Source: Chalara sp. BL73 (taxonomy: Eukaryota; Ascomycota; Leotiomycetes; Helotiales). Taken from it: 64,000 bases of DNA. The notes under the pieces are model-generated. The model was not told the origin of the DNA and did no database searches. It worked only from the letters and a program-made list of their open reading frames with translations. Positions within the stretch are counted from its first letter, which is position 1. Each line of letters opens with the position of its first letter. Where the stretch lies: NCBI GenBank assembly GCA_918026815.1, contig CAKJVC010000006.1, positions 1,798,001 through 1,862,000 on the forward strand, in the 5' to 3' direction. A program made the translations under genes and the position numbers. Shown one piece after another: positions 1 through 64,000 of the stretch.

Positions 1-697
1 TTATTTGTTGCTTTAGAGCTTCAAGAACCGTCCGCACGAGTCCGAGTCGGCCTGCCACCTCACGGAAGGCCACTGGGAGGCCCTTCGAATCCGTAGCCTC
101 ATCGTAAACCTTCTTTGTTCCATCCAATATGGCGATAATGGATGATATGAGACCGAGAACCGAAATGAGTCCGTCTCCAGAGATGGGTGCGTATGCGGGC
201 ATCTGTTCGAAGCCCTTAGGCAACGAAGGTTCCATCTGAGTCACCTCCTCAACAGCCTTTGCCAGCTGATCTCTCGTTCTTTGGGTTGTCACTTCTGGAG
301 ACCTCGTTGCCAAGAGCTGCAAGTTGTCTAGAATCCCCCTAACCAAATCCTCTACACGACCACCTTTTCCAATACTTCGTGCAGCTTTCACATATCGATC
401 CCACCTCGATTCACCCTCTTCTGGCATGACCTTCATAAACAACTCCTGAAGTTGGATAACCTGAGCTTTGCAATCCTCTAAAGTAGGTGTAAATGCAGTC
501 TTTGTCGCCTCGTCCATATTCTTAACGTATATTTCCGCATCTTCGAGGAGCTTTGAGATAAGAGGGAGCTTGGTGGCCGATCTCTTGAAATTTGTTGGAA
601 GACCCGCTTCGTCTTTGACAGCCTCGTAAACTTGGATGGTAGTATCGATAGCAGAGATCATGCCAAGGGCAGGACCTGCCGCCTCGATACCTGACAT
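1..697 (-). CDS. Tandem SesA-like protein (partial, runs off the window)
   Basis: Open frame of 232 codons on the minus strand from the ATG at 695-697 to the window edge, with no stop. The start MSGIEAAGPALGMISAIDTT and the following helical stretch look like the SesA / NACHT-N-terminal family (PF17107-type), the all-helical N-terminal domain of many fungal NLRs. From about residue 172 a second copy of the same kind of segment begins (GLISVLGLISSIIAILDGTK), so the domain is duplicated in tandem. In known proteins such a domain is a cell-death effector or signalling module followed by a NACHT or NB-ARC domain; what follows here lies outside the window. The family call is from recognised sequence character only; that it belongs to an NLR is inference. 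Confidence 0.7.
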   Translation of the reverse strand, partial: MSGIEAAGPALGMISAIDTTIQVYEAVKDEAGLPTNFKRSATKLPLISKLLEDAEIYVKNMDEATKTAFTPTLEDCKAQVIQLQELFMKVMPEEGESRWDRYVKAARSIGKGGRVEDLVRGILDNLQLLATRSPEVTTQRTRDQLAKAVEEVTQMEPSLPKGFEQMPAYAPISGDGLISVLGLISSIIAILDGTKKVYDEATDSKGLPVAFREVAGRLGLVRTVLEALKQQI

Positions 698-1649
698 GCT
701 TATCGTATAAAGCTAGTAGTGATTAGGAACATGTAGTACGAACCTGAAAGGTCCTTACTAGGCTGCTGCGAACGAGAAGAGCAGACGCTGGATTGTGGCA
801 GGAGTCTAATCTCTGGGCTGCAAAAGCCCTGAAGTACAGAGTACACTACATATATAAACGGTCGCGACAATGATGATTCTAGATGTAGATTGCAGTGTAA
901 CGCGGTGGAGTCGACGGAGAGGATGAAGAGCTAAATAGGAGAAGGAGAAGCTGATCTGCGGCCCGCTCCTATCGTTAGCGTGGCGGGGAAGCACAGCCTA
1001 TTTTTAGGGCGAAGTAGGGGTGAGAATCACCTGATAACTTACGCCTATGCCCTTTTAAAACAACGAGATTCGTTCTAGTCATGTTGTATCAATAAACAAG
1101 CGCAGATCTTACTCATAAGAGTCGTGATATTGTATTATGATGTTCTTATGGTCACGTGTTATCGGTGGGTCAAGAATCTTTAGTGGGTGTGGAGGGGAAG
1201 CCGATTTTGAAAGCGACTGTAGTTCGTGCAAGCAGTACCTTGGGGTACAACCATGCACGGGTGCCCAGCCACAGTGTCAGGAAGTGGAGCCCGCTTAAAA
1301 AAGTTATCTATAAATTTAGCGACACGAATTTCGCCATTTACTGTATAAAAGCTTGATAAACAGCAGCTTTTAATACAGTGCTATACGTTGTACTGAACCC
1401 TTAGTCAGAGAAAAAAGACTTTCCGGACTAGTTTGGATCTGCACTCTTCCTCAAAAGCTCCAAAACTTCATTCTTTGTAGCCGATTAAGCTCGTTCACAG
1501 ATTTTATACAGTTCTTTGTCTATTTTTCTTTTTGCAATAATACTGAGCTTTTCGCACTTTTGTCTTGCCGTTTCTTTTTGTTTGAAGAGCAATGCTTTGT
1601 CTTTTTCTGGAAAAGGAAACGAACGTACTAAGACCCTGGGAAGCAAAAG
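698..1649. other. Gene-free stretch
   Basis: AT-rich intergenic sequence upstream of the SesA-like gene. Short open frames here have no recognisable family character. I see no repeat, inverted terminal repeat or RNA gene. Confidence 0.5.
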
Positions 1650-2389
1650 CGCTGGAGTTGAGTCAAACTAGCGGTCGAACCCGGCGTTTTGCGTTTCTAA
1701 ATGTGCTGAAGACTCCTTGTCTTCTTGGACTGGAGCAAAGCCATAAAATACTGGAAGTTTCCTGGTGTCTTCATAATCTATAACTGAGCCGGCGTAAGCG
1801 CTATCCGCATAACTTGCAGTATTTTCCAAGAACTTTTGAATAGCAAATGTCTTTTCGAAGAGTCTGCTGCACAGCATAGTAATCTGCTAGTGCATCTCGG
1901 GTATAAATCGAACGTTATAACTAATCTACCTAGTTAAAGAACTTAGAAGTATCCGTTAGCTAGGTTTTATTTCGAAAACACTTATGTTTACGCCGTATGC
2001 ACATTAAGCACAATCACTAAAGCGCATTTATACGCTTCGAAATGCGTCTGTAGCTGGCTTATATCTGCTCTGCCTGACATCGCTCAACGTACTGAAAACA
2101 TTCTGCTAAACGCCGTTTTCTCCATTAAAGTGCTCATTCTAGCCAGCACTTTGTTACAACTCGATAGGATTTCTTTCAGGCCTGATTAAGCTTCCAGTTT
2201 TACAGCGAAGTCATAATCGTTCGAGAGTTGCGTAAAAGCGCCTGTGAGGCTATCAAGCTCTCGAGTTACTAGCACTATGTCTGCTGAAGCATCTCGAACA
2301 TCGCCAATGAACTGAGGTATCTTGAAAAAGACTGTCACCACTGTGGATAGGATTGAAGCAGTGCCGGCTGTGATGGAAAGAGGATCCAT
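1650..2389 (-). pseudogene. PigL_N-type (fungal NLR/helical N-terminal) gene relic
   Basis: The minus strand opens with ATG at 2387-2389 and MDPLSITAGTASILSTVVTV, typical of the Pezizomycotina N-terminal helical domain often annotated PigL_N (PF17111). The frame is stopped by TAA at about 2186. Read through, it continues with family-like text and meets TGA at 2084-2086, in the position where relatives have tryptophan (…R-[W]-A-x-S-G-R). More in-frame stops follow. A last open segment near 1668-1877 resembles the C-terminal tail of such proteins (YADSAYAGSV). The gene therefore looks decayed by point mutations rather than truncated. Family assignment moderate; lower boundary uncertain. Confidence 0.55.
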
Positions 2390-2950
2390 GGTGATGATAA
2401 TGATTATGATGATGTTGTTGTGTTCAGCTACCGTGGTCGCCCGCCCGAGGCTGAGTCTCAGCCGCATCTCGAAAGATTCACTGTGACTAGAACACCTCAG
2501 GTATGGATAAATCATAATAGAAGAAATTGAAATACTTGAGCAGAGCCAAAAGAACTCGTGTTATTGGAAATGCTAGCTGGAAATAGAAAGAATCCTTTAC
2601 GCTTATAAATCTTCAAATTTCGTGATTTCTCCAAAGCCCATTATTATAGTGTTTTCCAAGTGAAGTGCAAGTACGGACCAAACATTCGCAAGTCGAGATA
2701 GTCGATCACACGCCGACTTATGTTTCAACCTGTTGTTCTGTGCGTAGTGATTCTGCTTTGATACCAACGGTTTTATCGTGAGAACGTAGACTGCTCGCGT
2801 AGGCAAGGCTTTTGCAGTTTGCGACAGCGTTAAAAGAGGCCGAAGGGAGCGCATCATAGCTTGTGTTCTGCGTAGAGTAATAGTCACTACGATCTCGATT
2901 TGGTAAGCAGCAAAGCGTCATACTGGGGGGGGGGGGATTGAAATTGAAGA
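2390..2950. other. Gene-free stretch with a 12-base G run
   Basis: No gene recognised. Two short overlapping minus-strand frames (2603-2887 and 2718-2921) have no family character. A homopolymer of 12 G lies at 2925-2936, just before a degenerate LTR. Confidence 0.4.
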
Positions 2951-2954
2951 AGAA

Positions 2955-3203
2955 GAGTCACGGAGCCTTCAGAGAGTATGGGGTAAATGAGTCAATTGCT
3001 AAAGGTTGTTAGAATCACAAACGTACAGAACGAATCTATCTATTTATAGAGGTGTGATACTTATGTGTGAGTATCACATACAACGTAACGCATACGTCAC
3101 TAGAGTCATTATCGAAGGCAAAAGTACGTATACATCTTGCGCAAACATACTTACAACTTCCCCAATAGACTAGGCATAATCCTTAGACCTAGCCTGTTCA
3201 ACA
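2955..3203 (+). repeat. Degenerate solo LTR, family L1 (Copia-1)
   Basis: Similar to the 208-bp LTR of the complete Copia element at 58772-63344: it shares the blocks around CCTTCAGAGAGTAT, TTATAGAGGTGTGATAC and CCTTAGACCTAGCCTGTT and ends in TTCAACA at 3203. The 5' end is eroded next to the G run, and no target duplication is visible. It is the oldest-looking of the four L1 LTR loci. Confidence 0.6.
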
Positions 3204-3435
3204 AACAGCCTCATTTAAAGTTAATATCTGTCACGGAGAATGAGAGGTATATGTATCACTGTAGCATGTTGACCATCAGTGGATTCACTTTTGTGTCGCG
3301 TGGTGCAGTGGTGCATTTTCCCCGCAACAGTATCGTAGTATATTGTAGCATAGTATGATATAATATAAGATTGCAAATTTTGCCGTGGTGCGTATACAAA
3401 TTTGAAATCTTGTATTGCGCGGTGTATATAGTGTT

Positions 3436-4704
3436 GATTTTAGAGGTCGATATATATCTCGAGATATACTAATGGGAACACTACTCGCGGCCAGGGAAAG
3501 CGAGGATTCAGCAAAGCAACCAGTAAATGGGCGAGTAAATGAAGTTTGGGCAAGATTCATTTGAAAACAAGGAGCAGAGAGATAAATGTATCTACTCGTA
3601 GATTCGTTCAACTATTATAGATAAAGTCACTCTTGATGTCTATTTAGGATCACAAAGCAACAGCATCTAGCTAGCAACTATTTGGTGGAGACCACTTTTG
3701 AGCTTTTGTAAGTAAAAAAAATTCCGCGGCTTTCTTTGCAATTCGATTCTCCCAAAAGCTTATAACCCGTTCCTTTGCTCCGTTCTCGGATCCTTTTTTC
3801 CTTTTACTTTCTTTTCTCGATATCTCTCGTTTCAAGAACGGACATACCATCAAAATATTTTGAGTGTGGACTTTGAAAAATTAGTGTGTAGGTGCGAGTG
3901 AAGTGTTGCTTTGTCTTTGGGCAAAAGGACGAGACGCGAGAGGCATTATAATAAACATTGCGGACAGTGAATTCGACGGTACATATAATTTCGAGTGCAG
4001 AAGCTCGTCAGAAAAGGAACTGGTTAAAGAGTCATTAAAGCATCGAACGTGCACCGTCGGTTTCGTTATCAGCTTTGGCGCTAGGCTAAAGCTGCTTGAA
4101 CATGCATAGAAGTGCTTGCAAACAGCATATATATGAGACACACAACACTTATGTGCCCTAATATTTTTTGGACTCTTCACACTAAATTACGTCTTGTATC
4201 CAGAATCAATACACCCTTTGACTCAAACCCCCACAGCGAATAGGCTTATGGCGGGCAGGCTTGAGCTCCATAGTAGTGCTGGTAGTGGCAGATTGCCAAT
4301 TAATCATCCGCAATTTTGCCACGGCAGAACACTACTCCTTCAACACGATATGCTCAAGCATTTTAATCTATAGCAAGCAGGCTGAGACTTGTTATTATAA
4401 ACTCACTGTAAGGTAAAGTTCTGTGCGAATGCACCATGATATGCTTGATGGATGAACCACGACTGAATTGCTAATGTGAACTAGATCACAAACCCCCACA
4501 TTTGGGGTCACAATCTGGAAACGACCCGCTCTGGCCTCCCTTGGAAAAGCAGCGGCGCTGAGCCCGAATCATCGCTCTTTGTGTATATTTTGCGTGTCAA
4601 CACCGCCGGCCTTTGCACCCTGCCACTGAACTATATTGTTCCGGTTGTCGATTCTCATTTCGTTCTAACATGTGAGCAAGTGTTGTGGTCTCCGCGTTAT
4701 CAAT
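3436..4704. repeat. Dispersed ~1.27-kb duplication, copy A (of 26090-27373)
   Basis: Colinear with 26090-27373 in the same orientation. Shared landmarks include the CGAGATATACTAATGGGAACAC-type start, the stretch encoding CPFLKREISRKE on the minus strand, and TTGCCAATTAATCATCCGCA. Differences visible by eye are mostly transitions. At its right end the copy carries the last exon of the HeLo-type gene but not the rest of that gene, so the duplication breakpoint lies inside that gene's final intron. Confidence 0.75.
4569..4664 (-). pseudogene. Orphan copy of the HeLo gene's last exon
   Basis: A 96-nt open block on the minus strand preceded by TGTTAG (acceptor-like) and ended by TGA at 4569-4571. 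It encodes the same 31-residue tail as the exon at 27232-27327 with one visible change (QGAK for QSAK); the core is NNIVQWQGAKAGGVDTQNI. No HeLo domain precedes it. It may be only a passenger of the duplication, but the reading frame is intact. Confidence 0.55.
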
Positions 4705-4710
4705 CACTTA

Positions 4711-4811
4711 TTAGGTTCTGCTCTAGATTCTACAAAATGGGCGTTGTGCGGACCACGTGACCTGATGGGTCGTATGTGGATCCGTAAACCGCTACTTCCT
4801 ACACTACCAAC
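4711..4811 (+). repeat. Short dispersed repeat (inverted copy at 43418-43510)
   Basis: About 95 bp containing GGACCACGTGACCTGATGGG recurs in reverse orientation at 43418-43510 with only a few differences. No terminal structure seen; it could be the end of a non-autonomous element. Confidence 0.6.
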
Positions 4812-5833
4812 GCAGCAAAAACAAGTCCGTCATCAGGAAAAGGCCACGAGCCCATAGATAATCTTGAGACGAATCGGAATACAACAGCCAAGACGGCTAG
4901 GCCAAAACATGTTGTAGAAACGCCGATGATGGTATTTGGATTGGCGTAATGACCTGAAGGTTGCACAAGAATGCCCATATTTGGCGTGAAATCTCAATAA
5001 CCAGAGAATGCAAATGCAGGATTTGAATCCAGCCCCAGATTTGCTCGAAACCCACATAAGAAATAATATAGCTAGACTTGATGTAGCATAGTAGCAACTT
5101 TGCCTGGCGTCATGAGTAGAAAAGTGAAAGATAGAATTATTATCTACCCCATAGTGGGCAAAATTTCATTGGCTGGCGCAATTATTCTGCGCTGCTTGAC
5201 ATGCTGGTCCCATGGCAAGACCGCCGATAAGGAAGCTAAAGGTTGACAAGCATTCTGTTTCGGGTATCTGATTGGGCTGTCATTTGACCGGATAGAGGAT
5301 AGTTGGGGAGTAGGCAAGAACCTGCAGTACAAGTAGTACGATTTTACGGAAAGCTTCAGGTACGAAGACATATAATGCCTTAAATTCAGCGACAAAGTAG
5401 CCATTGGATATGTTTTGTATTTCAAAATGAAAGCCACGTATAATAAGCAAGTCATCGGCGTGTAGGCCTTGGAATCTGAAAGTCATGCTGTGCGCATAGG
5501 TTGAGTAGGTCAGTAATACTTAAATGTTAATCAGCTTTCCACCTAAGCGAGAAAATTCATTCTAATTTCCTCTTCGAACCTCCCCAGATTTTGCGAGCGC
5601 ACATGCCAAAATACCATACTCTTATATAGAACATGGACTTGGAGGAAGGTCTTAGCAGCACGGATCCAGTTGTTGGTAAAATATTCAAGGTAACTTGTTA
5701 CTTCAATAACAAACATGAAACCAATGTTATTGCTTCCGAAATCTTTCCATCCTGCCTAAAATACTTCTTCATTTCAACTCGCTTCTTTTCTTCTTCCCTA
5801 CAAGTGTTCTCCTTCAGCTCAATTGCCCATGAA
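4812..5833. other. Gene-free stretch
   Basis: Only short frames without family character on either strand. No repeat relation to other parts of the window noticed. Contains the 3' flank of the Ecp2-like gene at its right end. Confidence 0.4.
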
Positions 5834-6525
5834 TCAAGCACGCTTAATCGTCCAGCGGACCACTGACTGGGCACTTATACCGGCTGGGGCGGCGTTTTCA
5901 CAGTCCATGCTCCCTTGCGAAGCGACCACGCCACCAGACTTTGCGTTGGTCAGTAACTTGTCTCCGTATTCATTTCAATGCGAAAGATAGCTTACCTGCC
6001 ACTTGTTGAGAGCATCACGAATCACATCGCGTACATCGGTGGAGCCGATATAGGTATTGAATAGATTCCGCGTGCCTGACTCAAAGACACACGAGCCGTA
6101 CCACCACAGACCATGGGTGTCTGGGGTGTTAGTCCAAACTCCCCAATACGTGTTCTGAGTACCCGCCCCTGAAAGAAAAGGTTAGCAATGGCTCCGGAAT
6201 TCTCGGTCTGTCAAAACTTACAGTCACGGATAACCCCACAGTCTGAAGTGGCAGCAAATGGTGCAGGATGGGAGTTGAAAGAGCTTCCACCGCAGGTGTT
6301 ACTGTCCGGAGCACGGCGCAGAAAAGAACGCTCAGCTTCCTTAGCCGGGTTGCTAGAAGTGTCGACCAGAGCTGCGCTGTTGACATAAAGCGTCTTGCCT
6401 TCGAAGTCGACCGGGATCCAATCAATTACGTCAACAGAACTTGCAACACTTTCCGGAGTGGGAGCGGCGGAAAAGATTGGCAAAAAAGCCAAGATAGACA
6501 AAGAGAGCATCTTTGGGAAAATCAT
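5834..6525 (-). CDS. Secreted Ecp2-like (Hce2-type) effector protein, 3 exons
   Basis: Exons 6525-6222, 6168-5996 and 5938-5834 join in frame (GTAAGT and GTAAGC donors, TTTCAG and CAAAG acceptors; introns of 53 and 57 bp) to a 193-aa protein. The N-terminus is a secretory signal (hydrophobic SLSILAFLPIFSAAP), followed by a propeptide ending in a dibasic RR site before APDSNTCGG. The mature part has four cysteines (CGGSSF, SDCGVIRDW, GSCVFES, MDCENA) spaced as in the Hce2 family, homologues of Cladosporium fulvum Ecp2, and ends SVVRWTIKRA. Family members are secreted proteins; some act in plant infection and others in fungal antagonism. Intact and complete; the gene stands alone with the opposite strand empty. 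Role in this species unknown. Confidence 0.8.
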
Positions 6526-8163
6526 AATTGCAGACTGGAGGGTGTTGAGTCTTTGAGTAAAAAACAGTGATTGATAGTTTTGAAATAGAGGACAATGTTT
6601 TGGCGGCCGCAGAGCGTATCTTATAGAACAACGTCAAACCCTTTACCCAAGTAAGTGGCTGGCTACCTTGAAAGCGGAAAAAATTGCGAATGTAAAGAGT
6701 CATAAAAAATCGCAACCTTGATCTATTACATAGCGGAGAGTGACATACGAGGTACATGTCTTGGATTTTCTGGCACACGAGAGGTTCTAACTCGATGAGG
6801 CAGGTCACACACCAAATTTGACTAGGGTCCACGGGAAATGCCCAATCGAGGCCGGGCCGGGACGGTATGCTTGACATCAAGATCTTCCGAGATCTCTGGA
6901 TACCTATGAAATACTTCCTGCCGTAGAATACTCTGGATTGAGATTATATAGTAGAGTTTTCGTTGTTCTTCTCCGGGCTGGGCCTGATATAGGTCGCGTC
7001 TGTAGCAGCGGCTTCCGTCCTTTTCCATCCTCACGCATAAAACAGCTCAGCTAGCTCAATTAGCCTATTGTGTTTTTCTGCTTTTCTTCGGAAAAAATAC
7101 CCTTCGAGAAACATACGACCAACGCTCAACTTTCGACTTAGGTTGACTCCGCTAAACTTTCAATGCGATGTCGACTATGCCGTATATGAACTACATAAAA
7201 GATATCCCAGACTTCCCATATCGCCCTTATAAGGTTACATAATAAAGAACCTCGTCGTTCTCTACAGGCAGTGAAGAGAGCACAAAGCTATAGTGAGTTT
7301 CTACACGGTGCAATCTTAAGACAATACGGCAACAAAGTGCCAAAAGAATGGATACCAACTGCCAAGTTGTCGTGCATATGCATGTAAGGTACCCGCAACA
7401 ATATCATGTGCGGCACAGTCTCGTACTATCTGTATGCCAAGTTGTTGTGCATGTGTGAGGTAACTCGCAATAACATATCGTCTGGTTATGCTTGAGAGAC
7501 AAGATAGAGGTCGTATGCCAACCAATCCCGAGAAATACCTCATCTATTGGCATAAACTTAGACAATACGTATGCCGGTTCAAAGCTGCATGAAGAAATCC
7601 GGAAGGTCGACACCCAATCTGTCAGCCGTTCTCCACGAAATTTTACGAATTGGTCGATCCATATAAAGGACGCTGCCCTGTTCTCGATTTCGGCACGCTC
7701 GTCCCAATCCATTGTGTCACGTGCGCTTGCTTGGTTCGACTGAAAATTTGATTGTCGAAATTTGGAGCAGGAAAGTGTGCTTATTCTGCAGCCCGAGATA
7801 GAGTTCTGATAGTCGAGAACTCGAAATACAGGCTTTCTTTGTACTTGGAAGTTTTTGTCGATGGCCAGGGACCTGCCATAGAATAACAGACGATTCCCTA
7901 AAAGGAGAGAGGGGGCAGCGAAGGGCACCCCAAATCCAAATTCCGCCGCGTAGAAAGGACTAAGTCAAGAGAGATAGAAGACCAATAAGTAAATGGAAAT
8001 GGTAGTGTGGTTCGACACATATTTCCGGGAAGAAATAGGCCATAATGTTTTTGTTTTCGAGTCTAAGGCATAACACTGATTGACTATACCTAATCGGTAA
8101 GTCATATGCGGACCTCAACCAAATGGCCTGAGTGCCTGAAGTAAGCCGAACCGAAGTCGCGGT
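6526..8163. other. Stretch without a recognised gene
   Basis: The longest frame is 7404-7928 (minus), with an internal ATG giving MDWDERAEIENRAASFIWID; it has no stop for about 100 codons after that but I recognise no family. It could be a lineage-specific gene or a relic. The rest holds short frames only. Confidence 0.3.
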
Positions 8164-8168
8164 AACTT

Positions 8169-8405
8169 TGTTCAAATAGAGAGAGTCACGGAGCCTTCAG
8201 AGAGTATGGGGTAAACGAATCAATTGCTGAAGGTTATAGAACCTAAACTACAGGAGAGAATCCTTCTACTTATAGAGGTGTGATACTCACACATACGTAA
8301 GTAGATTCATCATCGAAAGCAAAAGTACGTATGCATCTTGCGCAAGCATACCTACAACTTCCCCAAATAGGCTAGGTATGATCCTTAGACCTATCCAGTT
8401 CAACA
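8169..8405 (+). repeat. Solo LTR, family L1, TSD AACTT
   Basis: Starts TGTTCAAATAGAG and ends CAGTTCAACA (237 bp). It is flanked by the exact 5-bp duplication AACTT at 8164-8168 and 8406-8410, so both ends are certain. Same family as the complete Copia element at 58772-63344 but clearly diverged. Confidence 0.9.
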
Positions 8406-9359
8406 AACTTGCATCCTCGCATTCACAGGTCCTTAATACCCCATTCACGCTCTTTTCAACCTACGGTCATGGCTACAGCCTCCGAACTTGATAAAATAAG
8501 GTGTAACCCGATCAATGAACGGCTAGCCACTTTCCGTTGCCGATTTGAATCGACACGTTCAGAGCTTGCTGTGCCCTCGTCATCCGATGGTGTGCAAACT
8601 GTATTTTCAACGGCTGCCACTGTAGGTATGGTTCAACTTCTGATGGCTGAGCCCTTTTAACGTACATAAATGTCAAAAACTTGGTTCTCGGCCTTATCCA
8701 AGCTCTACAGATCGAACCGGCAGCTCGTATCCTTCCTTCACGAATAGCTAAAAGAGCCCTCTCTGGTGACCTTGGTTTGTTATACAGTCGCGTGGATGCG
8801 AACCATTTGGACATTGCACCAGCTATCCCTCTAGTAGAACAGATTGTCAGGAATGAGCCTGATGCACCGACCTGAAATAATGCGGATATTTGGCATGCCG
8901 TATTTGAATTAGTCGCGCGAACAAATCCCATCGCGCCTCCGATTGCCTTCGAGAAAGCCGCTTCGACACACTACTACGATCCAGCTCGGCTTCTCAGAAA
9001 AGGATTGAACAGACACAAAATGAAATTGATCAGCGAATACTCGAGAAACTTACCGGGCGCGTTTACTACAATGTCGGAGGCTTCTACAAACAATACTTCG
9101 AAAAGAAGTTCTGGACAAACAACGCGAGGAATATCTACGAAAAAGCAAGAGCCCAGTATATAGAAGGTCGCTAAAGTAAGTGGCTAGAACTCTTAATTCA
9201 AGGTCCATTTTTTAAGTAGTTCATAAAGTTCCAGCACACTGTTCTCAGCGGACTTCGCCGCGGATACTACACATCAGCGAACAAAGTGTTAAAAGGCTCG
9301 GAAGCTGATCGCAAGTTCGACATTTTCTTTACTCCCTCCAACGCTGCTTTACCGGACGG

Positions 9360-9683
9360 TGTAACAAATAGAGGGCAACAAGAGGGATTGCAATATAACA
9401 GGTAAGAACACGTGACTGCAATGTCATAGAAACAGCGATGTATTGATATTAGAAGTATGCTTGTCAGTCCAGCAGATAAACTCAAGCTTGCCTTCCTCCT
9501 GAAAGCTCTAGCTGTTCCTTATATCCTTCCAGCTGTGCTGTAGCTGTCAGCCTGTAGCTGCTGTAGCTGTATGCCTGTTGTAGCTGTGTGCCTGTGGCTG
9601 CTCATGGGCGGAGCGTGCCGCTTGCGGCCCTTCAGCTCATAAGCTGTTATGATGTCCGTCTCTAAACGGCTCTGGCTGTTACA
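9360..9683 (-). repeat. Solo LTR, family L4, TSD GACGG
   Basis: 324 bp, TGTAACAAATAGAGG…GGCTGTTACA, flanked by exact 5-bp duplications GACGG at 9355-9359 and 9684-9688. It lies in opposite orientation to the L4 copy at 10531-10987. It contains CAGCTACAG-type short tandem units. It interrupts the kinase pseudogene. Confidence 0.85.
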
Positions 9684-10101
9684 GACGGCGAGCACAACTA
9701 GTCCAATGTACTTGTCATTAAAGAACACAAACAGAATCCTGATAAAAATCGATCTGCAAAAACACTAGTGCAGTTAGCAAAGTATACACGCGAAGTGTTT
9801 GGAAGTTAACCGGAGCGGCGATTCGTGCCTGGGTTTACGATCTGCGGTAGCGTAATATAGCTCTGGGTATTCGACAAATCTGGACCGTACAATTTTAAAA
9901 AGTTCGATATTCACAAAAAGCCGGAGCGATTTGTTAAAGTTTTTGCCGGCTATACAATAATGTCCCATGCAGAATTGAGTTTAAACACGTTTATTAAGCA
10001 TAATAGCAATGGCAAGTACATCGTCACACGAAGTGTAAAAATCTTTTTGAAAAACAAGCCAATCGCTTCAACAAAAGCGATAGTGTGCCGAGGAACAACG
10101 T

Positions 10102-10356
10102 TGTAACAACTCAAGCTAAACAGGGATCTCGATCCGTAGATCCAGGTGGAAGGACTCAGAGGTGTGAACAACTATCAATTATTATAACGAAGAGAACAAG
10201 CTACGGACAGAAGAAGGGAAGGAAAGCAGTGCTCTATATACAGGAACTGGCCGGAGGCCAGGATAGGCGAGCTTCGCGGTGTCCGGTGCTGTGTTCTGTC
10301 CGAGCTCTGGGGCATCCGGTGGTGAGCTCCGCCCAGAGAAGGCCAGGGCCGTGACA
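10102..10356 (-). repeat. Solo LTR, family L2, TSD AACGT
   Basis: 255 bp; in plus orientation it reads TGTAACAACTCAAGC…GGGCCGTGACA, the reverse of the other L2 copies. Exact duplications AACGT at 10097-10101 and 10357-10361. Inserted in the kinase pseudogene. Confidence 0.9.
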
Positions 10357-10530
10357 AACGTGTTATCGAAAAAGAAAAAGCGACTTTACAAAATAGGAGT
10401 ATATAGTTAAGTTCGCTTGGCCGACCGATAAAAGACAGCGGGAAAAAGAACTGTTAAAGTTGGCCAAAAATAAAAAGTCACGAGCATTGCTGTGTAGCTC
10501 AATTATAAGCAAATTATTATCGACGGTAAC

Positions 10531-10987
10531 TGTAACAGCCAGAGCCGGTTAGAGACGGATATCATAACAGCTACAGCAGCCACAAGCTTGCAGCTACAGC
10601 AGCTACAGGCTGACAGCTACAGCACAGCTGGAAGGATATAAGGAACAGCTAGAGCTTTCAGGAGGAAGGCAAGCTTGAGTTTATCTGCTGGACTGACAAG
10701 CATACTTCTAATATCAATACATCGCTGTTTCTATGACATTGCAGTCACGTGTTCTTACCTGTTATATTGCAATCCCTCCTGTTGCCCTCTTGTCACGGAG
10801 AAATGGTTGGCACGTGCTCATGAGCGTGCGACCCACTTTTCCTAGGCTATAAGAGCCTACCTGGCTTGATCTCTAGTTCTACAAGTAAGAATACACACAT
10901 GCCGAGAACGTTGCGCTAGCTCTCATGAACTAGAACCGAGCCCTCGCGGGATGTGCGAGCTGCTCCGTCACACCTCTATTTGTTACA
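10531..10987 (+). repeat. LTR, family L4, carrying a nested L3 LTR
   Basis: Starts TGTAACAGCCAGAGCC and ends CTCTATTTGTTACA. The region 10791-10972 is a later insertion, so the native length is about 270 bp. No matching 5-bp duplication flanks it (GTAAC left, GTTGG right), so it may be a recombined or truncated element rather than a simple solo LTR. Confidence 0.7.
10791..10972 (+). repeat. Solo LTR, family L3, nested, TSD CCTCT
   Basis: 182 bp, TGTCACGGAGAAATGG…CTGCTCCGTCACA, flanked by CCTCT at 10786-10790 and 10973-10977, inside the L4 copy. The near-palindromic ends (CACGGAG / CTCCGTCAC) are distinctive. Confidence 0.85.
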
Positions 10988-11690
10988 GTTGGCAGGGTGC
11001 GCACAGATGCGCCAAGTCGGCTTTGCATGTAAACTACGTCTACATTTGGATTAGTGTTCTGTGCTATTGGCTGCTTCTCAAGAATACGTTGTAACTTTGT
11101 CGCTATCCGGCCTTAGGGATTTCGGCACGCGCACAGGCAATGTACACTACTTACCCATGATACACGGTATAGTGCGTCCTGACAATTCCAATATTATCAT
11201 AGGCCTTTTCTAGGCTCTCCATCGTAACGGTCTCAATTGACGCAAGCCTCTCTTAGGCGACAAGGCGCAGCAAAGCACTGCCACCTCAGCATGTCCCCCA
11301 CTTTTAGCCACCACGCGACCAAAGAGGACCAGGAGGGCCAAAGCATCAGGGGGACCAAGAACATACCGAAGGTATGCAGTTCACGATTACCGTAACCTTG
11401 GATTAAAGGGATTAATGTTTACCACCATATTAAGCCCGTGGCTTAACAGTGATCGTACTAGCCGAAAGGGGTTGGATGTAAATAAGCTGAAGGCCGGGTT
11501 GGTTCTCAGGGATTGAGCAGGGCGACTGGAAGCACGAGTGCAATAGAGAGTATTGAATAAACAATCTGTTCTGATTGCAAAAAAAGGTAACTATCGAGGA
11601 ATACTATCAAGTTGAACACGAAATGCCATAAGGGCCTTTCGTGGTTCCTATATACATGTGTTGTCCCACTCGTCCCGGAGTCTCACTAGA
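10988..11690. other. Gene-free stretch downstream of LTR
   Basis: No open frame of note. The first bases after the L4 copy (GTTGGCAGGGTGCGC) could be a retroelement internal start, but no coding retroelement sequence follows. Confidence 0.35.
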
Positions 11691-11779
11691 GCCGTGGGAC
11701 GATGAGACAATGAAACTTGTCGCGTGGCTTGCGGCTTGGCGGGCGCAGGGTGATTCTCACCTGGGACGATATTGTCATT

Positions 11780-12180
11780 CTTAAACGCCGCCAGCCCCCA
11801 TTTTCAGGTTCGTAACGAAATTTTGTATAGTGCTCGGGTCGTTCAAGTGTAAATCCACCCATACCAACGAAAAAGCGTGTCTCATTGTCCAAATCATGTC
11901 TGTGGGAAACTTGGAGCACAACGTCGGTAGAAGAAAGTATTATAAACATTAATTTGACTTACCATGTACATTGTCCCTCGTGTTTGTTGCTGAGATTTTC
12001 CATGACTTTCTTGAGGAGTCTGGAAGCATTTCTTCGTTGGTACCATGCGGTATACACCACCATCTCTGGTGCAAAAATAGCGAGAAGCATCCACCATATC
12101 TTCCTCCAGAACTGCTTCTTTCCGTCCAACCATCTCTTAGTCTGGCCATTATCTCGCAGATCCTTCACTCATTGATGGTC
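11780..12180 (-). pseudogene. Fragment of a fungal multi-membrane protein family
   Basis: Two exon-like pieces. The first (12180-11963) encodes WRKIWWMLLAIFAPEMVVYT…QCT, a segment I recognise from a large Pezizomycotina family of membrane proteins. GTAAGT and CCCACAG bound a 63-bp intron (11962-11900), and the second piece reads HDLDNETRFFVGMGGFTLE. Joining gives TG plus A, i.e. a stop where the family has tryptophan before the FF-GMGGF part. No start or transmembrane C-terminus is present. Its exon lies directly downstream of the motif-bearing helical protein. Confidence 0.5.
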
Positions 12181-12203
12181 TTCCTCGGATATGGTTGATA
12201 TCC

Positions 12204-13169
12204 CTAGTTTGCCACATGTATACCAGTAACCACACCCTTGGCGTTATTAGCCCAAACTGACCCAGTGTTGCCTTTAATCTCCGCCGACGTGTCTTTATTG
12301 CCCTTTATACCAGTGATCACATTTTCGGCACTCCCTGATACATAAATATTTCCAGTCTTACCGTCGATGCGGAGCTGATACACTGGAGTTTTCGCCTATA
12401 GAGCTGTCAGAATACGCCATAGATCCAGGTCATGGATGCTCTACTTGCTTACCACTCTATCTTCCGGTTTGTCTAGTCCAAGCAACTCAACGTCAGCTCT
12501 GTCAAGCTTGACGGTTCCATCTGGTAGAGGCTCTGAGTTAGAAAAATCTCTTGAAAGCAACCTGCTTCATGAGTTACGTACCGTCCTGTTGTGCCCTGCC
12601 TTTCAGCCGGCCGACAAGCTGCATCTCCTCTCCCAATGCTGCCTTCAGCCTGTTGTTCACTTCTGCAAGTTCACTGAGGTTCACGCGAAAGCCATTTTGT
12701 AGACTTCCAACCAAGCCGACGAGCGTCACGGACATCATGGACGTGAGTTCGCCTCTGTCCCTATCCAGGTTTCCCAGGAGCTCATTGAGCTGCTCGTCGT
12801 CTTGCTTCCCGGATATGAGGGCGTGCATAAAGCGACGTATGATATTTTTCACCTGGTAGTCTCGAAGCTTGTTGGCAAAATCCTTCAGGAGTGTAGCATC
12901 CTCCACGATGGCATCAAGTTGCTGTCTGACGACATGGGTTTGTAGCCTAGCTTCCTCCTTGATAAGGTTGAGCGCCTGGACTAGTCTCTCTAGCCGCTTA
13001 AAGGCATCTTTGACTTTCGCTGGCACTGCCTTCATTTGTTCCACTGCATTCCGGATTTCTTGAACGAGCGAAAGGGCTGCGCCGGCGAGGCTGATGATGG
13101 AAGCGGCGGTTTCCTGAAACCACACGTGTTAGCATGCATTTGCAAGCACACATTCTTAAGCCATACCAT
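12204..13169 (-). CDS. Helical (SesA-like) effector candidate with two C-terminal amyloid-type motifs
   Basis: Four exons: 13169-13167 (ATG only), 13113-12582, 12532-12453, 12395-12204. Introns are 53, 49 and 57 bp with CTAAC/CTGAC branch sites; phases fit and the sum is 268 aa. Residues 2 to about 175 are all-helical, starting ETAASIISLAGAALSLVQEI, of SesA/HeLo-like character. The last exon (residues 206-268) carries two motif copies: TGNIYVSGSAENVITGI (219-235, 12306-12356) and TGSVWANNAKGVVTGI (249-264, 12219-12266). The protein ends five residues later. The same motif begins the NLR at 14761-20092 and recurs in the divergent gene at 13692. In HET-S-type systems such C-terminal repeats are amyloid modules nucleated by the NLR, releasing a membrane-toxic N-terminal domain. 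That role is inferred here. Weak point: exon 1 is a single codon with a GTATGG donor. Confidence 0.75.
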
Positions 13170-13691
13170 CTTTCTTCCGCCACGCAGCTGCTAGTGCATA
13201 GATTCATGTACGCCTAGAGATGGAACGAAGCGAGGAGGGATGAAGATAAAGCCAGGAGGCTGAGCGGAAAACGGAGTGAGGTAGCACAGCCCCTCCATTG
13301 CCGGGACGTTGGGTGGCAGCAATCGTGCCCAACCCGCATCCCAGCCTGTCCTAAACAAGAGTGGTGTGGTACGGTGCAAAAGTGGAAGGCTCCTTGCGGA
13401 GTCACGGCAGAACCTATTTTTGGACTGTAACCGGCTTTGATTCTGATAGGTTGACTGTTCCGGAATATCTTCATGACAAGCCGCGGCCGGCCGAAGCTGA
13501 TTGGACATGAGACTGCGGGTGACCACCGGGTGTGGTGACACACAGCAACATCGCAACACCACAAACTTTCGCACCAATGGACTCTTGCTCTGGAGGTGGC
13601 GGTTTTCTGTATTTAATTCCTGCAGCCCAGAGAGCTCTCGATTCTTCACTCAGCACCCGCAGGCAACTGTACCTACCAGAACGATATCAAG
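13170..13691. promoter_or_regulatory. Divergent promoter region between the two motif genes
   Basis: 521 bp between the start codons of the minus-strand helical protein and the plus-strand 127-aa protein. A shared upstream region would allow co-expression of two proteins carrying the same motif. No specific binding site identified; the regulatory role is inferred from gene order only. Confidence 0.4.
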
Positions 13692-14191
13692 ATGTCTAGC
13701 CGTCCGACCCAGATTCGCACCCCTGATGATTTGAAGAAACAGGAGGCGCGGGCGGCGGAACAGAGACGTCACGAACAACAACCAGTAGACGTATGTAACA
13801 CCAACCCTCAGGCCGCTTGTTCTCTTGCAACCTACCTCGAGTGTTGACTGTTGGGAGTCTATGGCAGTGCGTAATGAGGTACATGTACTAATTGATGATT
13901 CGATAGAGACCAGCCAATACGCAACTAATCATTGACGCCCCAACCGGGAACATCAATTCGCCAGGCGACGTTAAAAATGCGACTAGTGGCATGGACATAA
14001 CAAGTTCGGATCCTGTTAAGGCGGAGATTCGTCAAAAGACTGGAGATATGAGTGGTGCTAGTATTTCGGATGCCAGCAGTGGAATTTCGTACAAACAGTA
14101 TGAAACACCCTTTTCCGCAGTTGGACACTCTACCCAGACGCACCCACTGATGCCATCCCCTCGCAGGCCCAACACGAGCGAAACCCCATGA
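13692..14191 (+). CDS. Small protein with two amyloid-type motifs and no effector domain
   Basis: Exons 13692-13790 and 13907-14191 (intron of 116 bp, GTATGT donor, TACTAAT branch, GATAG acceptor) give 127 aa ending in TGA. Residues 1-33 are charged and helix-prone (DDLKKQEARAAEQRRHEQQ). Residues 46-62 (TGNINSPGDVKNATSGM) and 78-93 (TGDMSGASISDASSGI) match the motif of the neighbouring helical protein and NLR. Flanking text is also shared with the helical protein: QL-x-I-D before copy one and A-E-I before copy two, so the two tails are paralogous. The remaining tail is Ser/Thr/Pro-rich. It could be an adaptor, an inhibitor or a decayed effector; nothing in it suggests catalysis. The motif copies are less regular than in the neighbours. 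Confidence 0.65.
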
Positions 14192-14299
14192 GTCAGCGTC
14201 AGGGTAACTTCAACGTCGAGTGTATAGAGAACTTTGATGCATAGAAATTGATACGGGAATTCTCTACACAACAGCTCTGATAATAAACAATCTTGACAT

Positions 14300-14736
14300 G
14301 TTGTTTTGTCCGCTTTTGACACGTTAGATTTTGGAGTGGGCCAATGGGCCAAGTTGCACTACTCGAGATGCGTGACGCTCGTTCACGTTCCTCCGAGATC
14401 CTCTCTCTTCATCCCACTTTACACGACCGATCTTGATGTTGTCGTACCAGTGACCATCACCGAGTGTCTCATCGAAGCCATCAACATATACGTGTGCGGT
14501 CTTTGCCTCACGAAGAATGCCGTTAGCGTAGTCAGATGTTGTGACAGTGGCATGCAGGTTGTCATGTACGCGCTGGCCAGCGCGGATCGTGGAGCTGTGG
14601 AATATGGATCTGGCTCACAGCTATGTTTTAATTCAAAATGTCCCTGGAGACAATATGAGGAAAGTAAAGACTTACCTACCAGAAGAGCAACGAAACACCC
14701 AAGTCCCACCTCAACAGCACGTAACATCGACGGCAT
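14300..14736 (-). CDS. Possible small secreted protein, exon structure unresolved
   Basis: The minus strand starts ATG CCG TCG at 14736 with a signal-like MLRAVEVGLGCFVALLV followed by a GTAAGT donor. Further down, another frame is open for about 65 codons with protein-like composition (AHVYVDGFDETLGDGHWYDN) and ends at a TAA near 14330. I could not find an intron that joins the two with correct phase, so this is either a gene with an unseen splice, a relic, or chance. It sits between the motif gene and the 3' end of the NLR. Confidence 0.3.
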
Positions 14737-14760
14737 CTAGTCAGTTACGTGCTCCTCGAG

Positions 14761-17700
14761 TTACAAGTCTAACTCTAGAATAGTAACCCGCCCTGAGCGA
14801 TGCCCCATTGCCAATTTGTTACCCTGGGTCGTATATACGAAGGCTTGACGATCAAAAGGAAGAAGAAGGACTTTGCAAGCATTCCGAGTAACCCAGCGGC
14901 CTGTGTCATCCAGAGAGTACAATGGATTGCCCTTAAGCGGATTTCCGTCGGGTGAGAAGGCTACCGCCTCAACTGAGCATGAGTGGCCACTTAGAGTCTC
15001 TAGTTCCTTTGTACTAGTGAGATTCCAGAGCCGAACTGTACGATCCCCAGAAGCGAAAGCTAACTGGCTGCCGTCTGGTGAGAAGGCTACCGTACGAGAA
15101 TAACCTACATGGCCATTCAGCGTATGTAGCAGCTCTCCAGTAGCGGGATCCCAGAGCCGAACTGTACCATCCACTGAACCGGAGGCTAGCCGGCTGCCGT
15201 CTGGTGAAAAGGCCACCGTCTCAACCGAGCCTGAATGGCCTTTCAGCGTATGTAGTTCCTCTCCAGTAGTGAGATCCCAGAGCCGGACAATATCATCCGT
15301 TGAAGGGAAGGCTCGCCGGCTGCCGTCTGGCGAGAATGCCATAACCCTATCCGGACCTAAAGAGCCTCTCAGCGTGTGTAATTCTACTCCAGTAGCGGAA
15401 TCCCAGAGCCGAATTGTCTTATCCGGTGAACCGGAAGCTAGCCGGCTGCCGTCTGGGTAAAATACCACCATCTCAACCAAACTGGAATGGCCTGTTAGCA
15501 TATGTAGTTTTTCTCCAGTGGCGATATCCCAGAGCCGAATTGTCTTATCCCATGAACCGGAGGCTAACCGGCTGCTGTCTGGTGAAAAAGCTACCGCCTG
15601 AACCGGCCCTGAATGACCTTTCAGCGTGTATAGTTCCTCTCCAGTAGCGAGAGCCCAGAGCCGAACTGTACCATCCATTGAACCGGAGGCTAACCCACTG
15701 CTGTCCGGTGAAAATGCCACCGTCTTAACTGAGCCTGAATGGCCTTTCAGCTTTCGTAGTTCCTTTCCGGCGGCGAGATCCCAGAGCCGAACTGTACCAT
15801 CCACTGAACCGGAGGCTAACCGGCTGCCGCCTGGTGAAAAGGTTACCGTCTCAACCGAACCTGAGCAACTTTTCAGCGTCTGTAGTTCCTCTCCAGTGGT
15901 GACGTCCCAGAGCCGAATTGTCTCATCCGATGAACCGGAGGCTAAGCGGCTGCTATCTGGTGAAAAAGTTACCGTCCGAACCGGGCCCGAATGGCCTCTC
16001 AACGTGTGTAGTTCCTCTCCAGTAGCGAGATCCCAGAGCCGAACTGTATGATCCCACGCACCGGAGGCTAGCCGGCTACCATCTAGTGAGAAGGCTACCG
16101 TCAAAACCAAGTTTGAATGGCCTTTTAGCGTGTGTAGTTTCTTTCCATCCCAGAGCTGAATCGTATAATCCTTCGAACCGCAGGATAGCTGGCTGCCGTC
16201 TGGCGAGAAGGCTATAGCCTTGTCCGAACCTGAGTAACCTTTCAGCGTCTGTAGTTCCTCTCCAGTGGTGACATCCCAGAGCCGAATTGTCTTATCCGAT
16301 GAACCGGAGGCTAACCGGCTGCCGTCTGGTGAAAAGGCCACCGCCTCAACCGAGTCTAAATGGCCTCTCAGCTTCTGTAACTCCTTTCCAGTAGCCAGAT
16401 CCCAAAGCTGAACTGTATGATCCTTTGAAGCGAAGGCTAGCCGGCTGCTGTCTGGCGAGAACGCTACTCTCTCACAGAAACGTGAACGGCCCTTTGCTGT
16501 ATGACAGGCTAGCCGGCTGTTGTCTGGCGAGAAGCTGTGCTCACACCATGAACCTAGATGGCCTTTCAGCCTCTGCAGTGTCGCTCCAGTAACAGGATCC
16601 CAGAGACGTATTATTCCCCTCGATATGGAGACTAGTCGGGTACCATCTGGCGAGAAGGCTACCATGTCAACGGAGTCTGAATCGAGATCCCAGAGCGGGA
16701 CTGGCGTCTGTGATTGAGAATCGAGATCCCAGAGCCGAACTGTATAATCCCACGAACCGGATGCTAGCCGGCTGCCGTCTGGTGAAAAGGCTACCGTCTG
16801 AACCAGGGATGAATGGCCTGTCAACGTGTGTAGTTTCTCTCCAGTAGCTGGATCCCAGAGACGAACTGTGCCATCCATTGAACCGGAGGCTAGCCGGCTG
16901 CTGTCTGGTGAGAAGGCTACGGTTTCAACCGAACTTTTATGGCCTTCCAACGTGTGTAGTTCCTGTCCGGTGGCAGGATTCCATAGCCGAACTATACTAT
17001 CGAGTTGCCACGTATCGTTTGACGCCTTTATCTTAATTGGTGTCGATCCAAAGGTTAGCCACTTGCTATTTGCTGAGAAGGCTACTGTCTTAATCCAACC
17101 AAAAGGGCCTTTCAACGTGTGTAGTTTCTCTCCACTAGTAGGATCCCATAGCTGAATTGTCGTATCTGATGAACCAGAAACCAGCCAGACGCCATTTGGC
17201 GAGAAAGCCACCGTCTCGACAGAACCTAAATGGCCTCTCAGCGTTTGTAGTTCCTCTCCGGTGGTGACGCCCCAGAGCCGAATTGTCTTATCCGATGAAC
17301 CGGAGGCTAACCGGCTACCGTCTGGTGAAAAAGCTACCGTTTGAACCGGGCCTGAATGGCCTTTCAGCGTGTATAGTTCCTCTCCAGTAGCGAGAGCCCA
17401 GAGCCGAACTGTACCATCCTTTGAACCGGAGGCTAGCAGACTGCCGTTTGGTGAAAAGACTACTGTCCGAACCAAGCTTAAATGGCCTTTCAGCGTTTGT
17501 TGTTCTTCTCCAGTAGCGGGATCCCAGAGCCGAACCGTATGATCCCTCGAACCGTAGGCCAGCCGGCTGCTGTGTGGGGAGAAGACCATGGCGCTTCTTG
17601 AGCCTGAGTAGCCTTTCAGCGTCTGTAGTTCCCCCCCAGTCGCGAGATCCCAGATCCGAATTGTCCCATCCAACGAACCGGAAGCCAGACGGCCGCCATC

Positions 17701-20092
17701 TGGCGAGAAGGCTACCACCTCAACCCAATTTGAATGGCTTGTCAGCGTTTGCAGACAAGGATCCCAATCTTCTTCCACAACTGGCAGTTTCTCCTTCCTA
17801 ATCCAAGCCGGTATTTCGTCAAAGAACTGCTTCCGAATTACACTTCTTGCTGGACTAAAAAGGAGAGCAGAACTATAAACTTGCAGAGGTGCCTCCTCAA
17901 TGATAGATCTGAGGCTGAATATAAACCGTCCGGCGTCATGCACAAAAGAGCGTAGTTCTAGTTGTTTATTAGGCTGCTGGAAGTCATTCAAGTTAGCATT
18001 TGGATTGTCTGAAACTAATACTCCAGAATACTACTTACTGTAAGAGACCTCGATATTCTTTCCACCGCAGCAATGCCGTCTGACAGACTCCCTACTAGAC
18101 CAAGAGCTTCAACCCAATGGAGAAAATGTTTCTGGATGAAGCAGTGAACTATATCATTATCGTAGAGTCGAGTGTCGCTCTCCCAATGATGGTCGACCCA
18201 GTACCGGCATGCGTACTGCACGAACTGAGGAAGATGCTTTTCTCTCTCACTCTGCGGCTTGTCGCTAGCAAAAGCATCCCATCTCCCAAGTTTACACACG
18301 TCCTTCTTTAAGTGTTTTTGCATAACTCCCAGGCATCTGATAAATAGTTCTTTGTGAGCTTTCTTTTTGTGGATGACGAAGATGCCGAAGACGCAATGAT
18401 TAAGTAGCAGTTCAAACGCCTCCAGAAGCAAAAGTAAAAACTGTGAACGTCTAGGACTTCCCAGAAGAAAAAGGCAGATCGTGATGACCAAAACGGCATA
18501 AGCCAGATACCGTAGCAAGAGGTCCTGTGCAAGTAGGAGAATGGCTGCGAATAGGAAATGGTCCAGCCAGCGAAACCGGTAAGAATATTTTCGTAACCAG
18601 TCCACAAGAAGCGATAGACCAGGCCATGGAAATTTGCATACGAAAGCCGGGGGAGCGAACAACGAAATGCGCTGGAGATATTCATTGAGTGATAGATGAA
18701 CCAGAACTAGCTTTCTGTCTCTCGAATTTCCATTGTTCGTAGATGATAGAATGTGTCTGCAGTTGTGGAGGTGTACCGACACAGCCTCAGGGTCCAGCCC
18801 TGTTGCAGTCGATAGTTCAGCCTCGGTCGGTGGGCGAAAGGCTATGCATATGTATCGAATGATTCTCGCTGAGTCCTCCGGTTTGAAACGGACGAGACTC
18901 TTCCTTTTGCCTCCGAGAGCTTCGAGAAGCATACGGTTATACATGGAGGGAAGTCCTGTCGGAAGTAACTTATCAAGGATAGCTTGATCTTGGCCACCCA
19001 CGATTTTTTTCATGGCCGCAACGTCGTCTTCCAACATCCTTATTGCCAATGCTACCCAGAGGAATGTTCCCTTTGCCCGTTCGGACAAAATGCTCACGAA
19101 CGACTCAAGTTCCCCCACCTCCAGATTCTTCTCCGTAGGATTTCCAACTTTCCAGCGAATGAATTTGCGGATATCTTCCGATGTTATTTTTTCGTATTTC
19201 TGATCGTCTAGATCGATCTTGAGGCCGGTCCGGCTTCCCCTCTCTGGCGGGCGGGCGGCAATTACCGTCTTGAAACTTCGGCTCCCTTCGGGGCCGCACA
19301 TTGCTTCTAACCTCCCTGTTAAAAACTTAATTGACTCGCGATCGCATTCGTCGAGACCATCCAACACGAAATATGTCTGTCGTTGAACATTGCTAACATA
19401 ATCTTCGAGGATTTTCCAGAACTCTGGACGAGGAATGTTACTGAAGAGGTCCGTATGCCGATCGTTGCGTAGACGCCAAATTCCATCAATCAACCGCTTG
19501 TCAGAATCACCAGACTCGTCAGATTGTAGAAGCTGATATAGAAGGTATAGTAAAACAGCATTTGCTGTGTTTCGGAGACTGTTCCTTCTGTCGCAAAAGA
19601 ACTCCAAAACCAATGGTTTGGATTCGTTGGATTTCAGTTTATCGACAATGTAGGCAGAGAGGCAGGTCTTTCCTTTCCCGGGACGGCCGTGTATCCACAG
19701 GAGGTGATTGTCTGGACCGGTAAGCCATGGTTTAAACTGATCTCGGTCGTCCAGGATCCATTTGCAAGTGCCGGGAGTGACCTCTTTCTTATGTAGGTCA
19801 GATCCGATTATAGTGAGGAGCGCTTTCTTGAGAGCTTCTCGTTTCGCTTCTCGTTTCGCTTCCGGGCTCTCTTTTATGGCTGGAATTTCTAGTCTCCCTC
19901 TTAATATCACTCGATTCACTCTAGACACGTTTCTGAATAGCCATTTAAATATACTAAAAACTTACCAACGTTCAGGGAGATTCCTGTGTTCACATTTGCA
20001 GCATCTCCACCAACAGTAATACTTCCAGTCTGTCCAGTACGTACGGAGAAGGGAAAAAGGCTCCAGAGCCCCGAAAGCCGTAGAGAAAACAT
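14761..20092 (-). CDS. NACHT-WD40 NLR with N-terminal amyloid-type motif
   Basis: Exons 20092-19966, ~19879-18039 and 17976-14761 (introns ~86 and 62 bp; the second has GTAAGT, GCTAAC and CCAG) give about 1727 aa. Exon 1 starts at the first ATG after a stop and holds the motif TGSITVGGDAANVNTGI (residues 22-38, 19979-20029), shared with the two genes at 12.2-14.2 kb. NACHT: Walker A GRPGKGKT (~107-114), Walker B FVLDGLDECD (~213-222). A ~67-residue hydrophobic stretch with 2-3 membrane-helix-like segments (~480-546) lies before the conserved HLKKDVCKLG/QHFLHW part. From ~residue 700 come about 22 WD40 repeats of ~42 aa (unit RLASGSxDGTVRLWD), some imperfect. The family senses ligands through the repeats, oligomerises and templates amyloid folding of a partner effector. 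Uncertain: acceptor of intron 1 (TTCCAG chosen by phase). Confidence 0.8.
14900..17760 (-). repeat. WD40-coding tandem repeat array (~126-bp unit, ~22 units)
   Basis: Near-regular 126-bp repeats encoding the WD40 domains of the NLR. Neighbouring and distant units share long identical blocks such as the coding of SPDGSRLASGS and VRLWD. Such internally similar arrays in fungal NLRs are known to expand, shrink and diversify. Unit 6 has a 13-residue insertion and units 8-10 are partly collapsed. Confidence 0.85.
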
Positions 20093-20510
20093 TGAGAAAA
20101 CGTTCAGTTCGTAAAATTAACAATAGCAGCCAGGTAACAGAGGACGGAAAGAATTTCACGATGCCTAGCGAAAAGAAATGAAAGGAAAGGGAAGAAGAGG
20201 GGAACGAGGATGAAAGGACCGGGGCATAAAAGTACTTGTCAAGACCTGAAGCTCTGGGGTCGAGTGACAAAGTGGGTCCCGAATAAGGCCTCTGATTAGA
20301 GGGTGGGGCGGGCCATGTGGGGCGGAACGGAGGAATCAGCCTGGCTCAACTCTTTGTGCAACCATTTGTAGACTGGGTGAACTTAAGCGAAAACCCAAAT
20401 CTGGTTAGAACTATGCTTGGCAAATGCACAATATGAGCTTAGCGTGTAAAGAATTACATATTGTAAGCATATGCAGAGCATATTCTAGTATTTATTTTTA
20501 CTACAGAAAA
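20093..20510. other. NLR upstream region
   Basis: No gene recognised. Contains the presumed promoter of the NLR; an in-frame TAA lies upstream of its ATG. No clear TATA or other motif identified. Confidence 0.35.
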
Positions 20511-20684
20511 TATCACGTCGCGTGCTCCCAAGCACACGTGACCCATATTAGGCGAGCTCCCCGAGCGCCTCGTGTATATATAGCCTGCTCTCCTCGAGCT
20601 CCCTCTTCCTTCCTCAGCTATGGATTCTCGTATTGCACCACCGTTGCCCTCTGTATCTGTAGATCCACAGCGCGTGCCGTGACA
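20511..20684 (+). repeat. Solo LTR, family L5, TSD GAAAA
   Basis: 174 bp from TATCACGTCGCGTGC (expected TGTCAC; the first G is an A) to GCGTGCCGTGACA, flanked by GAAAA at 20506-20510 and 20685-20689. An inverted copy of the family lies at 54668-54841. Confidence 0.85.
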
Positions 20685-20770
20685 GAAAAACTATTAAAAT
20701 AAGCAAAACGGTTGGCATATTTTCAGCATATGCTAAATATATACTTCATAAGAAACTCTACTTATACTAA

Positions 20771-20979
20771 TGTAACAGCCAGGGCCGGTTAGAGACGGAT
20801 ATCATAACAGCTACAGCAGCCACAGGCACGCAGCTACAGCAGCCACAGGCATACAGCTACAACAGCCATAAGGCATACCGCTACAGCAGCCACAAGCATA
20901 CCACTACAACAGCCACAGGCATACAGCTACAGCAGGCATACAGCTACAGCAGGCATACAGCTACAGCAGCTACAGGCTC
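20771..20979 (+). repeat. L4 LTR fragment with expanded CAGCTACAG minisatellite
   Basis: Starts like L4 (TGTAACAGCCAGGGCC…) and then holds repeated ~20-bp units of the type CAGCCACAGGCATACAGCTA. It stops abruptly where the L2 LTR starts at 20980. Confidence 0.65.
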
Positions 20980-21236
20980 TGTCACGGCCCTGGTCCTTTC
21001 CGCCTAGGAGCTCAGCACCGGATGCTCCAGAGCTCGGACGGGGGCTCAGCGCCGGACACCGCAAAGCTCACCTATCCTGGCCTCCAGTCAGTTCCTGTAT
21101 ATAGAACACTGCTTTCCTTCCCTTCTTCTGCCTGTAGCTTGTTCTCTTAGTTATAACAATTGATAGTTGTTTACACCTCTGAGTCCTTCTATCTAGATCC
21201 ACTGATCGAGATCCCTATTCAGCTTGAGTTGTTACA
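20980..21236 (+). repeat. L2 LTR copy without target duplication
   Basis: 257 bp, TGTCACGGCCCTGG…GAGTTGTTACA. The flanks GGCTC and CTGGT do not match, unlike the three other L2 copies. Left side is an L4 fragment, right side a transposase fragment, so this is probably a recombination junction or one end of a lost element. Confidence 0.7.
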
Positions 21237-21447
21237 CTGGTGACGGGATAGGAGCCCGCCCAGGCTTCTTTTTTTGCGAATACCTCTCTCTACGACCCTT
21301 TTTCAATAGAACCTCTCTCCGCAAATTGCGTATAGTGCGATCAGTGGTATTATATTTGAGCGCGAGGTTTTTATCGTAACGGTGGTCGAATTCTAATACA
21401 AGGTCGAGAAGAATACCCCGCGTGCGAGGGTCCAGATTTGTTGGCAT
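21237..21447 (-). pseudogene. Transposase N-terminal helix-turn-helix fragment
   Basis: ATG at 21447 opens MPTNLDPRTRGILLDLVLEF…DRTIRNLRREVL, a helix-turn-helix of the kind found at the N-terminus of Tc1/mariner- or pogo-type transposases. The frame is cut by the L2 LTR at 21236; no catalytic domain is present. Confidence 0.45.
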
Positions 21448-21841
21448 ATCGTCCACTCTGTGCAAAAGTTAGAGCTTGATTTAAGGATTAATTTGCAATA
21501 AGTACCGTCTTTTTTACAATTGATTTGGTGGAGTTATCGCGCTTTTTGATTATTTTGCTGACGTTGAGACTTTTACGTGAGGCACCTGCCTCAGTAATCG
21601 ATTTGGAAAGCTATATAGGATATGGTAAATGGTAATAGTGAGCATGCTGCCTGAGGAATCGATTTTGGAAAACATAACCTGGATATGGTAATATTGCTGC
21701 GAGGCTGAAGTCGATATGAGCGTAGCCTGGATCCAACCTTAACTCCCAACTCAATGAATAACTTCGCATACATGCCGACTCTGCGACAAATATTCACTGA
21801 GAACTCCTTTTCCTGATATTCTTGAAATGCTGGTCTGACTA

Positions 21842-24800
21842 ATGCGTCTTTTACAAGTAGAACGCGAGAGCGCTGGCCAGCTCAGCCTGACCGAGGACTT
21901 CGTCGGCAACAATATCCCCAAATATGCTATCCTTTCGCACACATGGGGAGCGGATACAGAAGAGGTTACTTTCCATGACCTGAAAAATCGTACTGGTGGG
22001 AACAAGTCTGGCTATAAGAAAATCAACTTCTGCAGAGACCAAGCCGAGCGCGACGGCCTGCAATACTTTTGGGTGGATACTTGTTGCATCGACAAAGCGA
22101 ACAGTACTGAGCTCGCAGAAGCTATTACTTCTATGTTTAGCTGGTACCGAAAAGCGAATAAATGCTACGTTTATTTATCAGATGTCTCGACAAATGAACA
22201 AGATCAAATCGACCCGTTTTTACAGTCTTGGCAATCTGCTTTTCGGGAAAGTCGATGGTTTACTCGTGGCTGGACCCTTCAAGAACTTATTGCTCCGCAA
22301 TCGGTTGAATTCTTTTGCTTGAATGGCAATCGACTCGGTGACAAGAAATCGATGGAGCGACAGATTCATCAGATAACAAAAATTGCAATTCCAGCTCTTC
22401 GAGGAACTCCTTTATCTGCGTTCAGCGTGGAGGATCGAATGTTATAGGCAGAAAATCGCCAGACCAAGCGTGAAGAAGATAGGGCTTATTCTTTGCTAGG
22501 AATTTTCGAGACCCCTATGTCACCTTTGTATGGTGAAGGCGCGGAGAGAGCATTCGGGAGGCTTCGAGAAGAGCTTTACAGGCATTCAAAAAAACGTCAG
22601 CTCGACGAACTATCGACTGTCTCACATACTTTTAATTCTAATAAACGACTAAAAACTCGACATAGCCAAATTTCCTCCGTTCCTTCCAGTCGCAACTTGA
22701 CTTATCTTGATCCTGAATGGCTTTCCGACTCTAAAAACTTGGTGCATAGTAGTAAGTACAAACTGTTGATCCTTTATAGTAAAAGAACGCTGACTGGCGG
22801 CTAATAATTAGACAACCTACTAAAGACCGAAAATGAGCCAAGTACGAAAGTTAACTATAGTATTGACGCCATTACAATACAGTCACTAATAGACCAGCTC
22901 TATTTCACGAAAATTGACGAGCGCCTAATAAGTCTAACGGCCGCCCAAGGAACAACTTGCCGCTGGTTTTTTACCACCCCCGAATACACATCCTGGCATG
23001 ACGTGACGCAACAGTTACACCATAGCGGCTTTCTTTGGATCAAAGGTAATCCTGGCACCGGAAAGTCTACTTTAATGAAACTCCTTTTCGAAAAAAATAA
23101 GCTCAGCACAAAAGTCGACCCTTTAAAAATCACGCTCTCGTTTTTTTTCCTTTCGCGGGGCACGGTCGAAGAAAAGTCTACGACGGGTTTATACCGCTCT
23201 CTTCTACACCAACTTTTTGAAAAAGCGGTAGAGTTGAAGGATAGTTTAGAGTGGATAACAGCCGATAGTGCGAGATTTATTCAGCGGAATGGATGGCATG
23301 AAAAAGCGTTGAAGCAAACGTTGACGCATGCTATTCAGAAGCTTGAGAGTCGGTCGTTAACGATATTCGTTGATGCGCTAGATGAATGCGATGACAACCA
23401 GGCTGCGGGTATAGTTTGCTTTTTTGAAGAGCTATGCGATCGCGCGAGAGAAGAGCAGGTTCGGTTGCAGATTTGCTTTTCTAGTCGGCATTATCCAACT
23501 GTCGTTATCCAGAAAGGCATCGAAGTAACTCTAGAAGACGAAATCGGGCATACAGAAGACATTGAACAATATATCAAGTTAAAACTCAAAATAGGCAAAA
23601 TGGCGAAAGTCGAAATACTCCGGTCCGAAATTCTCGAGAAATCGTCTTTAATTTTTCTTTGGGTTGTTTTGGTTGTTGATATTCTTAATTCTGAATACCG
23701 CAATGGCTCCGCTTTTAGCAAAATCCGCGAACGTCTCAAGGAAATCCCACCGAAATTGACTGACTTGTTTAAAATGATTCTTACGCGAGATGAAAAGAAC
23801 CTCGAACGGCTGCAAGTTTGTCTTAAATGGATCCTTTTCGCGACTCGTCCTCTTAAGCCGCAAGAACTCTACTTCGCCGTCCAGCTTGGTCTCGACAAAA
23901 AGTGCTCGGGCTATTGGGACCTAGAAGATATAGATTTGGAGCAGATAAAAACTTTCGTAAGAAATTCTTCCAAAGGTTTAGCGGAAGTCACACGGAACAA
24001 AGCTTCCGAGGTCCAATTTATCCATGAGTCTGTTCGAAACTTTTTACTGGGTAAATACGAAGGCTAGTGGTCTGGGAGTTCTGGCAATTTCGTGGGGCAT
24101 AGCCACGAAATTTTGAGGAATTGCTGCTTGGCTCAGCTGCACGCTTCAATCAACAAATACGTCGATATACCGGACCCTTTACCGCAGGCTTCTAAAGCAG
24201 CACAGTTACGAGAGCAAATTAGCTCTAAGTTTCCATTTCTCGAATATTCAATTCTGAATGTACTTTGCCACGCCGACAATGCTCAACAGAATGAGATAGA
24301 GCAAAGATATTTTTTTCCCGATTTCCCTTTTCAAAAGTGGATATTCCTTAACAATATTCTCGAACAGTACGATATCCGACGATATACGGATTCGGTCAGT
24401 TTTATTTATATTCTTGCAGAAAAGAACTTAGCCGCCCTTATTCGAATCCATCCTATGAGTAGTTTTTGCTTTGATGTTGAGAATGAGCGATATGGGCTGC
24501 CAATTTTTGCCGCTTTGGCTACCGGGAGCCATGAAGCAGTCCAGACTTTTTTAGAGGTCCAAGCCGAAATTCAGCCACAAGAACCTTCGTTTCGCCGTTT
24601 ATGCAAAAAGTACTCTGAAAATAAAAACAAACGCGTTGACTTTGGCCGCAACTTCACTTTCTCGCGGCAAAAAGGTGTTTCCTCTTATGTTGGAGAAAAA
24701 AGCAACGAGGTAATCCTTTTTTTTCTTTGTGTTTTAGACAAGCTCGACATCGAGTCAAAGGATAAGTTCAATCGGACACCGCTGTGGTGGGCTGTACGGA

Positions 24801-25651
24801 ATGGGCACGAAGCTGTCATCAAGCTGTTGCTTAAGAAAGGCGCTAATACCGAGTCCCAAGACATAAATGGCCAGACGCCGCTGTGGTGGGCTGCATGGAA
24901 TGGGAACGAGGATATTGTCAAGCTGTTACTCGAGAACGGCGCTAATGTCGAGTCCCAAGACATAAATGGCCAGACGCCGCTGTTGGGGGCTGCACGGAAT
25001 GGACACGAGGACATTGTCAAGCTGTTGCTTGAGAAAGGCGCTGATGTTGAGTCCCAAGACATAAATGGCCGGACACCGCTGTGGTGGGCTGCATGGAATG
25101 GGCGCAAGGGCGTTGTCAAGCTGTTGCTTGAGAAAGGCGCTAATGTCGAATCCCAAGACAAGAATGGCCAGACGCTGCTGTTGGGGGCTGCATGGAATGG
25201 GAACGAGGCTGTCGTCAAGCTGTTGCTTGAGAAAAGCGCTAATATCGAGTCCCAAGACAAGAATGGCCAGACGCCGCTGTTGGGGGCTGCATGGAAAGGG
25301 AACGAGGATATTGTCAAGCTGTTGCTTGAGAAAGGCGCTGATGTCGAGTCCCAAGACAAGAATGGCCAGACGCCGCTGTTGGGGGCTGCACGGAATGGGA
25401 ACAAGGCTGTCGTCAAGCTGTTGCTCGAGGAAGGCGCTGATGTTGAGTCCCGAGACAAGAATGGCCAGACGCCGCTGTCGTGGGCTGCATGGAAAGGGGA
25501 TGAGGACATTGTCAAGCTGTTGCTCGAGAAAGGTGCTGATGTCGAATCCCAAGACAAGAATGGCCGGACGCCGCTGTGGTGGGCTGCGTGGAGTGGGTGC
25601 AAGGGCGTCGTCAAGCTGCTGCCTGAGAAGAAAGGCTCAGAACCACAATAA
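21842..25651 (+). CDS. HET-NACHT-ankyrin incompatibility-type protein interrupted by two in-frame UAG codons
   Basis: One frame runs from ATG 21842 to TAA 25649-25651. HET domain: residues ~1-240, with YAILSHTWG, YFWVDTCCIDK and RGWTLQELIAP. TAG at 22445-22447 stands where HET domains have tryptophan (RM-[x]-W-A before the REEDxAYSLLG motif). A 60-bp intron at 22752-22811 (GTAAGT, GCTGAC, TTAG) removes two TAA codons and keeps the frame. NACHT: GNPGTGKST at ~23050 and FVDALDECD at ~23370. A second TAG at 24065-24067 lies between NACHT and the linker (expected residue uncertain). Then come nine near-identical ankyrin repeats; the last is degraded. HET domains trigger cell death in vegetative incompatibility. 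With only two nonsense codons in ~3.8 kb this is a young pseudogene, or a gene needing readthrough or editing. Confidence 0.75.
24766..25648 (+). repeat. Ankyrin-coding tandem array (99-bp unit, nine copies)
   Basis: Nine units of 33 codons of type NGQTPL-x-x-AA-x-NG-(x4)-VKLLLEKGA. Units differ mainly at a few residues before and after the first helix (WW/LG, AW/AR, HED/NEA/RKG), the usual pattern of a recently amplified recognition array. Confidence 0.9.
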
Positions 25652-25747
25652 TTCGTAATTACGAAGTCTTTATATATCTGTTTGTATCACTTTCTGTGAT
25701 ACTTCGTATGGATGACTTGCAATTGCCTAAGTCGGTTACCCACGGGG

Positions 25748-25931
25748 TGTCACGATCACGATCCTATGGCCTGTAGAGGCGCTGAATAGGTGCTTCAATT
25801 ACGAGAATACTAAACTAAGGAGGAAAGGTGTAGCTGTGGGTGTGGCATCCCTCATAAGTAAAACCATGATCACGTGACCCACATTGGCGAACTGGTAAGC
25901 GAACCAATGAGCATCATTGAGGAGCGTGACA
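25748..25931 (+). repeat. Solo LTR, family L6, TSD CGGGG
   Basis: 184 bp, TGTCACGATCACGATCC…AGGAGCGTGACA, flanked by CGGGG at 25743-25747 and 25932-25936. No other copy of this family noticed in the window. Confidence 0.85.
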
Positions 25932-26089
25932 CGGGGCACGTAGCACCGCGATCTCAGCGCAGTGCTATTATGCTCTTTGTAGGTGGTTGACTTGTTCTTG
26001 TTCATTCTAAGTTCAATTCTACATGCAAAAGCTATAATACATCCATGTGGTCCGCGCGTCGCAGGGTGTGCTATTCACTCATACCAACA

Positions 26090-27373
26090 ATTTTAAAGGT
26101 CGATATATCTCGATATATACTAATAGGAACACTGCTCGGGACCAGAGAAAGCAAGGATTCGGCAAAGCAACCAATAAATGAGCGAGTAGATAAAGTTTGG
26201 GCAAGATTCATTTGAGAATAAAGAGCAGGGAAATAAATGAATCTACTTGTAGATTCGTTCAACTATTATAGATAGAGTTACTTTTGATGTTATTTCAGGA
26301 TCACAAAGCAACGGCATTTAGCCAGCAACTATTTGATGGAGACCACTTTTGAACTTTAGTAAATAAAAGAGATTCCGCGGCTTGCTTTGCAATCCGATTC
26401 TCCCAAAAGCTTATAGCCCGTCCCTCTGCTTCGTTCTCGGATCCTTTTCTCCTTCTGCCTTCTTTTCTCGATATCTCTCGTTTCAAGAACGGACATACTA
26501 TCAAATATTTTGAGTATGGACTTTGAAAAATTAGTGTGTAGACGCAGGTGAAGCGTTGCTTTGCCTTTGGGCAAAAAGACAGGGCGTGGGAGGCATTATA
26601 ATAAACATTGCGGACAGTGAATGTGACGGTGCTTATAATTTCGAGTGCAGAAGCTCATCAGAGAAGAAACTGGTTAAGGAGTCATTGAAGCACCGAACGT
26701 GCACCATCGGTTTCGTTATCAGTTTTGGCGCCAGGCCAAAGCTACTTGAACATGCATAAAGTGCTTGCAAACGTGCATATATATGAGACACACAATACCT
26801 CTGTGCCTAATATTTTTTGGACTCCTCACACTAAGTTACGTCTTGTATCCAGAATCAATACACCCCTTGACTCAAACCCCCATAGTAAATAGGCTTGTGG
26901 CAGGCAGGCTTGAGCTCTACAGTGGTGGTAGTGGCAGATTGCCAATTAATCATCCGCAATTTTGCCGCGGCAGAACACCACTCCTTCAACACGATATGCT
27001 CAAGCATTTTAATCTATAGCAAGCAGGCTGAGACTTGCTATCATGAACTCACTGTAAGGTAAAGTTCTGTGCGAATGCACCATGATAGGCTTGATGGATG
27101 AACCACGACTGAATTGCTAACTGTGAACTAGATCATGAACCCTTACATTTGGGGTCACATTCTGGGAAACGACCTGCTCTGGCCTTTTTTTTTTTTTTTT
27201 TTTTGGAAAAGCAGCAGCGCTGAGCCCGAATCTATCGCTCTTTGTGTATATTTTGCGTGTCAACGCCGCCGGCCTTTGCACTCTGCCACTGAACTATATT
27301 GTTCCGGTTGTCGATTCTCATTTCGTTCTAACATATAAGCAGGTAGTGTGGTCTTCCCGTTGTCAATCACTTA
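26090..27373. repeat. Dispersed ~1.27-kb duplication, copy B (of 3436-4704)
   Basis: Colinear with copy A. Differences are mostly transitions plus a T20-type homopolymer at 27184-27204 where copy A has CTCCCTT. Copy B is joined to the rest of the HeLo gene and so is likely the original context of the exon it contains. Confidence 0.75.
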
Positions 27374-28075
27374 CTTTCTGGTGTAGAATGTGCTGCAAGG
27401 CCGACGCGAGAGTCGGGTCATGGCCTCTGACCACAGTTTCCAATTCGCGCAAGACTTCGATGAACCTATCCAACTCTCCCTTGCTAAGCCGCGCCTGCTT
27501 TCCTCGGGCGGTGGAAAGAGTTCGTAAAGCTGATTAGTAAGGTCGTTGATATCCTTGGTCAACTCAATCAAGTGCTTCCCGTCGTATATTGCAAATTTGG
27601 CCTTCCGGAGCAACGGGACTCTGTTTTTGCGACCATATGAGATGTTTCGCATTGTTTGGTGGAGGTATCGCCGCATAGGGTCCGATTCGGGCTCGAGCGG
27701 CATGACCTCGTTCATTTGAACGCTGGGGTCATTTTCTTCTTTCCTCTTCCGATAGCCGTGACAGATTTCTTTTCAGGCTTCAAACTTCTGCGATTTAATT
27801 CGGAAAGTCTCCTCCGCCCGGGCTTTTTGGTTCTCATTCAGTAGAAATGAACCTGAATATTCAAGCGAGCGGTCATCTTCAATCCCGGGACCGCTAAGAC
27901 CAACAGCATCCCCCCAGCGCGCTAGCCTCACCTGTGCATTGTCCAATTTCAGTAGGTGTGTATGAAATCTCGATCCGTATTGCTTGGCGATGTAAATGTA
28001 CTCGAACCAGTCGATGGCGTTGTTGAAAAGGCCAGCTAAGCCGAGCACACTGATTGCCGTCTCCGCCACAGCCAT
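27232..28075 (-). pseudogene. HeLo-domain (HET-S/LopB-type) gene with a short amyloid-like C-terminal exon, broken
   Basis: ATG at 28075 opens MAVAETAISVLGLAGLFNNA…LLKLDNAQVRLARWGDAVGL, the start of the HeLo pore-forming domain. TGA at 27773-27775 (codon 101) interrupts it. The same frame continues with HeLo-like text (MRNISYGRKNR…LLRKAKFAIYDGKHL…DLTNQLYELFPP) to about 27510. There a one-base shift moves the frame to a coherent helical stretch ending LASALQHILHQK at 27375. GTAAGT…GTTAG bound a 47-bp intron (27374-27328). The last exon (27327-27232) encodes 31 residues around NNIVQWQSAKAGGVDTQNI and ends in TAG. In HET-S relatives HeLo is followed by exactly such a short amyloid motif; this one differs from the motif at 12-20 kb. 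Two defects make it a probable pseudogene. Confidence 0.65.
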
Positions 28076-28920
28076 TTTCGCGCGAACATTAGGACCGCGG
28101 AGGATTTGAAGAGAACATTGTGGAGCTTCATGGATGTTATACGAGTAGTATGCCAAGTGTGGGGAGAAAAGAACGGAATATTCAAAGCAGATGACCACGC
28201 AGCTCTATTTCACTAGGTATTGGGTCTGAGGGAGTGAAGAGTGAAGTTATAATTACGGAAGGCTATTGATATGTTCTCACTTGAGGGAGATTATATTGAA
28301 GTCAATATCTTGACATAAATAAACTAGCTGTGTATACAATGTTTAAGAATGTGGGCAGCTCCCATAAAGCTCTAATTCTTGCTCCCCTTCATTCCGGCGC
28401 GTGGTGCCCAATCATCCAGATAGTGATTACAAAACAGAAGTCGTGAACCTACCGACACAGATACAAGACTGTTAAGTTTTCGTGCTGCATGGTCTGCAAG
28501 TCTTCAATTTATACTTGCACTAGTAAATGTACCAGTGAGGGCCAGAATGACACATCGAATAGATCCATTGGATAAGGGTAGATTCTGACTTGAGCATATT
28601 GAAGGAGTGATGGCAATATCCCGGAACTGCCATTCTCGAGGTTGGATATCGAGGATGAGTGTCAAGTATTTTAGTCAGGGTTCGTGGACTCTTTCGGGGG
28701 TTAGCTAAGAATTTCTCTGCATGTAAAGTTTTGGAACGGTACCTGGTGCGACAGGCCACCTTCTCAGGATATTGCTTCGCCGTTAGTTCGAAGCAATCCG
28801 GAGACGTTGAAACGGAGAAATAGGATCAGTGGAAATTTGCATGAAGGACTATTCCTGATTGTGTTTTTGGAAGCTGGCGAAAGGTGGAGCGAATACATAG
28901 TCGGGATTTTCACAGAGGAG
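28076..28920. other. Gene-free stretch
   Basis: Upstream region of the HeLo gene and 3' flank of the DUF7924-like gene. No recognised frame, repeat or RNA. Confidence 0.4.
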
Positions 28921-30557
28921 TCATCCTGATTGTACTTCATGGAAACAGGCGGAAGGCGATGTATTTGCTTCGCCGTTAGGGTATTCTTGTACGGTTCTGG
29001 TTTTGCTGTTGCGCCCGTGAGACGATAAGGATTTGCGTTTCTGACTACTACTTCTTGCGGAATCATCTGACGAAGGCGGCGGGCGGGACTTGGCCAGCTG
29101 GGAGGCCCTCTGCCTACTCTCCTCGAGAAGGCTGTTTAATGAGCCCCGAATCTCGCTCAGGCGCTTGTCCTTGGCCCAATCGATAATGTTCCGAACGTAC
29201 TTGCGGAACTCCACGTAATCTTTGGGTTTCTGAAGCAAGAAACTATCGACCTTCCGCGTGTAGTATTTGAGCTCATCATGCTTCCAGGATACGTACAGTC
29301 GCGCCTCCGTGCCATTCATAGCGATGCTGAATGCAGCACTGTCAATGGGCCGGACATTTTTGTTTTTGCATTGCCTCAGCTGGCGGTTGAGGCGTTCAGC
29401 AATGTTGATACAGGATGCAGAACCCCCAAGACATTGATTCGTCGCCACCCACATACTCCCACTCCCGGAAGGCCCGTCAGCTTTGAACTCGATGACGAAG
29501 AATGGATACACCAGGCCATTGCTATTAGCTACCATCTCATTCCCCATAGAGGGAAACTGGGCTTGCTGCTGGTGAAATGCTCCCGTACGGCTATATCCAT
29601 AAAGTAGATCAGGCACCGGCGTGCTAACTTTGAGCTTGGATCCGAAATCCGGAACAGCATGCTTGGACATTGGCAATCTATCGCTGCTTTGTAAAATGTC
29701 CGTTGGTTCGGGGTCAGGGAAAACGTTGGCGTGGAAATACCTCTCCACTTTGCTTTCCGCGGCTCCCATTTCAAGCTCTGCCAAACGTGTGTCTTGCAAC
29801 ACTTCTTCAGGCGATGGACCTGGTGAATCACGGTCCCTGCGTACTTGATCAACAAGGCTGGCAATGTGTTCGGGGAATTGCTCGCGGGAAGGACGCATGT
29901 AGATATTGTTTGCGGTCAGGTTCATGTCCCGGTAAGAGGGGTCCTCAACAAGGCTCTTTCGACCTGAACCAGTAGAGGCACCACTAATATCCGATGGCGC
30001 GTATGAGTCGTCTTCCACATCTTCTCGGTACGAACGTGACCTGGTAGAAGCAGGTGTCGGCGGCAGAACGAATCCATTAGCATCCCGTCTATACTCCATA
30101 TTCGGCGCCGATTTTGTAAGTCTCCTAGGGATAAGGTCGCCGTCTGAGTGACCAAGAAAAGTATCCGACCGGCAGTGTCTTTCTCTATAGGATTCTGATC
30201 CTGAAACAGACTCGACCCACTGGGTAACCAAACTATCGACAGACTCAGGACGGTATCTTTTCGGAGCAGGACTCGAAGGGGGTAGGTCGACAGAGTCTTC
30301 GAGGAATGATGCGTTGGGACGCTTTAGAGGGAGAGGCTTTGGCTGTTGCTGTATAGTCTGCACGCAGTTCTCCATTAGTCGTTAACTGGCATAAAGGGGT
30401 TTTGACATACCTTGGCCTCCTGCTCTGCTTCCTCGGTCTCAATTCGGAGTCGCTTCGTCGTGCCAGGCCGTAGTGAGGAAGGGTCAGGCTCGTCGAAATC
30501 TGCGAATGAGCGTTTTGGACGAGGTGCCTTCGAATCTGTCGAGGAATCGCCTGGCAT
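28921..30557 (-). CDS. DUF7924-like protein with PD-(D/E)XK-type core, 2 exons
   Basis: Exons 30557-30411 and 30357-28921 (53-bp intron, GTATGT donor, CAG acceptor, phase 0) give about 527 aa. Residues 1-200 are basic, Ser/Pro-rich and disordered (KRPNASFLED, nuclear-localisation-like clusters). The conserved part, around residues 300-440, contains LVYPFFVIEFKADG and MWVATNQCLGGSASCINIAE, with an E-F-K and a following N-Q. This recalls the Pezizomycotina family now called DUF7924 and a restriction-endonuclease-like fold. The C-terminus is Ser/Lys-rich. Family function is not established; nuclease activity is inference from the E-x-K and Q arrangement. Complete and undisturbed, on the opposite strand from the next gene. 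Confidence 0.65.
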
Positions 30558-31299
30558 TTGAAGACAACCTCGAAGAGGTACCGTCTATCTATCGAAAGGT
30601 CGCGAGAGGGCTGGCGTGGGAGCAACACGCGCGGTGTTTGATGGTTGATGTTGGATGCGGCCAGCTGATGGCCCAGATTTCAGAAACAGGTACGGCGATT
30701 AAGTGCTCGCTTTGCATGGGAATTTGGTCGGTCGCGACATGGAGGGGGATGTTTAAGCGCCCTCGTTAGCTTTTGGCGGAATGAGTCATGATTTGCGGCA
30801 ATCGGAGAATGATATAATCCGCCCGAAGGAAACGAGTGTGCTCGCCCGCTTTCTCTCGTCGCAACAAATTCTCAATGAAATTCCATTGGCGGAGAACTAC
30901 CAAAAGTCTGACCTCTGCTTGGGGTTGCAGATTTTTAATTATATAATAACGTAATAACATGAATATTTTATAATTATATAATAACGCAAAGTGTCACAGA
31001 ATAAACCCACATTATGTGTCATTGGCTGGATACGCGAGCTTGCCAAGAAAGGCCAAGGAGTTGGTATTACCTCCTTCAGGCCAACAACCCTTCCGCGAAT
31101 CGCTTTATTTCTCGTCGGTTGGATCTTGCTTCCTGGTGTGTAAAACCGCGGCACAGAAACTGCCTTGGCTTTATAATTAGAAACCTTTTGTCGCGCTTGC
31201 ACAAGAACAGAAAGATTATCCTCACGGTTTCATAAAATCATAGTAAGTATAACTTGACTAAATTATCAACAAGTCTCTGATGCATTTGCAGATCAGGCA
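30558..31299. other. Intergenic region between divergent genes
   Basis: Upstream of both the DUF7924-like gene (minus) and the F-box gene (plus). Contains two AT-rich ATTATATAATAACG direct repeats (30938-30953 and 30973-30987). No gene seen. Confidence 0.4.
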
Positions 31300-32382
31300 A
31301 TGGATCTCGATGATTATACCTCGGACATTCTCATCGAGCGTGTCAGCTGGCGCCCACGCTACATCCTGAACTCGATGGTGACTATTCGCGATGCCATACA
31401 ACCAACTTTTGTTCCAAGGATACCTGGCTCTTCAAATATCAGTCTACTCAACACCTTACCCCCAGAGCTTCTACATATCGTCTTCGAATTACTCGACTTC
31501 CGGAGCCTATCACGCTTTGCACGCGTTTGTCGCCAAGGAAAAGCGACCGTTGAATCACTGCCGGCGTATCGAGACTTGATCAAGCACGCCTTTACAGCTT
31601 TGGCCGCGTTTGGCCGGACGGAACTGATCACTTTCCACTCCGCTGCTTCTATTCATACAGCATTGCTCTCCGAGAAATGCGTGGCCTGCGAGCAGTTTGC
31701 ACCTTTCCTATTTCTTCCAACCTCCGAGAGGTGCTGTTATGAATGCCTCCATAGAGACCGATCGCTTCGTGTTATAACAAGTGGAATGGTTAGAAAATGC
31801 TTCGGACTTACATCAAAAGACCTTCGCCGAATACCGTCTATGCTTAGCATTCCCGGAACCTATTCAGTAGGTCATACAATCACATACAGGAGGCGAACCA
31901 GACTTTTTAGTTTGAAGCAGTCGAAGGCGTTAGGTGTTGCTCAACACGGATCAGCAGAAGCAATGGAGCGCTTCGTTACATCACAGAATGCTGGAAAACT
32001 CACAACCAACGAGATGCACGATGTCCGATGGCTTACTGGCCATCCTTCCATAGTAGGATCCGATGCCAACGTCCCAGTCGACCGTTTCTGTGGTATGGCA
32101 TCTACTGCATTTCCGGCCTTGCAGCCGAACGATGTCTTGGAAAAAGGCGTCTGGTGTTTGGGATGTCGAGCCAACTTTTTGAACTATCATGGAACCAGAA
32201 TTCTAGATGCAGAAACTCGGTTGCTCGTTTCGGGCGCCGATCCGTTATTGCCTTTACTTGATTTAGAGCATCGGGCAAGATCAAAGTCTGCTCTCGTCGA
32301 GCATATAAGAGTTTGTAAGGGCGCAAAGGATTTGCTTCGAGGACTGGAACCTAGTGTTCAAGCAAGCAAGGATTTTTTGTGA
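31300..32382 (+). CDS. F-box protein with a cysteine zinc-site
   Basis: Single-exon frame of 360 aa from ATG 31300. An F-box is at residues ~47-90 (LNTLPPELLHIVFELLDFRS…ARVCRQ). A CxxC…CCYECL cysteine pair set follows at ~125-150 and another CLGC near residue 287, typical of a fungal F-box family with structural zinc. F-box proteins bring substrates to SCF ubiquitin ligases; the substrate is unknown. No signs of decay. Confidence 0.75.
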   Translation: MDLDDYTSDILIERVSWRPRYILNSMVTIRDAIQPTFVPRIPGSSNISLLNTLPPELLHIVFELLDFRSLSRFARVCRQGKATVESLPAYRDLIKHAFTALAAFGRTELITFHSAASIHTALLSEKCVACEQFAPFLFLPTSERCCYECLHRDRSLRVITSGMVRKCFGLTSKDLRRIPSMLSIPGTYSVGHTITYRRRTRLFSLKQSKALGVAQHGSAEAMERFVTSQNAGKLTTNEMHDVRWLTGHPSIVGSDANVPVDRFCGMASTAFPALQPNDVLEKGVWCLGCRANFLNYHGTRILDAETRLLVSGADPLLPLLDLEHRARSKSALVEHIRVCKGAKDLLRGLEPSVQASKDFL

Positions 32383-33287
32383 TATACATTAAACATATCC
32401 CAAACAATGAAACTTTCTGTGTTATTTCTTAATAACTAAGCGAATAACTGAAAACAATACAGGTACCTACTATATCCCGGTTAACATTTTGCCAGTTATT
32501 GGAGGGGGGACTCGCGGAGAAATAGAGAAGAAGTTGAAGGGGTGAGAAGTAAATGCGTAAAGAAAGCATTATCACCAACATACAGGCACATACCTTTTCT
32601 TCCATCAACTTAATCCCAGCTTTAAGTGTACATGTTTCAATATCTTACTGTATCTAAATACGTTTATAACGCATTAACAGGCTTCATAACTTGTGCGCTA
32701 GTGGTTGCTTCTCCACGTCTGCATTCATAAGGAACATGTTAAGAGAATTCGATATACCTGCAAGAATTGATAGGGGATGAAGGAAGGGTGCGGATGCGGA
32801 TACGCCTGGCGTAACTACGTTCGAGTTTTGTACGCTTCTCTTTTTCACTCCCAACTCTCCAGGGCATCTCATCTCTCCTACTTATCATTGTTGGAATGCA
32901 TGTAAATAGCTTTCACGTGATCCACCGGATCACCAGCATCGTGGGACCTCGTTCTCACCACAACTCACGTAGCTTAGAACAATCAATCAACGAACAACAG
33001 AACCAAAATCATACCAGCACGAGTGTAGTCAATAGCTACTACGTCTTTTGCTACGTGATAGGCATTCCGACACTGTAGGCAACCGACAATCATTGCTCAC
33101 ACGCGCTTCACTCCTTTCTGGATACGCTCAGCAGCGCTCACACTTCCTCGATACTCTCTCTCTCTCACTTGCATGCGCATACCCACTCTCGTCGAAACCA
33201 GGCACGCCGCATGATTGTTGAACGCACAACGCATGAGGATCCTATCAGCGAGGATATCTCCAGATAACGCGGCAAAGCCGGGCAGTT
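32383..33287. other. Gene-free stretch
   Basis: No recognised frame. From about 33085 the sequence is CT-rich with CACGCATACCCACTCTC-like text, possibly a leader of the next open frame. Confidence 0.35.
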
Positions 33288-33743
33288 ATGACAGATTATC
33301 CACATTTCAAATATCCCAATTTTTCAAACGGTATGAATCTACCAAAAGAACTAGCACCAGACCGCCCGGAAGTTTTAATACAAAGTTATATGGCTGAAAA
33401 AGAAGCATGGCTAAAAGCCCACCCAAGTGTACGGCCTGCAAACTACCGTAAAGCCCAGAAATGGAAAACTTTACGGCCTATAATCTTACAGGAACAGCTA
33501 TGGCTTATGCCAAAAGAGCGCCGGAATCTTCAGGGTAATATTATAGCTAGCAAAGCTAATTGGACACTTGAGGAGATTAAGATATGGCTGGATAATGAAG
33601 AAAGACTTGAAAATCAAGCCGAAACACAAGTAGAATCGGACTTTGAAGTAAACGGGAGGAAGCACAGCTTACGGGGTGTAAACGATGTATGGAAAGCAAT
33701 TACGGACGATGTTGCTAGAGATCAAGAGAGATATATTATGTAG
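33288..33743 (+). CDS. Stand-alone copy of the MULE transposase C-terminal domain
   Basis: 151-aa frame with ATG at 33288. It is homologous to the last ~130 residues encoded by the MULE at 55253-63477: DRPEVLIQSYMAEKEAWL, RKAQKWKTLRP, MPKERRNLQGNIIASKANWT, then WLDNEE and NDVWKAITDDVARDQERYIM. In this copy both tryptophans that are TAG in the MULE copy are TGG. There is no transposase part upstream and no obvious inverted repeat. It could be a domesticated accessory protein, the second protein of a MULE-type element, or a fragment. Function of the domain unknown. Confidence 0.55.
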   Translation: MTDYPHFKYPNFSNGMNLPKELAPDRPEVLIQSYMAEKEAWLKAHPSVRPANYRKAQKWKTLRPIILQEQLWLMPKERRNLQGNIIASKANWTLEEIKIWLDNEERLENQAETQVESDFEVNGRKHSLRGVNDVWKAITDDVARDQERYIM

Positions 33744-34222
33744 AGTTATAATTTAGAGTTTACAGGTCATTTGGTTGCTTTACAGGCTTGTAGTTATGTT
33801 TACAGAGTGATTTTACAGTGATTGTGATGCGGTACGGGGTACGCGTTCCCCACCAAAACGCGACACCAGCTGTAGAGAAGCCTACGACAGTCTAGGTCAT
33901 ACGCCCTTATAGTGGCTGCAAGCCTGTAACTGCTGTAACCGCAAGCCTGTAGCTGCAAGCCTATAACTGGCTATGGGCTGTTTCCGCTGCCGTTTGCAGC
34001 CCTACTTCTTACAAAGAGATACAGGGGTATGTTTTCCGCCATCGAGTCAAGATAAATCGAGTTCAGTCATATACTGTATGACCTAAACCACAAAATAATA
34101 TCTCCAAACAGCTTAATCGAAATGACAATGAGAACAAGATATATAGTGCAAATTGATGTGCCTTTCATTGAATGGGGGATGGCCAGTTACTGGCATCGCC
34201 AGCGCAACGCCATTCGCCGCCA
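33744..34222. other. Gene-free stretch with CTGTAGCTGC-type short repeats
   Basis: Around 33910-33990 the text GCAAGCCTGTAGCTGCAAG resembles the tandem units of the L4 LTRs but no LTR ends were found. Confidence 0.4.
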
Positions 34223-34224
34223 TA

Positions 34225-36045
34225 AGTCCGTGCACCCCCATTCCGAACACCCCCCCATTCCGAACACCTAAATAAGCGAGTACCAACCAAACGAAAACAA
34301 GTATAATTAAATAACTACTGAACTAAAATACAATCCAAAGTAGAATCAGATTCATTAGCCTCTTCTTCATCTTCCTTTTCAAGCTCAGCTTCTCCTGCAG
34401 CTATTTGTGTCTTTTTGATCTTATCAATGTCCGCAAACTTGGAATTTGGACTAGTCCTGACTTTCATTCGTTTTCTTGGTCTGGCCTTTTCTAATTGAAC
34501 TTCTAAAGACTGTATTTTGTAGCTATGATCTGCTAGAACACTTTCTTGCTTTTCAAACCCTTTTATAATTTTTCTAAACAAGAGTCTTTGTGTTGAAAAG
34601 CTGTTGTCTTGAAGTATTTGGAACTTAGCTACTTGAGCTTTAATATCGATCGATTTTTGAGGAGTAGTAAAGATTACTTGTTGAGAATCGATATGCGAGC
34701 TATTATTGAAGCTTTCTGTAGCTTGTTGAGTGTCCTTTTTTGAATTGCTATTCTCTAGGAGCAAAGGGCTCAAAAGAGGTTTAGCCATCGATTTTGGCCA
34801 TAAACCAGTTGCTTTCCACCCAGCTTTGATTATTTTGGCCGATAAAGCTTCCGTTCTAGCTATCTGATAGCAAGCAAGAAAATTTTGCTTTCCAATTGGG
34901 CTAGAATCGGTCAAAAGGCTCAAATGACTAACTGCCGTACGATAGTGACTTTTGAGTGATGAAAAGACTGACAAATCCAAAGGTTGTAAGACATGTGATG
35001 TATGTGGAGGCAAAAAAAGCAAATAAATGTTGTTTTGATAGCAAAGGTACATAAAATCAGTAGTTTCATGACTGCCATGGCCGTCCAAAATAAGTAGCCT
35101 AGGCTCGAGAGTGTAAGTTTGAGGAAGAAACACTTTTTCTAGCCATTCTATTGCTGTAGAGTCCGAAGTCCAGGCATTATCAGTAGCTGTAAATTTCCAC
35201 TTTTTATAAAGACTTAGATCTTGTGGAAAACATTGTTGTTGGACTGATTTTCCTTTGAAAATTACAAGTGGAGAAAGAGCTTTGCCAGTGGCTGAAATAC
35301 ATTCGATAAATGAAGTCCATGCACGAGAACCAGGCTGTTTTTTTTGAATAGAACGTCTTTCAGAACTTCCTACTACTAGGCCATTTGCTCCATAGCCTTC
35401 CATAATTCCTGATTCGTCCATATTGTATCGATTTTCGGGTTTGATAGCGGCAATAGCAGGAATAGCTAGTCGTTGAAACCAAGGCTTAATTATAGCAGTT
35501 GTAGCATTATTAACTCTTGTAGAATCAATATTTCGAGCTCTTTTGGTTCGTAAAATAGGATTACGTCGTAAAAAGCTTTCTATCCAACGTTTCCCTAGCT
35601 TTTTATGGTCGTTTTTAATTGCTAAAAGTCGACTAGCAAATTCTCGGATTTGGCCATGAGTCAAAGGAACACCTAGTGCTTCTTGGGCCAAAACCCAAGT
35701 AGCTAAGTGATTTTCTTGCACTTTTGATAGCCTCTGTTGACTTTCAGCTGCGAAAGTATGGTTTTCACTACCATGGTTGCGGTTCTGGAGTGTGCTTAAT
35801 GGAATCCCCCATTCTCGACTAGCTAGTCGTAAAGACTTCCCATTTCTGACGTCATTAAGAGCCGCAAGCAAATCTTGTTCGGTGTATCGATGCATAATTA
35901 CTTGAAGATAAAGAGATTCAAATTTGGAATTATATAAACTAGAATTGGTTTAATAAGTGATTTTCTTATTGAACTGGCGGTCTAGAAATTCGCTTATTTT
36001 AGGTGTTCGGAATGGGGGGGTGTTCGGAATGGGGGTGCACGGACT
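34225..36045 (-). mobile_element. pogo/Fot-type DNA transposon, intact
   Basis: 1821 bp between TA dinucleotides (34223-34224 and 36046-36047). The inverted ends AGTCCGTGCACCCCCATTCC match exactly. Each end holds two tandem copies of the GTTCGGAATGGGGG motif, a plausible double transposase-binding site. One transposase gene inside. The matching ends and the intact gene suggest recent activity. Confidence 0.88.
34315..35895 (-). CDS. pogo/Fot-family transposase
   Basis: 526 aa, ATG at 35893-35895. N-terminal psq-like helix-turn-helix (residues ~5-45) and CENP-B-type DNA-binding helix-turn-helix (~70-130, GKRWIESFLRRNP). DDE_1 catalytic core: YNMDESGIMEG (first Asp), LLILDGHGSHETTDF (second Asp) and PPHTSHVLQPLDLSVFSSLK (third Asp), i.e. 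the DDD triad of pogo/Fot elements. The C-terminus is Lys/Glu-rich. No internal stop, unlike most other transposon genes in the window. Confidence 0.9.
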   Translation of the reverse strand: MHRYTEQDLLAALNDVRNGKSLRLASREWGIPLSTLQNRNHGSENHTFAAESQQRLSKVQENHLATWVLAQEALGVPLTHGQIREFASRLLAIKNDHKKLGKRWIESFLRRNPILRTKRARNIDSTRVNNATTAIIKPWFQRLAIPAIAAIKPENRYNMDESGIMEGYGANGLVVGSSERRSIQKKQPGSRAWTSFIECISATGKALSPLVIFKGKSVQQQCFPQDLSLYKKWKFTATDNAWTSDSTAIEWLEKVFLPQTYTLEPRLLILDGHGSHETTDFMYLCYQNNIYLLFLPPHTSHVLQPLDLSVFSSLKSHYRTAVSHLSLLTDSSPIGKQNFLACYQIARTEALSAKIIKAGWKATGLWPKSMAKPLLSPLLLENSNSKKDTQQATESFNNSSHIDSQQVIFTTPQKSIDIKAQVAKFQILQDNSFSTQRLLFRKIIKGFEKQESVLADHSYKIQSLEVQLEKARPRKRMKVRTSPNSKFADIDKIKKTQIAAGEAELEKEDEEEANESDSTLDCILVQ

Positions 36046-36595
36046 TATGCGCCCGGCACGTGGAGTGTGGCGTTCTGCCTGATTGCGTATTGCCCACTCC
36101 TCATCTTGCTGTGTACTACGACCTTCAACAACTGCTTACAAAAACAATCCAACCCCACATCTTTCCTTTTCTCTCACAGCCAACAGGTATTGTAGGGGTA
36201 TCCTATTTCTGGTATTCAGCTCGGATGTGGCGTTTGCAACCAACAGTATCATCATTCACTGGCAAACGCTGCGAGGTTCCAGCATATCACCTCAGCTCCT
36301 TTTTACAGCAACATCCACCATGCTCTTCAATTGATTACCAAACCTTCAAATCCTGCTTGAGCACTTTAAAAACTTTCTCTGGCTACAACTCTCGTGTTAC
36401 ACCGGCAACATCGACCGAATTGAAGGGATAATTACTAAAATGGTCAGTATACAACTCCATACTTCTCCTTGACTAACGTCATGAGCCACAAAGCCTCTGC
36501 GACAGTTATACTCGGACCCGAATGCTGAGAGCACAGCAAGCAATGCAACCAGAGTTGAGTACGTTTTGAATTTCACTTTCACAGGCCCTACTAAC

Positions 36596-36764
36596 ATGGC
36601 CAGCATCATCGCCGTCCACGGCCTGAATCCACGAAGCAAGAAAGGCCGTGACCATGCTTGGGATACATGGCGCAAAACCTTCGGGTTCCCAAGGACGCCT
36701 CTGGCTCCGCGACGACCTGCCTCAATCCCTCCCCGAAACGCGCATCTTTCTCTACGAGGACTGA
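36596..36764 (+). pseudogene. SesB-like alpha/beta-hydrolase fragment
   Basis: ATG at 36596 opens MASIIAVHGLNPRSKKGRDH…AWDTWRKTFG, the N-terminus of SesB-like lipase domains found at the front of fungal NLRs. After a frame change near 36685 the text resumes as GRLWLRDDLPQSLPETRIFL and stops at TGA 36762-36764. The catalytic GxSxG part is absent. A truncated relic. Confidence 0.6.
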
Positions 36765-37230
36765 GAATCAGGAGCTCCCAGAAGAGACAGGGTTCCAATT
36801 CAAAACGCTTATTGCTCGGGACTGACACTAATTTCGAGGTTTACTGTACAGCCACTAGCGAAATCGGCTTCATCCCTTTGCCGTTGTCCTGACGCTAGGG
36901 CAATTATAGCTAGCTGCCTTTATCCCGCGTTTGCTGACCTAGCAAAGTAAGCTAACCCGGAAACTGACTTCTGCCTAAAGATTGAGACTTCTTCAGCCTT
37001 GCGGCGCAGCGCGCAGCAATTACGCGCGTCTCCTTCGCTCGCAGCATCAATTATATCGATTATATCCTCTACCTGTCCGTCCGATCGTTCTCGGCAGGCT
37101 CGAAGTAACTGCTCGTAGACGTCTACTCACAACACTCTTCATTCTGACTAGAGCCTGGGCTGTTTTGTAGGAACAACAGTCAGGCCACAAAATCTACAGT
37201 GCCAAGCCATCCCGTGTTAGAACACCCAAC

Positions 37231-38991
37231 ATGTCATCTTGTCCTAGTCCCCCGAATACGCCCTCTCCGGCGAGGGTGAGGAATGACAGAGACCTGGCAC
37301 GCCAGGATGAACGCTTTCCAGCAAGTGCTAGCAATCATGCACCGCTTACCCCTCCAACAAGCCCTCCAACAGCACCGTCGAAGAATAGATCTATTGCGGC
37401 CGTCAAGGCTATGGCTATCGCAGCTCCGATGGACCCTGCGACTCTGAAAAAAAGCCTGGGCCTTGACATCGGAAAATGCGGGTCTAATACGCTGGAAAAT
37501 CGTCCATGCAGGAACCCAAATCCTAGCAACATCGACAAACAGATCATGTCTATGACGACGCTGACTCAAGCGTCCCGAGAGCTTTTGATTCAGCTTGGGG
37601 TGCTTGCAGAGCTAGCTCTTTGCAAGCACCATATCAGACCTGTACCTAAAGCTGCTCGAATCAAGGACTGGAAGAAGGTTTTCCCAATTGGAGACGAAAA
37701 GGCAGTGCCAATGGAACCGATTGAAGATCAAATAAAAAGTGTATTGGATTGCTTCCCATACACCTCTGAGTATACCTGTGTAGGGGAAAACCGCAACGGC
37801 ATGCAATGTGGGAATAAAATTGGAGGCAAACGGATTCGCAGAGGCAAAAAAACAGTTGCTCTGATTCTTCAGCCAGAACACTACTCGCACCATCACAACC
37901 TCTCGTTTCTCCTCAATGTTCTTGCCTCTAATATGTTCTGTTATCACCACAAAGAACAGATCCCCGATCGGGTGGCAGAATGGGAATTGCGCATCACCAC
38001 GATTTACAGAGCTTATCCTATGCAGGATCGACCGCTCAGGTCGACAGGCAACACAGGATTGTCACGCAAGTTTCAAGGTAATCCAGCGGATTTTTGGGAT
38101 GGTGCCAACGATACAAGCGCTTTCGTCACCAAAATAGAGAAGAGCAGACCTTCAGATTACGAGGCCTGTTATTCATTGGTTCGAGACAAGATGAAGGAGC
38201 CTTTGAAGAAGGAAGAGTTGGACCGAGGCTATGTTTATGTCTACGAGGTCGAAGGCAACAAAGGCTTCGTCAAAATAGGATTTACTACACAAACTATTGA
38301 AGATCGCTCAGAACAATGGAAGTTCCAATGCGATAGGGTGCCTAAAGTCCTATATCCTCTCGGGTCTACAGAGAAGATTCCACATGCCAATCGTGTTGAA
38401 GGTCTGTGTTTGGCGGAGCTGAAGTATCGGAACGTAATAGTGATTTGCGAAGCCTGTCCAAAGCAGCACATAGAATGGGTCCAAGTTCCTGCTGCGGAAG
38501 CTATTGCGGTGATCCAGAAATGGACCAAGTGGATTAAGACGAGGCCATTCAAGGATATGGAGAGGCCACTTACTCGATGGCAAATCGCCAACGGAATTAC
38601 TTCATGGACCCTCAGGATCGAGGAGGTGAAGAGAACTGCTGACATGCCCAAGTTTATGCAGGAGATAGCGGCAGCTTCTCCGTCAGCAGGACACCAGCGC
38701 TCAAAGAGGGAGGCATCGGCACCTGTGTCTGCAGTGCGCCAGAGCTCGAGGAAGGAGACAGCTGTAGCTTCTCCGTCAGCAAGATACCAGCGCTCAGAGA
38801 GGGAGGCATCGGCACCTTCTGCAGGACACCAGCGCTCAGGGAGGGAGGCATCGGCACCTTCTGCAGGACACCAGCGCTTAACGAGGGACGCATTGGCAAC
38901 TTTGTCTGCAGGAAACCTGGCGCCGAAGAGGAACAACATTGTGTCAAGCTCGCGAGTTGAGCGAATTCTTTCGAAGATTTTCGACTCTTGA
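37231..38991 (+). CDS. T5orf172 / GIY-YIG-like domain protein
   Basis: 586-aa single exon from ATG 37231. Residues 1-90 are Pro/Ser-rich. A cysteine/histidine-containing middle part (CVGENRNGMQCGNKI, CYHHK) precedes a T5orf172 domain at about residues 332-440: GYVYVYEVEGNKGFVKIGFT, then R…W…C, E-G-L-C-L-A-E-L, and C…H-I-E-W-V. This is a GIY-YIG-superfamily fold known from phage T5 Orf172 and widespread in fungal lineage-specific genes. The C-terminus (~485-575) has imperfect repeats of SAGHQRSxREASAP. Nuclease activity is possible from the fold but unproven. No decay. Confidence 0.7.
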   Translation: MSSCPSPPNTPSPARVRNDRDLARQDERFPASASNHAPLTPPTSPPTAPSKNRSIAAVKAMAIAAPMDPATLKKSLGLDIGKCGSNTLENRPCRNPNPSNIDKQIMSMTTLTQASRELLIQLGVLAELALCKHHIRPVPKAARIKDWKKVFPIGDEKAVPMEPIEDQIKSVLDCFPYTSEYTCVGENRNGMQCGNKIGGKRIRRGKKTVALILQPEHYSHHHNLSFLLNVLASNMFCYHHKEQIPDRVAEWELRITTIYRAYPMQDRPLRSTGNTGLSRKFQGNPADFWDGANDTSAFVTKIEKSRPSDYEACYSLVRDKMKEPLKKEELDRGYVYVYEVEGNKGFVKIGFTTQTIEDRSEQWKFQCDRVPKVLYPLGSTEKIPHANRVEGLCLAELKYRNVIVICEACPKQHIEWVQVPAAEAIAVIQKWTKWIKTRPFKDMERPLTRWQIANGITSWTLRIEEVKRTADMPKFMQEIAAASPSAGHQRSKREASAPVSAVRQSSRKETAVASPSARYQRSEREASAPSAGHQRSGREASAPSAGHQRLTRDALATLSAGNLAPKRNNIVSSSRVERILSKIFDS

Positions 38992-39842
38992 GGCCTGCTA
39001 GCTGAGATGAGCGTTCGAGATTGTTGTGGCGTGTGGAGCTAGGAAAGATGTATGTGGTGCTAAATTTCACAATTGTATAACGAGCGGTACAAATCCTATG
39101 TTGTTATGGTTTACTCCAAATATCTGCAAGTAAATAGATGAACATAGTTGAATGAATGAATGCGTATTATGGGTCCTCGAGGCAAACCTTTATCGTCGAA
39201 ACTTCATTGGGCTATGATCCAACACTAAGATACCCGCCCGAGCCGACGTATTTACGACAATCAGGTTTACTGGCTAGATGATTAAAGATCCCAAGAAAGA
39301 ATATCTTAGGCCGAGGGGTGTTGCGACTCCCGGGACCTCGTACTATCGTTATGTAAAGTACAATCGAGCTCGCCGCACCAGTTAAGATCTATGTGCTCCC
39401 CTCCATGCTTGAGTGTTCAGAGTAATATGGATATGTAAATGAATTTGGAGATGTTGGAAGACGGTGGTCAATCTAGCGTTGGCAGCATTACGACCGATTC
39501 GTATAACCCTCCCTCAGCACTTCACGTAGTGCCCCTGTATCCAAGCAGGATGGTTTCAACGGACTGAGTGGCGATAACGGGCGACAGAGTAGATTCTTCT
39601 GCGAAAGGCCCTTTGTAAATGATAAGGAGAAATTTTACTACCCCTGGCAGGGATTGTGCTAATGATGTAGCTTTCAAGTGCCTATACCACAATGTGTTTC
39701 TGCCAAAATTTGAGCCGCACTCAAATGCAGACCAAGGTTTGGCCCATACCAAAATTTGGTAGTCACCTCTGATGGGTTCACGTGAAGGCCGGGTTTCATA
39801 GGGAGACGTTTCTTATCATGACTCTGCTAGCTAGCCTCCAGT
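38992..39842. other. Gene-free stretch
   Basis: No recognised frame. Only short minus-strand frames. Confidence 0.35.
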
Positions 39843-40010
39843 TGTTAGGATTTGAGAATCCAGGGGTAGCTGACATGTCTCTGACTAAGTGGGGAACGCT
39901 AGCGCTGAAGACTTTTCACACACACAATTGCTAGAACACACTTCATCAATCATACAGCGAACAATAGAGAGCCTGTCGGCATCTCAAAACTCCTTCTGAC
40001 TATCATTGTG
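39843..40010 (+). repeat. Dispersed repeat L7 (LTR-like), copy 1
   Basis: Starts TGTTAGGATTTGAGAATCC and is similar for about 150 bp to 53114-53275. It shares ACTAAGTGGGGAACGCTAGC and AACAATAGAGAGCCTG. The right boundary and target duplication were not found, so LTR status is unproven. Confidence 0.55.
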
Positions 40011-40815
40011 TAATTCACGTTCTATCACCGGTGTCAGGAATCGGCTTACGTAAGTAGGCCAAGGAGCTAGAGCACCTCACGCACACACAGATTACAGCCG
40101 TAATTGTAGAAAATATCATAACCACATAACGCTCTTACAAGCCCTGTATTCCATCGCCGTGATACCCTCACAGGTCCTCTAATTGATTCCCTGCCTATTA
40201 GACCCTATTTCTGATATCCGGCTACCAGCTGAAGCAATGTCGACCAGACCATCGAGTGAAGTAAGCGCAGCAAACAAAGCATCCAATTCTCCAAATCGTC
40301 GCACTTTGCAACCGACGAATCTATCGAGACTCATCATATTGCGGCTCTAAACGCTAGATCGAAAGTGCAAATCTTTCATGCGTGTACATCTGTGCTGTTC
40401 GTTATTATGATTCCTCGGTAGCGTCTGTATCATCTGGTCAACATTCCGCGCTGGCTTCCATTATCCTATTTTGCGGCGTCTTGCCAGAAAGGGTATATAG
40501 TCGGCTTGGTAGCCTACATCTGCCAAGGACAAGAGGTATCTATGGTTAAGGAATACAGCGTTTCAATATAGGTTTCGTATGCTTAAAATTTGTTACCCTT
40601 CTCTGCTTTATCGTGTTTTTAATCAAGTGTTCTGCATGCGCTAGTTTTCTCACGTTTAATGCGATACTACAAGATAGTGAGGTAGCTGGGGAAGGCACTT
40701 AGAAGTCCGTACTTTTACTTCGCGGAATGCCGCGAGCGACTTGATGACATTTAAGTTTTATTCATGTATTTTCCAGTAGCTGTTGTGTCTAAGCTGCAGG
40801 CAGCATTTGGCTATT
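40011..40815. other. Gene-free stretch
   Basis: No recognised gene; 3' flank of the BTB gene at its right end. Confidence 0.35.
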
Positions 40816-41738
40816 CTAAACAATACGCCGCATCAACATTTGGACAAGCTCTTGAGCCAGTTTCCCACCCTCTCCAACCAATGAAAGAAACTCAGGACAA
40901 TGAATCAGACTTCTCGCTTCACATGTAGTATACAACATCACTAGCGACCTTAGATCATCGGTGACATCGACACGATCCGGTGTATTCTCATCAGAGTAGG
41001 CATATCGCAGTAGCTCAACAATGTCGAGTCGCCGTGCCGCATACAGGGTAAATGATACCAATGTTTTGTGCAGTTTGTGTAAAGCGAGGGTTTTCAAAGC
41101 TTCGATACCCCATTTTTCCGCAAAGACGTATATCTGTGCGTGGCTTAGCAAAACGGGGGTATAATCCTCCGTAGGTCTAGAATTCGGACGGATTTGGCAT
41201 CGACTGGCAGAGATTGCGTGAATTGCGTCTACATCATAGAGCTTGTCATCGAGTGATTGCCGCAGGAGGCGACTCTTTGTTGTTTTTTTGGTTTTTTTGG
41301 GCGTGGATCCCCACATAACTTCAGGCTCAGGCTCAGGCCCCGGCTCAGGTGCAAGCGCTGCAGGTCCGTTCTCATCACGATCAGAAGTAGGAACATCTTG
41401 TGATATGGCAAGTAAAGATATGTCTTCAATATTGGGTCTGTAAATGGGATCTGGCGTAGCATAGTCTCCAGTATAGGCAAATTGACAGAATCGTGTGAAG
41501 GTATCTTCTTGTACATCCTCAAAGACCGCTTTTCTATCCGAAGCTTCTGCCATAACTCCATTGACTAGAACATCGAGTGCCCGTGACTGTTTGGCGACAG
41601 CTGTTGTATGGACAGTAAACTCTGCATGGCTCTGTCCAATAACAAACAAGAACTGTTTTGAACTGAATATACTGGGCTAAAGTCAGCTTCAGGCTATAGT
41701 CGGAAACTCAAAGCTCACCCTGCTTCTAGTGCTGCCAT
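40816..41738 (-). CDS. BTB/POZ-domain protein, 2 exons
   Basis: Exon 1 41738-41719 (MAALEAG) and exon 2 41671-40816, joined by a 47-bp intron (GTGAGC donor, CCCAG acceptor), give 291 aa. The BTB fold covers the first ~75 residues (FLFVIGQSHAEFTVHTTAVA…ALDVLVNGVM…FTRFCQFAYTGDY). A Glu/Pro-rich linker follows (EPGPEPEPEVMWG), then a helical C-terminal part (YVFAEKWGIEALKTLALHKL). This is the standard arrangement of fungal BTB proteins, which may act as Cul3 adaptors or dimerisation modules. Intact. Confidence 0.78.
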
Positions 41739-43653
41739 TATGAACCCGTAAATTCAAATACCGTTTTCGAGACGATCATCATCTTCGAAGTAGATAAGGG
41801 TCTTATGATACTCCATTTCATCTTTCTGTCCATTTGTTACACAAGAGTTGCGGTGAGAGAAGCACCAATCGTTTGATAGGTAGTTGATAACATGTGACGT
41901 ACCATGTTCGCCAAGCACGGTGTCAAATAGAGATGCCCTATTGTAAGGTTCAGTGAAAGATCGCCAAGGCGGTAAGGGTTTGAAATCGACGATGCGGTGA
42001 GAGTATGACTTGATACTCTCCACGCGAAAGTAACAAAGTCAGCGTCTCAGATACAGTCGATTCCTCACATAGGCATTCTCAACAGTCTCATGTGGCCGTT
42101 CTGCATCGTTGCCTCTCCGGCTGATGGAGATAACAAGATCTTCTTTGAAAGACTTGGGGGAGGGCTTGGAGACAAATTTGGGACGAATCATAAGTTGGCT
42201 AAGGCACTAGATATAGCGAGAAAATGTTGGAGGTTGAGGGAAAGGAGGAGTAGTGCACTTGGCACTAGGGAGAGGGTGTTTGATTGTAGGGATGGGATGG
42301 CGAGCTTGGGTGGACGTGCTACTCTGAATCCCCAGTCCAGGTTACAAAGTTTAGTTGCAGAATCCTATAAGATACGAAAGATAGATAACTTAGCATTCAG
42401 GCTACTGGTTCTTGAGAAATGAAGATAGCTGGGGTTTCTCGATTGCTACAATCAAGAAACCCCTATCTAGTGCTAGTGTCTATTTTCCGTCTCACTTATC
42501 GAGCAAGACTGCTTCTCTCCTCGCTCTTCTAGTTTAGGCTCGCTATCTCCGCTTTCCTCTTCTTTATTCCTGTTTGTATCAATACTTCCAGAATAGATTA
42601 GCTACTGAATGGGGGATGGATCATGTGACTCTGTTACATGACTCAGATGGGATGCATATCCTCATCCCTTCTTTCAACCTTCAACAATTCAATCACATTC
42701 GACCCAACAGGCAACTACGTAGCAATTACGTGGTATTGCCACGGGTAGAGTGATCCCACAATTCCCAAGGCTTATCTTCCTTCTTGTATGCGGCCAAGCG
42801 CTGCTCATCCAGCATTGGCCATCGGCTATGCTTGACTTCGCACCGTTGTCACCATGTAGCAGAGATAAATTCGCACTTTCATTCTGTGCCAATGGCTCCT
42901 GCTTTGCTTATTCATGTAAAAAGTTTCACAGAACAATCCTTTGCGTATGATAAGCGGCAGTCCGCTGCATCCAGATTTTTCAACCAGAAAATCAAATACG
43001 TAGCTAGAATTCAAACTCCACATAAATAAATCTAGCCGACTAGCTAACTAGGCGCTTCTACTTTTTATCTTCCTCGCTAATGATCCCTCTTGAACACTGG
43101 GATAAAGAGCATCAAATACTAAGTGCTCTGAATCCACCGGCATCAGTAGCTCTCGTTGGGGGCCGGACATTTTGATCCGGCACGACATGCAACAAACTCA
43201 ACCCCCTTTTCTTGATCATTTCTTCATTTCATTTCATTGTTAAATTTCATTCCAGAGAGTGCCATACGTCCGCCTCCCCCTAGCCTGGCTACGGAATCCT
43301 CGATCAGCCAACCGCATAAACGAAAGAAGCACGGTGAGATTAATCACGATGGCGGTTGACTGGCTGCTTCCATGAGGTAGCACACGGAATACCCAAAAGA
43401 TATATCTATTATTTGGTAAGTGTAGGAAGTAGGGGGTTTACGGATCCACATACGACCCACCAGGTCACGTGGTCCGCACAACCCCCATTTTGTAGAATCT
43501 AGAACCTAATACAACAACAATTATTACCGTATCCACCAAGAGCAAAAGTGCGGCCTACAAAGTAGAGCTGCGCCTTTTCCCCGTGGAAGGTAAGACCTGT
43601 ACCAACAGTAAGAATGGCCTTGGCGCTGTTACAACAAATCATGTGATATACTC
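41739..43653. other. Stretch without recognised gene
   Basis: The longest frames (41754-42023 minus, 42090-42422 plus) have no family character. A copy of the dispersed repeat of 4711-4811 lies inverted at 43418-43510. Confidence 0.35.
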
Positions 43654-43851
43654 TGTTCAAATAGAAAGAGTCACGTGGCCTTCAGAGAGTATAGGGCAAA
43701 CGAGTATCAATTGCTGAAGGTTATAGAACCTAAACTACAGGAGAGAATCCCTCTACTTATAGAGGTGTGATACCCACATGTCAGCACACTGATGCCTACA
43801 GGTGCCTACAATAAACTTTAGGTATGGTCCTTAGACCTAGCCTGTTCAACA
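43654..43851 (+). repeat. Solo LTR, family L1, TSD TACTC
   Basis: 198 bp, TGTTCAAATAGAAAGAG…GCCTGTTCAACA, flanked by TACTC at 43649-43653 and 43852-43856. Very close to the LTRs of the complete Copia element at 58772-63344, hence a young solo LTR. Confidence 0.92.
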
Positions 43852-43980
43852 TACTCCATTTTCTACCTCCAAGGGAAATTTTGTTTGCCAAATAGTACCA
43901 CACATATGTATGGCCAAAGTCGGGGCGTATTTGCTGTGGCATTGCTGTGGATCTATAGTGTAAAAAGTAGTATATGTGTT

Positions 43981-46900
43981 TGTCGGATCACTCTACCTGT
44001 GGCAACACCACGTCTTTACGTGGATTGCTTAGGTTGAATGTGATTGATTGTTGAAGGTTGAATGGAGGAATGAGGATATGCCCCTTCCAGGGTCATGTGA
44101 CGGTGTCACATGACCTGTCCCCCATTCAATAACTAATCTACGTACAAACACTGGGCATACTTTAAGAATGCCCTGAATTGCTATTGAATAGAATCGATGA
44201 AAAGAATCAAAGGAAAAATCAATTTGATTGGCCAGTGGCCAGTATCTCATTCGCAAATACCCCTCCCCAAACCTCCCTTGCAAAGCGTCCTTGCAAAGCG
44301 TCCTTGCAAAACGTCCTTGCAAAGCATCCTTGCAAAACGCCCGTAACGCTCCGTAACGTTCCCTATTCGGTTCTCTCCACCCATTCTACGGCTCGGATAT
44401 CGATTGTATTGGTGTCAATGAGCTGTTTTAGGGCCGTAGAAGCTTTGCTTTTGGTGAAGGAGTCAGCGGGATTGCTATCACCACTTATCCACTTGACTTC
44501 CGCGATCTCTCTTCGTTCATATGATTGGCGGAGGCATAGAACGTCGATCATGAGCCGCTTCTCTTGTGTAGTTCCCAGCCTGACGAGGCAGTCGTACAAT
44601 GACCTTGAATCTGTGCAGAGAACTAGAAGGAGGGTGATATTGAGGATCTTATCGATCGTAGCTTGGATCGAAGCGCCGATATCAAATCCATGGGCCATAG
44701 CATAGAGCTCGGAAGCTAACACGCTCCTTGTTACTCTTTTGCATTTGACTGACGACCAGTGGATGATATTTGCTCGATTCTGACTGTCAGCTAATACTAA
44801 TATATATCCAATTTGAGATGAGAGATCCTTATTGTTGGCGAAAAAGGAGTCAGTAAATACTAGTAGATTCAAGGTCTTGATATCTAGCTTGACGAATCGG
44901 AGGCCGCGAGTAGAGTTGTCGATTTGCCACTGAAGCCGCTTGTTCAGGGCTTTGATAGCTTCTTCGTCAGGGTTAGTTGCCTGGGCTGCAAAAGATAAGT
45001 CAAAAGAAGCTTCAGGCTGTGATACAGAAGCGATGTAAGCTCCTTTTGCACGCTGAGCGATATATTGATCCTTAGTGTCGACAATACGGGTCAGGCTTCT
45101 AAAGCTAGTAGTTGAAAAGGAACCGGTATCGACAAGCTTGAGGTTTTTGCATTGGCGTTCCTGAGAAAGCGTAATAGTTCCGGCCGCGTCGAGCTTTACA
45201 AGGCCTTTATTGAACTTGATTGAGTGATCGAGTGTAAAAGCTTCCTTGTTCTTGGCTAGTAATCGAGCTTGTTCCAGCTTGCTTTACTTTAGATTTGCAA
45301 AATCGAGGTCTCCGAGAAACAGCGTGTCGTCAGTTTGTAAGCCGACGAGCCCGAAAAGTTGGTTGCTGAGCAAAAGGCATAAGTTGTAAGTTAATTGGCT
45401 CATTCCGAGTTCTTTCAAGTGATGCGTGTGATAAGTTTTGAACTAGTGGTTGCCGGCTTCCGGAACGCCGTACAGTGGTTTGACTACTTTGAGAATTGAG
45501 CTTTTGCCTAGTTTGCTGGCTAGTTCTGGTAGAGGCGTAATATAGAAGTCACGGTTGAGCTTAGTAGCTGATTGAACGTAGGCTTAAGAAATATCTCGAA
45601 AGTATAAAGTCTTTACGGGCTGTAAACAGGCCGCAAAGCAAAGTATCAAGCGTTGGCTGACCCGTTGAATTGTGGGTGATTGGGTCAGTACGAGTCCTTT
45701 TTCTAGGTCGTTGTAAGCCTGAACGACCAAGCGTGATTTCTCGAAAGCTTGATTAGTTCCTTTGTTTTTGATTTCGTCGACGAACTTTGAATTGAAGATT
45801 CGTACGCTTCGGGGAACTGTAGCAAGGTCTACTATTTCAAACACTCCTTTCTTTAGCAAGCCTGTAATTTCCAGTTGGCGGGAGGCTGCAAAAGAGTCGT
45901 TGTCTTGTATAAAAGCCGTGATATCAGGAAAAGAGTTTTTGCGGGGTCTCCCTCGGCCGCGTTTGGCTGGTTGTAGCGGTGGCACGGAAACAGTAATTGA
46001 ATCCTCGAGCTGTAGCGGCTGTTCGGGGCTTGTAGCAAAGCTTACAGGCCGTGAAAATTGTGCAGGCTCGCTATTCTTCTGGCTTTCTTCCGTATAGTAA
46101 AGCTTTACGGTTGTTGATCGGAAAGTAGTTGAGCTGTGAAGTAAGTCGATTACACATGATTCTCCTTTAATTGATATCAGCTTGTATAGGCCATTTCAGT
46201 GGCCACGTCCCTCTGTGTTGCCTTCCCTTTATAGTAGTACTGGCGAGTTCAAAAGAAGGTCGTGAATAGCGTCGATCCTAGAGCCATTCCGCATGTTGAG
46301 AGCGTTGTTGACTTGGCGTGCAGCTTTAAGCTTCTTGATTTCTTCCATAGCTTTCTTGAGAGCTGTAGCTCGTTGCTGAACAGTAGCTGGAGAAGCGTCG
46401 AGCTCAGTGATTCGTGGATAGGCTCCGTAGACCAATAGCGTAGGCACAAGCCCGTCGGGGCCTGCAGAGTCGTTTACAGCTTTGAAGGCTATTTGCAGAG
46501 CCATATCTTTGTCGATATCTTGAATCTCGGCCGTAATAATTTGAAAAGCACGACGCAAAAGGCCGTAGTATCGTTCGACTAGTCCGATTGAGTTGTGAGC
46601 CTCTACAGGTGCAGTTCTGATCTTGATGTCTATAAAGCCGGCGTGTTGCTTGAATTCTTTGCTGACAAAGTTCTTGCTAGCGTCGGTAGCAATCAGGTCA
46701 AGAAAGCCTAAATAGGTGTCAATCCAGCACATGCGTAGCACGTCCCATGTATACTTTGCGCTGATATTTTGAAGCTATCTTCCTGCCTGATATCGAGTAG
46801 CCTGGTCGACGATATAGAGCAATAGGCTTTTGTCGATATACATGATATCGACAACAATACAATAATTGAATTCGATATTGCTATTTTCGATTGTGAACCT

Positions 46901-49642
46901 GAATCTGCCAGAAGATTTGCTATGCTTTTGGCAGTAAAAGCAATATCGAGTCAGGTGCTCTAAAGCACTTTTGCTGACTTTATGGCCGGCACGAGTCAGT
47001 ACCGCTTTAAGCCTACCTACCGAAGGATAGCCGAATCGGTGATGAAGCCGGCGTAGCTCTGAATTGGTGAAATAGCAAAAGTTGTTGTCGAAAGAGTTTT
47101 TCAAAAAAGACTGTAATGAAGTATTCCAAAACAAAAATAAATGGCCAAAACGACGTACAACTGGCACGTTGCCGTTCGGAGTAACTAGAACGTTTTTCAG
47201 GTTGTTTAAATAAACCTGTAAAAAATCCATATCCGCAAAGCTAAAAAGGAATAGAGTATCTGCTTCGACTATGTGAAATTGTACTTGGCCTAGTAGAGTA
47301 TCGAAGAGAATAGAGCCAATTGATGTCGTAGATCCAATACCAAACTGTACTTTAATCATCTCTTTTGTCGTGTTGTCGATGTCGATATTAAAACTGCTTT
47401 GGCGCTGTAGAGCCTGAAGCTGGCCATAGCCGGCTGTCGAGTGCTTAAAAGCGCCGGTGTCGATTATAATACCGTAGAATTGGCTAGCGTTGTAGCGTAG
47501 TAGGTTAGCAGAAGCAGCGGCGTAGATATCAGCGTTGTACGGGTCGTTTTCAGAGTCACTTACGAGGTTGTTGTCATGAATACGGCCCGTAGCTGCAATC
47601 AGATGGCCTACAGCTCGATCACTCAGCTCCGTAATCAGCGAAGTTGCGTCGCTGCTTGCAAAGTAGCTTGTTGCAAAGTGCTCTGTTTGATCGGTAGAGC
47701 TAAGCTCAGAGTTTGGATCAGAAAAAAGGTCGAAATCAAGGTCGGCTTTAATTGTTAAAGCACTGAAAGCTTCGTCGATGCCCTCGGAATCGCTTTCGCT
47801 ATCCTCATTGCCTTCAAATGTTATAATGTATTGGCGTAGACTGTCGTTGAAGCGTTTGTTGAAGTCGGGTGCTTTAGTGTCGAACCTGTTCAAGTTACGA
47901 GCTTTAAATCGAGCTTTTGCTTCCCCCTGTTCTTCGGAGCTGTGTTTCCACGAGCGGCAGTTCTCTCTTTTGCACACGAAGCAACGGCCTTTGTGTCGTA
48001 AGCTGTGCTAGCGATTTCCTAAGTTGTAGTTGTGCCTTTTACCGTAATACCGACGGTCTGTAAAGTACGCTGTAGAATCCGGGTTAGCTGCTTCGTGGGT
48101 TGCAATTAAGGAGCGTAGGTCATTAATCAAGCCCGCTACGGTGCTTGCGGGTTTGTAGCAGGCGTACCGGCAAGCTTCATTCTGTTGGCAGGCTGTAATA
48201 AGCTTGTTGTAAAGGAAATTTTCGGATCGAAAGCTGATATCTAAGCCATGCTGAAGCTGACGCAGATCCTTGACTAAAAGCTGAAGGCATTCTGTAGTCG
48301 GCTTTGCAGAGTTGCTTGCGATTACGCTTTGGAGAGTTGTATTGTTCCACCGACTCAGTATGCTACGCTTGTATTCAGGGCCTTCGAAGTAATTAAAGGT
48401 TGCAGCACATATTTGATCAAAAGTAGCAGTGCCGTTAATGTTCCTGAGATTAGTGTAGTAGTGGTCGAGAGCTAGCCCTCGTAGCATAATCGAATAAGCC
48501 TGAGCTAATGCTATTCTTGGTATACCTGCTTTGCTGCACAAGTCGAGGAAAATAGTCAGCTTAAAGTCAAAATTGTTATTCTTTCCACTGTACTTAATAT
48601 CCTCGCTGTACAGCTTAGTCAAAGCGGCCAACTCTCTGCTGTAACTGTAGTTCCCTTCTAGCTGTGATTCTATGTTGGGTTCTTGCAATTGCTGAGCTTG
48701 TTCTTGGAGCCCGTAAGCCGTAGGTCGTTTTTGTATCCGTTCGGAAAGCTCTACGGATGTTATTTTGCTTAGGCCTCCCGGTTGGCTCAGCAAAACTTTG
48801 ATTTCTTCATTTTTCCAAGTATAGCGTTCTTCCTCATTTGCTACGTCATATAAAGTTTGGCTTAAGGATCTGGATTTGTTGTGAAGTAGTACGTAAACGC
48901 CACCGTTGTGCAGATAAGCCCGTAAGTTCTGGCGGATCGAAAGAGCAACTTTGTTGAATTCCTCTTTGTCGAAGCTTTTGAAATCATCTTGAAAAAGCTC
49001 CCAGAGGTCGGCATCCAACTTTGTATACTGTGTGTATTCCCTGATTCTTGCAATCACGTATAAGTTGAGGTTCTCCACTGTAGCCATCTTTGCGTTGATA
49101 CCATTATATTGCCACTTCTTTTCATCGATTAGTTCTTGATTTCCGGGGGAGTCTGCAGAGGTAGCTATAATTAGCTAAGTACGCGTACAGTTCGGTTTAG
49201 GGATTGGTTCGAAGCAAATAAGGTTGCAGATCCGGTGCAGCGTCACAAAGATCAAGGATCAAGTGTTGAAGGCCATATGTGTCACGTGAAGTGTCACGTG
49301 ATCCATGTACGGAATAGGTTTGGTCTCAGCCTACAATATGTATATATCACTCGTTTTCTCTCATTCTGTAGAAGAAAAAAAGCACTTTCCACTTCAATAT
49401 CAAGGGATAGGTTGTAGTTGAATTGAATTGATTCGAGTTCGATATTCTGATCTGAAAGATCTAACTGATCAGTGTCGGATCACTTTACCTGTGGCAACAC
49501 CACGTCTTTACGTGGATTGCTTAGGTTGAATGTGATTGATTGTTGAAGGTTGAATGGAGGAATGAGGATATGCCCCTTCCAGGGTCATGTGACGGTGTCA
49601 CATGACCTGCCCCCCATTCAATAACTAATCTACGTACAAACA
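43981..49642 (-). mobile_element. Complete Copia LTR retrotransposon (family L8), coding region broken
   Basis: 5662 bp with 170-bp LTRs at 43981-44150 and 49473-49642 that differ at only two positions (both transitions). Exact duplication GTGTT at 43976-43980 and 49643-49647. In element orientation the LTR reads TGTTTGTACG…CCGACA. Gag, protease, integrase and RT-RNase H text lies in one frame on the minus strand. Confidence 0.92.
44363..49087 (-). pseudogene. Copia Gag-Pol polyprotein with ~7 in-frame stops
   Basis: All pieces share one frame. Gag ends with a C-x-C zinc part (RCFVCKRENCRSWKH). The protease is near residue 520 (IIDTGAFKHSTAG), then GAG-pre-integrase (LHHRFGYPSVGRL) and integrase (DQATRYQ…TDASKNFVSKEF). 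RT includes LYGVPEAGNH and GLQTDDTLF (DD of the active site), and RNase H includes LLVFTDSFFAN. Stops: TAG 48008, TAG 46775 (Trp expected), TAA 46229 (Trp), TGA 46196 (Trp), TAA 45584 (Gln, in DIS-Q-AYVQS), TAG 45443 (Trp, in GNH-W-FKTY), and TAA near 45293. No frameshift. Despite near-identical LTRs the polyprotein cannot be made without readthrough or editing. Confidence 0.85.
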
Positions 49643-50018
49643 GTGTTTCTAGTGTTATACCATCGGCTGAGTGATATATGTCTGGTTCTTATAATTTTTA
49701 GGGTCGGATAGGGAAGCGTGGCTGATATCCATTATCGCAGAAGCTGGCACAAGAGCTTCGCGAAGTTTAACAGCTAGTTAAAGCACAAACTATCTAATAA
49801 TTAACAAAGCGGGCGGTCCGAACTGTCTCTCAAAGCTCTTTTGCGTGAGCCTTCACATTCATAAACTTCCCGACTGCTGTCTTGACCGCCGAACGAGCAC
49901 ACTCAAAAAGAGTGATTGGACTAATAACGCCTCCCAATTCACAATCATTGATCTAGATCCTTCCCCTAAGCTGAAGTTCCAATGATACTATCTCGGATCT
50001 CTCTACCGTTCATCAATA
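49643..50018. other. Gene-free stretch
   Basis: Flank of the Copia element and 3' region of the bZIP gene. Nothing recognised. Confidence 0.4.
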
Positions 50019-52528
50019 CTACTGTGAGGCATTTGCCTGTACTGAGAAGTCTTTCGCTAATGATGCAGTCGCCTTCATATGTTCCGCTTTCCCAACCAAC
50101 TGGAACATGTCTTGTACCCACTGTCTCTCTACCCCCCCTTCAGGCAGGGTATCGTACGCAACCCGAAGAGAACCCAGCACCCGAGTACTATGATTTGGGA
50201 CTGCTCGTATAAAATATTCCGTGCTTCTACAGATGATACACGCTAAGCTATACTGCTCGTAAGGCCCCAGCTTCCCTTCTGTTCGCATATCAACGAATGA
50301 GATTGTAAGAAGAGCCCCATAGTATAGGCATAGTGCACGTGCTAGTTCGGGCTCAGGGTAGGTGATTGCGGGTGGAGAAATAAGTTGTCCATTTAACAGG
50401 TCTCGACATCGGAAGACTGGAAACTTGGTATCTGCAGCCAAGGGAAGCTGCGATCCTTCTATCTGATCTGAAGATTCTAAAGGCCCGCCAATCCGGTCTG
50501 CATGTTTTATCTTCCACTTATGTAAACGGCACTCAATATCAGCCACTGATGCCTTTAACATAGTCTGCCGATCTAGTATTTGGGAGGGCAATATAGAATT
50601 CGCCTTTGTAGCTGCTTTAAGACCATCATAATACGCAAGGAGAGTAGGAATGTCCGCTAGGATGTCCAAAAGATGTTGCACAAAGTCTTTCGGGCTGACA
50701 GACCAAGGAATTGTCTTCCATTCCTCCTTTGCAAGAAACGTTGGAGATCGGCAGGCTATAGCTGTAGTGATCTAGATAGTTATTAATATTTGAAGTTTGT
50801 ATAGCCGAGTTTCTGGAGCTGTACCAAATAATTACGATAACTAACAAAGCACAGATGTTCTAAGCCAGAAATATGACTTTGTGGCCCGCGAAACTCGATT
50901 AGTTTTAACGCACCCATCATATGATTAACCAAGCTCTTCTCGGATGTATTTTGGAGTAACTGATCATAACACGAAATTGAGCTTATGTCATTTATAAGTA
51001 TAATAAGGATATGTTACCTCATAATGTACTGCCAAAAACACGGTGAGCAAAGTTGATAGTGATCTGCATTGGCTCGGAGACAACAAGGCGTTTTGCAACA
51101 CTTTTAAGACATTGACATACAATTTTTGCGCTGCAAACACGATCCTTGAGTCGCCGATGGAAGATCCAAAATATGTTGCTGAAACAGATAGAAACACGTT
51201 ATATATAATCGGCGACGAATGCCTGATCTCTGCAACGACACGGAGACAATCTGGAGATCTGTAGCCTGGTGGTGTGACTGTAGCAAAAGCGTCCAAGTAG
51301 CTTTCCAAGAACATGTCATATATAGAGGTCTCGGACATACGTTGGCCAGCAGAAGATGCTAGAGAGTAGTGCATTCCTGGTGGAAGTTTAAGGACTGGAC
51401 ACTATTAGCTGCTAAACTCAAAGTAGAATTCACTAGAATTTGAATTGTGATGTTAGTATAGACACACCTTCTCTGTCCCTTGTTCTACGTCCCATTGCCT
51501 TTTGTATAGTAGGTTTCTCCTTTCTAGGTGCATTAATAGTCGTGGCTTTCACTCCCCACGCGCTCTTATCATTGACCAGAGCAGGACCTACAGTATCTGA
51601 GTCTGGCTCCTCAGTCGCTGCATCCTTAATACAGCCTGGATCCGCTTCATCGCCTTCTTTCCGTAGATTAGAAGATGTTTGTGCCACTTTACATACGGCC
51701 GTATAATTTAGACTGCCGTCTGATCTGATCTGATGTATAGCTTGAGGCACGCTAGAAGGTGGGGCATTCCCTGGTGATTGTGGGTTCTGATGAAAGTGTT
51801 GCATGTACTTTCCCACTAAAACTTGTCCAGTCCTATCTCGAGCTGTGCGTTCAAGACCATGTTTGAAAGGAGGAGACTGGGAAACAATAGCATCATGATC
51901 AACACTAGTCATATTGTCTTCAAATTCTCCTAGCACCTTCTCAGGGGAACACGCTTCCCCACTTTCATGTTCGACATTATCATTGTCATTGTCATTATCT
52001 TGGTGGCCAGTAATTGCTTTCGCGAGTGATAAGGCCTCAACTGTCACTCGAAGGCTATGACTAATCTCCGGAGCCTGGTCTAAAACGCCACTTGCGAGCA
52101 TCTTCTCTTCGAAGTCAAGTAATACTTTAGTCGTTTGAGAGATTGTATTCTCCATATTCAACACTTTGTTTTTGAGTGATTGGATTTTGGTTTCTCGGCG
52201 GAGTGTAAAAGCTCGCTGTGCCAATCTTATCTGAGTTCGACGCTTCTGCTGATTATCAGTACATGTACTACTTGCTAGTGTTGTAATTGAAGAAAGTACT
52301 TACATCAGCTTGAGCCGAATATACAGGACTCAGTCTTGGTCTCTCTTTATGCTTCACTATATTTTTGCCATTATGGCCGCCATGCTTTCTCTTGTCACTT
52401 CCTCCTCGTTCACCCTTTGTTGCTAAGGTAAACTTAGTTGTACAATCCCAGCTTGATGCAGTAGGTCGGTCAACTCTTTCGACAGGTGTTGTAAAAGACA
52501 ATTGCTCTGGTTCTGAGAAATCATCCAT
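50019..52528 (-). CDS. Yap-like bZIP transcription factor, multi-exon
   Basis: Exon 1 52528-52304, then an intron with GTAAGT, and exon 2 from 52248. The basic region reads QKRRTQIRLAQRAFTLRRET, the Q-x2-R-x-AQRAF signature of the fungal Yap/AP-1 class, and a leucine-zipper-like helix (SLKNKVLNMENTISQTTKVL) follows. After an acidic linker, exons around 51400-50990 encode LKLPPGMHYSLASSAGQRMS and YLDAFATVTPPGYRSPDCLR. Then ~50930-50800 (SEKSLVNHMMGALKLIEFRG) and 50770-50019 follow the middle and C-terminal region seen in fungal-specific bZIP/Zn-cluster regulators. Internal intron borders after exon 2 are approximate. No nonsense codon in exons. Starts with ATG at 52528 because the frame upstream has no ATG. 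Target genes unknown. Confidence 0.7.
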
Positions 52529-53113
52529 ATTTACACTTCTCGAAAATCCTCGAAACGTTATGCTCCTCAGATAAGAGTTGTCGTGCAAGTCGTCAGGGTT
52601 CAAACCACAGCCTTGCTGCAGATTCTTGCAGGATGCGATGTGAGCTCAGTGAAGTATAGCCGAGTTGGGGATGTACTTGATCCACGCTAAGGATTGGGCT
52701 ATGGTAGACGGATGAGGTCATAGATGTTCTGCAGGAGATTGCGAGAGATTCATCGAGAGGTTATAGGTATGGCCTGGAATGCAGCTCCGTTTTCGAAGCT
52801 GCTTGTCTCATTACGTTCTGTTACTTTGGTGCCTTTACAAACCTGACGTATCATGCAGCACGATTTGGAAATAATCCGTGATATATTGGAGGGGTTTCAT
52901 GTACATGCATGGATCGTCGCCAAGGAAGGCAGCCCCTACCAATAAGCCGGACCATCCTTACCCCTTTACGGAGCCCTGTATCTACCTTCAGACCACACCA
53001 ATTATTTGGGCCGAACCTCAAAACTTTAAAACCAAAAAACTGTCATTTTGCGGAACCACACAACAACTATACTTCAACTCTCTATTGTTCTCTATGATTG
53101 TGTATGAAGTGTG
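52529..53113. other. bZIP upstream region
   Basis: No recognised gene; presumed promoter of the bZIP factor. Confidence 0.35.
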
Positions 53114-53280
53114 TGTTAGGATTTGAGAATCTAGGGGTAGCTGACAAGTCTGACTAAGTGGGGAACGCTAGCGCTGAAGACTTTTTCACACGCACAATTG
53201 CTAGAACACACTTCATACTCAATAGAGAGAACAATAGAGAGCCTGACGGCATCCCCCATACCTTCTGATTATGGAGAGTG
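53114..53280 (+). repeat. Dispersed repeat L7 (LTR-like), copy 2
   Basis: Similar to 39843-40010 from TGTTAGGATTTGAGAATC onward for about 150 bp. A C14-type homopolymer follows at 53301-53314. Right boundary unresolved. Confidence 0.55.
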
Positions 53281-53479
53281 ATACACGACCTCCCCCTTTC
53301 CCCCCCCCCCCCCTGCAATTTGGGTATTCTGCCACCAATCAGAATATTTTGGTGGGGCACTCACCAAAATCAACTGCTGGCTTGAAGAAGGAATGAAGAA
53401 TTGAATTGAATAGCAATATGATTAATATAGTCAATAGAACTAATACAGAATTAAAATCTGGCTAATAGAGTATTAAAAA

Positions 53480-54394
53480 TCTAAAAAAATCGATCTATTT
53501 GGCTTTGAGAATCGATTGAGTATTGAGTTGCAGGTACTCGCTCTTTTTCTTGCAGCAGATTTCCTTCAGTTTGTATGTAATTTCGATGATTTTGACTGCC
53601 ATAGAAAGAGTCGTACGCTGATTGCAAGGAAAGGAAAAGTTCGTAGATAAGTAAATCTCGGTTTGTAGAGGGCGTTAAAGGTTGATTTGGGCACGTACTT
53701 CTAGTATGGCCAGTTGATTGGTGTCACGGCCCTGGCCCTACTTCGAGCTTGGCGCCAAGCACTGCAAAGCTCGGTAGAGCTTGGCCCCTGTTACCACAGG
53801 GCTCGGCACCCCAGAGCTTGGCAACCAACGCTACAGGGCTCGCTTACACTGGCCCCTGGCCAGCATCCTGTATATAAAGCACTGCTCTTTTTCCCTTCTT
53901 CTGCCTGTAGTTTGTTCTCTTAGTTATAACAATTGATAGTTGTTCACACCTCTGAGTCCTTCTACCTAGATCTACGGATCGAGATCCCTGTTCGGCTTGA
54001 GTTGTTACAATTGGCACCTTCTACAAGTTGCTCTATCATGCCCATAAGCAATACAAGCAGAACAGTGCCGTAGAAGTTGTGTTATTTCTTCAAATTGGCT
54101 TAATATCTTTCCTGTTTGTGCAGTTCGTAGTTGATTGTGCTGGCGTACGTGTGCTCGTTTTTCTGCTTCAGCGGATCGACGTCGTTGATAGCTAATAGGA
54201 TCAAGAGTAGGAGTAAGAAACACAATAGGCTCAGCACCTGGAAAAGGTCGTAAATAGTGATAATAAGAGTGAAAATCGAGTAGCTGAATGACTTGATTGT
54301 ATTCGATTTTAAGCTTAATTGTATGCCAGCACGGTACACCAAACGCAGAAAAGAAATTGCCAGTACAAATTGTATAAGGATCGTCTGCTGGCAA
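53480..54394 (-). pseudogene. MULE transposase C-terminal relic, split by an LTR
   Basis: Minus-strand text 54394-54010 reads FGVPCWHTIKLKIEYNQVIQ…LDPISYQRRRS…LRTAQTGKIL…CSACIAYGHDRATC, homologous to the SWIM and zinc-knuckle end of the MULE at 55253-63477 (LPCAHICDI, LRTARTGRIL, CSACHRKGHTMNSSNC). After removing the L2 LTR (53722-54009) and one copy of its duplication, the frame continues with a second zinc knuckle (CRRCQSTGHTRSTC) down to about 53480. A different MULE family member from the complete one; no catalytic domain seen. Confidence 0.6.
53722..54009 (+). repeat. Solo LTR, family L2, TSD ATTGG
   Basis: 288 bp, TGTCACGGCCCTGG…TTGAGTTGTTACA, flanked by ATTGG at 53717-53721 and 54010-54014. 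Inserted in the MULE relic. Confidence 0.92.
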
Positions 54395-54667
54395 TTACTT
54401 TTTTTGTTGATAAATAGCGTATTGCTCTGAAAGCAACTTCAGCCCAAAATTAGTAATATTGCTTGTTACCCCATAGTAAAATGAGCTCGAAAGGTGTATA
54501 AGTGTTGACTGACGTTCTCTCGCTCTTTTCTGTTGTATTTTGATCAACTCAACTTCAATTGCCAGTTGCGTACTTTCCTATACAGTCGTTAAATCATCTG
54601 TAGAAGTGCCTATCCAGCTTTTGGGAGTATGATGCCCTCCTTCGAGAGCTGACGTAGTACGTGCTCC

Positions 54668-54841
54668 TGTCACGGCACGCGCTGTGGATCTACAGATACA
54701 GAGGGCAGCTGTGGTACTATACGAGAATCTATAGCTAAGGAAGGAAGAGGGAGCTCGAGGAGAGCAAGCTATATATACACGAGGAGCTCGGGGAGCTCGC
54801 CTAATATGGATCACGTGTGCTTGGGAGCACGCGACGTGACA
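54668..54841 (-). repeat. L5 LTR copy
   Basis: 174 bp in reverse orientation relative to 20511-20684: TGTCACGGCACGCGC…GCGACGTGACA. No matching 5-bp flanks (GCTCC, ACGCG), so its neighbours were rearranged after insertion or it is part of a lost full element. Confidence 0.75.
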
Positions 54842-55243
54842 ACGCGGATCAGTACATCTGACAGAGGGACTAACCGAATTTGGATTAGTGTGCTGAAAGC
54901 TACACCCTACTACTTCGTACATGCCCGAATATTCCAACAAAATCGAGGCCGTGCACCTAGTGTGACAATGTCTCCACAACAGGTACAACCAATGGCCATA
55001 AGACATTTGGAACGCCGCTTTTAAACTCTATTCCAAAGAATCAACTAAATGATGCTTTAATTCCAGCGAACGGAAGTAAAAAACTTCAAAAGCAGCATTG
55101 CCAAGCAATTTTATATGGAGACGGTGTGGCTGTTGAAATATTCGGGCATGTACGAAGTATATACTTGGTAATTTTGAAACAAGCGAGACAATGGAATTCT
55201 GTAAAACAGAATGACTTTATGTAATTACTTACTAAGCCTGTGG
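54842..55243. other. Gene-free stretch with a ~25-bp inverted repeat
   Basis: ACTTCGTACATGCCCGAATA at ~54914 recurs inverted at ~55139 (TATTCGGGCATGTACGAAGT), about 220 bp apart. No gene. Possibly ends of a small non-autonomous element, but no target duplication was found. Confidence 0.4.
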
Positions 55244-56317
55244 CTGGATAACGGGTCCCAATACATATACCACTATGGTAGGTTTATAATTTGCTTAGGT
55301 AAGCGCTCAAAACCTACCACCCCCCCTGCCACCACACCAAAATGATCGCGCGTCGCGTTCGACACCCATTTGCACTGTAACTTTGCCTGCAATTGATGCA
55401 TCACCAGACGCAATTACATTACAACAATGGATATTCGACTTTCACTGTCGCCGCAGCCTTTGCCAATATCGCAATTGCCTACTACACCTTCTATATCTAT
55501 GCCGCTGCCTCCAGAAGCTACATACAGCTCTAAAGAAAAGTTATATGCTTCAATTCAAGCTTAGGCAGCACAGCACTACTATGCTTTTCGCATTGAACGG
55601 TCTACAAAAATAGGCAAAAGTGCCTTAACTAGGATTTTGTATAGTTGTGATCGTGCCGGGCTAGTACCGCCTGAAAATCATTCGCAAAATAGCGTACAAG
55701 ACCGCAAACGCCGTACAGCTACTCGAAAGACAGGTTGTCAGTTCTCAATAATAGCCCGTGAATGCGCGGATACACAATGGGAGCTTCGCTATAGGCCTGG
55801 CGCGGAATACGGTATACACAATCACTCTCCAAGTCAATCAATTAGCTCTCATCCAGCACACCGAAAGCTAGCACAAGCGGAAATAAACCAGGCTAGAGCT
55901 TTATATAATACAGGTAATTTTAATAGCATATAATAGCCTGAAAAAGAACTAATATCTCTAGGAATCAAGCTAGGCCAAACAATTACATATCTCCGCGAAA
56001 TGACAACTACTTTACTTCAACCGTACGACATATATAACCTTAATGCTTCTTTTAAAAGAGAGCAAAAGCATGGACTTTCCGCAAATGACGCTTTAATTCA
56101 ACATTTCAAAGACAACAATATTCACTTCAAAATCAATATTACACCTGATAATCGAACACAGCATCTTTTTATTGCTTACCCTCAATCGATTCAGCTTGCT
56201 CAAACTAATCACGATGTTGTATTAGTTGATAATACATATAAAACCAATAAATTTGACATGCCACTTTTTCACATGATTGGTAAGCTTTTGCTTTTTATTT
56301 ATATTAATTTTTATACT

Positions 56318-56670
56318 TGTCACGGCTTTAGCCTTCCGGGGCGGAGCTTACTACCGGATACCCTAGAGCTCGGACAGAGCACAGCACCGGACACCCCAAA
56401 GCTCGGATAAAGCACAGCACCGGACACCTCAAAGCTCGGATAGAGCACAGCACCGGACAACCCAAAGCTCAGGCGGAGCTCAGCACCGGACACCGCAAAG
56501 CTCGCCTACTCTGGCCTCCGGCCAGTTCCTGTATATAGAGCACTGCTTTCCTTCCTTTCTTCTGTCCGTAGCTTGTTCTTTTAGTTATAACAATTAATAG
56601 TTGTTTACACTTCTGAGTTTTTTTATCTAGATCCACGGATCGAGATTTCTATTCAGCTTGAGTTGTTACA
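56318..56670 (+). repeat. Solo LTR, family L2, inside a MULE intron, TSD ATACT
   Basis: 353 bp, TGTCACGGCTTTAGCC…TTGAGTTGTTACA, flanked by ATACT at 56313-56317 and 56671-56675. Longer than other L2 copies because a ~33-bp unit (AGCTCGGATAGAGCACAGCA…) is repeated about four times. Donor GTAAGC (56280) and acceptor TTTGTAG (56680-56686) of the host intron are intact. Confidence 0.93.
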
Positions 56671-57795
56671 ATACTAATTTTTGTAGGTATTACAAGCTCA
56701 GGCATGACATTTTCAATTGGGTTTTGTTTTTTGCCAGGTGAAACAAAACAAAACTTTGTGTGGGCTTTTCAATGTTTTCAAAGCCTTGGTATCAATCCTG
56801 TTCTTATGGCTATGGACAGTGACCAGGCTCAAAAAAATGCATCAGAAGAAGTGTTTCCACATATTTCTACGCTACTTTGTGTTTGGCACGTTAATCAATG
56901 TGTTTTGGCCAAGTGCAAAAGTGTAGTTGGAAACGAAAACTGGCCAGCATTTGAAGCTGCCTGGCGTACAGTTATTCAGTCACCTACAATTGAGCAATTT
57001 GATCAGTCTTGGCTTGAATTTCAAACTCGATATTCAACTCCTAAAACTAAGCAGTGCGTGACATATCTGCAAAATGAATGGCTAAAGCCTGGCCAAAAAG
57101 AACGTTTAGTTGCAGCTTGGACAAATCAACACTTACATTTTGGCATTCGAGTTACGTCACGTGTTGAAAGTGCTCACGCATATATTAAGCGTTATTTAGG
57201 AGGCAAAAAAACCAAAGGAGACCTTTATTCGTCATAGCTACTTATTGAAGCGGCTGTAATTAACCAAGTTACAGCTGTGTCAACTCGTACGGCTATACAA
57301 CAAGACCGAGCACCTCTTGATATAGACGTGAAGCTATTTCAAGGCTGTTTTGGAGTTATTACATAGCACGCACTCCGGCTTGTACAGCAGCATTTACAGC
57401 TTGTTTCACTGCCTTTACAGCCTTGTACAAAAAGCTTTACACGCTCAATGGGCTTGCCTTGTGCACATATATGTGATATAAAAAGGTCTACAGGCCTTAT
57501 TCCGTCAGACTTTCACGAGCACTGGTACTGGGACCGTCAAAGTACTTTACAGCCACTTCTTGACCCGCTGCGAGCTAGTAAACAAAATACAGCTAATTTG
57601 CGAACAGCTCGTACGGGCCGTATTCTTTCTACAAGTGAAAAGCTACTTGTAAAGCAGCCTCCTAAATGCTCAGCATGCCATAGGAAAGGGCATACAATGA
57701 ACAGTTCTAACTGTCCAGTAAGGCTACAAGCATCAATTGCTAAACAAAGTCAAATTCTTCTTGATATAGACATAGAAGCAAGGCAGCCACTAGCG

Positions 57796-58335
57796 CTTAC
57801 AGCGCTTACAGCGTCCACTATGCCTGTAGCATCCCCTGTGCTTACAGCGCCTACAGCGTCCAACATGCCTGTAGCATCCCCTGTGCTTACAGCGCCTACA
57901 GCGTCCACCATGCCTGTAGCATCCTCTGTGCTTACAGCGCTTACAGCGTCCAACATGCCTGTAGCATCCCCTGTGCTTACAGCGCCTACAGCGTCCACCA
58001 TGCCTGTAGCATCCTCTGTGCTTACAGCGCTTACAGCGTCCAACATGCCTGTAGCATCCTCTGTGCTTACAGCGTCTACAGCGTCCACTGTGCCTGTGAT
58101 GTCTCCCGTACTTACAGAGCCTATAGAGTCCACTATAGCTGTAGCGTCTCCTGTATTTACAGAGCCTATAGAGTCTACTATAACTGTAGAGTTTCCTGTT
58201 CTTACAGAGCCTATAGAGTCCACTATAACTGTAGCGTTTCCTGTACTTACAGAATCTATAGAGTCTAGTATCACTGTAGCGTCTCCTGTATTTACAGCGC
58301 CTACAGTGTCTACTGTGCTTAAACAGCTATCTCCA
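57796..58335 (+). repeat. 45-bp minisatellite in the MULE gene (12 units)
   Basis: Twelve in-frame units encoding LTAPTASTMPVASPV-like 15-mers, gradually changing to LTEPIESTITVAFPV. It forms a Thr/Pro/Val-rich spacer between the zinc knuckle and the C-terminal domain. On the reverse strand it also leaves a long open frame, which is a by-product. Confidence 0.9.
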
Positions 58336-58771
58336 GACAGGCCAGAAGTTCTAATGCAAGCCTATTTAGCTGAAAAAGCAGCTTGGCTAGCTCAGCACTC
58401 TACTGTACGACCAACAGAGTACCGTAAAGCCCGGAAATGGGCTACTCCGCGACCAAAAGTCTTAAAAGAACAGCTATTTTACATGCCCAAAGAACGACGT
58501 GACCTCACGGGTAATATTATAGCAAATCAGGCTAATTGGACTTCTGAAGAAATTATAGTATAGCTAGATAATGAAGAAAAGAAAGAAGAGGACGAGTATA
58601 ATAAGCTAGAATCGGAGTTTGTAAGAAATAGCAACAAGCACACGGAAAACAAGCGTAAAGAAGTATAGGGTAGAATTGAGGAAGAGCATGCACGAGATTC
58701 GGAGCGGTACATTCTGTAAAATTGATTATTACAATGCAATTAAGTCCAGCGTGCATCAATTGCAGGCAAAG

Positions 58772-61700
58772 TGTTCAAATAGAGAAAGTCACGTGGCCTT
58801 CAGAGAGTATAGGGCAAACAAGTATCAATTGCTGAAGGTTATAGAACCTAAACTACAGGAGAGAATCCCTCTACTTATAGAGGTGTGATACCCACATGTC
58901 AACACACTGATGCCTACAGGTGCCTACTGGTGCCTACAATAGACTTTAGGCATGGTCCTTAGACCTAACCTGCTCAACACCACTCCTTCTAAGGATCCAT
59001 CCCTAGCGATACCATCCCTAATCCCTCACGATGCTTCTCGAATTTGACTCTTTTTAGGCTCTTTGTAAGGATATCGGCTGTGTTTTCCTCTGACTTGATA
59101 TAGCACAGCTTGATCCTGCCGCTCGCTAGGTGATCCCTTATAAAATGATGGCGTATGTCGATATGCTTAGTACGAGCACTGTATTGAGCGTTTTTCGCCA
59201 GATCTAGTGCTCCGTTACTATCCATATAAATAGGAATAGTACTCGTTTCTATCCCTAAATCTTTGAGAAACTGCTGTAGCCACAGTGCTTCCTTTACTGA
59301 GTTCCCCACAGCTACATACTCGGCTTCTACGGTACTGTTGGCAACCGTTTTTTGCTTTGTAGAGCTCCATATTACAGCACCTTCGGCCATCATCACTACC
59401 TGGCCGCTTGTCGATTTTCTATCGGCTTCATCACCTGCCCAGTCAGAATCGCTGTAAGTGCGTAGAGTGCCGCCAGCTGCCCTGTATAAAATGCCCCAAT
59501 TCACTGTATTTTTGAGGTATTTCAGAACCACCTTTTGTGCTTTGTAGTGCTTGACTAAAGGAGCTTGGTTGAATCTCCCCAAATAAGAGACTGCTTGAGC
59601 AATATCAGGCCTAGTTCCTAGAGCCGGCCAGCCTAAAACACCTTCTATTTCCTGATATAGTTGCTTGTCAAATGGTTCTGACTTTCCACTCAGCTTTTCA
59701 AACATTGGCCTGTCAATCCCTTTGCAGTCATTTAGGCCATACTTCCTAATAATTTTCTGCACATAGGTTTCTTGATTAATGAAAATCGATCCGTCAGGCA
59801 AGTGATGTATTTCCATGCCTAACAATTTCCGCACCTTGCCCATATCAACCATATTGAACCGTTTTGCCAGCTCTTCTTTCAATACGCTGATTTCATCGAT
59901 TCTAGGCCCTACAATAAGTAGATCATCGACGTACACAGCGATAACAATAGGCCAATTGTCGTCAGTTGATGCCTTGATAAAAATAGAAGGATCGCATGCA
60001 GATGCTTTATATCCTTGACTTAATAGAAAGTTGTAGAGTACTTCGTACCATACTCTAGGTGCCTGTTTCAGCCTATATAAGCTCTTTTTGAGCTTCAGAA
60101 TAATATCAAGCTTGTCTGACTCTTCTAGGCCCATTCCTTCTACAGGCAATGAGTTTAGCTCTTCCGGGGGCTCCATCCAGATTTCTTCCTCCAGGTCACC
60201 GTACAGAAATGCTGTTTCTACATCCATTTGCTCTGTTTCAAGCTTGTTGCGTGCTGCAAGAGCCAATAGGATCCTTACGCTAGCCAACCTTGCTACTGGT
60301 GCGTAGGTTTCGAAATAGTCACGGCCATATTCCTGAGTAAATCCTCTGGCCACTAATCGAGCTTTAAACCGCCTATCTGCCTTGATTTTGAATACCTATT
60401 TGCAGTCGACTGTTTTGCTATGGAATTTGGGGTTTCTATAGTACTTTTCCCAAGTTTTGTTCTTTAAAAGACACTTCATTTCTTGATGTGCAGCTTTAAG
60501 CCACTCTTTGCTTTGAGGGCTATCCATAGCTTCTTGCCAGTTTCTAGGCTCTACTATTTCTGGCATTTCGATAGCCATATAGCTTTCGTAGGCTTTGTCT
60601 TGTGTACTAGGTCCGCTTTCAAAGTCGTTTTCTTCATTTTCTTCAGCACTCTCAGTAGTGCTATCAGCGTTCTCTGATTCCGAGTTATAGAGTGTTTGGT
60701 CCCCTGTATCGGCCACAATCCAGTTTCCTCTGATTCCATTTGCCTCGTCGTACGAAGCGTTTTCTAGTTCTGGGTCATAAACACCTCCTTCCCAGGGTTC
60801 CGCGCTAGCATCATTTAGTGGCTCCTGATTAGCTGCATTCTCTTGGTTAGCAGCTGGACTTTCCTGAATAGGCTCTGTTCTTTCAATAGGGGTTTGGATA
60901 AAATGGTGATATCCCTTGAACTTCCTAATGTACGTTCCTCCAGGTATGTTTTCATTTACAACTACATGATTGCTAGAGAACTCCTTCTTTTGTACTGGGT
61001 CATAAACAAGGTATCCCGAGCCTGAATAGCCTATCAGAATACCCTTGAAGCCCCTAGGCAATAGCTTGTCTACACCTTTTTCCTTAGGGATCGTTACAGT
61101 GACGTTACTGAACCATACCCTCAAATGCCTAGTCTCAGGCTTGACCTTCCACCATACCTCGTACGGTGTCATGCCTATTGCTGGCTTGTATGACCTATTC
61201 ATGGTGTAGAAAAAGGTATTTGCGGCATCCTCCCAAAACTCTAAAGGTGCTTCAGCTTCTATAAGCATGCACCTAACGCCTTCTACCTAGGTTCTATTTA
61301 AACGCTCTGACGGCCCGTTTTGCTCTGGGGTATAGTACGTCGTATAGCCTATTATAGTGCCTCTGTCACGGCCCCATTTGGTCAGCTTTGACCTGAACTC
61401 AGGTGCTGAATCACATCTTAGCTCCTTGATCTTGCTTTCTGTCTGAGTCTCATAAATATTTACCATATCCTTTAAATATAGAAGGAATCCTTTCCTGTCA
61501 GGCATGCCTCTAAGCTGTTGCATGCCTTTTTCGCTCCCTGTAAGCGTTATCACGTACAAGTTGCCTTGCCGCGAGCACACTCTCGCAGGACCCCATATAT
61601 CCATATACACCACTCCTGGTCTGACTTCTTCAGCCGATAGTGAGCTTATATGAGCCCTGTGTGCTTTGCCTAGCTGGCAGACCTCTGAACAGGTCTCTTT

Positions 61701-63344
61701 TGTAGAAGTATCTACTTCTTCCATCCCTCGTACGTGGTCTTTTGTTTTGGCCAAGTACCCGTAATTGATATGGTTGAACCTTCTATGCATCAAGCTAAGC
61801 TCTTCTTTTTGCTTCGAAGTAGCTATATGCATAGATCTATTACAAAATAGTCGATTTTGCAGCCGAAACAGGCCTTTTCTGTAATCCCGATATGCAACCA
61901 CGCTTTCTTTGGCAGGATGCTGAATAACAGCCTGGTTTTTCTCAAACGTAACCCGAGCTCCTTTGTCAGTCAATTGTTGCAAAGATACAATACAATTTGA
62001 CTCAAATCGCTCCAAATACAATACTTCTGACAGTTCGAGATCTATTGGCCCTTTCTGGCCGACAGTCTGAATAACAACCGAGCCTATTCCTGTTGCTTCT
62101 ACTACTGTATTGTCTCCAATAGTAATGTGAATAGGCTGTATTTCTCTGAACGTACAAAACGTCGACAGATCACCAGTCATGTGATCACTTGCTCCAGAAT
62201 CAAGGAACCACTCAGGTGCTTGAGAATCACTCATAGGCCTTCTAGCCATATAGCCAACCTTCCGTGGGCTTTCATTCTCTTCTTTTGCCTCCTTGGTATC
62301 GCTCTGATCCTGGCCGTTGCCTGATTTTTGCTCTTTTTCACCCTTCTTTCCCTTCCCTCTAAAAGGAAGCGGATCTTTAATAGGCTTCGAGCAATTCCTA
62401 ACAAAATGTCCTTTCTCGCCACAGTTGTAGCACGTGACATTGCTTCTGTTTGCGGCCATAGCATGCCTTCCCGTACCACTCTTTGCTTCCTGCTCTTTCA
62501 GCGAAGCTTCTTCTCCCAAAAGAAGAGTCTTAACTATTTCTACATCTCCGCGATGTGTGTTTGCAATAGTTCTGACTGTTGAGTAGTCACGTGGTAAGCC
62601 TCTCAAAATAGCTCCCGTATGGCTGACGGTACTTATATCGCCACCACAAGCCTTTAGCTCGCTAACGATTTTTTGAATACGCGTCAAGTACGTCAGCATG
62701 CTCTCTCCTGATTCCATGCTTGTAAAATCCAGTTGTGCCAGTAACAGACCCTGTTGATTTGCTGCTTTGCTCTCGAAGTATGCCTTAATAGCATCCCATA
62801 CCTCCTTGGCTGTTTTGAGGGTACTATAGTCAGGCCACACTTTCTTGGAGATAATCAACCTTAAAGTGTGATAAGCGTCTCTGTATCTGAAGCGTTCTTC
62901 CTCTTTAGCATCAGTAGCTTGCTCCGTTTCGACGTACATCCATTCTCTGCGTTGATACAATACCGATTCCGCATCATCCTTCCACGTATAGTAGTTCATG
63001 TGCGTAAGCTTAGGAATCTTGATCCCTCCAATAGCAATCGTATCAACCTTCCCTATACTGCTTTCAATTGACATCTTGACTGTCGTGAGTGATTCGTTGT
63101 TTTGAGCGCTGTCGAAGCTCACCGGGTTTCATAACCTGTTCAAATAGAGAAAGTCACGTGGCCTTCAGAGAGTATAGGGCAAACAAGTATCAATTGCTGA
63201 AGGTTATAGAACCTAAACTACAGGAGAGAATCCCTCTACTTATAGAGGTGTGATACCCACATGTCAACACACTGATGCCTACAGGTGCCTACTGGTGCCT
63301 ACAATAGACTTTAGGCATGGTCCTTAGACCTAACCTGCTCAACA
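58772..63344 (-). mobile_element. Complete Copia LTR retrotransposon (family L1), identical LTRs
   Basis: 4573 bp. LTRs 58772-58979 and 63137-63344, 208 bp each, look identical; ends TGTTCAAATAGAG…TGCTCAACA. Target duplication CAAAG at 58767-58771 and 63345-63349. Next to the upstream LTR (minus strand) is GGTTATGAAACCC, resembling the primer site used by copia-type elements that prime on cleaved initiator tRNA-Met. It is inserted in the right inverted repeat of the MULE and is the youngest insertion here. Confidence 0.96.
58989..63074 (-). CDS. Copia Gag-Pol polyprotein with two in-frame TAG codons
   Basis: One frame from ATG 63072-63074 to 58989, ~1360 codons. UBN2-type Gag (residues ~1-210, ILRGLPRDYSTVRT), zinc knuckle CYNCGEKGHFVRNC, protease WFLDSGASDHMTGD, GAG-pre-integrase (MHRRFNHINYGYL), integrase (YMDIWGPA, CDSAPEF, PEQNGPSERLNRT), RT (ARGFTQEYGRDYFETYAPVA, AVYVDDLLIVGP) and RNase H (TYSDSDWAGDEADRKSTSGQ). 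TAG at 61284-61286 comes right after SERLNRT (expected residue uncertain). TAG at 60396-60398 stands where Copia RT has Trp in K-W-V-F-K. Both are followed by GTA. Nothing else is broken. Confidence 0.85.
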
Positions 63345-63591
63345 CAAAGTTACAGTGCAAATGGGTGTCGAACGCGACGCGCGATCATTTTGGTGTGGTG
63401 GCAGGGGGGGTGGTAGGTTTTGAGCGCTTACCTAAGCAAATTATAAACCTACCATAGTGGTATATGTATTGGGACCCCTGGATAACGTACCTAACCACTT
63501 AGCTGGCCACCCTATCATCCTGGCCACAATCCCTGCAACCACCACATTTTTTCAATTTTGATTTGCAATTGCTCAACCAACAACCTTTGAA

Positions 63592-64000
63592 ATGGCTAAT
63601 ACGGAAGGGAGAATCCTTTTAGGCATTCAGGCCTATCGACAGGGCCGATTTTCGAGCTTACGGGCTGCTGCGGCTGCGTACGGCGCTCCACGATCGACAA
63701 TAACGTCGCGACTAGAAAGAGTGCCCGCAAAGTCTAGTATTCTTTCTGCCAACCGCAAACTTACTTCAACGAAAGAAACAGCACTTGTTAATTGAATATT
63801 AAATATGGATACGCGTGGCATACTATTAGCGCAACTATTAGTACGTGATGCGGCCAATTTATTGCTTGCGGAACGAGCAACGCGCGACGCGTCTATAAAA
63901 TCAACGGTTGGCAAAAATTGGATTTTACGGTTCATAAATCGACATTCACAGCTTAAATCGAAATATAATCGAAAGTACGATTATCAGCGAGCAAAATGCG
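63592..64000 (+). pseudogene. pogo/Fot-type transposase N-terminal part (runs off the window)
   Basis: ATG 63592 opens a psq-like helix-turn-helix (EGRILLGIQAYRQGRFSSLR, RSTITSRLE). TGA at 63793-63795 stands where Fot/pogo transposases have tryptophan (LV-x-W-I-L). The frame then continues with CENP-B-type text (MDTRGILL, GKNWILRFINRHSQLKSKYN, KYDYQRA) to the window edge. A different element from the one at 34225-36045. Confidence 0.7.

Follow-up and report, generated by a model that had tools for sequence, protein, structure and literature searches.

Open reading frame and intron modelling placed three adjoining genes with one short motif in common at positions 12204-20092 of a 64-kb window from Chalara sp. 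BL73, the window being the whole stretch of DNA that was analysed. The preliminary description had named five motif peptides in these genes, and each of them is exactly encoded at the positions given below. The receptor gene is located on the minus strand, and a model with three exons predicts a NACHT-WD40 product of 1727 aa. Exon 1 (19966..20092) ends at a GTAAGT donor at 19965 and holds the receptor copy of the motif, r0 (TGSITVGGDAANVNTGI, 19979-20029, aa 22-38). Exon 2 (18039..19879) encodes the NACHT/NPHP3_N NTPase, as seen by Pfam search (NPHP3_N 3.4e-31, NACHT 4e-7), and shows hydrophobic stretches at aa 480-545 by hydropathy. Exon 3 (14761..17976, stop codon at 14761-14763) encodes the WD40 array, in which 18 stretches matched PF00400. 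The array consists mostly of 42-aa units, and the 15 complete ones have a mean pairwise identity of 0.64 (maximum 0.86).

After residue 1 the next methionine of the receptor is found only at residue 236, behind the P-loop at residue 107, and exon 1 is therefore needed. The acceptor of the first intron (intron end 19880) was set by frame and consensus, and other in-frame acceptors exist for exon 2. When donors from 19956 to 19990 and introns of 40-120 bases were tried, a scan that the chosen acceptor lies just outside, seven splice variants stayed open and all kept the motif, a result that was partly built in, since most of the tried donors lie past the motif end.

The effector gene, also on the minus strand, was modelled with four exons and a predicted product of 264 aa. 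Exon 1 (13167..13169) is the ATG only; we read the relatives P0001, P0003 and P0004 as continuing into its place with a Q (CAG acceptor) before the domain. Exon 2 (12582..13113) encodes a helical SesA/HeLo/MLKL-like domain, as judged by Pfam and by relatives, and exon 3 (12453..12520) a linker, DGTVxLDxADVxxLGL, that is similar among relatives. Exon 4 (12204..12395) carries the two motif copies r1 (12306-12356) and r2 (12219-12266), followed by the stop, so that both lie at the extreme C-terminus. The most hydrophobic 19-mer of the protein is N-terminal (residues 3-21, mean 1.45).

Domain and linker of the effector are homologous to fungal proteins of about 280 aa in sequence searches. The effector's own Pfam matches stayed below the cut-offs (MLKL_N 1.6e-4, SesA 0.0048) and were comparable to an unrelated helical match (Nup188, 6.7e-4), and no HeLo or MLKL chain was among the PDB sequence-search matches listed for it. 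When five relatives were scanned with the SesA profile, P0012 exceeded the cut-off (29.8 versus 26.3 bits) and the other four, like the effector itself, remained below. The effector is assigned via its relatives to the fungal SesA/HeLo-like family and is a probable membrane-killing protein. Its nearest paralogue in the genome (L011) shares an open frame with a NACHT domain, on the C-terminal side of it, and the effector-type domain is therefore not always a separate protein. Seven of the relatives (P0005-P0010, P0012) have the same domain and linker but a different two-repeat tail, which is HRAM-like with RIxTGN/D repeats.

The small-protein gene is transcribed from the plus strand, and its two-exon model with consensus splice sites predicts a product of 127 aa. 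Exon 1 (13692..13790) encodes 33 aa, and exon 2 (13907..14191) two divergent motif copies, repeat 1 (13943-13993) and repeat 2 (14039-14086), followed by a 34-aa tail. A Pfam scan revealed no domain over the cut-off, and a search for relatives gave one candidate and none at E 1. By coordinates, the receptor and effector genes are separated by this gene and by a short ORF. The effector and small-protein genes are divergent, and the 522 bp between their models (13170..13691) are a possible common promoter region. Rfam and tRNA scans of the 64-kb window and PADLOC and NCBIfam searches gave nothing useful.

The similarity of the motif copies was tested by exhaustive ungapped scoring of the window, which yields 61,862 stop-free 17-mers. 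Among these, every main copy had the other two main copies as best matches (scores 49, 37 and 36; next ≤26). The receptor copy scored 49 with effector r1 and 37 with small-protein repeat 1, while the next best match in the window reached 22. The extrapolated chance expectation per window was 2e-4 to 5e-4 at a score of 49 (receptor and effector queries) and 0.015 to 0.05 at 36-37. When 41 loci were scanned with the receptor and effector copies, no match outside the cassette exceeded 30. For the small-protein copy, further matches stayed at 25 or below, both in the window and in 20 of the 150 receptor loci of the genome. This exhaustive scoring of the window and other loci ruled out chance similarity for the three main copies, and with a single model for each gene it bore out the earlier claim of one motif in three neighbouring genes. 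A single BLASTP comparison of effector and small protein gave E = 3e-7 across both repeats.

Taken alone, the second repeats are weak, and the case for them is made by position, spacing and the AEI...TG that flanks them. Effector r2 and small-protein repeat 2 scored 15 with each other, and neither retrieved other copies in the ungapped scan; for these repeats, chance is not rejected by score alone. Searches for relatives with the cassette motif found none, but were insensitive to such a short motif. Own-genome searches with the effector tail, the small protein and the receptor N-terminus, which were of low sensitivity (1, 6 and 1 candidates passed the first look), returned only the queries themselves, except for one small-protein match with E 2.15.

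We also compared codons at the residues in common. Identical codons were found at 5 of 11 positions between receptor and effector and at 1 of 7 between receptor and small protein. The motif exons of the effector and the small gene both start in phase 0, with six codons ahead of QLxID in the former and five in the latter. Between them, 7 of 21 codons (chance expectation 7.2) and 20 of 60 third codon positions are identical. The low codon identity at common residues implies that the amino acids were kept while the DNA diverged. Recent copying of one motif exon was ruled out, as synonymous positions are saturated. An appearance of recent homogenisation is limited to the two repeats within the effector, where 6 of 7 shared codons are identical (one codon omitted for a gap).

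The preliminary description had left the class of the motif undecided. No sigma, PP, PUASM or GDQN consensus was found, the HRAM core pattern was missed, and there was no Pfam match to a signalling motif. The best sigma score (GxGxQFN/GGTQN repeats, PF17106) was 24, and neither the PP core NxGxQxGxN nor the GDQN pattern NxxxGxQYxxxGxGDQN is present. Sigma-type receptors were found at three places of the same genome (E 6.6e-5 to 0.0047), and an NPHP3_N match follows closely downstream of each; one exceeded the cut-off alone and one together with its neighbours.

The layout is, as far as can be read from sequence, the architecture of the NWD2/HET-S and het-eN/sesA cassettes. As in the HRAM1 system of Podospora anserina, NWD2/HET-S, a motif-NACHT-WD40 receptor adjoins a helical killer that carries two repeats at its C-terminus, and both receptors have 42-aa WD units (for NWD2, see PMC4344463). 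The motif sequence and its core pattern differ, and in the cassette described here the effector is of SesA type and a third, motif-only gene is present. The het-eN/sesA/sesB sigma locus of Nectria haematococca also has three clustered genes with one motif and a SesA-type effector, but its third gene encodes a lipase-type effector and its GxGxQFN and GGTQN repeats are absent here. The motif of that receptor was once missed due to an unnoticed 5' intron (PMC3321046). In PNT1/HELLP/SBP, too, a single receptor is accompanied by two partners that bear its motif (PMC5485727); the PP core GxQxG is absent here, and our third partner has no recognised domain. PMC12261475 describes GDQN, a recently found new motif that a SesA protein of Fusarium oxysporum Fo5176 shares with a probable NLR; that system has two genes and a pattern that is absent here. 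PUASM (NLR32) shares an 8-mer with the receptor motif, but its core pattern is absent here and its effector is of PNP_UDP type.

The receptor has a NACHT domain, repeats and a short N-terminal motif, which recurs C-terminally in the neighbouring effector. This architecture gives good support to the reading as a receptor-effector pair: one N-terminal motif on a NACHT-WD40 protein is combined with two copies at the very end of an adjacent helical protein of SesA/HeLo-like type, and the motif is similar within the cluster and dissimilar to the tails of the effector's relatives. The receptor copy has 1 charged residue in 17, and r1 has E at the place where r2 has K; HRAMs are likewise described as having little charge in the receptor copy and complementary repeats, but the position seen here is absent from their list (PMC4518210). 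We consider it likely, by analogy, that the three genes form an amyloid-signalling immune cassette in a filamentous fungus of ascomycete type, as proposed in the preliminary description; the receptor-effector pairing is the well supported part of that proposal, and the contribution of the small protein is the least certain. Directly observed for the cassette were gene models that stay open and use consensus splice sites, the sharing of the motif, the families of the domains and the relatives of the effector. Following the NWD2/HET-S paradigm, the WD40 array would bind a non-self or modified-self cue, and the NACHT domain would oligomerise and gather the N-terminal motifs into a stacked cross-beta seed. 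The helical domain would be released, its hydrophobic N-terminal helix would enter the membrane, and the cell would die. The motif-only protein may join the assembly and modulate it, and a weak, capping role is then the most likely one.

Pyrin-only and CARD-only decoys of mammals offer a counterpart for the small protein as a regulator. That it is a dedicated motif-only regulator, a divergent two-repeat cap or sponge in a cassette with a private motif class, is a speculative and rather unlikely proposal. It is also doubtful that the small gene is a decaying relic of a second effector without function, a reading in agreement with the divergent motif copies, the lack of a Pfam domain above the cut-off and the lack of relatives in our search. 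Against decay, the frame is open, the splice sites are consensus, and residues in common were retained despite saturated synonymous sites.

A reading of the motif as a subfamily of HRAM (HET-s-related) motifs that has diverged strongly, and of the cassette as an ordinary HET-S/NWD2 relative, is unlikely. The effector does have two C-terminal repeats for one receptor copy, a loop of 13 residues (6-18 reported for nearly all) and a [VI]xTG ending that resembles the RIxTGN/D repeats of its relatives. Three relatives showed R15 in 5 of 6 repeats and core placements of 3-4/5, the first repeats with a one-residue deletion. Judged by core pattern (G19, hydrophobic residues at 5, 8, 10, 16 and 18, R/K at 15, 21-aa repeat) and PF11558, the cassette motif falls outside the class. 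With all glycines and three shifts tried, receptor and r1 reached at most 3/5 core positions, which at the motif itself required one inserted residue, and other receptor glycines reached 3/5 as well; the maximum was 2/5 for r2 and 1/5 for the small protein. None of the receptor and effector placements shown had K/R at position 15. A profile of the relatives' tails recognised no part of the cassette that was scored with it: the motif exon gave 1.8 bits, the small protein 4.0 and the receptor N-terminus 0.0, and their shuffled versions reached up to 6.5, 5.9 and 3.7, respectively. PF11558 matched none of the cassette proteins, and a genome search with it, in which no control gave a signal, found nothing. 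Profile-profile comparison gave E 0.072 and 0.082 in another register, and the best hhalign path between the relatives' tails and the motif (E 0.072) aligned TGNI with TGNI. Direct descent of the motif from the RIxTGN tails was not upheld, with two competing registers and neither significant.

Origin from an outlying motif of PUASM type that was transferred to a SesA effector is improbable. GSITVGGD of the receptor resembles GNITVGGD of a Colletotrichum receptor peptide that forms amyloid-like aggregates (score 38, shuffle p 0.004; PMC9815663), and among 350,081 9-mers no other reached 30 against the receptor 9-mer. This was the only one of ten comparisons (five motif copies, two peptides) with p <0.05, and two repeats of relatives reached p 0.04-0.05. 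With the other PUASM peptide, a sigma control sequence reached 38 as well (p 0.012), and we therefore weighed this origin slightly lower than before. The core FxGxGxQxxGxGxF is missing from the first 100 receptor residues, the effector and the small protein, PUASM is reported with PNP_UDP effectors only, and a genome search with the PUASM peptide (no control) gave nothing. Short repeats with TG turns could act as ordinary beta hairpins and amyloid itself is a prediction, but a folded non-amyloid docking element is equally improbable, as position, repeat number and genomic pairing agree with published amyloid cassettes. No other fungal system with such an arrangement is known to us.

Only about a dozen families of amyloid-signalling motifs are classified (PMC12261475). 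Fungal additions (PUASM, GDQN) arrived singly. New here are a motif that seems to be unclassified and a motif-only protein whose gene is transcribed divergently from that of the effector. A conserved effector body, with a tail motif unlike that of its relatives but like that of the receptor, bears on the origin of private signalling channels. The small protein may be a built-in modulator, and a natural motif-only partner, if true, would provide a handle on how spontaneous firing of a self-templating death signal is restrained.

The genome around the window comprises 58.66 Mb in 199 contigs; its introns, gene families and relatives point to a filamentous fungus. At E 0.001, the NPHP3_N NTPase family is matched 152 times in this genome, partly by fragments or stop-containing stretches. 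Between 12.2 and 20.1 kb, three genes were modelled with consensus introns. Receptor and effector are encoded on the minus strand, and a small plus-strand gene lies between them. The preliminary description had found the motif in these genes once introns are modelled, and all five peptides are encoded at the coordinates it gave. In the receptor frame, the first methionine after residue 1 is residue 236; the motif-bearing exon 1 of 127 bp is therefore needed to start the protein ahead of the P-loop at residue 107. By our own reading, intron-less predictions of effector relatives stop short at the sites of the modelled effector introns, one relative (P0001) has the end that reading on through the donor of intron 2 would give here too, and P0001, P0003 and P0004 have a glutamine (CAG) right ahead of the domain, like the acceptor of effector intron 1. 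Short frames at 14324-14736 (minus strand), between the receptor stop and the small gene, are possibly a two-exon gene; the 96-aa frame among them had no Pfam match at E 0.01. Residues 480-545 of the receptor (within 18039-19879), between NACHT and WD40, are strongly hydrophobic and membrane-helix-like (19-mer means 2.37, 1.84 and 1.65), which is odd in a cytosolic receptor.

The claim that three neighbouring genes encode one motif was borne out. The receptor copy TGSITVGGDAANVNTGI (19979-20029), effector repeat 1 TGNIYVSGSAENVITGI (12306-12356) and small-protein copy 1 TGNINSPGDVKNATSGM (13943-13993) were mutual best matches among the 61,862 stop-free 17-mers of the window. The pair scores were 49 (receptor and effector), 37 (receptor and small protein) and 36, compared to 22-26 for the next-best 17-mers in the window. 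Outside the cassette, the receptor and effector copies gave no score >30 across 41 loci from this genome that total 268,892 bases with overlaps, among them 20 receptor loci drawn from 150 listed receptor places and 8 NACHT matches; the small-protein copy gave no score >25 elsewhere in the window and in the 20 receptor loci. With a log-linear tail, the receptor and effector queries are expected to give 2e-4 to 5e-4 chance matches per window at 49. At 36-37 the expectation is 0.015-0.05, and one match of the latter kind is therefore unconvincing by itself. The alignment of effector and small protein spans the whole double-repeat exon, with 21 identical residues and a BLASTP E of 3e-7 for that pair. 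Of the five motif copies proposed, the second repeats of the effector (12219-12266) and the small protein (14039-14086) were not significant on their own score in the window 17-mer scan.

Between genes, shared residues were encoded by codons roughly as dissimilar as unrelated ones. Identical codons were seen at 1 of 7 shared residues for receptor and small protein, at 5 of 11 for receptor and effector, and at 7 of 21 for effector and small protein (7.2 expected). Identity between the motif exons of the latter two at codon positions 1, 2 and 3 was 34/60, 31/60 and 20/60. These drifted codons rule out recent copying of the motif between genes. Since the proteins are alike and the DNA has drifted, either long amino-acid constraint or convergence has to be assumed. 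Unlike the between-gene pairs, the two effector repeats have 6 of 7 codons in common. In the effector gene as in the small gene, the motif exon begins in phase 0, a few codons ahead of QLxID, as if a single exon had been shared out.

The class of the motif had been left open. For the literature comparisons throughout this analysis, we used excerpts of PMC4518210, PMC9815663, PMC5485727, PMC12261475, PMC3321046, PMC7889193, PMC12881547, PMC12258605 and PMC4344463. Consensus patterns for sigma, PP, PUASM and GDQN were absent from the first 100 receptor residues, the effector and the small protein. Sigma-bearing proteins of the same genome scored ≤24 against the cassette motif, and no more than 3 of the 5 HRAM core positions could be matched, which took an insertion and left basic residue 15 missing. 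A Pfam search of the motif exons matched no signalling-motif family. Four motif strings of 9-11 residues were absent from the open-licence literature searched. Against a clean new class stands the sequence GxITVGGD, which the receptor copy has in common with a Colletotrichum PUASM receptor peptide that forms amyloid-like aggregates according to the excerpt of PMC9815663. When a sigma piece was compared as control with the other PUASM peptide, the score was equally high, indicating that similarity arises easily among such Gly-rich motifs. The cassette motif may belong to one of several motifs left unclassified in PMC9815663 (NLR17, 19, 20, 34 or the basidiomycete group). Judged from its sequence, it is apparently unclassified.

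A profile search for effector relatives returned 16 proteins at E ≤0.1 among 7995 candidates scored. Seven relatives, each about 280 aa long and found in Fusarium, Monosporascus, Emericellopsis and Phialocephala, share 35-37% identity with the effector over its domain and linker, and SesA was listed in all five relatives scanned (E 7e-7 to 0.022; one of the five above the cut-off). The relatives' tails contain two RIxTGN/D repeats, HRAM-like in look. A profile of the seven tails gave 16.0 bits with the effector tail plus linker (best of 299 scored shuffles 8.5); the effector motif exon alone was not recognised (1.8 bits, shuffles up to 6.5). We concluded that body and linker are conserved, while the signalling tail differs. 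The effector tail motif resembles that of the adjoining receptor, not the tails of the effector relatives. Co-evolution within clusters is reported in excerpts on sigma motifs (PMC3321046) and HRAM motifs (PMC4518210). The same genome harbors two well-matching effector paralogues, L011 and the partial L013, and three weaker stretches (E 0.02-0.19). At their tails, L011 and L013 have a single, degenerate version of the tail seen in the relatives and not the cassette motif (profile test for L011 only). L011 (C7:1558682-1562137) has the helical domain in one 852-aa frame with NACHT upstream and, by eye, ankyrin-like repeats; an effector-like domain with degenerate tail C-terminal to NACHT is an unusual placement.

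The small protein showed no Pfam domain above the cut-off and no relatives in the protein collection searched. At motif positions 6 and 13, receptor and effector repeat 1 have valine; small copy 1 has serine and alanine, with proline at 7, and small copy 2 likewise lacks both valines. Position 13 is the cleaner difference, since effector repeat 2 also lacks valine at 6 and has it at 13. We read these differences as those of a putative weaker amyloid partner that would join the assembly, fail to propagate it and act as a cap. The small gene is divergently transcribed from the effector gene, 522 bp apart, a layout that would suit joint expression. The small gene may equally be a relic. Motif-only or decoy proteins of amyloid-signalling systems were not found in the open-licence search results and excerpts examined; the nearest remarks in the excerpts concern atypically short Fibularhizoctonia NLRs with amyloid-like motifs and a Nectria protein with a sigma tail, distant from any receptor gene (PMC3321046).

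The adjoining gene at 21839-25648 (plus strand) is head-to-head with the receptor gene and has a HET domain (5.6e-15), NACHT/NPHP3_N and ankyrin repeats (99-bp units). An in-frame stop terminates its HET frame at about 22445, and the gene is possibly a paired or broken receptor. Copies of the same dispersed repeats flank the cassette at 10102-10790 and 20771-21236 (inverted 190 nt, 91%; direct 94 nt, 91%). Window positions 1-712 with 4 kb to the left (L042, minus strand) contain a frame with two SesA stretches; after it, on that strand, comes HET-domain-like sequence (by eye). There was no tie to the cassette. Frames for Tc5/DDE and MULE transposases and for a copia-type gag are located at 34318-35949, 56662-57234 and 61290-63128. 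At three other loci of this genome (L043, L044, L045), SesA-like domains and then sigma-type motifs lie just upstream of NPHP3_N matches; with the SesA domains judged by eye, these look like all-in-one receptors.

The amyloid-signalling cassette proposed in the preliminary description is real as a receptor-effector cassette with a common motif. Its third, motif-only partner is unusual, and the amyloid-signalling mechanism is likely by analogy with such systems.
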